Assembly: GCA_030604405.1 (NCBI GenBank)
Contig: JAUVVY010000030.1
Location: 1-50,073, forward strand
Source of the DNA: a bacterium
Lineage (GTDB): Bacteria > Armatimonadota > Zipacnadia > Zipacnadales > UBA11051
Reading direction: 5' to 3'
DNA: 50,073 nucleotides
Positions within the stretch are counted from its first letter, which is position 1. Every line of letters starts with the position of its first letter. The translations under genes were made by a program, and so were the position numbers. Positions 1 to 50,073 of this stretch are shown in pieces. The notes beneath the pieces were generated by a model. That model worked only from the letters and a program-made list of their open reading frames with translations. It did no database searches and was not told the origin of the DNA.

Positions 1-1
1 A

Positions 2-874
2 TCCGAGCTTGGCGAGCGCCCGGATGAGCCGGCGATCTCTGAGGCGCAGTCGAAAATGCTCCAGGAGATTCTGGAATACCAGAAGAAGAGCGGGCGGGAT
101 ATGGCCCAGATGCTCGACGACCTGAAGGCCCAGAAGGCCGCGGAGGATGCTGCCAAGGGCCCGCATCCACTGGTGCGCGACCTGGCGGTGGCCCGGCAGT
201 TGGCAGCGGAGGCGCAAGAGACGGATGATGCCAAGGACCTGGCCTCGCTGCTGCACCGAATACAGTTCACGTTGATGACGATGCTTGCGGAGGCGCCTGC
301 CGGCACTATCGTCAGACGCTTGGAGCGAGCGCGTCTGGCGCTTACACTGGAGCAACCCTCCGCCGAGGATCTTTCCCAAGCGGCCAAGGAATTGATGGCG
401 GCTCTGGACAGCAACCTGGGAGTAGAGCCCGCCGAGCTGGTGCCTGCGGTCCTGACCAAGCTGGAGGCGGCCAAGAAGAAACTTGACGATGGGGATGCCA
501 AGGGAGCCCGCCGCCGCATCATGGAGGCGCAGGAACAGGCCGCGTCGCACCAGTTGAACCTCGTGCTGCGCAAGGCGCTGGCGGCAGCTAAGGGCGCTGA
601 GGAGGCTCTCAATCGCAGCGCTGATCTGGTGGTGAAGGCCGAGCTGGAGGAGCTGTCGGCAATGCTCGATAAGGTCGCGGCAGTGGCGGTCATAAAGACT
701 GCGGAGCCGGAGGTTGAGACAGAGGCCCTGGAGGAGCCGGCTGAGGAGGTCGAGGCGGCCGAGGCAGAAGCGGCTGAGGAAGTGGCCGTGCCCGCACCCG
801 AAGAACTGGAGCAGGAACCCGAGCCTGCGACCGAAGAAGAGGCCGTTGAGACGCCAAGACCTGCAACGCGCTAG
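2..874 (+). CDS. Acidic coiled-coil protein, C-terminal part (5' end outside window)
   Basis: The frame is open to the left edge, so this is the C-terminal 290 residues of a longer protein. The visible part is almost wholly helical, rich in Ala, Glu, Lys and Leu with no Cys, and reads as coiled coil. The last 60 or so residues are a Glu/Ala/Pro-rich acidic tail (EEPAEEVEAAEAEAAEE). There is no membrane segment or catalytic motif in this part. An internal ATG at 56 is unlikely to be the true start because codon use upstream of it is the same and unbroken. I do not recognise the family; a structural or adaptor role is possible. It is followed by about 240 non-coding bases before dnaE. Confidence 0.7.
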   Translation, partial: SELGERPDEPAISEAQSKMLQEILEYQKKSGRDMAQMLDDLKAQKAAEDAAKGPHPLVRDLAVARQLAAEAQETDDAKDLASLLHRIQFTLMTMLAEAPAGTIVRRLERARLALTLEQPSAEDLSQAAKELMAALDSNLGVEPAELVPAVLTKLEAAKKKLDDGDAKGARRRIMEAQEQAASHQLNLVLRKALAAAKGAEEALNRSADLVVKAELEELSAMLDKVAAVAVIKTAEPEVETEALEEPAEEVEAAEAEAAEEVAVPAPEELEQEPEPATEEEAVETPRPATR

Positions 875-946
875 TGCCTGGTGACCTAAATTCGCGTCGT
901 TTGTCGGCTGCCAGCGGGCTGGTCCAAACGACAACGGCAAACGGCT

Positions 947-996
947 GGGCCGGATGGGGCCCGACCTTCGCTTCGCTCAGGTCACCCATTCGGCCC
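947..996. repeat. Short hairpin repeat, small form, copy 1
   Basis: Inverted arms GGGCCGGATGGG and CCCATTCGGCCC (one mismatch) enclose a second small hairpin, GACCT...AGGTC. The distal arm continues into CCTCCGC. The same outer arms enclose different inner stems at 4765-4812 and 6922-6974. It lies in the 875-1116 gap upstream of dnaE; apart from it I see no gene or clear promoter in that gap. Confidence 0.75.
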
Positions 997-1116
997 CTCC
1001 GCAAGGCAACGGCATGTTCGCGATATTGCGCGGACTTGTGGCACGAACCGCTAGGTCACAAGCCGCGTATTGACAAGTAGAGTTTGCAGCACAACTAGTT
1101 GCGGAGCAGTTTATTG

Positions 1117-4100
1117 ATGAGTCCTGGTAGTTTCTGCCAACTTCACAATCACACGGAGTACAGCCTGCTCGACGGCGCTGCCCGTATTCCCGACCTGGCG
1201 GATCGCGCTGTCGAATTGCAGATGCCGGCGCTGGCCATCACCGACCACGGCGCGATGTACGGGGTCATTGAGTTTTACCAGAACTGCCTCGACCGCGGTA
1301 TCAAACCGATTATCGGCTGCGAGCTTTATCTGGCGCCCGGCAGTCGCCATGAGCACACCGGCGGACAGCAGGAACTGGCGCACCTGGTGCTGCTGGCCAA
1401 AGATGAGACCGGCTACAGGAACTTGCTCAAGGTCGTAACCGACGCTCATCTCCACGGGTTTTACTACAAGCCCCGAGCCGACTTCGAGCTCCTGGCAGAG
1501 CACTCCGAAGGACTGATTGCCACCACCGCCTGCCTGCAAGGAGGTATTTGCGAGCGGCTGCTCAATGAAGATGAGACCTCCGCACGTCAGTACCTCGGCC
1601 AGTTGCAGGAGATCTACGGCCCCGACAACGTGTATCTGGAGTTGCAGGAGCACGGCATCCCCCAACAGCGGGGGCTCAATGAGGCGATAGTACGAATCGC
1701 CCGCGACACTAATACCCCACTTCTGGCCACCAATGACGTACACTATGTCAACAAAGAGGACGCCCGGCTGCATGACGTGTTGCTGTGCATCCAGACGGAC
1801 GCGACACTGCAGCAGGAAGACCGGATGCGCTTCCCGACTGAGGAATTCTACCTGAAATCCCAGGAGCAGATGGAGGCGCTTTTCGGCGATTGCCCGGAGG
1901 CACTGACTAACACCATAGAGGTTGCGGAGCGCTGCAACCTGGAGCTTGAGCTGGGCAACCTGAACATGCCGAAGCTGGATGTCCCCGACGGATATACTCC
2001 GGAGAGCCACCTGCGTAAGCTGTGTGAAGACAACGTCGAGAACCGCTATGGCAGCCGGCGGCCCGATGTGGTGGAACGTCTGGACTACGAACTTGAGGTC
2101 ATCGAGCACACCGGATACACGGGGTATTTCCTGATCGTTGGTGACTTTATCGCCGAGGCCAGGCGGCGCGATATTCTGGTCGGTCCGGGACGCGGGTCGG
2201 CCACCGGCAGCGTCGTGGCATACCTGCTGGGCATCACAGATGTTGACCCGATTGAGTACAACCTGATATTTGAGCGGATGCTGAATCCCGAGCGGGCCAG
2301 CCCGCCGGATATTGACCTCGACTTCCCCGATGACCGGCGCGAAGACATCATCAACTACGTGAAGGCGAAGTACGGCGAGGATCAGGTGGCCCAGGTAATC
2401 ACCTTCAGCCGGATGGGGCCGAAAGCTTCGATTCGCGATGTGGGACGGGCGCTGGAGGTACCGCTGGAGCAGATCAACGAACTATGCAAGCTGGTGCCGA
2501 GCGGGCCGAAAGCTACCATTCAAAAGGCGCTGGCCGAGTCGGGAGAGCTGGCTCACCTGGTCAAGACCGACCCGCAGGTGAGGGAGATCATCGAGTACGC
2601 TCAGGGCCTCGAGGGCCTGGTGCGTCACGTGTCGGTTCACGCGGCGGCAGTAGTGATCGCCGACCGGCCGATTACTGATCTGGTGCCGCTGTGCGGCGGC
2701 AACAGGGGCGCAGTGACCACCCAGTATTCGATGGACGACGTAGAGGCGTGCGGGCTGGTGAAAATGGACTTTCTGGGTCTCAAGACCCTGACAGTTGTCA
2801 CCAATGCCCTGGAGGCAGTGGCCGCCAACCATGGCAAGCAACTCTCGGTCCACGACATTCCCCTGGACGACCCAAAGACCTACGAGTTGCTTTGCAAGGC
2901 CAATACGGCGGCGGTGTTTCAACTTGAAAGCGAGGGTATGCAGAGCCTGATCAAGCAGTTGCAGCCAGAGCGGTTCGAGCATATCATCGCGCTGGTGGCG
3001 CTGTACCGGCCAGGGCCGATGCGGCACGCCAACGAGTTCTGTGAGGGCCGCCACGGAGCCGAAATACACTACCTGCACCCGCTGCTCGAACCGATTCTGG
3101 AGGAGACCTACGGCGTAATTCTGTACCAGGAACACGTCATGAAGATCGCCGTTGAGCTGGCGGGCTTCTCAATGCCGCAAGCGGAAATCATCATGCAGGC
3201 CATGTCCAAGAAGCAAGATGATAAGATGGCGGAGATGAAGCCGCTATTTATGTCAGGGTGCGTGGCCAACGGTGTGTCCGAGGACGTGGCTGAGGCGATC
3301 TACAACCGGATGGAAACTTTCTCCGACTACGGATTCAACAAGTCGCACAGCGCCGCCTACGGGCTGGTGGCGTATTGGACTGCGTATCTCAAGGCCAACT
3401 ACCCGGCGGAGTTTCTGGCGGCGCATCTGAGCACCGTCATGGACAATACCGATGATATTTCCAAGTACGTGATGGAGTGCCGGCGCATGGGCATCGAGGT
3501 GCGACCGCCGTCGGTCAATTTCTCGGAGCCTGAGTTTGCAGTCATGGACGGGGCTGTGGTGTTCGGTCTGGCGGCGATAAAGAATTTCGGTAGAGCCTCC
3601 GCGCAGGCGATCGTGGAAGAGCGCGCTGCCGGAGGGCCCTACGGGGGGCTATCAGATTTCTGTCGCCGGTTACCCGGTCAGCAGGTAACCAAGGCCAACC
3701 TGAAGCTGCTAGTCCAGGCGGGCGCGCTCGATGAATTCGGTGACCGCAGTGCACTGCTGGCGATCCATGAAGCCGCCTTCGGCGCCGGCCAGAAGTACCA
3801 GGAAGACCAGAGCGTCGGTCAGAACTCGCTATTCGATGCGCTCGAGGGCAGCGACGCAGAGGCCGCAACTGAACAGTTGCCCTCGGTCTCGCCGATGAGC
3901 GATGACGACAAACTGGCCATGGAAAGGGAGTTCCTGGGCCTCTACATCTCCGATCACCCGCTGATTCGCGCCACGGAGAAGCTGGCTACCTGCTGCACTT
4001 GCTTCATTGAAGAGCTATCCAGCTTCCCCGACAACGAGCTCGTAGTAGTCGGCGGGATGGTGGGCGAGACCAAGAACCACACTGCCTCCAACGGGGCGGC

Positions 4101-4632
4101 GATGATGTTCATGACGCTGGAGGGATTAGAACAGTCGGTCGAAGTGACGCTGTTTCCCAGGGTCTATGAGAAGCACAAGGACACGGCGGTCAAGGGCGAC
4201 ATAGTGATAGTAGAGGGGCAAGTGCAAAGGCGCAGCAGGATTGTCGGGGACGGTGATGAAGTCGTTGACATCAAGCTGCTGGCCAAGAAGCTGCGGCCGC
4301 TGCGTGGCGCACGTGCTCTGTCCGAAGTGCGGCGCCGGCGGGCCGAAGCAGCCAAGCAGCGTCAGGAAGAACTCGGTACGGCCACAGCCGAGGCCCGTCA
4401 AGACGCCGAGATTCATATCGAACTGGACTTGAGCCTTGCGACGCCCGCCGCCCTGCAGAGACTGCGCGACATTATCCGCAACTACCCCGGCAGCCAGCCG
4501 GTAGTGCTGGAGTTCAAGCAAGACGGCGTTTGCCGTCGTGTCAATCTGGGCAAAGATTACACGGTGAAGTGTGACGAGAAGCTGGCCGCCCAGGCCCGAG
4601 AGATTGAAGCTGTTACCGCGATCTCGGTGTAG
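1117..4632 (+). CDS. dnaE: DNA polymerase III alpha subunit (DnaE)
   Basis: Replicative C-family DNA polymerase, 1171 residues, the usual DnaE1 size. The N-terminal PHP domain starts at once with CQLHNHTEYSLLDG (His10, His12), followed by ITDHGAMYG, a Glu in IIGCELYL and NDVHYVNKED, so the metal-binding residues lost in E. coli DnaE appear to be kept. The palm follows, with GPGRGSATGS and the catalytic aspartates in PDIDLDFPDD (Asp398, 400 and 402). The fingers and beta-binding region come next, with GFNKSHSAAYGLVAYWTAYLK, then a C-terminal OB fold (VVGGMVGETKNH). A TTG at 1099 would add six residues. I prefer the ATG at 1117 because GGAG lies 10 bases upstream (1103-1106) and the PHP motif starts right after it. 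It is not next to other replication genes. Confidence 0.97.
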   Translation: MSPGSFCQLHNHTEYSLLDGAARIPDLADRAVELQMPALAITDHGAMYGVIEFYQNCLDRGIKPIIGCELYLAPGSRHEHTGGQQELAHLVLLAKDETGYRNLLKVVTDAHLHGFYYKPRADFELLAEHSEGLIATTACLQGGICERLLNEDETSARQYLGQLQEIYGPDNVYLELQEHGIPQQRGLNEAIVRIARDTNTPLLATNDVHYVNKEDARLHDVLLCIQTDATLQQEDRMRFPTEEFYLKSQEQMEALFGDCPEALTNTIEVAERCNLELELGNLNMPKLDVPDGYTPESHLRKLCEDNVENRYGSRRPDVVERLDYELEVIEHTGYTGYFLIVGDFIAEARRRDILVGPGRGSATGSVVAYLLGITDVDPIEYNLIFERMLNPERASPPDIDLDFPDDRREDIINYVKAKYGEDQVAQVITFSRMGPKASIRDVGRALEVPLEQINELCKLVPSGPKATIQKALAESGELAHLVKTDPQVREIIEYAQGLEGLVRHVSVHAAAVVIADRPITDLVPLCGGNRGAVTTQYSMDDVEACGLVKMDFLGLKTLTVVTNALEAVAANHGKQLSVHDIPLDDPKTYELLCKANTAAVFQLESEGMQSLIKQLQPERFEHIIALVALYRPGPMRHANEFCEGRHGAEIHYLHPLLEPILEETYGVILYQEHVMKIAVELAGFSMPQAEIIMQAMSKKQDDKMAEMKPLFMSGCVANGVSEDVAEAIYNRMETFSDYGFNKSHSAAYGLVAYWTAYLKANYPAEFLAAHLSTVMDNTDDISKYVMECRRMGIEVRPPSVNFSEPEFAVMDGAVVFGLAAIKNFGRASAQAIVEERAAGGPYGGLSDFCRRLPGQQVTKANLKLLVQAGALDEFGDRSALLAIHEAAFGAGQKYQEDQSVGQNSLFDALEGSDAEAATEQLPSVSPMSDDDKLAMEREFLGLYISDHPLIRATEKLATCCTCFIEELSSFPDNELVVVGGMVGETKNHTASNGAAMMFMTLEGLEQSVEVTLFPRVYEKHKDTAVKGDIVIVEGQVQRRSRIVGDGDEVVDIKLLAKKLRPLRGARALSEVRRRRAEAAKQRQEELGTATAEARQDAEIHIELDLSLATPAALQRLRDIIRNYPGSQPVVLEFKQDGVCRRVNLGKDYTVKCDEKLAAQAREIEAVTAISV

Positions 4633-4764
4633 CGCTCTCCCCCACTGCCAGAATTGCCGCCGTACGGGCGGCCCTTGCCAAACAACCGTTTTCCGACCTA
4701 TACTTATGTATGGTTTGTGACCGGCGCACGGCTGATCGTAGGCGATGGCGGGATGATAAGCCGT

Positions 4765-4812
4765 GGGCCGGATGGCCGTGAGTTTGCAGGCAAACTCCCG
4801 TCCATGCGGCCC
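4765..4812. repeat. Short hairpin repeat, small form, copy 2
   Basis: Outer arms GGGCCGGATGG and CCATGCGGCCC (one mismatch) enclose a perfect eight-base stem, GAGTTTGC-AG-GCAAACTC. The inner stem has no sequence similarity to that of the copies at 947 and 6922, yet it is fully paired. The distal arm is again followed by CCTCC. Confidence 0.75.
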
Positions 4813-4826
4813 CTCCAGACAACTCA

Positions 4827-4909
4827 ACGACTGACGACGCCACACCATCGCCCTGCAGCCTGAGTTGGCCAAGATCTGCATAACCACTGTGGAAACTCGA
4901 CCTACGCGA
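4827..4909. repeat. Right-end copy of the intergenic element family
   Basis: About four in five bases match 8264-8348, the right end of the element between hisA and hisI. It begins with an identical 20-base run (ACGACTGACGACGCCACACC) and ends with the terminal motif ATCTGCATAACCACTGTGG followed by CGACCTACGCGA. I could not find a matching inverted left terminus upstream, so this copy looks degraded or one-ended. Confidence 0.75.
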
Positions 4910-4976
4910 CTGTGGGAACAGGTGCGCGGGCTGTCTATGAGCGCGGAAAGGTGACTGCGCCACAAGGCGAGAGAAC

Positions 4977-6296
4977 ATGTCTGAACGCATGCAGATAATT
5001 GATGCGGTGCGGGGCCCCAGCCCTCAGTTAGAGACGCTGTGCCGACGCTCGCTTGCCGGCCTGTCGCCAGAGATAGAGGAGCGTACCCGCGAGATCGTTA
5101 ACCGGGTGCGGGAGTACGGCGACGAAGCGCTGGTGGAGTACACGCGGCGCTTCGACTGCCCGGATTTCACCGCTGAACAGATTGTGGTCAGCCCGGAGGA
5201 GATTCAAGCCGCCTATGAGGAGGTGCCAGCCGACTGGGTGGGCGCTTTTCGGCGCTCCCGGGAGAACGTACTGAGCTATCACGAGAAGCTGGTGGAAAAG
5301 TCGTGGCTGCAGGACTTCGACGGCGTGTTTTTGGGCCAGCGGATCCGGCCCCTGGCCTCGGCAGGCGCGTACATCCCCTCCGGAGCGGCGCCTCTGCCCT
5401 CCACCGTATGTATGACGGTAATGCCGGCCCGAGCCGCAGGCGTGCCGAGGGTAGCCATCGCCACACCGCCGCGCGAGGATGGGCGCGTTGAGCCGCTTAT
5501 CGCCGTGGCGGCCGGCGAGTGCGGCGTTGATGAGCTATACCGCATCGGCGGAGCGCAGGCAGTGGCGGCGCTGGCATACGGCACTGAGAGCGTCGAGCCA
5601 GTGGAGAAAATAGTCGGCCCTGGAAATCCCTACGTCGTCCTCGCCAAGAAACAGGTGTTTGGTCGCGTCGGGATCGAGGCGCTGCCGGGGCCGAGTGAGG
5701 TGGTCATCATCACGGACGGGGCCGTACCGGCCGCTGTGGCCGCCGCTGACCTGCTCTCACAGGCCGAGCATACCGGGGATAATACCGTTATACTGATAAC
5801 CGATGACGAGGATTTCGCCTACGAGGTGCGCGACGAGGCGTATCAGCAGGTGGAGGAGTTGCCGAGAGCCGAACTGACGGCTCAGTCGCTGGGCGACTAC
5901 GGGGCGATAGTGCTCGTCTCGGACTTGACGGCGGCTGCCGAGCTGTCCAATGAGATTGCACCTGAGCATCTGCAACTGTTAGTCGAGGAGCCGCTGGCGC
6001 TGCTGGAGCGGATCGAGAACGCCGGCTGCATCTGCCTGGGATCGCTGACACCGGTGCCACTGGGAGATTATGCGGCCGGGCCCAGCCACGTGCTGCCGAC
6101 CAACGGCACCGCGCGCTTTTCGTCGGCGCTGAGCACGGACGATTTCATGAAAAGGTCGTCGCTCATATATGCCACGCGGCGCGGGCTGCAGCGGCTCGGG
6201 CCTGATGTGTGCAAGCTTGCCGAGGCCGAGGGGCTCGACGCGCACGCTCGTTGTGTAGAAATGCGGCTGCAGATGGATGAAGAAAGCGGGGAGTGA
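4977..6296 (+). CDS. hisD: Histidinol dehydrogenase (HisD)
   Basis: NAD-dependent, zinc-containing enzyme that oxidises L-histidinol to L-histidine in the last two steps of histidine synthesis. At 439 residues it is the usual length and shows the family motifs in order: IRPLASAGAYIPSG, KIVGPGNPYVVLAKKQVFG, GIEALPGPSEVV, ADLLSQAEHTGDN, the EIAPEHLQLL segment (around residue 330) with the catalytic Glu/His, and GPSHVLPTNGTARFSSALS near the C-terminus. The ATG at 4977 has a modest purine-rich site (AAGGCGAGAG). Its TGA is separated from the hisB ATG by two bases, so the two genes are very probably translated from one message. Confidence 0.97.
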   Translation: MSERMQIIDAVRGPSPQLETLCRRSLAGLSPEIEERTREIVNRVREYGDEALVEYTRRFDCPDFTAEQIVVSPEEIQAAYEEVPADWVGAFRRSRENVLSYHEKLVEKSWLQDFDGVFLGQRIRPLASAGAYIPSGAAPLPSTVCMTVMPARAAGVPRVAIATPPREDGRVEPLIAVAAGECGVDELYRIGGAQAVAALAYGTESVEPVEKIVGPGNPYVVLAKKQVFGRVGIEALPGPSEVVIITDGAVPAAVAAADLLSQAEHTGDNTVILITDDEDFAYEVRDEAYQQVEELPRAELTAQSLGDYGAIVLVSDLTAAAELSNEIAPEHLQLLVEEPLALLERIENAGCICLGSLTPVPLGDYAAGPSHVLPTNGTARFSSALSTDDFMKRSSLIYATRRGLQRLGPDVCKLAEAEGLDAHARCVEMRLQMDEESGE

Positions 6297-6298
6297 CC

Positions 6299-6892
6299 AT
6301 GTCAGACCGCAGCGCTCGTGTCTCACGCGAAACCAAAGAGACACAGATAAACCTGGAACTGAATATGGACGGTGCCGGCACCTATGAAATTGCCACCGGT
6401 GTCGGCTTCTTCGATCACATGCTGACCCACATCGCCAAGCAGGGGATGCTCAACTTGCAGGTGCAGGCGACCGGGGACACAGAGGTTGACGCCCACCACA
6501 TTGTCGAGGACGTAGGCATAGTCCTCGGCCAGGCGATTGCAGAGGCCGTGGGTGACAAGCGCGGCATCGTGCGCTACGGCTTTGCGCTGTGTCCGATGGA
6601 TGAGGCGCTGGTTGGGGTAGCGCTGGACCTATCCGGCCGCAGCTACCTGAACTTTGACCTGCAGCTTGCGGCTGCGCAGGTGGGCGAGTTCGACACCGAA
6701 CTGGCGCTGGAGTTCTTCCGCGCGGTCGCCGCCAACGCCGAAATGACCTTGCACATCTGGCAGCAGTACGGCGGCAACACGCACCACATCCTGGAGGCGG
6801 CATTCAAGGCGTTCGGCCGTGCCCTGGATGAGGCCACGCGGATTGACCCGCGCAGAGCGGATGACCTGCCCTCGACCAAGGGCGCGCTGTAG
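6299..6892 (+). CDS. hisB: Imidazoleglycerol-phosphate dehydratase (HisB)
   Basis: Manganese enzyme that removes water from imidazoleglycerol phosphate in histidine synthesis; here the stand-alone dehydratase (197 residues) without the HisN phosphatase domain of E. coli HisB. Visible motifs are GFFDHMLTHIAKQG, the metal-binding VDAHHIVEDVG, MDEALVGVALDLSGR and the second histidine cluster NTHHILEAAFKAFGRAL. The start ATG at 6299 follows GGGGAG (6288-6293) at good spacing and gives the typical MS-R-A-V-RETKET opening. An in-frame GTG at 6293 overlaps the hisD stop and is less likely. It is coupled to hisD (TGACCATG junction). Confidence 0.97.
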   Translation: MSDRSARVSRETKETQINLELNMDGAGTYEIATGVGFFDHMLTHIAKQGMLNLQVQATGDTEVDAHHIVEDVGIVLGQAIAEAVGDKRGIVRYGFALCPMDEALVGVALDLSGRSYLNFDLQLAAAQVGEFDTELALEFFRAVAANAEMTLHIWQQYGGNTHHILEAAFKAFGRALDEATRIDPRRADDLPSTKGAL

Positions 6893-6921
6893 CCTCTGGC
6901 CTACCGTCCGCGCGGTGCCTT

Positions 6922-6974
6922 GGGCCGGATAGGGAACCCGAATTTCGCTGCGCGAAATCCACCCTATTCGGCCC
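6922..6974. repeat. Short hairpin repeat, small form, copy 3
   Basis: Arms GGGCCGGATAGGG and CCCTATTCGGCCC (13 bases, one mismatch) enclose a second stem, ATTTCG-CTGCG-CGAAAT. The frame is that of the copies at 947 and 4765, but the inner stem differs. Confidence 0.8.
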
Positions 6975-7019
6975 CTCCGCACGACAAAAAGACCGCGAAA
7001 GGCTGAGACGTTGCCTTTC

Positions 7020-7161
7020 GGAGGGGCCGTGTCGAGCGAAGCGAGGCCGGCCCGCGCGGAACGCTATTGTGGCGAGGTCTGCACACCCAAACGGCCAACC
7101 ACAACTGCTGGGCCAGGCTTGAAAGCTTCGCGAAGCGAAGCTTTCTGCGACAGGCCCCTCC
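7020..7161. repeat. Large-form palindromic repeat, copy A
   Basis: Outer arms GGAGGGGCC and GGCCCCTCC enclose conserved segments shared with 8101-8262 (GAGGCCGGCCC, GAACGCTAT, CACACCCA, GCTGGGCCAG, GACAGGCCC). Where the two copies differ most, each carries its own perfect hairpin: here GAAAGCTTCG-CGAAG-CGAAGCTTTC (7121-7145). Confidence 0.8.
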
Positions 7162-7192
7162 AAGACGACTCAACGACAACGACGGCGGGCTG

Positions 7193-7220
7193 CCCTTCGA
7201 CAAGCTCCCTTCGGCAAGCT
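7193..7220 (+). repeat. Tandem 14-base repeat
   Basis: CCCTTCGACAAGCT and CCCTTCGGCAAGCT lie head to tail, one base different, followed by CAGGGC. The unit resembles the CCCTTCGACAAGCTCAGGGC-type motif that recurs between genes in many high-GC bacteria; its role is unknown. Confidence 0.55.
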
Positions 7221-7283
7221 CAGGGCGGACACGGCAGGGCCTACGGGAAGTCCGAGTTGAGTGATGCTAATAGGAGACCTGGC

Positions 7284-8009
7284 ATGGACGTAATCCCTGC
7301 AATTGACATTTCTGATGGCAAGTGCGTGCGCCTGAAGCGCGGGGATATGGCGCAAAAAACGATATACTCCGACGACCCCGTGGAGTTCGCGCTCCGCTGG
7401 CAGGACGAGGGCGCGCCGATTCTGCATGTGGTGGACCTCGACGGCGCGATGAAGGGCGTTTCGCAAAACCTGGCGGGAATCGAGGCTATCACGGCGGCAG
7501 TTGAGATACCTGTGGAACTCGGCGGCGGGCTGCGCACGCTCGAAGATGTCAAGCGCGTCTTGGACCTCGGTGTGCAATGGGCGATCATGGGCACCTCGGC
7601 ACTGAAGAACCGAGCTGCCGTGGAGGAAGCAATAGCAGAGTTTCCGCACCGTATCATCGCCGGCATTGATGCCAGAGACGGCTGTGTAGCGCTCGAGGGT
7701 TGGGTCGAGAAAAGCCGTGTCAGTGCCATTGATCTGGCCCTGGAGATTGAAAAGCTCGGTGTGGCAAAGATCATATTCACCGACGTTGCTACTGATGGGA
7801 TGCTGCAGGGGCCGAATATCACCGGCATCAGGAAGCTGACCGAGGCCGTGACGACACCCGTGATCGCCTCGGGCGGGGTGACCAGCCTCGCCGACGTGAA
7901 AGCGATATGCGAACTGGCCGACGCGGGCGTGAGTGGGATGATTATCGGCCGGGCGCTGTATGAGAGCACCATCGCTCTGCCGGAGGCGATCGCGGTTGCG
8001 CAGGGATGA
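7284..8009 (+). CDS. hisA: Phosphoribosylformimino-5-aminoimidazole carboxamide ribotide isomerase (HisA)
   Basis: (Beta/alpha)8-barrel isomerase converting ProFAR to PRFAR in histidine synthesis. The 241 residues match the family length. The N-terminus MDVIPAIDISDGKCVRL carries the catalytic Asp8, and the duplicated half-barrel phosphate sites are present (VELGGGLRT, VIASGGVTSLAD), together with IFTDVATDGMLQGPN holding the second catalytic Asp. The frame is open far upstream, but the ATG at 7284 with AGGAG seven bases before it and the family start make the choice clear. The usual partners hisH and hisF are absent from the window. 391 and 426 non-coding bases separate it from hisB and hisI. 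Confidence 0.97.
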   Translation: MDVIPAIDISDGKCVRLKRGDMAQKTIYSDDPVEFALRWQDEGAPILHVVDLDGAMKGVSQNLAGIEAITAAVEIPVELGGGLRTLEDVKRVLDLGVQWAIMGTSALKNRAAVEEAIAEFPHRIIAGIDARDGCVALEGWVEKSRVSAIDLALEIEKLGVAKIIFTDVATDGMLQGPNITGIRKLTEAVTTPVIASGGVTSLADVKAICELADAGVSGMIIGRALYESTIALPEAIAVAQG

Positions 8010-8020
8010 GCGGGAACGGC

Positions 8021-8348
8021 TGTCGGGCTGGAAACAGTAGTTATGCAGATTTCAAGTAAGTATAGTTTCGGGCTAATGGCCTGTAGTCGTTGGTCGTAAT
8101 GGAAGGGCCGTGTCGAGTGGCGGAATCGAAGATTCCGTGACGAGGCCGGCCCACGCAGAACGCTATCAAGGCAAAGTCGCCACACCCAGACGGCCGACAG
8201 CAACGGCTGGGCCAGCCTTGCCCACTTCGCTGTGCGAAGTGGGCTACGACAGGCCCTTCCATTACGACTGACGACGCCACACCGTCGCCCTATAGCTTGA
8301 ATTGCCCAGAATTTGCACAAGTACAGTAGAAAGCCCGACCCACGCGAG
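8021..8348. mobile_element. MITE-like element with terminal inverted repeats
   Basis: The left end reads TGTCGGGCTGGAAACAG then TAGTTATGCAGATTTC. The right end is the imperfect inverse, AATTTGCACAAGTACAG then TAGAAAGCCCGACC. Between them lies the large palindromic repeat 8101-8262. The element is 328 bases long with no coding capacity, the form expected of a miniature non-autonomous element. No transposase of matching ends is in the window and I could not define a target-site duplication, so mobility is inference. Single copies of the terminus occur at 4827-4909, 45509-45540 and 49932-49966. Confidence 0.65.
8101..8262. repeat. Large-form palindromic repeat, copy B
   Basis: Outer arms TGGAAGGGCC and GGCCCTTCCA are perfect. 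Inside are GGAATC-GAA-GATTCC, the conserved GAGGCCGGCCC and GCTGGGCCAG blocks, and the perfect stem CCCACTTCGC-TGT-GCGAAGTGGG (8221-8243). Copy A (7020-7161) has the same blocks but unrelated, also fully paired, inner stem sequences. Confidence 0.8.
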
Positions 8349-8435
8349 AAGTATTAAGCAACCGCGAGCCACACGATAATCAGTAGGGAAACCTGACGCA
8401 TACGATAATAGCGCGCGGAGAAGGGGTGGATTATT

Positions 8436-8813
8436 GTGGACCTGAGCGAACTGAGATTTGACGAAAAAGGGCTGATCCCGGCGGTCGTCTTTGATATTGA
8501 GACCAACAAGGTCCTGATGGTGGGCTATATGAACGCGGAGGCCGTGGAGCGGACCGTCGAGACCGGCATGGTGACCTACTGGAGCCGGTCGCGGCAGAGC
8601 TTCTGGGCGAAGGGCGAAACCTCCGGCCACACTCAGGAGCTGCAGTGGATCCGGCTCGACTGCGATGGTGACGCACTGCTGCTTGGCGTCAAGCAAAACG
8701 TCGCGGCCTGTCACGTGGGCTATTTCTCGTGCTTTTTCCGCGAGTACCGCGACGGGAAATGGGTCGTGGCGGATGAGCGGGTATTCGACCCCGACGAGAC
8801 CTACGAGGGGTGA
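8436..8813 (+). CDS. hisI: Phosphoribosyl-AMP cyclohydrolase (HisI)
   Basis: Opens the adenine ring of phosphoribosyl-AMP, the third step of histidine synthesis. 125 residues, monofunctional: the HisE pyrophosphohydrolase domain often fused to it is missing. The core is intact: YMNAEAVERTVETGMVTYWS, RSRQSFWAKGETSGHTQ, the Mg-binding DCDGDALLL (D-x-D-x-D) and the zinc cysteines in VAACHVGYFSCFFR. The start is a GTG with AAGGGGTGG (8421-8429) six bases upstream. The stop is seven bases before the GTG of the TPR gene, whose ribosome site lies inside the end of hisI, so the two are probably co-transcribed. Confidence 0.95.
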   Translation: MDLSELRFDEKGLIPAVVFDIETNKVLMVGYMNAEAVERTVETGMVTYWSRSRQSFWAKGETSGHTQELQWIRLDCDGDALLLGVKQNVAACHVGYFSCFFREYRDGKWVVADERVFDPDETYEG

Positions 8814-8820
8814 TGCGCTC

Positions 8821-11604
8821 GTGGCTGAACGGACGGCCGCCGGCTTCCTGCCAGCGGTGCTGGTCGCGGCTGTGCTGCTGCCGAGCATCGCGTTCGGGGC
8901 AAGCCTCAGTCAGGCCGAGAAGCTCATCGCAGCCGGCAAATGGGCCGAGGCGGAGCAGGCCCTGGCGCAGATTACCGCCGCCGATCCCGGTAACTTCAAG
9001 GCGCATCTGCTGCTGGGGCAGGCGCGCTACAAGCAGGGGAAGCTGTCCCTGGCGGCCGCTAATCTAAGAATGGCCTCGCATCTGCGCCCGGACAGCGTGG
9101 AAGCAGTTCAACTCCTGGGCTACGTCCGCTTCGCACAGGACAATTACTCCGACGCCATCGCCCTACTCAAGTCCGCGATTGACCGTGGCGGCGACAATGC
9201 CCTGACCCGCTACCGCCTCGGCCTGGCTTACCAACGCTCAGGCCAGCACGCCAAGGCGCGAGTCTCCTTCCATGCAGCAGCGCTGAAGTATCCCAAAGAC
9301 GTGCCGATTCTGGCCGCGCTGGCGCGGCTGGAAAGCCGGCTGGGCCACACCTCTGAGGCCGCCTATTGGTACCGGAAGGCGGTCGCCCTGCGCCCCAATG
9401 ATGTGAGCCTGTTTTACGAGATGACAGGGGCGCTTATGGCCGCTGAGAACTACCTGCGCGCCCAAGTCGCCCTGAAGTCCTACCTCGCGGAGCATCCGAA
9501 CGACGCCGCAGGATGGCGCAAGCTGGCAGATGTCTATGAGAAGCTGGGGCTTTCGCTTGAGGCGCAAGCGGTGTATCTGAAGCTTGAGGAGATGGGAGCG
9601 CTGCGGGCGCAAGAGCGGCGGGCACTGCTGGAAGCCTACATGCGACAGGGCCAGTGGGCCGAGGCGGCGAGGCAGTACGAGAAGCTGAGCAAGCAGGCGG
9701 ACGCCGACTTGCACACCGTAGGCGGGCAGGTCTATGCCAACCTGGGCATGTGGGACCAGGCCATCGCTGCACTGCAGAAGGCGGTCGCGCTTGCGCCGAC
9801 GGCCAAGCGATGCCGATTGCTGGCTGACGCGTACCGTGCTGCAGGGCGATACCAGGAGGCCTATGAGGCTTACGGAGAATTGCTCAAGACCGGGGCGGAT
9901 GCGGGGCTTCTGGCTGCGGCGGCAGATGCGGCGTTGAAGTCGGGTCAGGGGGAAGCGGCCCTGAATCTGCTCAAGCGGCTGGCGGCAACCGCTCCGGATG
10001 ACTATGAACTGCGAACACTGGTCGCCGAGGCCGCCGAGCGCGCCCGCGACCTGCACGAGGCACTCGCGCAGTGGCATGTGGCCAGTGAGCTGCCTGAGGC
10101 TGATGACAATGAGAGTCGGCTGGCCCTGGCACGGCTGGGGGCGACAGCCGGGTACCGCACATGGGCGCTGGCACAGTTGCAGGCGCTGGTGTGGGCAAAG
10201 ATGTCGGCCCAGCAACTCGTGCATGCCGCACGGCTCGCGAACGCCCTGGGCGATGGGCAAACTGCGCAACAGGCAGCAAAGAGTGCGCTGGCAAAGCAGG
10301 ATGCGGAGCCGCAGTGGCATGCAATGGCGGGCGAACTGCTGATGAGAACTGGCACGCCCGAGGACCTCGGCGGCCTGGAGAGCGCGTGGCAGAAGCACTC
10401 GGAAGATGCGGAACTGGCAGATGTATATGCCCGGTATCTGCTGCAACTGCGGAAGTATGCCAAGGCCATCGAAGTGTGCCGGAAGGGCATTGTCGCCAAT
10501 CCGGAGCAGCCTGACCTGTATGTGACACTGATCGAATGTTGCGAGCGATACGCGCATCCGCAGATAGCGACAGACCTGATAACCGCAGTGTTGACGTGCG
10601 AGGGGCTCAACCCGGTGGCGGCGGATTTTCTGCGGATCGCCTACGAGCGGAGCGAGGGTGCTGAGCGGGCGGCGGCGGAGATGCTGGGGTTGCTGCGGCT
10701 GCATCCGGAATCGCCGGCGCTCCTGGCGACTGCGGGACACGCCCTGGAGAAGCTGGAAAAATGGCAGGAGGCCAGCGAGCTATATGAAAGACTGATACCG
10801 GAGCGCGGGACATCGGCCGCACGCGATGCAGCCGCCTGTTATATCAAGGCCGGATTGCTGCTAAGGGCCAAAGATGTGGTGGCTGCGAACCTGCCGGCAG
10901 TGGCCGGGGCCCAGCCGCTCGCCGATCTGGGAGTGAGCCTGCCGCTGGATGTTGCCATGAGGCTACTAGGCGCGGAAACCGACAGTGTTGAGTTTTACCT
11001 GGCGGCAGCCAATATCTATGCGGCGTGCAACGAAGCGGATGCGGGTATGGGGCTTTTCGATCAGCTCGTGGCCCGGGATCATGCACCACAGGCCAGAGCA
11101 GGCAAGGCTTACCTGCTGTATCGGTCCGGAGACTATCTGGCGGCAGTGGCAGAGCTTCAACAACTACCTGCGAGCGATCTGGCCGATCCACAAGGCGGTC
11201 TGCTGCTGGCCGAATGCTACCTGGGCGCAGGCAACTTCGTCGCTGCGATGCACACGGCGCAGAGTGTAGCGTCCGATGAGCCGGAGCTTGACCGGCGAGC
11301 GGCCGAGATAGCAGCCGAGGCGGCGGAAAGATCGGGTGATGCCGAGGGAGCCCTGGCCGGATTTGCGCGGCTACTATTGATAGCACCTGGCAGCGCCGTC
11401 GCAGCCGATGGCATAGAGAAACTATGCAGCGAGAAAGCAGTGTCGCTTGCCACGGTGCGTCACACGCTAAGCGAGGTTTACCGATACGCACAAAACCCGG
11501 CAGCGGTGCTGGCATTGGGTGCAAAGATCGCAGCGCTTCCCGATTACGAGGATCTGCAGGACTGGGTGCAAGCGCGTCGCGGCGCGGCCGGAGAAGGGCA
11601 ATAG
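8821..11604 (+). CDS. Exported tetratricopeptide-repeat protein
   Basis: 927 residues. An N-terminal signal sequence (hydrophobic FLPAVLVAAVLLPSIAFG, probable cut before ASLSQAEK) is followed by TPR-like helix pairs over most of the chain. Clear units include FKAHLLLGQARYKQGKLSLA, ALTRYRLGLAYQRSGQHAKA and ALARLESRLGHTSEAAYWYR. Expected in the periplasm or at the outer membrane as a scaffold; no enzyme domain is seen. The open frame extends back to 8665 inside hisI, but the GTG at 8821 is preferred: GAGGGG (8805-8810) precedes it and the signal peptide begins there. It is likely the last gene of the hisI transcript, and converges with ftsY with 58 bases between the two stops and no clear terminator. 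Confidence 0.85.
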   Translation: MAERTAAGFLPAVLVAAVLLPSIAFGASLSQAEKLIAAGKWAEAEQALAQITAADPGNFKAHLLLGQARYKQGKLSLAAANLRMASHLRPDSVEAVQLLGYVRFAQDNYSDAIALLKSAIDRGGDNALTRYRLGLAYQRSGQHAKARVSFHAAALKYPKDVPILAALARLESRLGHTSEAAYWYRKAVALRPNDVSLFYEMTGALMAAENYLRAQVALKSYLAEHPNDAAGWRKLADVYEKLGLSLEAQAVYLKLEEMGALRAQERRALLEAYMRQGQWAEAARQYEKLSKQADADLHTVGGQVYANLGMWDQAIAALQKAVALAPTAKRCRLLADAYRAAGRYQEAYEAYGELLKTGADAGLLAAAADAALKSGQGEAALNLLKRLAATAPDDYELRTLVAEAAERARDLHEALAQWHVASELPEADDNESRLALARLGATAGYRTWALAQLQALVWAKMSAQQLVHAARLANALGDGQTAQQAAKSALAKQDAEPQWHAMAGELLMRTGTPEDLGGLESAWQKHSEDAELADVYARYLLQLRKYAKAIEVCRKGIVANPEQPDLYVTLIECCERYAHPQIATDLITAVLTCEGLNPVAADFLRIAYERSEGAERAAAEMLGLLRLHPESPALLATAGHALEKLEKWQEASELYERLIPERGTSAARDAAACYIKAGLLLRAKDVVAANLPAVAGAQPLADLGVSLPLDVAMRLLGAETDSVEFYLAAANIYAACNEADAGMGLFDQLVARDHAPQARAGKAYLLYRSGDYLAAVAELQQLPASDLADPQGGLLLAECYLGAGNFVAAMHTAQSVASDEPELDRRAAEIAAEAAERSGDAEGALAGFARLLLIAPGSAVAADGIEKLCSEKAVSLATVRHTLSEVYRYAQNPAAVLALGAKIAALPDYEDLQDWVQARRGAAGEGQ

Positions 11605-11662
11605 ACTATTTGCAGCAGACGCGCCGCCAATGGCCTGCCCACTGACGTATAGACGCTGCCGA

Positions 11663-12538
11663 TTACCCCTCCAGCATCGCGTCGGCAAATTGAGCCGCTG
11701 AGAACGCCATCAGGTCGCCGAGCTTCTCGCCCAGGCCGATGAGCTTGATCGGCACCTGCAGTTCGCTGACCAGACTCAGCGCCACCCCGCCCTTGGCCGT
11801 GCTGTCAAGCTTGGCCAGCACCAGGCCGGTGAGTCCGACGGCGCTGTGGAACTCGCGGCCCTGGTTGAGCGCATTCTGGCCGGTAGTGGCGTCAAGGACC
11901 AGCAGCTTCTCATCGGCGGGCCGGCCCAGTTCGCGCTCGATAACCCTGGTGATCTTGACAAGCTCGGCCATGAGGTTGTGCTTGGTGTGCAGGCGGCCGG
12001 CGGTGTCTATGATCACCACATCGGTGCCGCGCGCTCTGGCGGCCTGCAACGCATCATAGACAACCGCGCCCGGGTCGGAGCCGAACTTCTGCTTGACGAT
12101 ATCGCAGCCGACACGCTGTGCCCAGATTTCGAGCTGTTCGATGGCGGCGGCGCGAAAGGTGTCAGCGGCGACCATCATCACCTGGTTGCCGGCCTGCTGG
12201 TAGGAATGGGCCAGCTTGGCGATGGTAGTGGTCTTGCCGGTGCCGTTGACACCGAGCATCAGTATCACCGTCGGCGGCGTCAGACTTTCGTTGAGGGGTT
12301 GCTCATAGGGCGTCATCATGCGGCGGATGATATTGCGCAGCAGTTGCAGCAGACCATCGCCGTCAGTGATATGATCCTGCTCGGCGCGGTCGCGGGCCTC
12401 CTGTACCAGATTCACGGCAACGCTCACCGGCACATCGGCTTCGATAAGCGCCACCTCGAGCTCTGCCATCAGTTCTTCGTCAAGATTGGCTCTGCCACGA
12501 ATCAGATTGGTGACTCTACCGAAAAGTCCCTTGAGCAC
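11663..12538 (-). CDS. ftsY: Signal recognition particle receptor FtsY
   Basis: SRP-family GTPase that docks ribosome-nascent-chain complexes at the inner membrane. 291 residues: essentially the NG domain alone, with a short helical N domain and no acidic A domain as in E. coli. G motifs in order: [15 protein letters not shown] (residues 96-110), the SRP-specific [38 protein letters not shown]-equivalent [10 protein letters not shown] and GLGEKLGDL near the C-terminus. The start is GTG with GGAAGGAAGA seven bases before it. It lies directly downstream of smc (57 bases), the classical smc-ftsY arrangement. Confidence 0.97.
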
Positions 12539-12595
12539 CTGGCGTCTTCCTTCCGGGGTGGCTGTACGCTATCAGGGTGTGGTGGCCGGTGTCGG

Positions 12596-15500
12596 CTATT
12601 CAGCGGGCACGGCATTGCGCTGCTGCTTGGCCTGTTGTTCTGCCTGCTCTTGTGCGTCCTGCAATTTGACCGTGATGACTTTGGATACGCCCGGCTCTTC
12701 CATGGTGATGCCGTGGAGCTTGTCCACCCGCTCCATGGTGTGGGGATTGTGGGTGATGATGATGAACTGCGTATCTCTAGCAAAATCCTGCAATATATCG
12801 CCGAAGCGCTCGGTATTGGCGTCATCGAGCGCGGCGTCAATTTCGTCCAGCAGGCAGAAGGGCGAGGGGTTGACCTTCAGCATCGCGAAGAGCAGAGCGA
12901 TGGCGACCTTGGCCCTCTCGCCGCCTGAGAGCAGCAGCAGATTCTGCGCTTTCTTGCCGGGCAGTTGGGCGATGATGTCAACACCGGCTTGCAGCGGGTG
13001 CTGCTCGTCAGTGAGGAGCAATTTGGTGTGTCCACCGTCGAATAGCCGCTGGAACATCTCGTCAAAGGCCTCCTGGACGGCCTGAAACACTTCAATGAAC
13101 GCAGCTTCGGCGGCCGCGTCAATGTCAGCGATGACCTTGAGCAGGTCGTCCCGGGCCTGGCGCAGGTCCTGCTCCTGGCTTGTGAGGAACTCTTCACGGG
13201 CGCTCAGGCGCTCGTATTCGGCAATGGCGCTGAGATTGACGTGGCCCAGGCGGCGGATTTCCGAGCGCAATGCGCGGGCCTCTCTGCGGGCGGCGACCTC
13301 GTCAAGGCCTTCGTCCTGTACCTCGAGGGCTTGCTCAGGTGTCATGTCGTAGGTATCAGCCAGGCGCTCGATTGTATTCTGGATGCGGCCCTCTTCCCGC
13401 GTGAGAGTTATCTCGGCCTGGTGGAGGCGTTCATTCTGTTGTGTGGCCGCATCAGCGAGCGTGCGCATGCTGGTTTCGAGGGCGGCGACCTGTTCGCGGA
13501 GTTGGGCCGCGTTTTCGATTTGCTCGCGCATCTGTTGTTCGAGCCTTGCGACTTCGGCCTCAAGCTCCTTGGTGTCGTCGTCTTCGCCGCCGATGGCCTG
13601 CTGAAGCTGCTCCTGTTGCTCCTGCAATTGCTGCTGTTGGGCCAGAGTGGCCTGGTGCTCAGCCGTGACGCGCTCCAGGTCCTCAGTGGCGCGTTGCAAG
13701 ACTTCCTGCGCTGAATTGAGCCGCTCCCTGATCTCGGCCACCCCGACCTGGCGGTCGGTGAGTTCGGAGCGCATCTGCTCGACAGAAGCCTCCGGGCTGA
13801 CGGAGGCGCGGAGCCGATCAATCTCGTCCCTGGTGACGCGGGCTTGCTCGCGATGTTGCGTACATTCGCCTACGACCTGCTGGTAGCGCTCGGCGGTACG
13901 TTCAATCTGGCCTTGAAGCCGGTTGACATCATCCTGGTTCTCGGCCAGCGCATTGGCCACAGCCTGCTGGGTGCTGCCCAGATGGCTGATCTCTTTCTCC
14001 GCCTGCGCAGCAGAGGTGTTGAGGGTGGCAAGCCCGTCATCGGCTTCCTGCAACAGCGCCCGCTGTCTCTGAACCTCAGCGTCAAGTTGCTCTTCTGTCT
14101 GCCAAAGCTCGGCCAGGCATGTACGCAGGCCGACAAGCTGGTGTTCGATATTGTCCAGTTCCCGCCTGCGACCGAAGGACTGTGCGCCGGGGACATCTGT
14201 AGGCCCGCTGCGGATGGCACCGTTTCGCTCGATAACAACACCGTCCAGCGTCACCATGCGGTAGCGGCCGGCAAAGCGCTGGAAGGCGTCCAGCGCCGTC
14301 GGCAGGTCCGCACACACTACCAAATCACCCAGCAGGATTTCGAATACTCTGGCGAACTCCTTGGGGAATTTGACGAGCTGGTCGGCGATGCCCAGGACCT
14401 TACCGCTCATGCCCGAGAGCCGAGGCCCACTGGTGTGGCCGACGCTTGCCGACATCGGGAAGAAGACCGCGCGGCCCAGATCCTCGGATTGCAGGTATGC
14501 CACAGCGTTGACGGCCTCCGACTGGGAGGTGGTAATGACCCAGCCGAGGCGGTCGCCCAGTCCGGCCTGGATGGCGGTCTCCAACTTGCGCGGCACATCG
14601 AGCAAGTCGCCGACAACGCCACGCACGCCGGAGAGCTTGCGGGCCTTGGCGGCGGCAATCACGGCACGCAGGCCCTCGGGGTAGCCCTCGTAGGCCTCGC
14701 GCAGTTCGGTCAGAACATCCCGGCGCTCCTCAAGCCGACTGATGGCCGCGGCAAGCTGCTCGCGCTTGACCCGGTGATCTCTCAAGAGCGCCAGGCTGGC
14801 GGCCAGAGCCGCTTCACAGTGCCCTCTGGCTGCCGCAGCTTGCTTCAGGGCCTCGTTGATCTGCTCCCGCTCTTGATTGGTCCGCTCGATATCAGACTCA
14901 AGCCTGCCGACGCGCTGCTGCAGGGCTTCCTGCTGACTCTGCACACGCTGGGCGCGCTCTTCGAGGTCGGCCTGGAGAGCTTCAAGAGCCGCGGCCTCGT
15001 TTTCCAGAGCCGCGACCTCACGCAGCGCCTCGTTGCGCTTCTCGACCAGATCCGATATGGCCTGCTCTCTTTCTTCGTGGCTCAACTCGGCCTGCTCGCA
15101 CAGCTTCTTCTGCTCATCGAGGGCGGCCTCCGCTTCGGCAAGCCGGCCAGTGAGTTCGTCACGCGCTTGCTGCAGCTCCTGTATCTGCCGATTCAATAAC
15201 TCGACGCGCTGCTGCTGGGCCTTGATGTCTGCCTCGACCGCGGCCAGTCGCGCCTCGGCCGCACGGAGCCGTTCGAGGTTGACGGCCCGCTCCTGACGTG
15301 CGTCAGCGGCCCGCTGGCGGGCCTCGGCGGTGACCAGATGCAATTTCTCCAGCGCCGAATCCTTCTGATCCAAAGCCGCCTTCAGCTTGCTGTGCTCTGC
15401 CTCGATCTCCGAGATCTTGCCACGGGTTGCTGCCAGGTCGGCTTTGGCGATCGCCGCATCGTTTGCCGCTTGACCACGGTGCTCGTTGAGCTTCTGATAG

Positions 15501-16198
15501 TCGCGCGAAAGCAACTGCAATTCCAGAGTGCGCAGGCGGTCGTCGAACTCTTTATACTGGCGGGCGACCTCCGCCTCGCGCTCCAGCGGCTCCCGCTGGT
15601 TGCTGAGTTCATAGACGATGTCGGAGATGCGGGTGAGGTTGGCTTCGGTGCGCTCCAGCTTGCGGCTGGCCTCGTCGCGCCGGATGCGGTACTTGCGGAT
15701 GCCGGCGACCTCTTCGATTAGCTCGCGCCGGTCCTCGGAGCGGATGCTCAGGATCGCGGCAATCTCGCCCTGGCCGATGACCGAGTAGGCGTCAGGGCCT
15801 ACGCCGGTGCCCAGCAGCAAATCACGAACATCGCGCAGGCGGCAGACCGACTTGTTGATCAGATACTGACTCTCGCCGGTGCGGAACAGGCGTCTGGAGA
15901 TGTTGACTTCGCTAAAATCGGTGGGGAGTCTGCCGTTGGTGTTGTCGAAAGTCAGCGAGACCTCGGCCATGGAAAGAGGACGGCGGTTGTCAGTCCCAGC
16001 GAATATTACGTCCTGCGAGCTTTCGGTGCGGAGAGTCTTGTAGCTCTGCTCGCCGAGCACCCACAAGACCGCGTCGCTGATGTTGCTCTTGCCCACGCCG
16101 TTGGGCCCGACGATAGCGGTGATGCCCGCGCCGAAATCCAGCTCGGTGGCGTCGGCAAAGCTCTTGAAGCCACGCATCTCAACATTCTTCAGGTACAC
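12596..16198 (-). CDS. smc: Chromosome segregation protein SMC
   Basis: Chromosome-condensing ATPase, 1200 residues. Head: Walker A GPNGVGKSN (31-39; Val replaces the commoner Ser), Q-loop VIGQGEI, then a long coiled coil (about 170-500). The hinge lies around 510-680 (YPEGLRAVIAAAKARKLSGV and GVVGDLLDV). A second coiled coil follows, then the C-terminal head with the ABC signature LLLLSGGERAKVAIALLFAM and Walker B PFCLLDEIDAALDDANTERF. The start is a GTG at 16198; the next residues YLKNVEMRGFKSFAD are the standard SMC opening. The first gene of the smc-ftsY pair. No scpA or scpB nearby. Confidence 0.97.
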   Translation of the reverse strand: MYLKNVEMRGFKSFADATELDFGAGITAIVGPNGVGKSNISDAVLWVLGEQSYKTLRTESSQDVIFAGTDNRRPLSMAEVSLTFDNTNGRLPTDFSEVNISRRLFRTGESQYLINKSVCRLRDVRDLLLGTGVGPDAYSVIGQGEIAAILSIRSEDRRELIEEVAGIRKYRIRRDEASRKLERTEANLTRISDIVYELSNQREPLEREAEVARQYKEFDDRLRTLELQLLSRDYQKLNEHRGQAANDAAIAKADLAATRGKISEIEAEHSKLKAALDQKDSALEKLHLVTAEARQRAADARQERAVNLERLRAAEARLAAVEADIKAQQQRVELLNRQIQELQQARDELTGRLAEAEAALDEQKKLCEQAELSHEEREQAISDLVEKRNEALREVAALENEAAALEALQADLEERAQRVQSQQEALQQRVGRLESDIERTNQEREQINEALKQAAAARGHCEAALAASLALLRDHRVKREQLAAAISRLEERRDVLTELREAYEGYPEGLRAVIAAAKARKLSGVRGVVGDLLDVPRKLETAIQAGLGDRLGWVITTSQSEAVNAVAYLQSEDLGRAVFFPMSASVGHTSGPRLSGMSGKVLGIADQLVKFPKEFARVFEILLGDLVVCADLPTALDAFQRFAGRYRMVTLDGVVIERNGAIRSGPTDVPGAQSFGRRRELDNIEHQLVGLRTCLAELWQTEEQLDAEVQRQRALLQEADDGLATLNTSAAQAEKEISHLGSTQQAVANALAENQDDVNRLQGQIERTAERYQQVVGECTQHREQARVTRDEIDRLRASVSPEASVEQMRSELTDRQVGVAEIRERLNSAQEVLQRATEDLERVTAEHQATLAQQQQLQEQQEQLQQAIGGEDDDTKELEAEVARLEQQMREQIENAAQLREQVAALETSMRTLADAATQQNERLHQAEITLTREEGRIQNTIERLADTYDMTPEQALEVQDEGLDEVAARREARALRSEIRRLGHVNLSAIAEYERLSAREEFLTSQEQDLRQARDDLLKVIADIDAAAEAAFIEVFQAVQEAFDEMFQRLFDGGHTKLLLTDEQHPLQAGVDIIAQLPGKKAQNLLLLSGGERAKVAIALLFAMLKVNPSPFCLLDEIDAALDDANTERFGDILQDFARDTQFIIITHNPHTMERVDKLHGITMEEPGVSKVITVKLQDAQEQAEQQAKQQRNAVPAE

Positions 16199-16295
16199 TC
16201 TATAATTGCCTCACTGTGTTGTGCGATATTTGCTGCCATGTTGACCGCAGTGTTTCAGCCGTCCGCGATGTCGCCACGCAGCCGCTCTTGCGCGG

Positions 16296-16628
16296 TTAGT
16301 CCAAGCTAAGCGGCCAGCCGCCACGCTCTTGCAACCGGCGCCGGGCTTCAGCAACTCTGCGCTTGATATCGCTATTGCTCTGGAGGATAGCGACAGCCAG
16401 AAGCAATGAGGGCAACCCAAGGCAACAGCCCAGCCACCAAGCCACTAGGACAAGTATCCAGACCCCGACAAGATGCCCGCCCCGCAGGGGATAATATACT
16501 GTGGCATCGCACACCGGGCACCAGTACTTCTCAAAACCCAGCGGCGATATATCCGGCGGCGCGCCTGACAGCACCTCCAGACACTCGGTGCATATCACCT
16601 CTCTGTTTGTGCGATCTTCTATGAACAT
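16296..16628 (-). CDS. Small zinc-ribbon membrane protein
   Basis: 110 residues, no family recognised. The N-terminal half has two cysteine pairs, ICTEC and YWCPVC, spaced like a zinc ribbon. The C-terminal half has one or two membrane helices (LVGVWILVLVAWWLGCCLGL, then LPSLLLAVAILQ), ending in a basic, arginine-rich tail. I start it at the ATG at 16628 because the zinc-ribbon region begins there; the frame is open to a TTG at 16700, but that stretch encodes the inverted repeat. The ribosome site is weak. A near-consensus promoter (16756-16785) drives it through a leader holding a 67-base hairpin. It is separated from smc by 97 bases. Confidence 0.65.
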   Translation of the reverse strand: MFIEDRTNREVICTECLEVLSGAPPDISPLGFEKYWCPVCDATVYYPLRGGHLVGVWILVLVAWWLGCCLGLPSLLLAVAILQSNSDIKRRVAEARRRLQERGGWPLSLD

Positions 16629-16646
16629 GACGCAACCGCGTTTGCT

Positions 16647-16713
16647 GTAGGGCGCGGGCTCGTACCGCGCCGGTCGTGCAATACCTGCGGCGGGGCACAA
16701 GCCCCCGCCCTAC
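16647..16713. repeat. 67-base imperfect inverted repeat in a leader
   Basis: Arms of 25 bases (GTAGGGCGCGGGCTCGTACC... against the inverse of ...GCACAAGCCCCCGCCCTAC) match at 21 positions, and the similarity extends outward to GTTTGCT on both sides. The loop is about 17 bases. It lies between the minus-strand promoter at 16756-16785 and the start at 16628, so it would be transcribed. It may be a REP-like dispersed repeat or a regulatory hairpin. Confidence 0.75.
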
Positions 16714-16755
16714 ACAAGCAAACAGCACACCAAGTCTGAGAGCAACCACTAGGGG

Positions 16756-16785
16756 ATTATAGCAGCCACACGCCGGGAGTGTCAA
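16756..16785 (-). promoter_or_regulatory. Near-consensus sigma70-type promoter
   Basis: On the minus strand: -35 TTGACA (16780-16785), 18-base spacer, -10 TATAAT (16756-16761) preceded by TG at the extended -10 position. Both hexamers are exact. Transcription would start near 16749 and run into the zinc-ribbon membrane protein gene. Confidence 0.75.
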
Positions 16786-16832
16786 ACCGTCAAGAAGCCG
16801 CTCAGGCCGTAAGAATCAAGCCTTTGCGGCGT

Positions 16833-17888
16833 TCAGTAGGCGCCCAATTCTTCGACCAGCGCCATGACATGCTCGTACTGCTGGAAGCTGACATTGTCGG
16901 GGACCGAGTGGTCGGAATGGTAGATGTAGCCGCCGTTTTCTTTGGCCACCGGAATCTTGGTGCGCATCTCCTCTTCTATCACACTCGGGTCTGGATCGGC
17001 CATCGCGCGCACGTCAATGCCGCCCATGAAAGCGAGGTCCTTGCCGTACTCGCGCTTCAGGGCCACGACATCCATTCCGGCCTTGACTTCCAGCGGCTCG
17101 AGGCAGTCAACACCAGCCTCGATGATGTCCGGCACGATCTCGTTCACGCAGCCGCAAGTGTGGAGGATGACCTTCAGGCCGCGGTCGTGGAAGAAGCTGC
17201 AGGCCAACGCATGAGCGGGCTTGAGCAGGCGGCGGTACATGTCCGGGGAGAATAGCGCGGCGTTGCGATAGCCCATATCGTCGTAGAAAAACGCCCCGTC
17301 GAAATCAAAGCCGCCGTCCATCATGATCTGAGCGGCCTGGCAGATCATCTCGGCGCTGGTCATGAACATCTCGTGCACCCAGTCGGGGTCGGTGATCATG
17401 GACATGAGCAGGTTCTCGGAGCCGACGATGCCCTGGGTCTTATCATAGCCCATCGCCGTGTTGAAAGAGCACCAGTAGCCGGCCTCCTTGCTCTTATTGA
17501 AGCCTTCCAGACCATCCCAGTTGACGCGATCCCTGGTGACTTCGAGCCGGTGCTTGTGCTTATCCCACGCGGCGCGGTCTCTGATGGTGAAATCAATGCA
17601 CTCAGGCGTGGACGTGGCGTGCTTCCAGTTCCTGCGGACGGCCCCATTGGAGTTGCGATCTATGACGTATTCGTCCGTTTCCTCGATCACTTCGTGTGGA
17701 AAACAGAACGTCAGGTCGGCCCCGGCCCCACGCAGTTCGTAGCCGAAATACTCGGCGGGATCTACGCCTTCGGGCAAGCCCTCCTGGTGCCAGCGCGCAA
17801 TGGTAGTCGTCCACGGCCCGTCCGAGATCGGGATGCGGTCAGCTTGCTTGTGGTTCAGCGCCAGATTGATTCTTTCTCTCGAATTCAT
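16833..17888 (-). CDS. URO-D family protein (MtaA/CmuA-like), not HemE
   Basis: 351 residues, (beta/alpha)8 barrel of the uroporphyrinogen-decarboxylase superfamily. It opens MNSRERINLALNHKQADRIP, the form of the methylcobamide:CoM methyltransferase-like branch; the HemE substrate motif near the N-terminus is absent. A possible metal site is His-x-Cys in LHTCGCVNEIVPDII; at the C-terminus, where the family usually has a Cys, this protein has YHSDHSVPDNVS. Possible roles are methyl transfer from small methylated compounds or demethylation; the substrate is unknown. The start ATG at 17888 has GGAG nine bases upstream. Last gene of a five-gene minus-strand run. Confidence 0.8.
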   Translation of the reverse strand: MNSRERINLALNHKQADRIPISDGPWTTTIARWHQEGLPEGVDPAEYFGYELRGAGADLTFCFPHEVIEETDEYVIDRNSNGAVRRNWKHATSTPECIDFTIRDRAAWDKHKHRLEVTRDRVNWDGLEGFNKSKEAGYWCSFNTAMGYDKTQGIVGSENLLMSMITDPDWVHEMFMTSAEMICQAAQIMMDGGFDFDGAFFYDDMGYRNAALFSPDMYRRLLKPAHALACSFFHDRGLKVILHTCGCVNEIVPDIIEAGVDCLEPLEVKAGMDVVALKREYGKDLAFMGGIDVRAMADPDPSVIEEEMRTKIPVAKENGGYIYHSDHSVPDNVSFQQYEHVMALVEELGAY

Positions 17889-17913
17889 AGATGTCACTCC
17901 ACCCGGTGAATTT

Positions 17914-18528
17914 TCACTTGCGGCCAACCAGGATACGGTAGCCGCCTTTGATGGTTGCGGTGTCGGCTTCCTCAAAAAGCTGCTGCATGTACGTCAGGTA
18001 GCGCCTGGCGCCCTGTTTGGTACGGATTACCAGCCACAGGCGGCCGCCAGGAGTGAGACGCATGTGGGCGTCGGCTATCATTTCTTCAACGACTTTGCGA
18101 CCCCTACTAACCGGCGGATTAGAGATTACGGTATCGAACTGCGAATCACCCAAAACTTCAGCGGCCGGGCCGGTTACCACCTCGGCGTTGTGGACGCCGT
18201 TGTCGGCCAGGTTGCGGCGTGCCAACTCAGCGGCGCGCTCGTTGACCTCGACCATCGTGACGGTGCAAGCGGGCTGCAGCTTCGCAGCCACAATGCCCAG
18301 GACCCCATATCCCGCGCCCCAGTCGAGCACCCGGTCGCGATCGCCGATGTCGAAGGTGGCCGCCAGCAACTTCGAGCCAGCATCCAGCTTGCCGCGTGAA
18401 AACACGCCCCGGTCGGTCCACAACCGCAGCCGAATGCCACGGACGGTGGCCGTGACCAACACCGGCTTTGAAGGCACCTGCGGGTCGGTGCTAAAGTAGT
18501 GTTGCATGTCGCGCGAATCCTGGTTCAT
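17914..18528 (-). CDS. Class I SAM methyltransferase (RsmC/MTS-like)
   Basis: 204 residues. It carries the MTS (methyltransferase small) core: SAM-binding VLDWGAGYGVLGIVAAK, the acidic loop TMVEVNERAAELARRN and the catalytic ISNPPVSRGRKVVEEM with the NPP motif of N-methylating enzymes. This resembles the C-terminal half of RsmC (16S rRNA G1207), but without the N-terminal pseudo-domain. The substrate could be rRNA or something linked to the URO-D genes on both sides. The ATG at 18528 lies two bases after the stop of the upstream gene (TGACCATG), so coupling is likely. A later ATG at 18507 has a better AGGA site and is the alternative. Confidence 0.8.
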   Translation of the reverse strand: MNQDSRDMQHYFSTDPQVPSKPVLVTATVRGIRLRLWTDRGVFSRGKLDAGSKLLAATFDIGDRDRVLDWGAGYGVLGIVAAKLQPACTVTMVEVNERAAELARRNLADNGVHNAEVVTGPAAEVLGDSQFDTVISNPPVSRGRKVVEEMIADAHMRLTPGGRLWLVIRTKQGARRYLTYMQQLFEEADTATIKGGYRILVGRK

Positions 18529-18530
18529 GG

Positions 18531-19598
18531 TCAATGGAGAGATTCCAGGCCCTGAGCCTCCGCGAAAAGAGCCAGCACATTGTCCAGCGAGGTATCCGGC
18601 TGAATGCAGTGAGCGGGGGCGACAATGTATCCGCCACCCTTGCCCATGACCTCAATGCGCCGGCGGACCTCCGCGCGGACGTCCTCGGGGGTGCCGTGCG
18701 GCAGAGTCTGCTGGGTGCTGATCAGGCCACAGAAGGTGAGTTTGTCTCCATACAAGCGTTTGATCTCCGAACAATTCACACCCGGGGGCTCCGGCTGCAT
18801 GGCATCGAGTATATCCAGGCCCATCTCGATGAAGGTGGACATGATGTCGTGCGTATCGCCGCAGGAGTGCAGCATCGCCAGGGCCCCATATTCGTGCGCC
18901 AGGTCCACGAACTTCTTCAGGCGCGGCACGAAGAAGCTGTCGAAGACAGCAGGAGAGAACATCCTGCCCATCTGGTTGCCGCAGTCCTCGCCCAGACACA
19001 GAATGTCTATCTTACCCCTGGCCGCCTCCAGTCCGTGGCGGCAGCACTCATAGTAATGGTCAACACGCCGGTCTATGATGGCAACTCCCGCCGGGTCGCC
19101 GACTGCAATATCAATCATGACCTGCTCCATCCCGCGGCCGCGGCTGACTCCATTGAGGATGTCGGGGATACCCGCGCCGCCCAAGCACACTGCGTAGTCC
19201 TGGACGGCATCGCAAGCCGCCGAGAGCACCGAGTAGTCATAGTCCTGTGCCGAGGGCCAAGGATAGCCCGCGACGTCCTGCAGCGTCCTAATCTCCGCCA
19301 AAGCCAGCTCGCAGGCCTCCGGGTAGGTGCCGCCGGAGGTGTGCTGCTTGTGCGTGTAACCTACGCCCCATTCATCATACGCGTCCGCCTTCCCCGGCAT
19401 CCCCGGTCCCGGCCCCCGCTTCCCGGTGTAGGGCGCGTTCACCGAGCGGAAGTCCACCCCCAGCGCCTCCACAACCTCTCGGTCGGCGAAGTAATCCGCC
19501 AGTTGCTGGTGGATCTCAGGGGTGAAGTAAGCCTGGATCGGGACCCTATCAGGTTCCTGATGCTGGCAGGCGGCGAGAACTCGTTCCCTGGGTTGCAT
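18531..19598 (-). CDS. URO-D family protein (MtaA/CmuA-like), second copy
   Basis: 355 residues, same superfamily as the gene at 16833-17888 but clearly diverged. It opens MQPRERVLAACQHQEPDRVP. Metal-site candidates are His and Cys in MLHSCGDTHDIM and Cys in VAPAHCIQPDTSLDN; here, unlike its neighbour, the C-terminal Cys is kept, which fits zinc-dependent methyl transfer. It is not HemE: the N-terminal porphyrin-binding motif is missing. Only nine bases separate its start from the stop of the upstream gene, and its stop touches the methyltransferase start. Confidence 0.82.
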   Translation of the reverse strand: MQPRERVLAACQHQEPDRVPIQAYFTPEIHQQLADYFADREVVEALGVDFRSVNAPYTGKRGPGPGMPGKADAYDEWGVGYTHKQHTSGGTYPEACELALAEIRTLQDVAGYPWPSAQDYDYSVLSAACDAVQDYAVCLGGAGIPDILNGVSRGRGMEQVMIDIAVGDPAGVAIIDRRVDHYYECCRHGLEAARGKIDILCLGEDCGNQMGRMFSPAVFDSFFVPRLKKFVDLAHEYGALAMLHSCGDTHDIMSTFIEMGLDILDAMQPEPPGVNCSEIKRLYGDKLTFCGLISTQQTLPHGTPEDVRAEVRRRIEVMGKGGGYIVAPAHCIQPDTSLDNVLALFAEAQGLESLH

Positions 19599-19607
19599 GG
19601 CCTATCA

Positions 19608-20243
19608 TCAGCGCTCCAATGTGTACCCGGTGACGGTGGCGCGGCCCGGCTCCATAGTGATGGTTTCGACATATAGCCCCAGTCTCGCCGGTGTGGCCTG
19701 TTTGGCGAATTCACGGCTCAACTGCTCTTGCAGGCGGCGCTTGAGGCTGTCGGGAGCCTTCATCTTGCCGATCCACAGCTCATCTATTGTCACGCTCAGC
19801 CGCCCCTCGGAAGCACCCAGCTTGATGGCAGCTTGCACGTTCCAGGTGCGCCCCTGTTGTGTGAGCTTGCCCTTCCCGATGATCCGGCCACGGCCCACGT
19901 ACACCTGCATCTCCCGCAGCTCCGGACTGCCGCCGCCCGCCTGCTGAATTAGCTGGCTGATGTCGGCATTGGTCAACTGCAGGTTGACGCGCTGGCGGCG
20001 GCCCTGTCTGATCGCCTCCTGCACCTGAGCGACTTGCTGTCTCGCCGAGGTGGTGGCAGCGCCCTGCTCTATGCCGGCAAGGGCATCCCGGGGCAATGGC
20101 GGCTCACCGGTGGCACGTAGGTACAGGACAAGCGCAATAACGATGGCGAGGGCCACCAGCCCGCCGATAATACCGACTATCCACCAGATGATGCGCCGAC
20201 GACGCTGCTGTGGCGTGACGTGTGGTTTGACTTTTCTGGCCAT
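19608..20243 (-). CDS. Membrane-anchored protein with extracytoplasmic domain
   Basis: 211 residues. A basic N-terminus (MARKVKPHVTPQQRRRRI) and one membrane helix (IIWWIVGIIGGLVALAIVIA) place the rest outside the cytoplasm. The C-terminal domain has alternating beta segments with NADISQLIQQAG, VYVGRGRIIGKGKL and RLSVTIDELWIGKM, which recalls YpmS/DUF2993-like lipid-binding folds; that resemblance is by eye only. The start ATG has GGAG nine bases upstream. It sits between the ligase gene and the URO-D gene in the same run. Confidence 0.65.
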   Translation of the reverse strand: MARKVKPHVTPQQRRRRIIWWIVGIIGGLVALAIVIALVLYLRATGEPPLPRDALAGIEQGAATTSARQQVAQVQEAIRQGRRQRVNLQLTNADISQLIQQAGGGSPELREMQVYVGRGRIIGKGKLTQQGRTWNVQAAIKLGASEGRLSVTIDELWIGKMKAPDSLKRRLQEQLSREFAKQATPARLGLYVETITMEPGRATVTGYTLER

Positions 20244-20273
20244 GACAGTTTGCTCCGATTATCGGCGCGCGCC

Positions 20274-21797
20274 CTATTTCAGCTCGCGTTTGAGCACCTT
20301 GCCGGCGGCGTTTCTCGGAAGCTCCTCGCAGAAGGCAACCACCTGCGGCACTTTGTAGCTGGGCAGGTGCTGCGAGCAGTGGCGCTTGATGTCCAGCTCG
20401 CCGAGCTGTGCCCCGGGCTGCGGCACGACAACCGCCTTGACCAGCTCGCCGAGAGCAGCTCGAGCGCCGGTGGCCTCGATCCCGATTACCGCCACCTCGC
20501 GCACGTCCGGGCAGCGCAGGATCACCTTTTCAACTTCCAGAGCATAGACGTTCTGACCGGCGACTATGATCATTTCCTTCTTGCGGCCGTGGAGGTAGAA
20601 ATAGCCGTCCTCATTGCACGAAGCAAAATCGCCGGTGTAGAACCAGCCGTCTCGAATCGATTCTTCAAGCTTGCCCTGCCGGCGCCAGTAGCCGGGGATG
20701 ATACTATCCCGCCGCAAGCACAGCTCGCCGATTTCACCGACCGGCACCGGTTCTCCGGTCTCATCAACGATCTTCGTGTATATCTCAGGAAGTGCCTTGC
20801 CGATGGATTCGGCTCTGGTGATGGCGTCAGCGCTGGGCAGCACGTGAGTAATCGAGATGGTCTCCGTCAGGCCGAAGAAATTGTGCAAGGCCGCCTGCGG
20901 GAAGCGCTGGCGCAGCCTGGCGATGGTGCGGGCCGGCATCGGCGAGCCGGAATACGCGATCAGCCGGAGTGATGAAAGGTCAGCTTCCTGCAGGCGCGGG
21001 TCCTGTGTCACAAGATGAAAAAGTGTCGGCACGCCGACGAAGGTGGTGCAGTGGTGGCTGTCTATCAGATCGAAAAGCTGGCCCGGATGCGGCTGCGGCG
21101 CGATCACCACCGGACTGCCCAGGTAGGCGCAACTGGGCAGCAGGCTGTAGCCGGCCGTGGGCGCGAAAAATGGGATCGCCAGCAGGTGAACATCCTCATG
21201 ACGAAAAGAATGGGCCAGGATGGCGTTGCGGACATTGAAAAGCAGGTCCTGGTGGCGCATGATAGCGCCCTTGGGCAGGCCCGTGGTGCCGGAGGTGTAG
21301 AGAACGATGGCGATGTCCTGGCCGCAAAGGTCCGGGCAGATGTCGGCTGTGGCATCCGCATCGGCTGCGAAGGCCAAACCGTCATCGCCGGCGGGCACGC
21401 GGATGACATGGGGCGAGACCCCGGCGGCAGAAGGGACTGTGTCCACGGCTGCGGCTACCTGCTCGTGGACGAATATCGCCTTGGGCTCGGCGTTGGCAAT
21501 CACGTGTGCAAGCTCTTCCTCGCGCAGTCTGATATTGATCGGCACGACGATAGCGCCCAGGCGCACCGCGGCCCAGTAAGCAGAGAAGTAAGCACCGCAG
21601 TTGGGCATGGCGATGGCGACACGATCGCCCCTTTGCACCTCGGCCTGCTCGCGCAGATAGCCGGCCAGCGCCCCTATGGCGGCGTCGGCTTCCGCAAAAC
21701 TGTGCGTATCGCCCCGGTATATGCAGGCCGGCGCGTTAGGCAGCTTCCGGCAGGTGTTTTCCCAGAATGCGGCGATATGAGGTAGCGTGCTGCTAAT
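20274..21797 (-). CDS. AMP-forming acyl-CoA synthetase/ligase, apparent ATT start
   Basis: ANL-superfamily adenylating enzyme that activates a carboxylate with ATP, probably to the CoA thioester. Motifs: P-loop YTSGTTGLPKG (167-177), FFGLTETI, GWFYTGDF, the hinge HGRKKEMIIVAGQNVYALEVE and the C-terminal catalytic Lys500 in NAAGKVLK. Substrate unknown. 507 residues from the start I propose. The domain begins at SSTLPHIAAFWEN, directly after a strong GGAGGG site (21805-21810), but the codon seven bases on is ATT. The nearest normal start upstream is an ATG at 21902 with no ribosome site, adding about 35 residues of Cys-rich, unfamily-like sequence. First gene of the run ending at 16833. Confidence 0.85.
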   Translation of the reverse strand: MSSTLPHIAAFWENTCRKLPNAPACIYRGDTHSFAEADAAIGALAGYLREQAEVQRGDRVAIAMPNCGAYFSAYWAAVRLGAIVVPINIRLREEELAHVIANAEPKAIFVHEQVAAAVDTVPSAAGVSPHVIRVPAGDDGLAFAADADATADICPDLCGQDIAIVLYTSGTTGLPKGAIMRHQDLLFNVRNAILAHSFRHEDVHLLAIPFFAPTAGYSLLPSCAYLGSPVVIAPQPHPGQLFDLIDSHHCTTFVGVPTLFHLVTQDPRLQEADLSSLRLIAYSGSPMPARTIARLRQRFPQAALHNFFGLTETISITHVLPSADAITRAESIGKALPEIYTKIVDETGEPVPVGEIGELCLRRDSIIPGYWRRQGKLEESIRDGWFYTGDFASCNEDGYFYLHGRKKEMIIVAGQNVYALEVEKVILRCPDVREVAVIGIEATGARAALGELVKAVVVPQPGAQLGELDIKRHCSQHLPSYKVPQVVAFCEELPRNAAGKVLKRELK

Positions 21798-21810
21798 GGC
21801 AATTCCCTCC
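21795..21810 (-). promoter_or_regulatory. Ribosome binding site deciding an ATT start
   Basis: Minus strand: GGAGGG (21805-21810), seven bases, then ATT (21795-21797). No ATG, GTG or TTG lies in frame at workable distance from this site. ATT initiation is known for infC, so it is possible but unusual. Confidence 0.5.
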
Positions 21811-21970
21811 GTAGCAGTATGATTGCCAATTCGCGTCGGGGCCAGCAAGCACCTGCCTGGCGTGTTGTCGAGCGGTGATGACGTGCAACAAAGTACAGCC
21901 ATGCAGTATCTAAGTACATGATTGCAGAGCCCCGACGAACGATCGCTACATATGACTGGAGCCCCCGTTT

Positions 21971-22609
21971 GTGAATGAAACAGATGCGGCAGCAAATGTT
22001 GCCGTACGCGTGTGGGCAAAGCCGTATCGTAATTATTTCCTCATCGTTTTGTTGCTTGTCGCATCACTTCTGTGCATGAGATTCATTGACATTCCCTTCG
22101 AGCACATAGACCAGACTCTCGAGGAAGTGCCGCTGGTGGTAGTGCTGTCGGAGTTGGGCACAGCAGCAGGCGGCCGTGTCGGAGGTACTGTTCTGGCACT
22201 GGGGGTCATTGTTCTGGCGCGAGAACGGTGGAAACAGATTGGGCTCACACTCGTGTGTGGCCTTGCGGTGCAGACCGCTACCACTGACATCATCAAGCAC
22301 CTTGCCGGGCGCCCACGGCCTCGGCAATTGGATGACATGCTGGTGTTCTACGGACCCGGTTCTGACTTCCACTCCTTTCCTTCGAGCCACGCATCGTTTG
22401 CTTTCATGCTGGCGACCATTGCCGCAGCCTATTACCCACGCGCGCGCTGGCCGGCCTACGCCGGCGCTGTTATCATTGCGTTTGGCCGCGTCATGCTTGA
22501 CGCCCATTTCTTGTCCGATGTGATGGTTGGTGCACTGATCGGCTACCTCGCGGCCTGTATATTCCTGCGGTTGTGGCCTCCGCGACAGACTGCCACCTCT
22601 GTGCTATAA
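21971..22609 (+). CDS. PAP2-family membrane phosphatase
   Basis: 212 residues, six probable membrane helices, with the complete lipid-phosphatase signature: K109-x6-R116-P117 (KHLAGRPRP), PSSH (137-140, catalytic His140; Ser replaces the usual Gly) and R173-x5-H179-x3-D183 (RVMLDAHFLSD). It should remove phosphate from undecaprenyl pyrophosphate, phosphatidic acid or a similar lipid at the outer face of the inner membrane. The start is a GTG with GGAG nine bases upstream. It is divergent from the ligase gene, and its 3' end overlaps the promoter of rfaE1. Confidence 0.9.
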   Translation: MNETDAAANVAVRVWAKPYRNYFLIVLLLVASLLCMRFIDIPFEHIDQTLEEVPLVVVLSELGTAAGGRVGGTVLALGVIVLARERWKQIGLTLVCGLAVQTATTDIIKHLAGRPRPRQLDDMLVFYGPGSDFHSFPSSHASFAFMLATIAAAYYPRARWPAYAGAVIIAFGRVMLDAHFLSDVMVGALIGYLAACIFLRLWPPRQTATSVL

Positions 22610-22610
22610 T
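22582..22610 (+). promoter_or_regulatory. Extended -10 promoter for rfaE1
   Basis: -35 GCGACA (22582-22587, four of six), 17-base spacer, TG at the extended position and an exact TATAAT (22605-22610). It overlaps the last codons of the PAP2 gene. Predicted start is near 22617, about 48 bases before rfaE1. Confidence 0.65.
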
Positions 22611-22664
22611 ATGACAGCGGGAACCAGTGTCGGTATATGATATTCGCACAGGAATTGCACGCAG

Positions 22665-23699
22665 ATGAATCCAAGCACCATTGCCGAACTCCATGAGGTG
22701 ATAGACCGGCTGGCCGGCAGGAAGATAGCCGTGCTGGGCGACTACATGCTCGACAGGTACATCTGGGGGACTGTGTCGCGGATCTCGCCGGAGGCGCCGG
22801 TGCCTGTGGTGGCAGTTGATGACGAGAACGTGGTGCCCGGCGGGGCCGGCAATGTGGTGCGCAACCTCGCGGACCTGGGGCTGGTGCCGCTGGTGTGCGG
22901 CGTCATCGGGGAAGATGACAACGGCATGGCACTGGCCTCGCATCTGCGCGAATTGGGCGCTGATCTTGGGCCACTGGTCCAGACCGATACGCGCAGGACC
23001 ACGACCAAGATTCGCGTTATCGCCAATCGCCAGCAGGTGGTCAGGGTGGATTACGATTATGCGGCCGAGCCCACCGGAGAACTGTATGATGAGTTGATCG
23101 GCTGTGCCACGGAGGCGCTTGAGCAGGCCGACGCGATGATTTTTTCTGATTACGCAAAGGGCACGCTGACGGAGCCGGTCAGCCGCGAGATGCTGGCGCG
23201 CGCCCGCGAGATGGAACTGACAGTGTGTGTTGACCCCAAACCAGAGCACATTCCCCGCTATACCGGTGCGACGCTGGTTTCACCCAATGAGGCAGAGGCG
23301 GCCAGTGCCACGGGCATCAAGATAACTGACGATGACACTGTGATTGCGGCGGCACGCAAGCTGCAGGAGACCACAGAGCTGAATGCAGCGGTGATTACGC
23401 GAGGGGGCAAGGGTATATGCCTGTATGAAGGGCGCGGTGTCGCGCACCTGATTCCCGCCGTGCCGACTGAGGTGTTTGATGTCACCGGGGCCGGAGATAC
23501 GGCGATAAGCACGCTGTGCGCGTGTTTGTCCTGTGGAGCCTCGCTTCTGCAAGCGGGCATCATTGCCAACGCCGCCGGCGGCGAAGTGGTCCGACACATC
23601 GGCTGCGCAACGGTGACGCCACAGCAGTTGCACGAGGCAATTGACGAGAAGGCCGAAGTAATGGAGGAGATACAGACAATCGAGGTGGCGCAGGCCTGA
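22665..23699 (+). CDS. rfaE1: D-glycero-beta-D-manno-heptose-7-phosphate kinase, RfaE domain I
   Basis: PfkB/ribokinase-family sugar kinase of 344 residues, the stand-alone kinase half of HldE. It phosphorylates heptose 7-phosphate at C1 for LPS inner-core heptose. Visible: VLGDYMLDRYIWGTVSRISPEAPVPV shown by its parts GDYMLDRY and SPEAPVPV, the PfkB glycine pair VPGGAGNVVRNL, and the catalytic VTGAGDT with Asp278. The nucleotidyltransferase half (domain II) is not fused or adjacent. It has its own promoter (22582-22610). Its presence supports a heptose-containing envelope, though some homologues act on other sugars. Confidence 0.9.
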   Translation: MNPSTIAELHEVIDRLAGRKIAVLGDYMLDRYIWGTVSRISPEAPVPVVAVDDENVVPGGAGNVVRNLADLGLVPLVCGVIGEDDNGMALASHLRELGADLGPLVQTDTRRTTTKIRVIANRQQVVRVDYDYAAEPTGELYDELIGCATEALEQADAMIFSDYAKGTLTEPVSREMLARAREMELTVCVDPKPEHIPRYTGATLVSPNEAEAASATGIKITDDDTVIAAARKLQETTELNAAVITRGGKGICLYEGRGVAHLIPAVPTEVFDVTGAGDTAISTLCACLSCGASLLQAGIIANAAGGEVVRHIGCATVTPQQLHEAIDEKAEVMEEIQTIEVAQA

Positions 23700-23741
23700 G
23701 ACAGCGGAATCGCTCAACTGTAAAGATGCAAACGGGTTTCC

Positions 23742-26700
23742 TCACGGCTCGATGTGGATAAGTTCGCTGCCATCTTCGTCATCATCGCCCGCCTGCAGCC
23801 AGCGTTCGAAAAGCTGCATGGCTTCCTCTCTCGGTATCGTGCGCCCAGACAGCAGCTCGCGGAGTTGCCCAAAATCTCTGCTCCTCAGCCTCTTACCGCT
23901 GAGCATTCTGTTGAGATGTGCGATCACCTCGTCGTTAAAAAGCGTCAGGATCAGGCGGGCATTGGCCTCGTCATCGAGATGTAGCACACGGTCCAGCCGC
24001 GCGGCCAGCTCCCCACGGTTAGGAAGCCCCGTCGCGTATTGGTGCAAGAGCCGGCTGAACTCGGCGGTCTTCATGGCCTGAATGTAAGCTCTGATGCCGG
24101 CTTGCGCAAGTTCTAGTATTTCCTCGGGCGGGACCAGGTCCGGCTCCACATCCAGACGCAGATGGCAGTTCGGACATACCGGCTGGCTGTCCAGAGCCGT
24201 ACCCAGCGCCTCGTAATCACAGCGGCGCTGCAATTCAGCTTCAAGGACCTCGAAAGCACGGCCAGGGTCTGCTTCGACCTTCAGGTCGAGCCTCTGCAAC
24301 TGAGCCAGAGCGCGCGGTTCGGGCGAGGCACGCAGCGTGCGGTAGCGCTCGAAGATAGAGGGGCGATTGCAGCGGCTGTGCCAGTTCAGATAGCGGCGTT
24401 TGTGAGTGGCCATGAAGATCTGGGCCAACCGCCCGAAGGCGCCGCTCTCGGTGATGATCTGCTCCCCCAATCCAATCAAGCTCAGCAGTCGCTGCTGTCG
24501 CGTGCGCAGATCGGCGTCGTTATCGAGGCACAGGCTGTCAGCCACCAGGTAGTCGCGCATGGCCACCACGCGGGCAGCAGTGTTCTGGAAGAAGTCCCAG
24601 ATGGCATCCACCTCCCGCAACAGGTGGGCCAGACGGGTCGGGCCGGCGTCTTGCTGCAGGAATCTCTGCGCTTCGTTGACCAGCTTCTTCAGGCCCTCGG
24701 CAGGCATCAGCGCCGGATCAATGATCTCGAAGAATTGCGCGAGCTCGTCCAGGGCCGCGTGCGCCTGCTGCCATTGCGACGGTGCCTGGCCGAGTGTTTC
24801 CTGGAGTTGACCCAGACGTGCTGTCATGGCAGCGATGCGCTTGAGGCTGAGTTCGCGGGCGCTCAGCAAGCCGGTGTAGATGGTGGTCTGGGTGGCATGG
24901 TCGGGCCTGGGCACCGAAGTATCGAGCACCATCTTGCTGAGGCGGGTGAGGCTGCGCCATTCGGCCATGCTGAGCAGCGGCGCGCGGGCCACCTGCTGCA
25001 CAGAGCTGCGCACCGGCCCTGCCAGGGCGTTGAACGCCAGCGAATTGCCATCCTGTCCAATGGCGACCAGCCAGCCGGTCTTGAGCAGACATGCCACCGT
25101 CAGCTCAAATATCTCCGGGGTCAGGCCGGCCGGCGATTTAGATAAATATGGCCCCAGGTCGCGGTAGGAGACGGGGCGGCCGCGCTCGGTCTGAGGCGTC
25201 GTGTCGCGCTGCCGGACCCGGTTCATGACCTCGGTGGCGGCCGGACTCTTGCCAACATCAATCAAGAGCGTATCCTCGTCACGGGCAACCAGCCCCAGCG
25301 GCCCCAGCACGTCCTCGGCCATCGCGGCCAAGTCCGGGTCGGCTTCGGCCGACAGAGCGCCAGGCCCGATCAGGCCCTCGACCAGCCGATCCACCATGCG
25401 GGTTCCCGACAGCAGCCGCCGTGGGGCGATGGCTGCAAAGTCGGGGAACAGGCGAGACAGTGACGTAGCGACGACCGCGGAGAGCAAGTCGGCCCAGGTT
25501 GCTGCGGCCTGCGCAGCAGCGTTCAGCGCCTGCTCGTGGCCCTCCGCTGTGATGGTGTATCCGTCCCTGTAGGCTTTGGCTACGATGCGGGCCACCTCCG
25601 GCTCCAGGGTGGCCGCCTCCTCGGCGATACGGTCGGCGACTTCGGGCTGCTCCTGGGCAGCCGATGGCTCACGCAGGATTTGCTGACACGCAGCCAACTG
25701 GCGTAACTTGTCGAATTCGGCCTCGGTCAGGGGCCGTGGCAGCCAGGCGATGAGGCCATCGGCAAAGGGCTGGCCGGACGCCGCCGCTGCCGCCTGGCGA
25801 AAAGCCTCCAGTTGCGCCTCCGGGGCCAGCAGTTCGGCGATGAATATGCGGCAGTCATATTCGCTTTCGATGCTTGCCAGTTCTGCGGCCTGCTCTTTGA
25901 GACCCTGGGCGGTGATGGTGGTAAGGTCGGCAGTTTCAACGGCCACAAAGCGGGCGGTGTTTTGCCAGATGACTTCAAGTACCTTGGCCTGGTCGAAATG
26001 TGCCAGCGGAAAATCAGGCCCGGAGGCAGCGGACCTGCCGGCGCGCCACAGCCGCGGATCAGATTCCAGAAGCCCGCTGCGCGCTGTCATCAGCCGGTGG
26101 CGAGCCAGTTCGCTGAGGTTTGTGTGGACGTCAATGATGTAGATATCCTCTGCAACACCGCCGCGCAAATCAACGTAGTTGCCACGCAGCCGCATCTGCT
26201 CCAACAGCTCGGCGGCTACGGTCGCGCTCACCAGCGGATTGGCCTGCTCGTCAAGCCCGATAAGCTCCACGATGCTGCCCACCGATGCCGGCGTGTTGGC
26301 CAGGCTAAGCAAGATGAGCGTCTTGGTGAGATACAGGACCGTCTCGGCGTGCTCGGGGGCGATGCGTGCTGCGTTCTTCTCGTAGTAGTCCAGCACTTCA
26401 CGGACGTAATCTGTGGCACGGGGGTGGGCGGCCAGCCGCGAACTGAGCAGGTCGAAGATGTCAGGCAACGATACCAGCAGGCGGAAATCGCGGTCCAGGC
26501 TGACAGTCCCGTCGCCGCGGCGTAGGATCTGCAAAAAGTCAACCAGCGCGTCGCCCTCGGCAAAGTACTTCTGATACACGTTCTCCAGCATCGGCTCGGC
26601 GGCGGGATGCAGCGGATAAGAGGCGGCCAGCTCGGCTTCCGTGAAGCTGGGCTCCCCGAAGGCCTGGCGGTAGGCCTGGCTGACCTGCTTGATTGCCGCC

Positions 26701-27749
26701 TCGAAGCCGCTCTCGTCAATGACTTTGATCGCACGGGCGTGCGCCACTCGTCGCATCGGCAAGGCGTCGAGGCGGTAGGTGGCCTCATAGCTGTCGCGGA
26801 TGCCGGCGAGGATGTACGGCTCGATGCCGCTGAGTTCCTCCAGACCCGCGCGCATTGTCAGCAGGAGGTAAAGGCGGTCGAGTTTAGTTCGCTGGCCCAG
26901 GAATTCCAGAAAGGCGATGTCACTGCGCACCGCCTTGTTGCCGGCGGCGGCCAGAAATTGCCACAGGTCGTCAATGAGCCACACGATGCCGGAGACATCC
27001 CGGTTCTGGATGACCTCCGAGAGCCGGGCCATGCGTTCGACGCGGCTCTGGCGGAAATCAAGCGGATAGCCGATGCTCTGGGCGAAGCTCTGGGCCGCCG
27101 TAACCGCAGCCGCCCGGTCGCGCTTGACCAGGTCCTGCCAACTGCGGCAGCCCCCGTACCGTTCGCTGACATGCTCATCGAGCTGCGGTTGGTAGCGGGG
27201 CAAGATGTGGCGGTCAATCAGGTCCAGCGCGTAGGACTGCTCGGATAGCGGCACCTGAATCTTGTAGCGGGGCCGACGTAGTTCCTGCTCCACGCAGTCG
27301 AATATGATGTCTTCGAGGTGCTCGTCTTCGGCGCGGTGCTCCTGCAGCGCCACCGGCACCACCAGCGGCGCGGGCTTGCGGTCCAAGCGGTGCAAGACCT
27401 CCTCGAACTCCGGATGCGTCCGGACAAAGAGTTCGCGCAACGGCTGGTACTCCAAGAGCAGCGCCGCCACGCATAGAAGATGGGTCTTGCCCGACCCGGC
27501 AGGCCCCTGCACCATGAACCCGGCACCGGTGGTCAGGTCCGAGACCAAATGCTCGAACAGATTGTACAGCGGGTCGTGATCCGGCTCCGCCACGGGCAGA
27601 TACTCGGATAAGATCTCACCGAGGTCGGTAGCCGTCAGCAGGCTGGGGGCACCGCCCTCGGCGTCGAGGCTATCCCGTATCTGCCGCAGGTTCGCCAGGT
27701 CGAGAGCCCGTGCCATTTCTCGGATTTCTACCAGGTCTGCGATCCTCAT
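23742..27749 (-). CDS. Large P-loop ATPase, BrxC/PglY (DUF6079)-like
   Basis: 1335 residues. An N-terminal STAND/Orc-like ATPase: Walker A GPAGSGKTHLL (82-92), Walker B IVWLIDDLWQFL (about 255-266) and a sensor-like LYLLLTMRAGLEEL (about 293-306). A long, mostly helical region of about 850 residues follows without recognised enzyme motifs. Near the C-terminus is a cysteine cluster, RRCDYEAL...VCPNCH, that could bind zinc. Size and order resemble the ATPases BrxC and PglY of BREX phage defence and proteins I recall as DUF6079; this is memory, not a search. No PglZ, PglX or BrxL gene is next to it, so it is not a standard BREX locus. It is divergent from hicB-hicA with promoters back to back (27827-27890). 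The ribosome site before its ATG is weak. Confidence 0.75.
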   Translation of the reverse strand: MRIADLVEIREMARALDLANLRQIRDSLDAEGGAPSLLTATDLGEILSEYLPVAEPDHDPLYNLFEHLVSDLTTGAGFMVQGPAGSGKTHLLCVAALLLEYQPLRELFVRTHPEFEEVLHRLDRKPAPLVVPVALQEHRAEDEHLEDIIFDCVEQELRRPRYKIQVPLSEQSYALDLIDRHILPRYQPQLDEHVSERYGGCRSWQDLVKRDRAAAVTAAQSFAQSIGYPLDFRQSRVERMARLSEVIQNRDVSGIVWLIDDLWQFLAAAGNKAVRSDIAFLEFLGQRTKLDRLYLLLTMRAGLEELSGIEPYILAGIRDSYEATYRLDALPMRRVAHARAIKVIDESGFEAAIKQVSQAYRQAFGEPSFTEAELAASYPLHPAAEPMLENVYQKYFAEGDALVDFLQILRRGDGTVSLDRDFRLLVSLPDIFDLLSSRLAAHPRATDYVREVLDYYEKNAARIAPEHAETVLYLTKTLILLSLANTPASVGSIVELIGLDEQANPLVSATVAAELLEQMRLRGNYVDLRGGVAEDIYIIDVHTNLSELARHRLMTARSGLLESDPRLWRAGRSAASGPDFPLAHFDQAKVLEVIWQNTARFVAVETADLTTITAQGLKEQAAELASIESEYDCRIFIAELLAPEAQLEAFRQAAAAASGQPFADGLIAWLPRPLTEAEFDKLRQLAACQQILREPSAAQEQPEVADRIAEEAATLEPEVARIVAKAYRDGYTITAEGHEQALNAAAQAAATWADLLSAVVATSLSRLFPDFAAIAPRRLLSGTRMVDRLVEGLIGPGALSAEADPDLAAMAEDVLGPLGLVARDEDTLLIDVGKSPAATEVMNRVRQRDTTPQTERGRPVSYRDLGPYLSKSPAGLTPEIFELTVACLLKTGWLVAIGQDGNSLAFNALAGPVRSSVQQVARAPLLSMAEWRSLTRLSKMVLDTSVPRPDHATQTTIYTGLLSARELSLKRIAAMTARLGQLQETLGQAPSQWQQAHAALDELAQFFEIIDPALMPAEGLKKLVNEAQRFLQQDAGPTRLAHLLREVDAIWDFFQNTAARVVAMRDYLVADSLCLDNDADLRTRQQRLLSLIGLGEQIITESGAFGRLAQIFMATHKRRYLNWHSRCNRPSIFERYRTLRASPEPRALAQLQRLDLKVEADPGRAFEVLEAELQRRCDYEALGTALDSQPVCPNCHLRLDVEPDLVPPEEILELAQAGIRAYIQAMKTAEFSRLLHQYATGLPNRGELAARLDRVLHLDDEANARLILTLFNDEVIAHLNRMLSGKRLRSRDFGQLRELLSGRTIPREEAMQLFERWLQAGDDDEDGSELIHIEP

Positions 27750-27826
27750 CTTATCCGTCCGGCTGTCGTATTGAGTGTACGGCGACAGATGGCGCGACGC
27801 CAGTCCGATACAAGCCGCCTGGAATT

Positions 27827-27855
27827 ATTATGCAGCAAAACCGCCGAGTTTGCAA
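27827..27855 (-). promoter_or_regulatory. Promoter candidate for the large ATPase
   Basis: Minus strand: -35 TTGCAA (27850-27855), 17-base spacer, -10 CATAAT (27827-27832). Its -35 is six bases from the -35 of the opposing promoter. Confidence 0.5.
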
Positions 27856-27861
27856 AGCAAC

Positions 27862-27890
27862 TTGACAGCCCCCGCCGCAATTCCTAAACT
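27862..27890 (+). promoter_or_regulatory. Promoter candidate for hicBA
   Basis: -35 TTGACA (exact, 27862-27867), 17-base spacer, -10 TAAACT (27885-27890). Transcription would start near 27897. Confidence 0.6.
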
Positions 27891-27937
27891 ATTACCGTAG
27901 AGGCACCACAATCAAACTGTGGGCCTAGTTCGGGCCT

Positions 27938-27991
27938 ACGGGCAGTGCCAGTATCAAAGGACTAGTAACTGCCCGTTACTTCGACGTCGAA
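27938..27991. promoter_or_regulatory. Inverted repeat and palindrome in the hicBA leader
   Basis: ACGGGCAGT (27938-27946) and its perfect inverse ACTGCCCGT (27968-27976), then four bases on a perfect palindrome TTCGACGTCGAA (27980-27991). Both lie downstream of the proposed hicBA start site. They could be an operator, or a leader hairpin. This HicB has no visible DNA-binding domain, so a different regulator would be needed. Confidence 0.45.
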
Positions 27992-28094
27992 GGTGCGGTG
28001 GCCTGCACTAGCTTGCTGAGGCCGTTAAAGACAGGCTCGTAGAAAAGATAATTACGCATGGTATCAGGTCCCCCAGTCAATGGAGGGAATGGCG

Positions 28095-28361
28095 ATGACC
28101 TATACAGTGGTGGTACTCAAGGAGAAGGACGGGCGCTATTCGCTAATTGTGCCGGCACTCAGCGGCTGTGCCACTTGGGCAGAGACATTGCCGGACGCCC
28201 TGCGCATGGCGGAGGAAGCAATCCTGGCCCATATTGACGGCTTGGAGGAGCTTGAAAAACCTATTCCCCCTGATGTGGAGATTATTACGTTTGAACTCGG
28301 TGAAGCGACAGAAGCCGCCGTTTACAAAGTGACGATTGAGGAGGCGGCTGTAGTTGCCTAA
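28095..28361 (+). CDS. hicB: HicB-family antitoxin
   Basis: 88 residues. Degenerate RNase H-like HicB fold: MTYTVVVLKEKDGRYSLIVP, then LSGCATWAETLPDALRMAEE, the standard core. It should bind and block HicA. It lacks the C-terminal ribbon-helix-helix or HTH found in many HicBs, so autoregulation by direct DNA binding is not evident. In-frame ATGs at 28080 and 28089 are possible, but GGAGGG (28082-28087) is seven bases before the ATG at 28095. The order is antitoxin first, the reverse of the E. coli hicAB operon but common elsewhere. Confidence 0.92.
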   Translation: MTYTVVVLKEKDGRYSLIVPALSGCATWAETLPDALRMAEEAILAHIDGLEELEKPIPPDVEIITFELGEATEAAVYKVTIEEAAVVA

Positions 28362-28584
28362 GCTCCCGGTAGTATCGGGGCGGGAGTTGATCAAGGCGCT
28401 CGAGCGGGCCGGCTTCGAGTTCCTCAGACAGCGCGGCAGTCATGTTACCATGGTTAATCGCGACAAGGGCCGCACCGCTGTCGTCCCGGTGCACAGCAAC
28501 AAGGACCTGCCCAAAGGCACCCTTGCCCACATTCTGCGAGGCAGTGGCCTGACCGGTGGAGACTTGCGACGACTGCTCAAATAG
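28354..28584 (+). CDS. hicA: HicA-family mRNA-interferase toxin
   Basis: 76 residues, dsRBD-like HicA fold that cleaves mRNA independently of the ribosome. The N-terminal VVSGRELIKALERAGFEFLRQ, the catalytic RGSH with His30, the KGRTAVVPVH strand and the C-terminal LRGSGLTGGDLRRLL are all present, so the toxin appears intact. The start is a TTG at 28354, overlapping the hicB stop by eight bases, with GAGGAGG (28339-28345) eight bases upstream: tight translational coupling. Confidence 0.93.
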   Translation: MPKLPVVSGRELIKALERAGFEFLRQRGSHVTMVNRDKGRTAVVPVHSNKDLPKGTLAHILRGSGLTGGDLRRLLK

Positions 28585-28767
28585 GCTTGCAGCCCGGCAT
28601 CTTGGACAAAGCGTGCCAGAAATGCGATTGATGTGTGGGCGTTCGAGCTATCATGAACATCACAATACTGATAGGGAAGACGGTTGATGTTATCTGGGCC
28701 TGGCGACCGCCGTGTTAGGTGTCGGCCTTATCTGCGTGCGTGACGACAGCATCGCTGTTGAGGAAAG

Positions 28768-28805
28768 CCGTGGGCTGGCACATTCAGCGCCACGGTTGAC
28801 TTTTT
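28768..28805 (+). terminator. Hairpin with T-run, possible terminator between hicA and trpS
   Basis: Stem CCGTGGGCTG / CAGC-G-CCACGG with a seven-base loop (28768-28795, one bulged G), then TTGACTTTTT. It could end the hicBA message or act as a trpS leader attenuator; no T-box sequence or tryptophan-rich leader peptide is visible. Confidence 0.4.
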
Positions 28806-28809
28806 CGTG

Positions 28810-28841
28810 CTGTCGGGCTGGATGTCAGACCCACGCGACAG
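28810..28841. repeat. Joined outer-end motifs of the intergenic element
   Basis: TGTCGGGCTGGA (28811-28822) is identical to the left outer end at 8021-8032, and GACCCACGCGA (28828-28838) is identical to the right outer end at 8338-8348, here only five bases apart and flanked by CTGTCG and CGACAG. It could be an internally deleted element or a preferred target site. Confidence 0.4.
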
Positions 28842-28866
28842 AAAATAGGCATTGGAGAGATAGATT

Positions 28867-29835
28867 ATGCGAGCTTTATCAGGTACACAGCCTTCGGGCA
28901 AACTCCATATCGGGAATTACTTCGGAGCGATCCGCCAGTACGTGCAGCTCCAACAAGAGCATGAAGGCTTCTATTTCATAGCCAACTACCATGCTCTGAC
29001 GACAATCCGCAGCGCTGAGGAGATGCGGCAGCAGACGTTGGAGCTGGCCGCCGATTACCTGGCCCTGGGCCTGGACCCGGACAGGGCCACGTTGTTCCTG
29101 CAGTCGGATGTGCCGGAGGTGACCGAGCTGGCGTGGGTCTTGTCCACCGTCACGCCGATGGGGCTGCTGGAGCGGTGTCACGCCTACAAGGACAAGATCG
29201 CCCAGGGGCTGCCGGCTGATCACGGCCTCTTCGCCTACCCCACGCTGATGGCCGCCGACATTCTTATCTACGATTCGAACCTGGTACCCGTGGGGCAGGA
29301 TCAGAAGCAGCATGTGGAGGTGACCCGCGACATAGGAGAGCGCTTTAACAGCACCTACGGCCAGACGCTGGTCATCCCCGAGGCCTACATCCTCAAGGAC
29401 ACCGCGACCGTCGTCGGCGTTGACGGGCAGAAGATGTCGAAAAGCTATGACAATACCATCTGCATCTTCGACCCTGAAAAACAGGTGCGCAAGCGGATCA
29501 TGAGCATTGTTACCGATTCGACGCCGCTGGAGGACCCCAAGGACCCGGACAATTGCTCAGTATATGCACTCTGCTGCCTGTTTGCCGACGAAGCGCAGAA
29601 GCAGGAGATGGCAGAGCGGTATCGGGCCGGCGGCATGGGCTACGGCGATGCGAAGAAGGAGCTGTTCGGCTGCTTCATGGAGTACTTCGGCGAGGCCAGA
29701 AAGCGCCGAGAACAGCTAGCGGAGGACATGGGCTACGTGGTGGATGTGCTCAAGCAGGGCGCGGCCAGGGCGCGGGCCGTAGCACAGCAGACCATGGAGC
29801 GAGTGCGTCAGGCCTGCGGTGTCAATATCGGCTGA
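28867..29835 (+). CDS. trpS: Tryptophanyl-tRNA synthetase
   Basis: Class I aminoacyl-tRNA synthetase that charges tRNA-Trp; 322 residues, the normal bacterial length. The HIGH-type motif is SGKLHIGNYFG (10-20) and the KMSKS loop is exact (189-193, GQKMSKSYDNTI). Other family features are the Rossmann segment FYFIANYHALTT and the tRNA/Trp-site region VPVGQDQKQHVEVTRD. The ATG has GGAGAGA (28855-28861) at good spacing. It converges with the lptA-like gene. Confidence 0.97.
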   Translation: MRALSGTQPSGKLHIGNYFGAIRQYVQLQQEHEGFYFIANYHALTTIRSAEEMRQQTLELAADYLALGLDPDRATLFLQSDVPEVTELAWVLSTVTPMGLLERCHAYKDKIAQGLPADHGLFAYPTLMAADILIYDSNLVPVGQDQKQHVEVTRDIGERFNSTYGQTLVIPEAYILKDTATVVGVDGQKMSKSYDNTICIFDPEKQVRKRIMSIVTDSTPLEDPKDPDNCSVYALCCLFADEAQKQEMAERYRAGGMGYGDAKKELFGCFMEYFGEARKRREQLAEDMGYVVDVLKQGAARARAVAQQTMERVRQACGVNIG

Positions 29836-29843
29836 GAAGACCG

Positions 29844-29871
29844 CCGAGGGCGACTCACTGCTCCTCGGTTT
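29844..29871 (+). terminator. Weak terminator candidate after trpS
   Basis: CCGAGG (29844-29849) and CCTCGG (29863-29868) with a 13-base loop, then TTTC. It overlaps the 3' end of the convergent gene; the short T-run makes it doubtful. Confidence 0.3.
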
Positions 29872-30799
29872 CTTCCTCATCTTCACGGTGGAATGTGATG
29901 CCGCTTACGTTTTCGGCGCGGATCCAGTCTTCCTCGATTGAGATGACCGCCTTAGGGCTGTGGAATTCGTCCCCCTCGTCGGTCTTCAGCCGCACGTTTC
30001 CTGTCAACGTAATCTCATCCGGGATCCGTTCATATACCGCCTGGTCCGCCCACGCGGTCTTGTCTTCCTGAACGGCCTTGACATTGCCGGTGGCGATGCC
30101 TTTTTTCACATCGTCGTCGTAGTAGTATTCGACCTTCTCACAAGTGATCGTGGTCAGCTTCCTGGCATAGTCCTCGAGACGCTCCGGTTCCTTGTCATCT
30201 TCTTTCTTGTCCTCGGGCTCGCCGCCCTTTTCCTCCGCCGGCTTTTCTTCTCCCTGCGCTTCCTCGCTGGTGCCCTCTGCTTCCTCCTCGTCCTTCTTCT
30301 GGGCGACGATGCGGACGTTTGCGGTGATGACGGCGAGCTTTGCATCGAAATCAATAGCAATCAAGTCGCCGGTGATGGTCGCTTCAGGGTCCACGATCTT
30401 CAGGTTGCCTACACACTTAGCAGTGTCCGGTTTGTCGGGATGGTCTTCGTCGTAGTACTCGGCCTCGTCGCAGTACAACACCACGTCCTTGTGGCTGAAC
30501 CTGACGTTGCCCTTGAGGTAGTAGGTGTGGGCGGCCTTGTCGCGGAACATGTCGTCGGCCCATTCCAGCCGGACGCGCTCGTCTTCGTCGTCACCCTCCC
30601 TGGTGGATTCGGCCCTGGCAGGCTGCTTTTCGGCCTCTGCCTTATCCTCGTCCGCCGGCTTATCGGCGGCGGCCTTCTCAGCTTGTTTATCGGCCTGCTT
30701 ATTCGGCTGGTTCTCAACTTGCTGCGACCACGCCAAGGCGAATATGCCCAGCATGCCGACTACCAGCAAAGCCGCCAGCAGTTGATTGTGCGATCGCAT
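29855..30799 (-). CDS. LptA/OstA-like periplasmic protein
   Basis: 314 residues. Signal peptide (hydrophobic LLAALLVVGMLGIFALAW), then a charged Lys/Glu/Ala linker, then two blocks of OstA/LptA-like short beta repeats: YYLKGNVRFSHKDVVLYCDE and EATITGDLIAIDFD, and after a second acidic linker KGIATGNVKAVQEDKTAWAD and ITLTGNVRLKTDEGDEFHSP. In LPS export LptA forms the periplasmic bridge between LptC and LptD. The acidic insert of about 50 residues between the blocks is unusual. GGGAG lies ten bases before the ATG. Last gene of the six-gene envelope operon, directly after the LptC-like gene, which supports the assignment. Confidence 0.8.
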   Translation of the reverse strand: MRSHNQLLAALLVVGMLGIFALAWSQQVENQPNKQADKQAEKAAADKPADEDKAEAEKQPARAESTREGDDEDERVRLEWADDMFRDKAAHTYYLKGNVRFSHKDVVLYCDEAEYYDEDHPDKPDTAKCVGNLKIVDPEATITGDLIAIDFDAKLAVITANVRIVAQKKDEEEAEGTSEEAQGEEKPAEEKGGEPEDKKEDDKEPERLEDYARKLTTITCEKVEYYYDDDVKKGIATGNVKAVQEDKTAWADQAVYERIPDEITLTGNVRLKTDEGDEFHSPKAVISIEEDWIRAENVSGITFHREDEEETEEQ

Positions 30800-30851
30800 C
30801 TGACGTCATCTCCCAAGCTGGTCAAGCCGGTGTCAAGGCTCCTGCTAGCAT

Positions 30852-31532
30852 CTATCTGCCAAGCGTCTCACGCACGGTCTCGGGATGGAATATCGCCTGC
30901 ACACGCTGCAGGGAGAAATCCTCGGACTTGACGTTATACGTAAGACCCTTGCCAATGAGGGTATTGTTCCCGACGGTCATCTGCACCTTCGCGGCAGACT
31001 TTACCAGGTTCTGGGCCACGTAGAACTCGCAGGAGTTAGCCCGGATCACGGTATCCTTGTTGCGCATGGTGACCTGGCGAGGGCAGACCAGCTTCTGCTC
31101 GTCCTGGACCCACTTGATGGTGCTGGTATCAAACACAGCGCCTTCCGGCGATACCGCGCGGACGTTGCCGGTGACCTCCAGGTCCCGGCTGCGGGTGTTG
31201 CCGGTGACCCGGTCGGCGGTCAGGCGCACCATCGGCTTGCCGCTCTTATCATATATAAGCGCTTCTCTGACGCCCTGGGCGGCGACACTCCCGCCACCGC
31301 TTCGCAACTCGATCTTATCCAGCTTGACCTGCCAGGCGGTGCGCCCACCCGGACTATGCCTTACAGTTGTCTCGCTGATTACCGCCGCGCCAGGGGAGGT
31401 GGGTGGTGCGATCGCTTGCCCATTTGCATCCCGGGAACCCTCACCGACGTATTGCGCAGTCAGCCAGTAGCCCACAACAGCCGCCAACAGCGCCAACGCT
31501 ACCGCAAGACTCAGGCGGAGATGTTTGCTCAC
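30852..31532 (-). CDS. LptC-like protein, LPS export
   Basis: 226 residues from a GTG at 31532, beginning with a single membrane helix (LRLSLAVALALLAAVVGYWL) followed by a periplasmic beta domain of LptC/LptA type: LTADRVTGNTRSRDLEVTGN, STIKWVQDEQKLVCPRQV and TLIGKGLTYNVKSEDFSLQR. LptC hands lipopolysaccharide from the LptBFG transporter to LptA. The frame is open back to a TTG at 31628, adding 32 residues without clear function; neither start has a strong ribosome site. Its place just before the LptA-like gene is the classical order. No lptB is in the window. Confidence 0.8.
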   Translation of the reverse strand: MSKHLRLSLAVALALLAAVVGYWLTAQYVGEGSRDANGQAIAPPTSPGAAVISETTVRHSPGGRTAWQVKLDKIELRSGGGSVAAQGVREALIYDKSGKPMVRLTADRVTGNTRSRDLEVTGNVRAVSPEGAVFDTSTIKWVQDEQKLVCPRQVTMRNKDTVIRANSCEFYVAQNLVKSAAKVQMTVGNNTLIGKGLTYNVKSEDFSLQRVQAIFHPETVRETLGR

Positions 31533-31652
31533 GAGCCTGCTACCCGACTTCCGATGAGTGAAATGGGAAACCGGACCGACTGCGGCTTCGGCGACAGGCA
31601 GCTCAGTCCGGTCAATAGGCGGGCACAAAACGGCGGCAGTGTCACCACAGCG

Positions 31653-32261
31653 TCAGTCAGAAAGCGGCCCGATGGGTGGGCCGGTCGTCACAGCAATGTC
31701 TGCCGTCACTTCGCGCAATGAGATGACCATAACAGAGCCCGTGCCGAATTTGCTGCCGGTTGAGGCGGTGACGGTGCGCTGTCCCATCGGCACGTTGTAA
31801 AGCGTGTAGGTGCCGTCAGCGTGGGTCACGGCGGTGTTGCCTCCCACCCATACCTTCGCACCTTGCACCGGCGCGCCGGCGTCGGCCACAATGCCGACGA
31901 TGTTGCCATAGCCGGGAAGGGTGACAGGCTTCATGTAGAAAGTGCCGATATCCTTCACGCCCGCACCGGCAGGGACGGCGCGCTGCTCGACTGCATAGCC
32001 ATCGGCGACCGCATAAAGGGTAGTCGCGCCGCTATGTCCCAACTCCAGTGCGAACGTCCCATCCGCGCCCGTTGTGGTGACCACTCTGTTGTCGGTCACC
32101 TGCAGGTCCGCCACTGGGCGGTGATCGCTGTCATGGAGGACGGTTCCGGTAACGGTTGCCGTGAGCGCTTTGCCTCCACCACATCCTGTTACTGCAATGA
32201 CGGCCGTGATTACCACGACTGCAAATGCGATGTGAGCCTTGCTTGTCAAGTACTTGCGCAC
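31653..32261 (-). CDS. Lipoprotein with carboxypeptidase-regulatory-like domains
   Basis: 202 residues. N-terminal lipoprotein signal ending in a lipobox (VIAVTGC, then GGG), followed by two beta-sandwich domains of carboxypeptidase-regulatory/Ig-like type: TVTGTVLHDSDHRPVADLQV with TTTGADGTFALEL, and NIVGIVADAGAPVQGAKVWV with HADGTYTLYNVPMG. Such domains serve binding or structure at the cell surface. The GTG at 32261 follows GGGAGG at eight bases and starts exactly at the signal peptide; the frame is open to 32342. Fourth gene of the envelope operon, related to the next gene upstream. Confidence 0.8.
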   Translation of the reverse strand: MRKYLTSKAHIAFAVVVITAVIAVTGCGGGKALTATVTGTVLHDSDHRPVADLQVTDNRVVTTTGADGTFALELGHSGATTLYAVADGYAVEQRAVPAGAGVKDIGTFYMKPVTLPGYGNIVGIVADAGAPVQGAKVWVGGNTAVTHADGTYTLYNVPMGQRTVTASTGSKFGTGSVMVISLREVTADIAVTTGPPIGPLSD

Positions 32262-32386
32262 TTTTCTGGCCTCCCTGGCTACGGTTAAGGTATGCGACCA
32301 GTTTACCACAAATCCAACTTCTATCTCAATAGGCTGCCGCATAAAGGCGGCGCAATTCTATCTCGCAGCGCTGACTGGCAGTGTTC

Positions 32387-33580
32387 TCACGAGACAGTCA
32401 GCGTGAAATCTATTCCCGAAAGCTTCTGCCCACCGCCCGGCAGGGTCACGCTGCGGCTGATCGAGCGGGCCTCGTAGCGGACCGTTATCTGATACGTTCC
32501 CGGCAGCACAAAGACTGAATAATTGCCCGCGGCGTCCGTGGTGGTCTCGGCGGCGACATGGCCGTTGATTTCGTCGAACACTTCCACTTCCGCAGCGGCG
32601 TTGTCGGGCGCGCCAACGAGCGTGACCACACCGCGGATTGTGTAGGGTTCCGTGGGTGGCTCTGCCGCAGACTCGTTCATTTGCACCAGCAGCGGACTCA
32701 TCCCGGGCATAACCCCTATATTCTCGCGATAATCGTCATAACCGGTCGCTTTGACGAGCAGGGCGCGCTCGCCGACGAATACATCCGGAATCGAGAAGCT
32801 GCCATTGGTATCGGTCTGCACGGACGGCAGATCGGCAATTGTGACCTCGGCTCCTGCTATCGGCTGCTGGGTGAATACGTCAACCACGCGGCCGGTGACA
32901 GTGATACGGGTCTCGCCGGCGATAAGTTGAAAGTCGAGCCGCTGCGGCTCCTCGCTGCCGACGGCCTGGGCGACATTGGTCACCACTGATGTGGTCAGGT
33001 AGTCGGTGGCGGAGGCCGTGACTTCCACTCTACCGATCGGTATCCCGCCGACTATGTAGTATCCGTCGCTGTCGGTGTAGCCATTGACGATAATCGGCTC
33101 GCCGCCGATCTGCTCGTATTCAAATGAAACTGCGGCGGAAGTGAGCGGCTCGCTTGTTGTCTCATTCGTGACGTAGCCGGCAACGATGCCGGTTCTTTCC
33201 AGGTCAGTCGCTGCCATCTCGACGGTGACGAAAGTGGCGGTGGTCATTGATATCTGTATCGGGTAGGCCTCGGTGACGTAGCCGCGGCTGGTCACTGCCA
33301 GCGGCTGAGTGGGTGGTGTGGCGGTTCCGAAGGGCACATTGCGCAGGACCACACTACCCTCTGCGACGGTGACAGTGCCGCGCACTCCGCCGACGACAGC
33401 GGTGGCCTCTACATCGAGGAAATCCTGCGTTTCCGCATCAATGACTCCGACCACCACGATAGCAGCGGTGGGTTCCGGGGGCACATCGTCGCCCACGCCA
33501 CCACAGCCGCAGATGAGGACGACAGACAGCGCCGCCCATCCGATGGCGATAAGAGTCCCTCTCGTTGGCCTGACGATCAT
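32387..33580 (-). CDS. Lipoprotein with about four carboxypeptidase-regulatory-like domains
   Basis: 397 residues. Signal peptide with lipobox (ALSVVLICGC, then GG), then a chain of repeated beta-sandwich domains with the G-x-V-x-D/N...G-A-x-V and DG-x-Y/F-x-I motifs: VVGVIDAETQDFLDVEATAV, VAGYVTNETTSEPLTSAAVS with DSDGYYIVGG, VTGRVVDVFTQQPIAGAEVT with DTNGSFSIPD, and IRGVVTLVGAPDNAAAEVEV with DAAGNYSVFV. Expected on the outer membrane. The ATG at 33580 begins the signal peptide; the frame is open to 33754. It lies 13 bases after the large secreted protein gene. Confidence 0.82.
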   Translation of the reverse strand: MIVRPTRGTLIAIGWAALSVVLICGCGGVGDDVPPEPTAAIVVVGVIDAETQDFLDVEATAVVGGVRGTVTVAEGSVVLRNVPFGTATPPTQPLAVTSRGYVTEAYPIQISMTTATFVTVEMAATDLERTGIVAGYVTNETTSEPLTSAAVSFEYEQIGGEPIIVNGYTDSDGYYIVGGIPIGRVEVTASATDYLTTSVVTNVAQAVGSEEPQRLDFQLIAGETRITVTGRVVDVFTQQPIAGAEVTIADLPSVQTDTNGSFSIPDVFVGERALLVKATGYDDYRENIGVMPGMSPLLVQMNESAAEPPTEPYTIRGVVTLVGAPDNAAAEVEVFDEINGHVAAETTTDAAGNYSVFVLPGTYQITVRYEARSISRSVTLPGGGQKLSGIDFTLTVS

Positions 33581-33593
33581 TTGGATCCCGTTT

Positions 33594-36584
33594 CTAGCGC
33601 TGCAGTTGCATGGCCCGCAGCGTGCTGACCTGCTGCCCGTCTTCGGCGCGCGCGGAAAGCTGTATGAGATAAGTCCCGGCCGGCACCAGGCTGCCGGTGG
33701 CGTTGCGCATATTCCACACGGCATTGCAGGTACCGGCGGAGCGGATTTCGTCACAAGCCACGATTGCCACGGTGCGGCCGGCGATATTCAGCACGCTGAC
33801 GCTGACCGCCGCCGACTTGCTGAGAGTGTAGGTTATCGCCACACTCGCGCCGGCCCGGGCGGCGTCAAGCGAGGTCACAGCCAGCAGATCGGCCGAATTG
33901 TCGCCGATCACGATTGCAAGATTGCGGACGCCGCCGTTGCTACCCGTCCGAAAGCTGAATTGGGTTGTAGTGCGCATGTACTGCCTCCGGCCAGTGTCGC
34001 GGTCAATCAGTACCGGACGCACGTCAGTGGGCAGGCCGCGCAGATCAGGCCAGCTCAGCGTCACTTCCGCGTCCGGCAGCGAACTTGACGCCTGCAGCTC
34101 CCATCGCTGCGGCCAGACTTCGCCTCGCACATCGGTCATGTACACAGCGCCGGCTGCAGAGCTTTGGGGCTGGACGAAGCGCACCTTTACGCACGGGCCG
34201 AAGTCTGGCGGCGCGGTGATATCGAAGGCCGCATCCGCGCTAGCTGTGGCCTGCGGAGCCACTCCCAGGTAGGCCGCGATGCTGTGCAGCGGCCCTGCTC
34301 TGACCACCAGCGGCAGCTTCCACGTGAGCCCAGCATCTGCCGCAGCCGCAGTCGAAACAGACTCCGCAGTCGCAACTGGAAAGTCCACGTAGAGGCCCGG
34401 AGAGCGCAGCACCCGCAGCCAGTAGCCGGCGAAAGTCTCAAGCTGCTCCACGGTGTCGTAGCCAGCCTGCTGCTCGTAGGCGAAGACCCCCTGCTGCACC
34501 CAGCCGTTGTCAACCGCATCGAGGAACGTGGCCGGCTCCTGCTCGCCAAACTGCACGGTCAGGCCCTCCACGTTGATCGGGTCGAGTCGCGGGCTCCCGA
34601 TGATGTTCCAGCCGATTGGCAGATAGACGCGAGTTGGCTCGTCCTCGGCAGGCAGGACCCCGAAAGTCTGCATATTGGTGTCTTCGAATATCTTCAGCCA
34701 GAAGCCGCGCCCGGGCACAAAAGGCCTCACGTCCGGCCAGATGGTGTACTTGTCCTCGCCTTCCAGCGTTGGATCCCATTCCGCCATCAGCAGCCGCTGT
34801 GGCGCTATGCCCAGGATGTTGGGTGCGCCGTTTGTTACCGGCCACACCGGCATGGAGATCATGTGCAGGCCGGTTGCGCCCTCGAGGAATGTATGGCTCA
34901 CGCGGGCCTGCTCAGCGCCGTGGATGAAGGTTGCATAAGAGTCCCAGCCCACGTTGTACTTGCGGGTGACGGTCTGGCCGAGTTTGTTCTGGAATCGTAT
35001 TTCCAGTTGCATCGGGCTGAGCGGGACGGCAGTGATCCTGTCGCTCCACACGCCGCGACTGACCTCCAGGTCGCTTATGCCGTCCCCGCCCGTGACATCT
35101 ATGGTGCCCTCCGCATTGCCAATGATAGCGCCATAGAGGTTATTTTCCCCGGCCTCAAAGCCGCGTTGCTGATAGGGATAGGGGTAGCGGCGGAAAAGGC
35201 TCGCGGCGTCCACATCCACCGTTACCCGCTGGGGGCCACCGATGTTGTAGAATGTCGGCAACAGAAAGCCCTCGCCCGCCGATGGGCCGCCGGAGGGAAT
35301 GTCAATGATGTAGCCTTCCTCGGCGTACAGTTTGACGGCGAAATCGTAGCTCCAGTAGGTGGTGCGAGCCTGGGCGCCCATCGGCTCCTCATCGCCGTCG
35401 GGCAGCGTCGTGTAAAGCTCGGCGATCAGCGCCACCGAAATTTCCAGAGGTATATTCCAAACATACAGCTTGGGGCCGAGATGAACGCTGGTGTCGAGCA
35501 CATACTGGCCCTTGAACCAGTCGAAGAAGCTCTGGCCCTCGACCTCCGGTAGCACGCCGGCGGCTAGCACCTTCAAAGCCGGCACGTCGCCGGGAAGGCC
35601 CGCGTCAAAACTGTTGTAATAGACCTGGTTGAAGTTGCCAAAAAACCGGTCGTCTTCGATGTAGCATTTCAGCCACGCCGCTCGCGCCATCGCAATCCGC
35701 CACACCAGCATGTTGGTAACCCCGGACACCGGATAGTATGTCGCATTGGCCAGCTCGGGTTGATTCTCCGGCTCATAGACAGACAGGCAGTAGAACGGCC
35801 CGGGATCTATGGGGTCGTAGCCGGGGGAGACACCCGGGGTGGTCTGCACCGCATAAGCCGCCGCGCCGGTAAAGCCCTGCTCCCAGGCATCGTAGAAGAG
35901 TGTCGCGTCATCATGGAAGGCACTGAGCACCAGCATGATCAGCACATAGGTGTCTTCCGGGAAGTTGCCGGAAAGCGGCGGGATGCGGATCTCGTTGGTG
36001 GTCACATCGTACGTGCCGCCCTGGATGTTCTGCAGCGAGTCGTCCTGAATTACGTTGACGGTGATATCGAAGGCGGGCGCGCCGTAGATCAGGCGGGCCT
36101 TGGGCATCGCGCGATCCAGGTAGCTGCGCAGGGCCGTCTCATCCTGACTTGAAAAGTTCTCAAACACGAACTCGATATCGTTAGTGGGCGCGCCGATTTG
36201 CTGGCCGCGCACGATGGCGGCTTCCAGGTCCGGCAGCACCATGCGGTTGTTCTGCAGATGCACGACCGTGCGAGGGAAGCGCACCTCGGCGCGAGGGCCA
36301 ACCAGGCCATGCCGCTTCATCCACTCCAGGGTTGCCCGGGTGCCTTGCAGAGCCAGTGGGGAGTGCTGGCTTGCTACCGCCGAGCGGACAGCAGCGGTGC
36401 TGACCATGCCAGGTCTTGGTTCAGAAACTACGATCGCGCCCTGGGGGCCGTTGGCGACGCTTGCAAACGGCACATCCAGGACGTTACCGAAGGGATTGGT
36501 CGCGGCGACAGCACTAGCGGCTGCGACCGTGGCCGCGCAAATAGCGATCAGCAATATTCGTATTCTGCTGTAGCCAGAGCTCAT
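33594..36584 (-). CDS. Large secreted protein with C-terminal FlgD/T9SS-like sorting domain
   Basis: 996 residues. Signal peptide (RIRILLIAICAATVAAASAVAA) and a mature protein I do not recognise, rich in aromatic residues and Pro. The last 80 residues are a clear FlgD-Ig/T9SS type-A-like domain: ITYTLSKSAAVSVSVLNIAG, then AGTCNAVWNMRNATGSLVPA, then GTYLIQLSARAEDGQQVS and a basic end. In Bacteroidota such C-terminal domains direct export through the type IX system. No peptidase or glycosidase motif was found (there is no HExxH). The ATG at 36584 has GGAG eight bases upstream and begins the signal peptide. It is 29 bases from the barrel gene and shares its transcript. Confidence 0.8.
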   Translation of the reverse strand: MSSGYSRIRILLIAICAATVAAASAVAATNPFGNVLDVPFASVANGPQGAIVVSEPRPGMVSTAAVRSAVASQHSPLALQGTRATLEWMKRHGLVGPRAEVRFPRTVVHLQNNRMVLPDLEAAIVRGQQIGAPTNDIEFVFENFSSQDETALRSYLDRAMPKARLIYGAPAFDITVNVIQDDSLQNIQGGTYDVTTNEIRIPPLSGNFPEDTYVLIMLVLSAFHDDATLFYDAWEQGFTGAAAYAVQTTPGVSPGYDPIDPGPFYCLSVYEPENQPELANATYYPVSGVTNMLVWRIAMARAAWLKCYIEDDRFFGNFNQVYYNSFDAGLPGDVPALKVLAAGVLPEVEGQSFFDWFKGQYVLDTSVHLGPKLYVWNIPLEISVALIAELYTTLPDGDEEPMGAQARTTYWSYDFAVKLYAEEGYIIDIPSGGPSAGEGFLLPTFYNIGGPQRVTVDVDAASLFRRYPYPYQQRGFEAGENNLYGAIIGNAEGTIDVTGGDGISDLEVSRGVWSDRITAVPLSPMQLEIRFQNKLGQTVTRKYNVGWDSYATFIHGAEQARVSHTFLEGATGLHMISMPVWPVTNGAPNILGIAPQRLLMAEWDPTLEGEDKYTIWPDVRPFVPGRGFWLKIFEDTNMQTFGVLPAEDEPTRVYLPIGWNIIGSPRLDPINVEGLTVQFGEQEPATFLDAVDNGWVQQGVFAYEQQAGYDTVEQLETFAGYWLRVLRSPGLYVDFPVATAESVSTAAAADAGLTWKLPLVVRAGPLHSIAAYLGVAPQATASADAAFDITAPPDFGPCVKVRFVQPQSSAAGAVYMTDVRGEVWPQRWELQASSSLPDAEVTLSWPDLRGLPTDVRPVLIDRDTGRRQYMRTTTQFSFRTGSNGGVRNLAIVIGDNSADLLAVTSLDAARAGASVAITYTLSKSAAVSVSVLNIAGRTVAIVACDEIRSAGTCNAVWNMRNATGSLVPAGTYLIQLSARAEDGQQVSTLRAMQLQR

Positions 36585-36613
36585 CTGCACGCTCCGCTGC
36601 TTGCCGAGTCTTC

Positions 36614-39600
36614 TTAGAAATCGGTATCCAACATGTACTCCGACCAAAGCTCCCAGGAATCTTCCGCCGACAGCCACGGGGGCAGACCGGCATCGAAGTC
36701 CCTTCGAGCCTGTGGCGCTTCGCCGGGGCCGGTGCCAGGCGGCCGCTCTTCGCGTGGGCGTTCAAAGCCCGGCCGCTCCAGGCTCTGCCGGGCTCTATCG
36801 GCTCGAAAATCCCCCAGCCCTGCATCAAGGCCCCCGCGTCCCGGCTGACGGTACTGTGACGGCACCTCGCCCGGCACCTGGTCGGCGCGCCAGGCGTCCT
36901 CATATTCGCCGCGCTCCCGGTAAGACCCCGTGCCCTCGAAGATGCCGTATCCGGGGAGCCGACTAATCTCGTCAGTGGCAGCGCCACGCCGCAGGTTATC
37001 AAACGCCCCGTAGCCAGTACCATAGATCCCGGTCGCACCGCCGCCGCCGTACCCGCCATACCCACCATACCCGCCATAGCCTCCGCCGGCACGGTAGCCG
37101 CCGAAACTGCGCAGACCGTAGCCTGCGGAGCCCGCATAGCCGGTGTAAAGCCGCGACGGGCTGCCGCCGAGGCCGCTGTAGAAGTTCGTCGTGAGGGTGA
37201 GCATGAAGGTGTTGGCAACGTAATTCTGGCTGGGTGGCGTGAGGCTGGTATAGCCAAGGCGCGGGTCCTGCGGCAGACGCGAGGTGTTGCGGATGTAGCG
37301 GTAGCCGAAAGCGAGTGTGGCCAGGTCGCTCAACCTACGCTGGTACTGCAGTTCCAGGTTCTGCTTCCTGAAATCGGCATAGCCGCCGATAAAGTCAGAC
37401 AGCCCCATACGCAGGGCCAGACTGGAGTTGTCGTCGAGCCGATAGCTGAAGTAGGACTGGACATCGAACAGGTCGTTGTCCACCATGAACATCTTCTGCG
37501 CCTCGCCAAACCCGAGATAAGTGGGGCTGGAGCCGGTTTGCAGGTTTAGACTCAGCCCGGCGGTATACGGCTTTTCTCGAGGCTGGTAGTTGACGCCCAG
37601 CGATACCATGCGGTTGCTTATCGAGCCGCGGCCCTCCTGCAGGAAGTTCATGCTGTCAGTCCCATACATGAGGTTGAGACCCCACTCATCACTGGCCCGG
37701 TAGTTCACGGACAGATTCCTGGTGTTCTGGTCGCTGTCAGCCAGGTAGCCGACGCTGCCGCCGCTAGTATATTTGCGCCTCCCCAGCAGCAGGTCGAGCG
37801 TCATCTTGTCGGTGGGGCGGTAAGAGATGCGGAACTGTGAGCTGGTATCCTGGTATTTGTCAGTTCTGTCTTCGGCGTCCTCGTCATCATCGTAGTCGGG
37901 CGGGGTATAGCCGCCACCGCCGCCACCAATCCCGCCGAAGCCGGGACTATATCCGCTGTACCCACCGTAGAAACTGACCCGACCAGTGGACTCGGCGATC
38001 CTATGGTCAAGGTTAATGTCGAGATTCTCGCGTGGCGACCAGCGGAGCCCAAGCTGGGTGGTGTCGGAGGTGGAGCTGCGCTCATCGAAGGCCGAAGTGG
38101 ATTTATTGCTGCCGAGACTCGCGGAAAGGGAAAGCGAGGAGCCTACCTGATACTGGCCCGACAGATCGAAGCGTTCGGTGGTGCTGCCGCGGCGATCTTC
38201 ATCTTCACCAGTGCCGAAGTAATCCTGCGTCGTTTCCTGGATAGCGGAGGAAAGCGAATACCGCCCGCCCGAGGGTGAGTACTGCAGGCGGATCTGGTCG
38301 GAGGTCATTTCGCTGTCTCCGCCGCTGCCGCCGGTGTTGCTCATCTGCTGGCGCGAGAACTGTGCCTTCGGCCAGCCTGGAAAGTCCAGGTCCACGTCGT
38401 ATTCGCGGCGCTGGGCGGATACGTCAAGCGCTGTCGCCGACTCGCCGAATTGCGTGGTACCCACGCCATACGGGTTGCTGTAGCCCCCGTAGCCGCCATA
38501 ACTACCGTAGCTGTCGGAACCGCTCCCAAAGCCAATGCCGCCGCCGTAGGAGCTGTAGCCGTAAGAATAACCTGACGAGCTGTCCATGTCGGAGAAGCGG
38601 CTGTAGAGTCGAATGTGCTCGTGCGGCTGCCATCTGACCCCGACATCCGCGCCCTTCTCCTGGCGGTAGAAGCCCACCGCATTGAGGTAGCTGAAATCCG
38701 GCTCGATATCGCGCCATGAGACCAGGACATTCAAACGGGGACGCGAGTAGTCGAGGTTGACCTGCATGGCGTCGCCCTGCCCGCCATTTTGGCCTCCCTC
38801 GCTGCGGCCGTAGTCCGCACGCAGCGATAGATCGTCGTTGATTCGGTAGCTCAGGTCAATACCGGTCACCGATTGACTGCCGGTGGGGTAATCGCTGGTG
38901 AGATCGTAGTAGTAGCGGATTAGCACCAGCGCCGTGGGCGGTACGGCGCGGCGGAAGATGATGCGGCCGATCTGCCGGTAGGAGTCGTAATCCACGCCCT
39001 CGGCTTGCTCCGCATTATCCACCAGCACCAACAGCGCCTGATCAATGGTCTTTGTCTCGCCCTTGTAAATGACCTCAGTGCCGTTGGCGATGATCGGCCG
39101 GAAGATGGTGTCAAAGGGGCCCGTGGAGCCGGAGCCCTGATAGATATCTTCCTGATAGCCGACGGTGTCGGCCCTCGGCGTATCCCTGTCCTGACGCACA
39201 TGGGCAACGCCCAGTAGCAGTCTGTTACCCAGCAGCGGCATCTCGGCCCGAAAACCGGACAGGGTGCCGGCGCTGGCGCCGTAGCCGTAGGACTGGTAGC
39301 TTACCGAGATTATCGAGGTGTCGGGGATGATCCGGGGCGGTTTGTCAACCGGCTCGAAGTGCAACTGGCCGTTCTGGTAATCGAGGATGTAATCCTGTCC
39401 GAACTTCTGCACCTCTTCGTTGACCTTCACCGCCTCGGAGCCGTCAATCACGGGCGTGTAGGTCAGGAAGTAGGGCCCCGAGGTGTTGTTGCCCGCGAAG
39501 GTCTGGTTGCGGGTAAGCCCCTTCTCTTTAGAGTAGAAGGCGCGCACCAGGCCCTCGTTGGGCAGACTTTGGTCGAGCTGATAACCCTTCAGTGGCTTGC

Positions 39601-40045
39601 TGAATGATACGAACTCGTTGCCGGGCAGGCTGACGTTGAGGTCGCCGAAGAAGAGCTGGGTATCGTGGCCGGCATAGCCTACGATCCAGCGCGAATAGCT
39701 TGGCCCATAGCCACTGGATGACAGGTCGGCCTGAAAGGCAAACTCCTTCCAGATAGGCCCGCTCAAGTGCAGGCTGGTCTGCCGCACCAGGTCGCCGGTG
39801 TCCCAGCGCTGGTTCTCGTAAGCCGTCAGGGCCCCGTCAACAGACTGTTTCTGGAAGGTAAGTCGGTTCTGGCCGGTGACTTCGAGGCCCTGGAAAAGCT
39901 CCCAGCGTTTGAAAGCCTCCCGGATACTGTCCATCAAGCTGGCGCGTGCAATGCCGCTCTGGCTGACGACCAGGGCGGCGAGTAAAGCTAGAACCAGTGC
40001 GGCTCTTGTGCGGTACCAGTGCTCCCGATCAGCGGGTTGCTTCAT
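36614..40045 (-). CDS. Very long outer-membrane beta-barrel protein with SprA-like motifs
   Basis: 1143 residues. Signal peptide (AALVLALLAALVVSQSGIARA), then long stretches of alternating amphipathic strands ending in aromatic residues, typical of an outer-membrane barrel (LSLRADYGRSEGG, LDLLLGRRKYTSGG, LATLAFGYRYIRNTS). Two copies of a G-x-DY...G-x-I/L-x-F-x-x-P motif occur: GQDYILDYQNGQLHFEP (about 220) and GVDYDSYRQIGRIIFRRA (about 350), a pattern I associate with SprA-type translocons and related long barrels. Gly/Tyr/Ser low-complexity loops lie around 490-525, 700-720 and 985-1005 (GGYGGYGGYGGYGGGG). The soluble Arg/Pro/Glu-rich C-terminus is unusual, as most barrels end in a strand. 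First gene of the envelope operon. Confidence 0.75.
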   Translation of the reverse strand: MKQPADREHWYRTRAALVLALLAALVVSQSGIARASLMDSIREAFKRWELFQGLEVTGQNRLTFQKQSVDGALTAYENQRWDTGDLVRQTSLHLSGPIWKEFAFQADLSSSGYGPSYSRWIVGYAGHDTQLFFGDLNVSLPGNEFVSFSKPLKGYQLDQSLPNEGLVRAFYSKEKGLTRNQTFAGNNTSGPYFLTYTPVIDGSEAVKVNEEVQKFGQDYILDYQNGQLHFEPVDKPPRIIPDTSIISVSYQSYGYGASAGTLSGFRAEMPLLGNRLLLGVAHVRQDRDTPRADTVGYQEDIYQGSGSTGPFDTIFRPIIANGTEVIYKGETKTIDQALLVLVDNAEQAEGVDYDSYRQIGRIIFRRAVPPTALVLIRYYYDLTSDYPTGSQSVTGIDLSYRINDDLSLRADYGRSEGGQNGGQGDAMQVNLDYSRPRLNVLVSWRDIEPDFSYLNAVGFYRQEKGADVGVRWQPHEHIRLYSRFSDMDSSSGYSYGYSSYGGGIGFGSGSDSYGSYGGYGGYSNPYGVGTTQFGESATALDVSAQRREYDVDLDFPGWPKAQFSRQQMSNTGGSGGDSEMTSDQIRLQYSPSGGRYSLSSAIQETTQDYFGTGEDEDRRGSTTERFDLSGQYQVGSSLSLSASLGSNKSTSAFDERSSTSDTTQLGLRWSPRENLDINLDHRIAESTGRVSFYGGYSGYSPGFGGIGGGGGGYTPPDYDDDEDAEDRTDKYQDTSSQFRISYRPTDKMTLDLLLGRRKYTSGGSVGYLADSDQNTRNLSVNYRASDEWGLNLMYGTDSMNFLQEGRGSISNRMVSLGVNYQPREKPYTAGLSLNLQTGSSPTYLGFGEAQKMFMVDNDLFDVQSYFSYRLDDNSSLALRMGLSDFIGGYADFRKQNLELQYQRRLSDLATLAFGYRYIRNTSRLPQDPRLGYTSLTPPSQNYVANTFMLTLTTNFYSGLGGSPSRLYTGYAGSAGYGLRSFGGYRAGGGYGGYGGYGGYGGGGATGIYGTGYGAFDNLRRGAATDEISRLPGYGIFEGTGSYRERGEYEDAWRADQVPGEVPSQYRQPGRGGLDAGLGDFRADRARQSLERPGFERPREERPPGTGPGEAPQARRDFDAGLPPWLSAEDSWELWSEYMLDTDF

Positions 40046-40206
40046 CTAGTCGGTATTGCTCCCAAGCCAACACGTCTTGACTGCAGGCACGGCCTTCGGT
40101 CTGTGGCCGACGCCGCAAGCGGAATTCAGCACAGGATATTGCTTTGACGCCGCCGGACCCCAAATAGTTCCTGCCCCCGACCACAGATCGTGCTTCACGT
40201 ACAACT

Positions 40207-40449
40207 CTATTCCACTGAGGATGGCAAGAAGCCTCTCACGACCAGCCAGGCGGTCAGACCCAGCGGGAAAAACATCGCCGTCAGCAAGAACCACGGGAAT
40301 CCCGGCTGGCGCTTGCCAGCAGCGTCGAAGCCGACCCAGATGGCCACTATCAGCCAGACCAATCCCAGCACTATGACCCCGAGTATGTACACGAGTATCC
40401 CGATGCCGCCGAGGGCGGCCGCAAATTGCTCCCCGCCTGTTGCTTCCAT
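40207..40449 (-). CDS. Small two-helix membrane protein
   Basis: 80 residues with two membrane segments (ILVYILGVIVLGLVWLIVAI and PWFLLTAMFFPLGLTAWLVV). The end of helix 1, the short VGFDAAGKRQPGFPW turn and helix 2 resemble the PLDc_N/cardiolipin-synthase N-terminal membrane hairpin, here without any catalytic domain. The ATG follows AGGAG nine bases upstream, a strong site that decides the start (the frame is open to 40530). It is divergent from the solute-binding protein gene. Confidence 0.75.
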   Translation of the reverse strand: MEATGGEQFAAALGGIGILVYILGVIVLGLVWLIVAIWVGFDAAGKRQPGFPWFLLTAMFFPLGLTAWLVVRGFLPSSVE

Positions 40450-40528
40450 GCTGCATGCTCCTTTCGTGCCGCTGTCTTTCTTCCCGTCTTGCTTGCAGGT
40501 ATTCTCCGCGCCGTATCTCTGTCCCTCC

Positions 40529-40545
40529 ACCTGCCGCCGGCAGGT
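40529..40545. promoter_or_regulatory. Perfect short inverted repeat upstream of the ABC importer
   Basis: ACCTGCC-GCC-GGCAGGT between the divergent small membrane protein and importer genes. It could be an operator or a leader hairpin. No clear promoter was found beside it. Confidence 0.35.
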
Positions 40546-40614
40546 AAAGTGCGTGTCCGTGATGAAATGATCCCAGTGTACCCGCCTCGCGAAGCCTACG
40601 GGAATGTGAAAAAC

Positions 40615-41985
40615 ATGGCGATGCTCAGGACCATTACCGCCGTCTTAGTTGTGATCGTTTTGCTGACGCTTCTGACCGGGTGTCCGAAACCCACCGAGCG
40701 CACTGCAACTCCGCCTGGACCTGAGGTGCAGGAAATCAAGCTCAGCCTCTGGACGATATGGAACGCCGAGCCGCGTAAATCGGCGCTGGAGGCGATAGTC
40801 TCCGCGTTCGAGCAACAGAATCCAGGCATTGACATCGAGGTGACCAACCTCGAGCCTGACGCCTACAAGACGCGCATCCGGGTGGCGCTGGGTGGTAACA
40901 ACCCGCCGGATATCTACTTCGTCTGGTCGGGCGAGAAGATGCTGCATAACTTCGTCCGCGGCGGAAACATGGCCGACATTACACAGTATATGGAGGCGGA
41001 CGATGGCGAATGGCGTAACGGCATTGTGGCCGCTTCGCTGGAGCCCTATATATTCGACGGCCGAGTTCATGGCGTGCCATACCTGCTGCAATGCACTTTC
41101 TTTTTCTATAACGCCGACCTGTTTGCGAAAACCGGCTGGCAACCGCCTGCGACCTATAACGATCTGGTCGCCCTGTGCCACGAAATCAAGACCGCCGGGT
41201 TGATTCCCATCGCGCTGGGCAATGTGCAGAAATGGCCGGCACACCATTTCCCATTCGTAATGACGCAACGTTTGCTGGGCAAAGAGGCGTCTGAGGTGCA
41301 GTTTGATCCGATGGGACCGGGGGATTACGCCGCACCGGAATTTATCAAGGCCCTGGACATGTTTGCGGATTTCGCCAGCCAGGGATTCTTCAACGACAGC
41401 CCCAACGGCACGACGCGTGAGAACGCCCGGGCGCTTTTCTATGCCGGCAAGGCGGCCATGTTCTATACCGGCACCTGGGATTTCGCGCGCTTCTCAGAGG
41501 ACGGTGAGGCACCTGAGGAATTCTGGGACAAGTGGGACTTCTTCAACTTCCCGTCCATCGCCGGCGGCAAGGGTGACCAGCAGGCACTGGCCGGCTCGCC
41601 CGATGGCTATGTGATAAGCTCCGCAAGCCAGAACATCGAGGCGGCGGCGCAATTTTTAAAGTTCATGACCTCGCAGCAGCAGGCGCGGGACTTCGTCGGG
41701 GCCTGCCAGGAACTGGTGCAGGTCAGAGGCGCGGTCACCGAGCAAAACGCCGGCCCACGGCTGCGCAAATACGCACAAATCGTCGAGCAGGCAGAGACCG
41801 TCGCGCCCTGGATGGACACCATGATGGAGCGCAGCGTCGCCGAGGAATATATGAACGGCGTGCAGGCGCTGCTCGACGGCAGCATTACGCCGGAGCAGAT
41901 AATGGAAAATGTGCGCGAGCGCCAGGCGAAGGTGAAGGAGGGAATACTGGCGACCGGCAAAGGGAGAGTGAGCGCCGAGCACTAG
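40615..41985 (+). CDS. ABC transporter substrate-binding lipoprotein, family 1 (sugar type)
   Basis: 456 residues. Lipoprotein signal (TAVLVVIVLLTLLTGC), then the family-1 solute-binding fold: LSLWTIWNAEPRKSALEAIV, FEQQNPGIDIEVTNLE, NNPPDIYFVWSGEKMLHNFV, GVPYLLQCTFFFYNADLFAK and GKAAMFYTGTWDFARFSEDG are all typical of UgpB/MalE/MsmE-like proteins binding oligosaccharides or glycerophosphodiesters. It captures ligand outside the membrane and delivers it to the fused permease encoded downstream. Start uncertain between ATGs at 40615 and 40621 and a GTG at 40606, all within one signal peptide. Confidence 0.92.
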   Translation: MAMLRTITAVLVVIVLLTLLTGCPKPTERTATPPGPEVQEIKLSLWTIWNAEPRKSALEAIVSAFEQQNPGIDIEVTNLEPDAYKTRIRVALGGNNPPDIYFVWSGEKMLHNFVRGGNMADITQYMEADDGEWRNGIVAASLEPYIFDGRVHGVPYLLQCTFFFYNADLFAKTGWQPPATYNDLVALCHEIKTAGLIPIALGNVQKWPAHHFPFVMTQRLLGKEASEVQFDPMGPGDYAAPEFIKALDMFADFASQGFFNDSPNGTTRENARALFYAGKAAMFYTGTWDFARFSEDGEAPEEFWDKWDFFNFPSIAGGKGDQQALAGSPDGYVISSASQNIEAAAQFLKFMTSQQQARDFVGACQELVQVRGAVTEQNAGPRLRKYAQIVEQAETVAPWMDTMMERSVAEEYMNGVQALLDGSITPEQIMENVRERQAKVKEGILATGKGRVSAEH

Positions 41986-42064
41986 GGTGTCGGCGGCGCG
42001 CTGCAGCCATTGACAGGCGAAACGCTCCTGTGGATTGACTTCTTGCGCAAGGGGTCACAATAGA

Positions 42065-42370
42065 ATGCTCGCCAATATTGTGTTGCGCTACGTGCTGGCG
42101 ATTGCAGGCGGATGGGCCCTGGTCTCTTGCTTCTGGGCCTTGGGATTCCTATTGACACTTGACCCGACTAGCCGTTGGGTTGAGGCCGGGCAGGTACTTT
42201 GGGCAGTCTTCTTCATGTCCGCGAGTGTAGCTGTGGCAGGCCTGACTGCGGCGTTGTGGGCAGCGTTCAAATTGGACGGCATCGCTCGCATGCATGGGCG
42301 CTTTGCGCTGCTCGCAGGACTGGCTGCTGCACTTCTGGCTTCCATGAGTCATTGGCCGATCGGCAAGTAA
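42065..42370 (+). CDS. Small three-helix membrane protein
   Basis: 101 residues, probably three membrane helices (LRYVLAIAGGWALVSCFWAL, VLWAVFFMSASVAVAGLTAA, FALLAGLAAALLASM). No family recognised. The ATG at 42065 follows AAGGGG at about ten bases. It sits between the binding protein and the fused permease, in the same direction, so it may be an accessory part of that importer; position is the only evidence. Confidence 0.6.
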   Translation: MLANIVLRYVLAIAGGWALVSCFWALGFLLTLDPTSRWVEAGQVLWAVFFMSASVAVAGLTAALWAAFKLDGIARMHGRFALLAGLAAALLASMSHWPIGK

Positions 42371-42449
42371 GCTGCGCCTGGAACCTATGTACAGGCCCCA
42401 AATCACCACTCATGCGTGAGCTTGTTATCGTCCATTGCGATTTCTAGTT

Positions 42450-44327
42450 ATGAAGCGTTCGCATTTAGTCGGATATCTGTTCGTGCTGCCGGCGCTGCTG
42501 GTATTCGCGGCGTATGTCGCGTACCCGCTGCTGCATACCGTGCTGCTGTCCGCCTACTCCTGGAGCCCGGTCAATCCGGTCAAGGTCTATCGCGGGCTGG
42601 GCAATTTCGCCGAGCTCTTCCAGGATCCCAACTTCGGCGTGGCGCTGCGCAACAACACCTACTTCATCGCCCTGTCACTGGCCGTGCAATTGCCCCTGGC
42701 GCTGCTGCTGGGGGTCGGTCTCAACTCCACGCTGCGCCGGCATCATATCCTGCGCACGATCTTCTTCTCCCCCTTTGTGGTCCCGGTCGTGGCCGTCGGG
42801 CTGGTCTGGCAGCTTATCTACGAGCCGAATTTCGGCGCACTCAACGCGCTGCTTGAGGCGGTCGGCCTCGATACGCTGACCATCGGCTGGCTCGGCGGCC
42901 CCGTCGTGGCGATCTTTGCAATAATCGCAGTGTCCTGCTGGCGCTACACCGGCTTTCACATGATGATTCTGCTGGCAGGCCTGCAGGCGATCCCTGACGA
43001 GCTTTACGAGGCCGCGCGCATTGACGGCGCCAGCGGCTGGCAGCAGTTCGTGCATATTACTCTGCCGTCGCTGCGGCGAATCCTGCTGGTGGATGCGCTG
43101 CTGATTACGGTCGGCTCGGTGAAGATATTTGACCTGGTGCAGGTGATGACTGCGGGCGGACCGGGCTATGCATCTGACGTGCTGGCAACATTCATGTACA
43201 AGTCGGCGTTCACTTTCGACCGGATGGGCTATTCAGCGGCCATCGCAGTTATCATGCTGGTGCTGACGCTGCTGCTGACCGTGGTGTATATCCGGCTGAC
43301 AAGCCGCGAGGAATCTACACCTGGCAGCGCCGGACACAGGCGCTATCTTGCGGCCACAATAGTCGCAGGCCTGGCACTGGTAATCGTGCTCGTGGCGTAT
43401 TACCGGGGTTGGACATCGGCGGGCAGGCACGCAGCCTTCATTGCAGGGCTGGCGGCGGCGGTCGTGCTGTTGTGCGGGCTTATCCGCAGCCTCAGTAATC
43501 TCATTGAACTGCTGCCGCGACGAGTCGTAGCCGGCGTACGGGACGCTGCACTTGGCATTGTTGCGACGATATTCTTCCTGCCGATTCTGTGGTCGCTGCT
43601 GAGTGCGCTGAAGCCGCACAATGAGCTTTTGCTCAGCCCCTGGTCGCTGCCGCAGCACTGGGCATGGGAGAATTTTGCCGCGGCCTGGAAAAGTGGCGTC
43701 GGGCTATTCTTCCTCAACAGCGTCGCGGTCACCACGGTGGCGGTCCTCGTGATGCTGGCGCTGGCGGCACCGACGGCGTATGCGCTGGCGAGGCTGCGTC
43801 TGTGGGGCGGGCCGGTGATCTTCGGCCTGATACTCGGAGGGCTGCTGGTACCCGTTCATGCCGCGCTGCTGCCGCTCTACCAGCTTAACAACAGTCTCGG
43901 CATCACCGATTATGCGGCGATTCTCGGCCCCTACATCGCCTTTTGCATTCCGCTATCGGTGCTGCTGCTGCGCGCATATTTCGCCGGCGTGCCGCAGGAA
44001 CTGATGGATGCGGCGCAGATGGACGGGGCAAGCCATCTGCGGATTCTATGGTCGGTCTTTGTGCCGATAGCACGCCCGGCGCTGGCGACAGTGGCGATCT
44101 TTCAGGCCGCATGGGTATGGAACGAGCTGCTGTTTGCGCTGGTGTTTATCGTGAACAAGTCGCACATGACGCTGCCCGTGGGCCTGCTGACCTTCCAGGG
44201 GGAACACTCGACCAACTGGGCAGTGGTGATGGCCGGGGTGGTGATGACGATTGTGCCGGTGCTGGCGCTGTACTTCATCTTCCAGCGCCACGTGGTCAAG
44301 GGCCTCACCGCCGGCGCGGTGAGGTAG
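42450..44327 (+). CDS. Fused ABC sugar permease (MalF-type joined to MalG-type)
   Basis: 625 residues containing two complete binding-protein-dependent permease domains that are normally separate proteins of about 290. The first (about 1-285) is UgpA/MalF-like: GYLFVLPALLVFAAYVAYPL at the start and EAA loop EAARIDGASGWQQFVHITLP (about 187). The second (about 350-625) is UgpE/MalG-like: FFLPILWSLLSALKPHNELL, then EAA loop MDAAQMDGASHLRILWSVFV (about 519) and NWAVVMAGVVMTIVPVL. The linker carries extra hydrophobic segments (AATIVAGLALVIVLVAYYRG, AAFIAGLAAAVVLLCGLI). One reading frame, no stop, so the fusion is real in this sequence. No ATPase subunit is nearby; a shared MsmX-like ATPase elsewhere is likely. 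The ATG at 42450 begins the first domain; the ribosome site is weak. Confidence 0.93.
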   Translation: MKRSHLVGYLFVLPALLVFAAYVAYPLLHTVLLSAYSWSPVNPVKVYRGLGNFAELFQDPNFGVALRNNTYFIALSLAVQLPLALLLGVGLNSTLRRHHILRTIFFSPFVVPVVAVGLVWQLIYEPNFGALNALLEAVGLDTLTIGWLGGPVVAIFAIIAVSCWRYTGFHMMILLAGLQAIPDELYEAARIDGASGWQQFVHITLPSLRRILLVDALLITVGSVKIFDLVQVMTAGGPGYASDVLATFMYKSAFTFDRMGYSAAIAVIMLVLTLLLTVVYIRLTSREESTPGSAGHRRYLAATIVAGLALVIVLVAYYRGWTSAGRHAAFIAGLAAAVVLLCGLIRSLSNLIELLPRRVVAGVRDAALGIVATIFFLPILWSLLSALKPHNELLLSPWSLPQHWAWENFAAAWKSGVGLFFLNSVAVTTVAVLVMLALAAPTAYALARLRLWGGPVIFGLILGGLLVPVHAALLPLYQLNNSLGITDYAAILGPYIAFCIPLSVLLLRAYFAGVPQELMDAAQMDGASHLRILWSVFVPIARPALATVAIFQAAWVWNELLFALVFIVNKSHMTLPVGLLTFQGEHSTNWAVVMAGVVMTIVPVLALYFIFQRHVVKGLTAGAVR

Positions 44328-44403
44328 AGGGGAAGGGCCAGACTGAGGCGGCGACAGATCTGTTGGCGACAGCAATCAACAGACCAATTGCGGAGATAGT
44401 GTA

Positions 44404-45408
44404 ATGGCGAAGCTGCACGATGCGACCCGCGAGGGTCAGGTTGACGAAGTCAGACTCCTGATAGCGGAGGGGGCCGATGTCAACGCCCCAGACAGATTTG
44501 GCGACACTCCGTTGCACCGTGCTGCGGACGAGGGTTACGCTGAGGTCGCAAGCCTCCTACTGGACAACGGTGCTGAGGTTGACGGCCGGGACGATAGAGC
44601 CCAGACACCATTGCATAACGCAGCATCTGGGGGGCACGCTGACGTGGCCAGAGCCCTATTGCACTACCAAGCCGATGTCAACGCTCCAGATAGCTTTGGC
44701 GACACTCCGCTGCACGATGCAGCAGAGGAAGGGCGTGCGGAGGTGGCCAAGGTGCTGCTCGCCGCGGGCGCAGAGATCAACGCCGGGAACTGCATTGGTT
44801 GGACGCCGCTACACAGGGCGGCCAATCGCGGCCGGGTTGATATGGCCAGGACGCTTTTGGACGCAGGCGCTGATGTCAACGCACGGTGTGGGGCTGGCTG
44901 GACGCCGTTACATAATGCCGCTGACGTCAACGCCGCTGACGTCGCCCGGCTACTATTGGACGAGGGCGCCGACATCAACGCCAAGGACGACGAGGGCTGG
45001 ACCCCGCTGCACAATGCGGCTTACGCCCACTCCATCGAGACCGCCAAGTTCCTGTTGGCAGAGGGTGCGGAAGTGGACCCGAGAAGAAGCGATGGCGTGA
45101 CGCCGCTGCATCAGGCGGCATCCAGCGGCCGCTACGAGATCGCAAAGCTGCTGCTGGACAAAGGCGCGCAAGTTGACGCGCGAGACAATGAGGGCTGGAC
45201 ACCGCTACACATTGCGGCATTCGCGGATCGCGTGGCGATAGCGAAACTCCTGCTGGACGAGAGTGCCGATGTGAATGCTGAGGACAATGATGGCAATACC
45301 CCACTGGACGCCGCATTTCATAAAAACAGCCCAACTGTGGGCGATCCCAAGGTAGAGCCAGTTCTTCGCGACCACGGGGCGAAATCTTCAGACAGCAAGA
45401 AAGCGTAG
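44404..45408 (+). CDS. Ankyrin-repeat protein
   Basis: 334 residues made almost wholly of about ten ankyrin repeats of 33 residues, with the consensus G-x-TPLH-x-AA...A-x-LLL-x-x-GA-x-V-x-A (DTPLHRAADEGYAEVASLLL, GWTPLHRAANRGRVDMARTL, GWTPLHIAAFADRVAIAKLL). No signal peptide, membrane helix or enzyme domain, so a cytoplasmic protein-binding role is likely. The ATG has GGAG ten bases upstream. The repeat units are similar at DNA level (GGCTGGACGCCGTTACA-like runs), so copy number could vary by recombination. It follows the permease by 76 bases; a functional link is not evident. Confidence 0.92.
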   Translation: MAKLHDATREGQVDEVRLLIAEGADVNAPDRFGDTPLHRAADEGYAEVASLLLDNGAEVDGRDDRAQTPLHNAASGGHADVARALLHYQADVNAPDSFGDTPLHDAAEEGRAEVAKVLLAAGAEINAGNCIGWTPLHRAANRGRVDMARTLLDAGADVNARCGAGWTPLHNAADVNAADVARLLLDEGADINAKDDEGWTPLHNAAYAHSIETAKFLLAEGAEVDPRRSDGVTPLHQAASSGRYEIAKLLLDKGAQVDARDNEGWTPLHIAAFADRVAIAKLLLDESADVNAEDNDGNTPLDAAFHKNSPTVGDPKVEPVLRDHGAKSSDSKKA

Positions 45409-45508
45409 CGCTCGGCCACGTTTACACTACCACCAGCGGGCTCCTCCAACGGCAGCACAATCTGCAATCGGAGTCCCGTGCAAAGGTCGAAACTCCTTTT
45501 AGGATTAG

Positions 45509-45540
45509 AAATCTGCATAACTCAGAGTAGAAACCCCCGC
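45509..45540. repeat. Solo terminus of the intergenic element family
   Basis: AAATCTGCATAACTCAGAG then TAGAAACCCCCGC matches the terminal repeat at 8021-8052 (inverted) and 4871-4905. No partner end was found within the adjoining non-coding bases, so this is a one-ended copy between the convergent ankyrin and regulator genes. Confidence 0.6.
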
Positions 45541-45579
45541 CTTCGCCAAGCCTACCGCCGACAAGCCTGTGACAGGCGA

Positions 45580-46233
45580 CTATACTGCCGGTGCATCATC
45601 AGCGTCGTGGCCGCTGAACTTTTCGCGGGCGCGGCGCTCCCCGATATCCTCCGGCCACTCGGCCAGCAGGCTGCAGAAGGCCGCCAGGCACGCCAGAGCG
45701 ACCTTGCCGCGTGTGGATAGCGCAAAGCGGCCCTGGCTGATGCGCGCGATGTAGCCGGCCTCGGCCAGCCTGGACAGATGGTGATAGAACTGTCCGCCAC
45801 TCATGCCGGTCGCTTTCTGCAGATCGCCGGTGGTCGAAACCCCGACAGCCAACTGCCTGACCAGTTCGACGCGGCGGGGATTGCCCAGCGGCTCCAGGAA
45901 CCTGACGATGTCGTCATCCGGCAGGTCTGCGAAGCCGCCCCAAGCGGCGATCTTGTGCCAGCGGCTTGTGGCCTGCTGTTGCACAATACCGGCGATGAGT
46001 ACGCCTATGCCTTCGCCGGCGGGCAAGAGCCGGCGCAGTTGGGCCTCGATGCGGTCCAGTTCGACCGGTTCGCCCATCTGCACCGCAGTGCGTTCGGCCA
46101 TGTCCTCAACGACACCGGCGAGGGACAACTGTGAAGCAGGCTGCGGTCTGCCAGCCCCCACCAGGCCGGCAACGGTTTCACGCAGCGATCGCACCTCATC
46201 TATCAGCCTTTGCAGATCGCGCTCGGCATCCAT
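45580..46233 (-). CDS. Winged-helix transcriptional regulator (ArsR-like)
   Basis: 217 residues. An N-terminal coiled coil (LQRLIDEVRSLRETVAGLV) and a middle region are followed by a winged helix at about 120-190: FLEPLGNPRRVELVRQLAVG, then STTGDLQKATGMSGGQFYHH with a recognition helix, then LSRLAEAGYIARISQGRFAL as the wing. This resembles ArsR-family repressors, but the long N-terminal part is unusual and no metal-binding cysteines are seen. The ATG at 46233 follows GGGAGG at six bases, which rules out the longer frame to 46257. It is divergent from the exported protein gene at 46538, a plausible target. Confidence 0.82.
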   Translation of the reverse strand: MDAERDLQRLIDEVRSLRETVAGLVGAGRPQPASQLSLAGVVEDMAERTAVQMGEPVELDRIEAQLRRLLPAGEGIGVLIAGIVQQQATSRWHKIAAWGGFADLPDDDIVRFLEPLGNPRRVELVRQLAVGVSTTGDLQKATGMSGGQFYHHLSRLAEAGYIARISQGRFALSTRGKVALACLAAFCSLLAEWPEDIGERRAREKFSGHDADDAPAV

Positions 46234-46537
46234 CGCAAACCTCCCGTAGTGCGCCATGCCCCCCAGTACCTTTCTCCGTGGTTGTGCGTTCTCCTCTGTC
46301 AGATGGTGGCAATATCAGTTGATTCCGTATGGGCCGAAGTAGCTTGCAGCGGCCGCCACGCGGCTCGCCGCGGCAGCGCAGAGACATCCTGCCGCTGCAG
46401 TTGTCGAAATCCTCAGAGCGCATTCTTCGGCCTGGCATGGGAGAATCTTTGCGTTTTGTGATAGAATACCCGGGATACGCTGCCAAGTAGCTTGGCTGGC
46501 GATCCGCTATCGTGAAAGGGGCTTAGGCCGCACGATC
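46234..46537. other. Divergent non-coding region, regulator / exported protein
   Basis: 304 bases without a gene. The only site I can support is an extended -10 (46459-46467) facing the gene at 46538. I see no clear operator. Confidence 0.5.
46459..46467 (+). promoter_or_regulatory. Extended -10 promoter element
   Basis: TG-A-TAGAAT (46459-46467), five of six to the -10 consensus with the extended TG; no convincing -35. It would start a message about 65 bases before the gene at 46538. Confidence 0.4.
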
Positions 46538-48472
46538 ATGGCAAATATAGGAAGAATCTCATTTGTAGGTATCGCCCTCGTGCTCGTACTGACGGCGGGC
46601 TTATGTACATCTGTCGCCCGGGCCGCAGAGATAGACGCAGGTGTTGTCGCCGGAGTAGCGGCATACGGGCAGGCCAATTTCGACAAGACTACGGGTCTGG
46701 TCAGGGACGCTGCGGGGCAGCCTAACCTGGCGGAAAGCTCGCCCGGCTATCTGGCGGCACTGCTCATCCAGGGCGGCCACGGCGAACAGGCGCAGGCCCT
46801 GGTGCGGGCGATACTGGCCAACCAGGATACGCAAGACGGCTCGCAGACCATAGGCTATTTCCGCTGGTACGGGGGACAAGGTCAGCCTTTTTCCTACGAT
46901 GCCACGCTTTACGCGCTCCCGCCACTGGCGTGGGTGCTGCAGAATTACCGACAGGAACTGGGCAGTGAGGCTGATGCGCTGGCCGGGGCGCTGAATCAGG
47001 CGGTAGGAGCAATCCAGCGCAATCTGGTCGAGCCGCACAACGAGGCCTACCTGATGCTGCAGGCGGCTGCGCGCGCCTCTGCAGGAGCCGCACTGGACAA
47101 GCCCGCCTGGGTCTCCAGCGCGCTGTCGCAGGTGCGCTCGTGGCTGAACCTGGTCAAGTCCCACGGGCTTCCGGAAGGCCATTCGCCGACCTTCGACTGC
47201 CTGCGGCTGGCCAGTCTGCTGTGGGTGCAGAACTCTCTGTCGCAGCCTTCTGCAGAGCTGACCGCGGCGATCCGACTGGCGCGCGCCGATGTGGGAATGC
47301 GGCTGTGGGCGCCGCGGTATAAACTGGCCGGCGCCATGTACCGCAGCTTTCCGTCTGATTACCTCCGCAGCGCCGGAGTGTCCGGCTATGCGCTGGCCAG
47401 GTACTTTGGTATCGGCGCAATAGCGCATCCGGAACCGTTTGCCATGTATTTTGTTTTACCCGCCGCCGGGGAGCCGGTTGCCCCCCCACGGCTGGAAATG
47501 CCTTACCACATCAACACGCGCGCCGATGCGCCCACCAGTGTGACGGCGACGACTACCTTTGTTGCGCCGGAATTCTCGCTGGGCACGATGTCTGGGACGC
47601 TGCAAGCAAGCTCGGTGGCTGTACTGATCTGCTTCGCCGAGCATGGCACCACCGGCCCGACGGCCTACACCCGGAGCTACCCGGCGCCGGCGCATGTAAG
47701 CTCGATTCAGAGCGAGGGGATGGCGCTGTGCAGCTTTGATTTCGACAACGTCGGATTCGGCAGAAGCCTGCAGGCGTATGTGACGCTGGTGCTGGGCAAC
47801 GCCTCTGACATCGAAAGCATTGTAGTTCGCGGCGGGGAATGGAACCGCGAGCCGACCGGCCTGGCGCAACTCGAAACGATGGCTCTGGCGACTCGCGGCT
47901 GCTATGTCGGCATAGTCGTCGGCCGGTGCGGGCCCGCAGAAAGCGCGATCGAGCGGCGTGTCAAGCCCGGAGATCTGCACTGGGTCGGCCAGGGCGATTT
48001 CAGCCGGTTGGTCCTGACCATTTACGGCCGGCAGGCGGAATACACTCTGAAGTGGCCGCTGCATGATGTCAGGGTTGTCTTCGGGCTGTGCGTGGTGCCG
48101 CAGTCGCAGTACCCGTCACTGGCAGACTTCGCAGCCGAATTCGGCAGAGCGCGCATCCGGCAGGAACTGAAGCCGCTAAAGCAAAGGGTGGGCGACAAAG
48201 ACGATGAATCGAAGCGGATGCCCACCGAGGGTATCATCCCCGAGCCGAAGCCGAAGAGCGATATACAGTACCGCCATCTGCTAAAGCACACAGTAGAACT
48301 GCAGGCAATGGGCAGCGTGCTACAGTTGACCGAGGACATGCGCGCCGGAGAACTGCTCGGCACCGCCATCAACGGCACCGAGACCAGCACCGGGTACCTG
48401 TGGTCAGCGCCGACATTCGAATATGCGGCGGGAGTGGATCTGGCTGCGGCGTTGGCGGCTGCTGGATACTGA
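46538..48472 (+). CDS. Exported protein with helical-toroid-like N-terminal half
   Basis: 644 residues. Signal peptide (GRISFVGIALVLVLTAGLCT, cut after VARA). Residues about 35-290 look like an alpha-toroid with repeated helices and aromatic/Gly-rich loops (GYFRWYGGQGQPFSYDATLY, ALPPLAWVLQNYRQELGSEA), the build of glycosidase or polysaccharide-lyase barrels. The second half is beta-rich. No catalytic motif can be named, so enzyme activity is inference from fold type only. A strong intrinsic terminator (48498-48525) ends its transcript. The ribosome site is weak. Confidence 0.75.
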   Translation: MANIGRISFVGIALVLVLTAGLCTSVARAAEIDAGVVAGVAAYGQANFDKTTGLVRDAAGQPNLAESSPGYLAALLIQGGHGEQAQALVRAILANQDTQDGSQTIGYFRWYGGQGQPFSYDATLYALPPLAWVLQNYRQELGSEADALAGALNQAVGAIQRNLVEPHNEAYLMLQAAARASAGAALDKPAWVSSALSQVRSWLNLVKSHGLPEGHSPTFDCLRLASLLWVQNSLSQPSAELTAAIRLARADVGMRLWAPRYKLAGAMYRSFPSDYLRSAGVSGYALARYFGIGAIAHPEPFAMYFVLPAAGEPVAPPRLEMPYHINTRADAPTSVTATTTFVAPEFSLGTMSGTLQASSVAVLICFAEHGTTGPTAYTRSYPAPAHVSSIQSEGMALCSFDFDNVGFGRSLQAYVTLVLGNASDIESIVVRGGEWNREPTGLAQLETMALATRGCYVGIVVGRCGPAESAIERRVKPGDLHWVGQGDFSRLVLTIYGRQAEYTLKWPLHDVRVVFGLCVVPQSQYPSLADFAAEFGRARIRQELKPLKQRVGDKDDESKRMPTEGIIPEPKPKSDIQYRHLLKHTVELQAMGSVLQLTEDMRAGELLGTAINGTETSTGYLWSAPTFEYAAGVDLAAALAAAGY

Positions 48473-48497
48473 GGGGCAGTATAGCGAAGAATACAAT

Positions 48498-48525
48498 AGG
48501 GCCGGTGGTTGCCGGCCCTCTTTTT
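48498..48525 (+). terminator. Intrinsic terminator after the gene at 46538-48472
   Basis: Perfect eight-base stem AGGGCCGG / CCGGCCCT with a TGGTTG loop, followed by CTTTTTC. It is 26 bases after the stop codon. Confidence 0.88.
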
Positions 48526-48565
48526 CGTTTACGCAATTGTTTCCTGCGGCAGTTGGGTCGAGGCG

Positions 48566-48796
48566 CTAGATAGGTGGGGGTGGGGGTGGTTGGATGACGC
48601 TGCCGCCGTCGTCGCCATCGGGTGGAGGCGGAGGCGTGATTGTGCCGCCGTTGCCGCCGTCGTCGTCCGGCGGATCGTATATGTCGGGTTGGTCGCCATC
48701 GGAGCCGTTGTCAGGGCCCGAGCCGCCACCACAGCCGCCGGCCAGTATGCAAAATGACATGATTATTACTGAGATAAGCAGATATCGCAGAATCAT
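48566..48796 (-). CDS. Small lipoprotein with Pro/Asp/Gly-rich tail
   Basis: 76 residues. Lipoprotein signal (LRYLLISVIIMSFCILAGGC) followed by a low-complexity tail of Gly, Asp and Pro with proline runs (TITPPPPPDGDDGG, VIQPPPPPPI). The ATG has GGGAGG eight bases upstream, which supports translation. The tail could be a flexible wall or surface spacer. No family recognised; the proline tracts are encoded by repeats that could slip. Confidence 0.7.
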   Translation of the reverse strand: MILRYLLISVIIMSFCILAGGCGGGSGPDNGSDGDQPDIYDPPDDDGGNGGTITPPPPPDGDDGGSVIQPPPPPPI

Positions 48797-48866
48797 CTTA
48801 ACATCCTCCCGTGCGCTTCCGTTTATTACTGCTCGATTATAACCGCAAAAGCCTGATCCGCGCAAT

Positions 48867-49982
48867 CTATTCGCCAGCACACGCAACCAGCGGCATACGA
48901 ATCAGTTTTCCCCGCTCAGATAGTACGTACGCGGCCGGCCTGCCGGCGAACCGGCCGATATCCCATGCGACCGGCCGCGGCATCTGCCGGGTCTGGTAGC
49001 GTGGCTCCAGCCTCGCAAGCGAGTTTTTCGGCCATTGCGGCACCCCTAGCCCGACGATTTGACCGCACTGGCCGCCCAGCCAGACGTAGAGGGCTGTCTC
49101 CCCATCCGTGGCCTGCGCATGCTTGATAGTATCGCCGAACGGGGCCGGAGTGCTCTGCGCAATTCCCTCCATCACAAAGCCACGCCACCGATAGATGGTT
49201 ATTTGACGCTGTCCACCACGAGTTAGTTCCAAGGCGCAAACTTCATCGGAAGGGTTTTCGGGACAGACATCCGCAAACGTGGCGGCCACGTACGGCTGCG
49301 AAAAGCTGCTACCCTTCCACACCGCAACCAGCCGCTCGCCTTCGAGGCGGTAAATCCACGGCCGCAAGCGCACAACCGGCTCCAGTATTGCACTCTTATA
49401 GACACCGATCAGTACGCAGCAGTGGCCCTCAAGGTTGCCCACAGTCAGGGACTGGGGATTCATCTGAGGGCTGATGCCGTCCCAGAGTTTGCGGCAGTAT
49501 GGAAACAACTCCCACAGCGACACTTGCGCGGCCTTGAGCACTCCGCCAACGTATTCGCCGCCTGAGATCACAGCAAGGCGGTTGGCCCCGAGGCCGGTAG
49601 CAGTGCGGACATTGTGGGGGCCAGCGCCGAGAAGAGCACAATCCGGTGTGCGGCCGGTCTGTGTCAAGAGGCAGGTCTCCCCGCCGCCGAGCAGGACAAC
49701 GCCGCACGGATCAATCCACGCCAGTGCCTCCGCCTTAACACGGCCGCAAGCGGAAAACTCGCTCTGTCTGCCATCTGTGTCAAGCAACCGCAGCTTGCCG
49801 CCGTTCTCCCATGTCGCCACGGCCGCTACCGAACTGCCAACATCACCAGACACGGCCAGCAACTGCGCAGCCGCTGCTGGTCGCGAGCAAAGCTGGCAGG
49901 CAAGGCCGATCACAACAGCGGCAGGCAGGACAGCGACCTGGGCTGAAACTGTAGTTATGCAAATTTTGTAGGTTCTATGCAC
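48867..49982 (-). CDS. Exported protein of unknown function, possible beta-propeller
   Basis: About 371 residues. After a hydrophobic, probably signal-like segment (VAVLPAAVVIGLACQL then PAAAAQ) the chain shows repeated short beta segments (LLAVSGDVGSSVAAVATWEN, LAVISGGEYVGGVLKAAQVS, WIYRLEGERLVAVWKGSSFS) suggestive of a beta-propeller or FG-GAP-like fold; no motif is certain. The start is unresolved: GTGs at 49982 and 49913 and a TTG at 49997 have no good ribosome site, and the element terminus at 49932-49966 lies inside the first codons. If the GTG at 49982 is used, it overlaps the stop of the upstream gene by eight bases. Confidence 0.6.
   Translation of the reverse strand: MHRTYKICITTVSAQVAVLPAAVVIGLACQLCSRPAAAAQLLAVSGDVGSSVAAVATWENGGKLRLLDTDGRQSEFSACGRVKAEALAWIDPCGVVLLGGGETCLLTQTGRTPDCALLGAGPHNVRTATGLGANRLAVISGGEYVGGVLKAAQVSLWELFPYCRKLWDGISPQMNPQSLTVGNLEGHCCVLIGVYKSAILEPVVRLRPWIYRLEGERLVAVWKGSSFSQPYVAATFADVCPENPSDEVCALELTRGGQRQITIYRWRGFVMEGIAQSTPAPFGDTIKHAQATDGETALYVWLGGQCGQIVGLGVPQWPKNSLARLEPRYQTRQMPRPVAWDIGRFAGRPAAYVLSERGKLIRMPLVACAGE
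49932..49966. repeat. Terminus of the intergenic element family at a gene start
   Basis: GGGCTGAAACTG then TAGTTATGCAAATTT is close to the left end at 8021-8052. Any partner end would lie outside the window or is lost. It sits just downstream of a stop codon and within the apparent 5' end of the gene at 48867-49982. Confidence 0.65.
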
Positions 49983-50073
49983 AGCCGGCGGCAGCAAAGA
50001 CTTGGTCGATATCGTTGGTCGTTTCGTAAATCTTGATTAGAGCTCGCAGTTTTTCGCGCTCGGCCTCTTTTTG
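49975..50073 (-). CDS. C-terminal end of a gene running in from the right edge
   Basis: An open minus-strand frame enters from the right edge and stops at TAG (49975-49977). Its 32 visible residues include EREKLRALIKIYETTNDI and end in FAAAGCA: charged helix, then an Ala-rich end. Composition looks coding, but the fragment is too short to name. Confidence 0.5.
   Translation of the reverse strand, partial: QKEAEREKLRALIKIYETTNDIDQVFAAAGCA

Follow-up and report, generated by a model that had tools for sequence, protein, structure and literature searches.

Organization of the operon

The window, meaning the whole stretch of DNA analysed here (50,073 nucleotides), is an entire contig (C10) of a 4.37 Mb genome in 96 contigs. 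Six genes lie on its minus strand, from 40045 to 29855, and the operon is convergent with trpS. The gaps between them measure 29, 13, 125, 120, and 52 bp. There are no internal stops, and all six genes show coding signal when scored against antisense ORFs. The initial annotation had described six same-strand genes with short gaps, and the measurements bear it out. In order, they encode a 1143-aa barrel protein, a 996-aa protein with a FlgD_ig domain, two CarboxypepD_reg lipoproteins, LptC, and LptA. Four starts were refined. The FlgD_ig gene begins at 36584, the first lipoprotein at 33580, the second at 32261 (GTG), and LptC at 31532 (GTG).

The two lipoproteins had been proposed as carboxypeptidase-regulatory-like. 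Indeed, CP1 (397 aa; 32387..33580, minus strand) and CP2 (202 aa; 31653..32261, minus strand) have CarboxypepD_reg domains behind lipobox-like N-termini. The lipobox of CP2 reads VTGC. CP1 is kept in most loci having the FlgD_ig gene.

Outside the operon, a single 630-aa ORF (42435-44327) looks as if two sugar ABC permeases had been fused. These permeases are separate genes (271 and 291 aa) in related loci, for example, L045, L050, and L051. Two small overlapping ORFs (28080-28584) look like a HicB-HicA toxin-antitoxin pair, judging by sequence only. Finally, a 1335-aa P-loop ATPase-like protein (23742-27749) has weak matches to NCBIfam models of the BrxC/Avs2 type.

The barrel and its SprA-type domains

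The first gene (36614..40045, minus strand) encodes a predicted giant outer-membrane β-barrel protein with an N-terminal signal peptide. The AF2 model, based on 43 sequences, has about 36-37 long transmembrane strands in residues 55-957, counted from the predicted secondary structure (pLDDT mostly 80-95). With about 36 strands, the predicted structure is that of a giant barrel and not of an ordinary porin. Its β-signal ends at Phe955, and the C-terminal residue occupies that position in most relatives outside the class. Residues 959-1143 form a Gly-rich disordered tail. The tail past the β-signal Phe (36617-37170) is a Gly/Tyr-rich low-complexity stretch, found in the order and class and not in deeper relatives.

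The two SprA-like motifs announced in the initial annotation are both present, the first with Leu replacing Ile. GxDY motif 1 is GQDYILDYQNGQLHF (residues 216-230) and motif 2 is GVDYDSYRQIGRIIF (residues 350-364). The barrel has exactly two motifs. When the protein was shuffled 5000 times, at least one appeared in just 18 of the shuffled sequences. They sit in two insertions of about 70 aa. The first SprA-type domain (residues ~185-257; 39274..39493, minus strand) lies between transmembrane strands 7 and 8. The second (residues ~303-385; 38891..39139, minus strand) lies between strands 11 and 12.

A profile of the GxDY domain was compared with the PDB. Its best match is SprA (6h3i, E = 1e-6, residues 696-748), with a weaker second copy at 421-467. 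Likewise, 12 of 14 members of the domain match TIGR04189, the SprA model. The profile also matches phage tail proteins more weakly, so the domain is not unique to SprA. Searched against the 101 genomes of the phylum, the SprA model matches mostly operon-type barrels, mainly at model positions 590-690, and always below the cut-off. Full-length SprA/Sov (TIGR04189, cut-off 200 bits) is over the cut-off in 0 of 101 genomes; the domain of about 90 aa alone matches. In the T9SS structure, the cargo CTD contacts Q452 of SprA and the SprA cap, and the SprA barrel has 36 strands (PMC10994853). Q452 falls inside the weaker GxDY copy, a coincidence of positions in the alignment that is only suggestive of a relevance to tag contact.

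Within its own genome, the operon barrel is the sole match to the barrel query. In a genome of family f13, two further SprA-domain proteins of about 1164 and 667 aa (L174:5624-9118 and 10183-12186) are close together and apart from the operon barrel.

Foldseek searches with the barrel model return giant barrels, namely SlpA, MtrB, LptD, and SprA (6h3j, E 5e-7). The best match corresponds to SlpA/SDBC chains. The TM-scores are low (0.1-0.3), and therefore the fold alone gives the barrel no family. The match of the predicted fold is to a giant barrel, not to SprA in particular. A whole-barrel profile against PDB sequences gave nothing useful. The protein has no match in Pfam or NCBIfam, hence no SLH and no OstA/LptD_N domain. 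A coiled-coil domain was not found either.

The top rank of the SlpA/SDBC chains speaks for a structural or nutrient-uptake complex as in Deinococcus. It would be formed by the barrel, the dead-peptidase protein, and the lipoproteins, and the tags would be handled by another translocon. As with the SlpA/SDBC and OmpM tethers, one chain forms a giant barrel here, and the host is a deep-branching diderm. SlpA is a barrel of 30 strands (PMC9388160). However, the operon barrel lacks SLH and coiled coil, its inserted domains match SprA and not SlpA, and the tag described below follows the barrel across the phylum. We consider this complex unlikely.

Conservation across Armatimonadota

Of the 101 Armatimonadota genomes, 83 contain a barrel homolog; in a few of these, the match is at motif level and to the shared domain only. 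The close relatives come from Armatimonadota, Candidatus Zipacnadia, and candidate division WS1 records, in line with an organism from the class Ca. Zipacnadia of Armatimonadota. Beyond Armatimonadota, the matches are at motif level only (Neomarinimicrobiota, Eisenbacteria, Gemmatimonadetes).

We read 39 neighbourhoods, using codon-usage gene calls plus six-frame HMM searches, and counted by hand. The FlgD_ig gene adjoins the barrel in 31 of them, and this order of genes recurs across the phylum. LptC and/or LptA follow the barrel genes in 14 of 39 loci, from nine families. In about 15 of 39 loci, outside the order, CsaB (PF04230) is immediately upstream, usually with a DUF5693 protein. CsaB is a pyruvyltransferase tied to pyruvylated wall polymers bound by SLH proteins. 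Its upstream position in many deeper lineages gives an indirect connection with the SlpA/OmpM tethers, and it counts in favour of the structural or uptake complex.

The conservation is not uniform. Families f3 and f6 keep the barrel, the FlgD_ig protein, and CP1, and LptC/LptA are absent from the locus. The second lipoprotein is also lost in some families. These losses, together with those of the tag, would fit a chance neighbourhood of unrelated envelope genes on one transcript, with no common pathway. Nevertheless, the barrel and the FlgD_ig gene stay together in many families whose proteins share 20-50% identity. This makes mere chance a very improbable explanation.

The adjacent FlgD_ig protein

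The second gene (33594..36584, minus strand) encodes a predicted secreted multi-domain protein. According to AF2 (pLDDT 87), Foldseek, and Pfam, it consists of a signal peptide, a degenerate gluzincin (M1/thermolysin-like), Ig-like domains, and a C-terminal FlgD_ig. Part of it resembles M1 aminopeptidases (Foldseek prob 1.00). Each of the 24 orthologs that can be aligned at the HExxH position has a degenerate form of the motif (HQxxH, HLxxH, or first His missing). Further downstream, all but one retain the E of the W-E-x-G stretch. An active peptidase is ruled out, with HExxH in 0 of 24 orthologs aligned at that position. A C25 sortase domain was sought in the protein and gave no match.

The FlgD_ig domain is gone and the remainder kept in at least seven orthologs, among them several of family f3 and L058 of family f1. 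The initial annotation considered this protein a sorting-domain substrate. That label is doubtful because of the orthologs without tag, and the idea of a pure cargo is weakened. Since the tag is lost while the rest is kept in some lineages, the protein probably serves as a component and not just as cargo, by analogy with PorU/PorZ in T9SS. A core that persists without its tag is also what the structural or uptake complex would lead us to expect.

The FlgD_ig tag and its co-distribution with the barrel

The proposed sorting signal is the C-terminal FlgD_ig with its terminal Arg (33594..33857, minus strand). The FlgD/T9SS-like ending attributed to the second gene is confirmed by PF13860, with 28 bits over a cut-off of 27. 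If the domain is a tag, other proteins should carry it. The genome has eight further proteins with FlgD_ig, always at the extreme C-terminus. The nine proteins end 15-19 residues past the domain, and eight of them have a terminal Arg. Tagged proteins include three subtilases, adhesin-like giants, and a β-propeller giant.

In barrel-bearing genomes, we sampled 38 FlgD_ig proteins from 14 families. The domain is C-terminal in 38/38 and the Arg end is present in 34/38; these 38 are high-scoring matches, and just the nine of the own genome form an unselected set. Pooled, FlgD_ig is the last domain in 47/47 and the terminal Arg appears in 42/47. The background of terminal Arg is 12.6% of 597 genes.

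On the other hand, FlgD_ig is C-terminal in only 2/29 proteins from genomes without a detected full-length barrel (f12, f14, f15, f26, f30), where "without" means none detected in a single-sequence search, and f12 and f15 have motif-level matches. Per family, by hand tally, the domain is C-terminal in 14/14 with barrel vs 0/5 without. The median number of FlgD_ig proteins per genome is 6 with barrel vs 1 without (p = 3e-5, operon copy removed). Per-protein p-values overstate independence, the species being related.

The tags were compared with T9SS models (n = 22). Of these, 22 match PorU and 13 match Por_Secre_tail (TIGR04183) at E ≤ 0.01, and 13 match PorZ. They also match the PorU structure. 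The scores are better with FlgD models than with these three, and FlgD_ig is the best fit. In T9SS, secretion requires the last 13 residues of the tag and the lysines of motif E, and the distribution of the tag tracks the T9SS core (PMC10202324). The same pattern of co-distribution is seen here for the tag and the barrel.

The Lpt genes of the operon

The LptC/LptA pair is genuine, as the initial annotation stated. LptC (226 aa; 30852..31532, minus strand) has an N-terminal transmembrane anchor and is over the cut-offs of PF06835 and TIGR04409 (65 bits). LptA (314 aa; 29855..30799, minus strand) has a long acidic/Lys-rich insertion; it is over the cut-off of PF03968 and below that of TIGR03002. 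In L068:1226-2692 and L079:15965-17410 (families f29 and f21), LptC and LptA are apparently fused into proteins of about 480-490 aa.

The genome of the window has a complete Lpt set elsewhere: LptC-LptA-LptB-LptF on contig C6, and LptG beside a divergent LptD on contig C29. Therefore, the LptC and LptA of the operon are paralogs. The divergent LptD-like protein (L168:7614-10118, on C29) has 834 aa, adjoins the LptF/G gene, and has its own OstA domain. None of the 101 genomes has Pfam LptD or LptD_2 over the cut-off, and these models miss the divergent LptD found in 89 of 101 Armatimonadota. LpxC is present in 95 of 101 genomes of the phylum. A second, shorter LptD-like protein of about 500-650 aa occurs in G037:C106, G046:C23, L084:1387-2934, and other Armatimonadota genomes. 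We had considered the barrel as the missing LptD, and this candidate was dropped once the divergent LptD was found.

The operon could still be a second Lpt-type lipid route. Its LptC2 and LptA2 would bridge the periplasm to the barrel, and the barrel would insert a lipid or glycolipid in the outer leaflet. The position of the genuine paralogs directly behind the barrel genes, their fusion in two families, LptD among the Foldseek matches, and CsaB nearby in deeper lineages are consistent with this route. However, the divergent LptD already exists elsewhere, and the barrel lacks the OstA/LptD_N domain for LptA docking. LptC/LptA are missing at the locus in f3 and f6, and the tags are left unexplained. 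Accordingly, we regard a lipid route as improbable.

The export route linked to LPS transport, suggested in the initial annotation, stands in part. The barrel and tag portion withstood the tests made against it. The link to LPS transport is weaker, given the separate complete Lpt set, a barrel without the LptD periplasmic domain, and the families without LptC/LptA at the locus.

A candidate export pathway

Sequence comparison and predicted structures lead us to favour, with moderate confidence, a reading in which the locus would encode the outer-membrane portion of a pathway for protein export that is T9SS-like (SprA-like) and uses a C-terminal tag of its own. According to published accounts, T9SS does not extend beyond Bacteroidota or the FCB superphylum (PMC10202324, PMC11205867), and the locus is probably a route of protein export outside that range. 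Literature searches on Armatimonadetes turned up no report of T9SS or of CsaB.

We infer transport through the barrel, the tag as its signal, and the anchoring role as follows. The cargo would cross the inner membrane by Sec, bearing a C-terminal Ig-like tag (FlgD_ig fold, ...R-COOH). The barrel of about 36 strands would recognise the tag and release the cargo to the surface. The two SprA-type domains would form part of the barrel lumen or cap. The neighbour would bear the tag and, as a gluzincin-like component without catalytic activity, take the place that PorU/PorZ have in T9SS. The CarboxypepD_reg lipoproteins would be outer-membrane accessory subunits. Likewise, LptC/LptA, plus the upstream CsaB and DUF5693 in deeper lineages, would be accessory and may supply a surface glycan or glycolipid retaining the cargo. 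In P. gingivalis, the LPS machinery and PorZ bring the A-LPS to which the cargo becomes attached (PMC10202324). A comparable anchoring by LptC2/LptA2 and CsaB is offered here as a hypothesis, by analogy.

The likeness to T9SS SprA/Sov lies in the large predicted barrel with two GxDY domains in its N-terminal part, the Ig-like tags at the C-terminus of the cargo, whose last residue is basic, and the tag-bearing component. The differences are also clear. The Armatimonadota barrel has 1143 aa, under half of the 2403 aa of SprA. The locus lacks full SprA and GldM over the cut-offs; the GldM/PorM motor (PF12081) is over the cut-off in 0 of 101 genomes. For the tag, FlgD_ig is a better fit than Por_Secre_tail. 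Where T9SS has a C25 sortase, the associated protein here is a pseudo-peptidase of the gluzincin-like type. In addition, the barrel neighbours include LptC/LptA and CsaB/DUF5693. Full membership of T9SS is ruled out by the zero counts for full SprA and GldM.

These differences could instead reflect a separate secretion system, not T9SS. It would be a compact SprA-domain translocon without GldLM, recognising Arg-ended FlgD_ig tags. The neighbouring CsaB/DUF5693 and LptC/LptA proteins would make or deliver a glycan or glycolipid dedicated to retaining the cargo. We hold this version to be doubtful, although conceivable.

If the T9SS-like export pathway is true, tag-directed outer-membrane export would be older or more mobile than thought. 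The barrel would offer a short, motor-less comparison for SprA. A C-terminal FlgD_ig with an Arg end may serve as a predictor of the surface proteome. It would also explain the surface placement of subtilases and adhesin-like proteins in the little-studied Armatimonadota.
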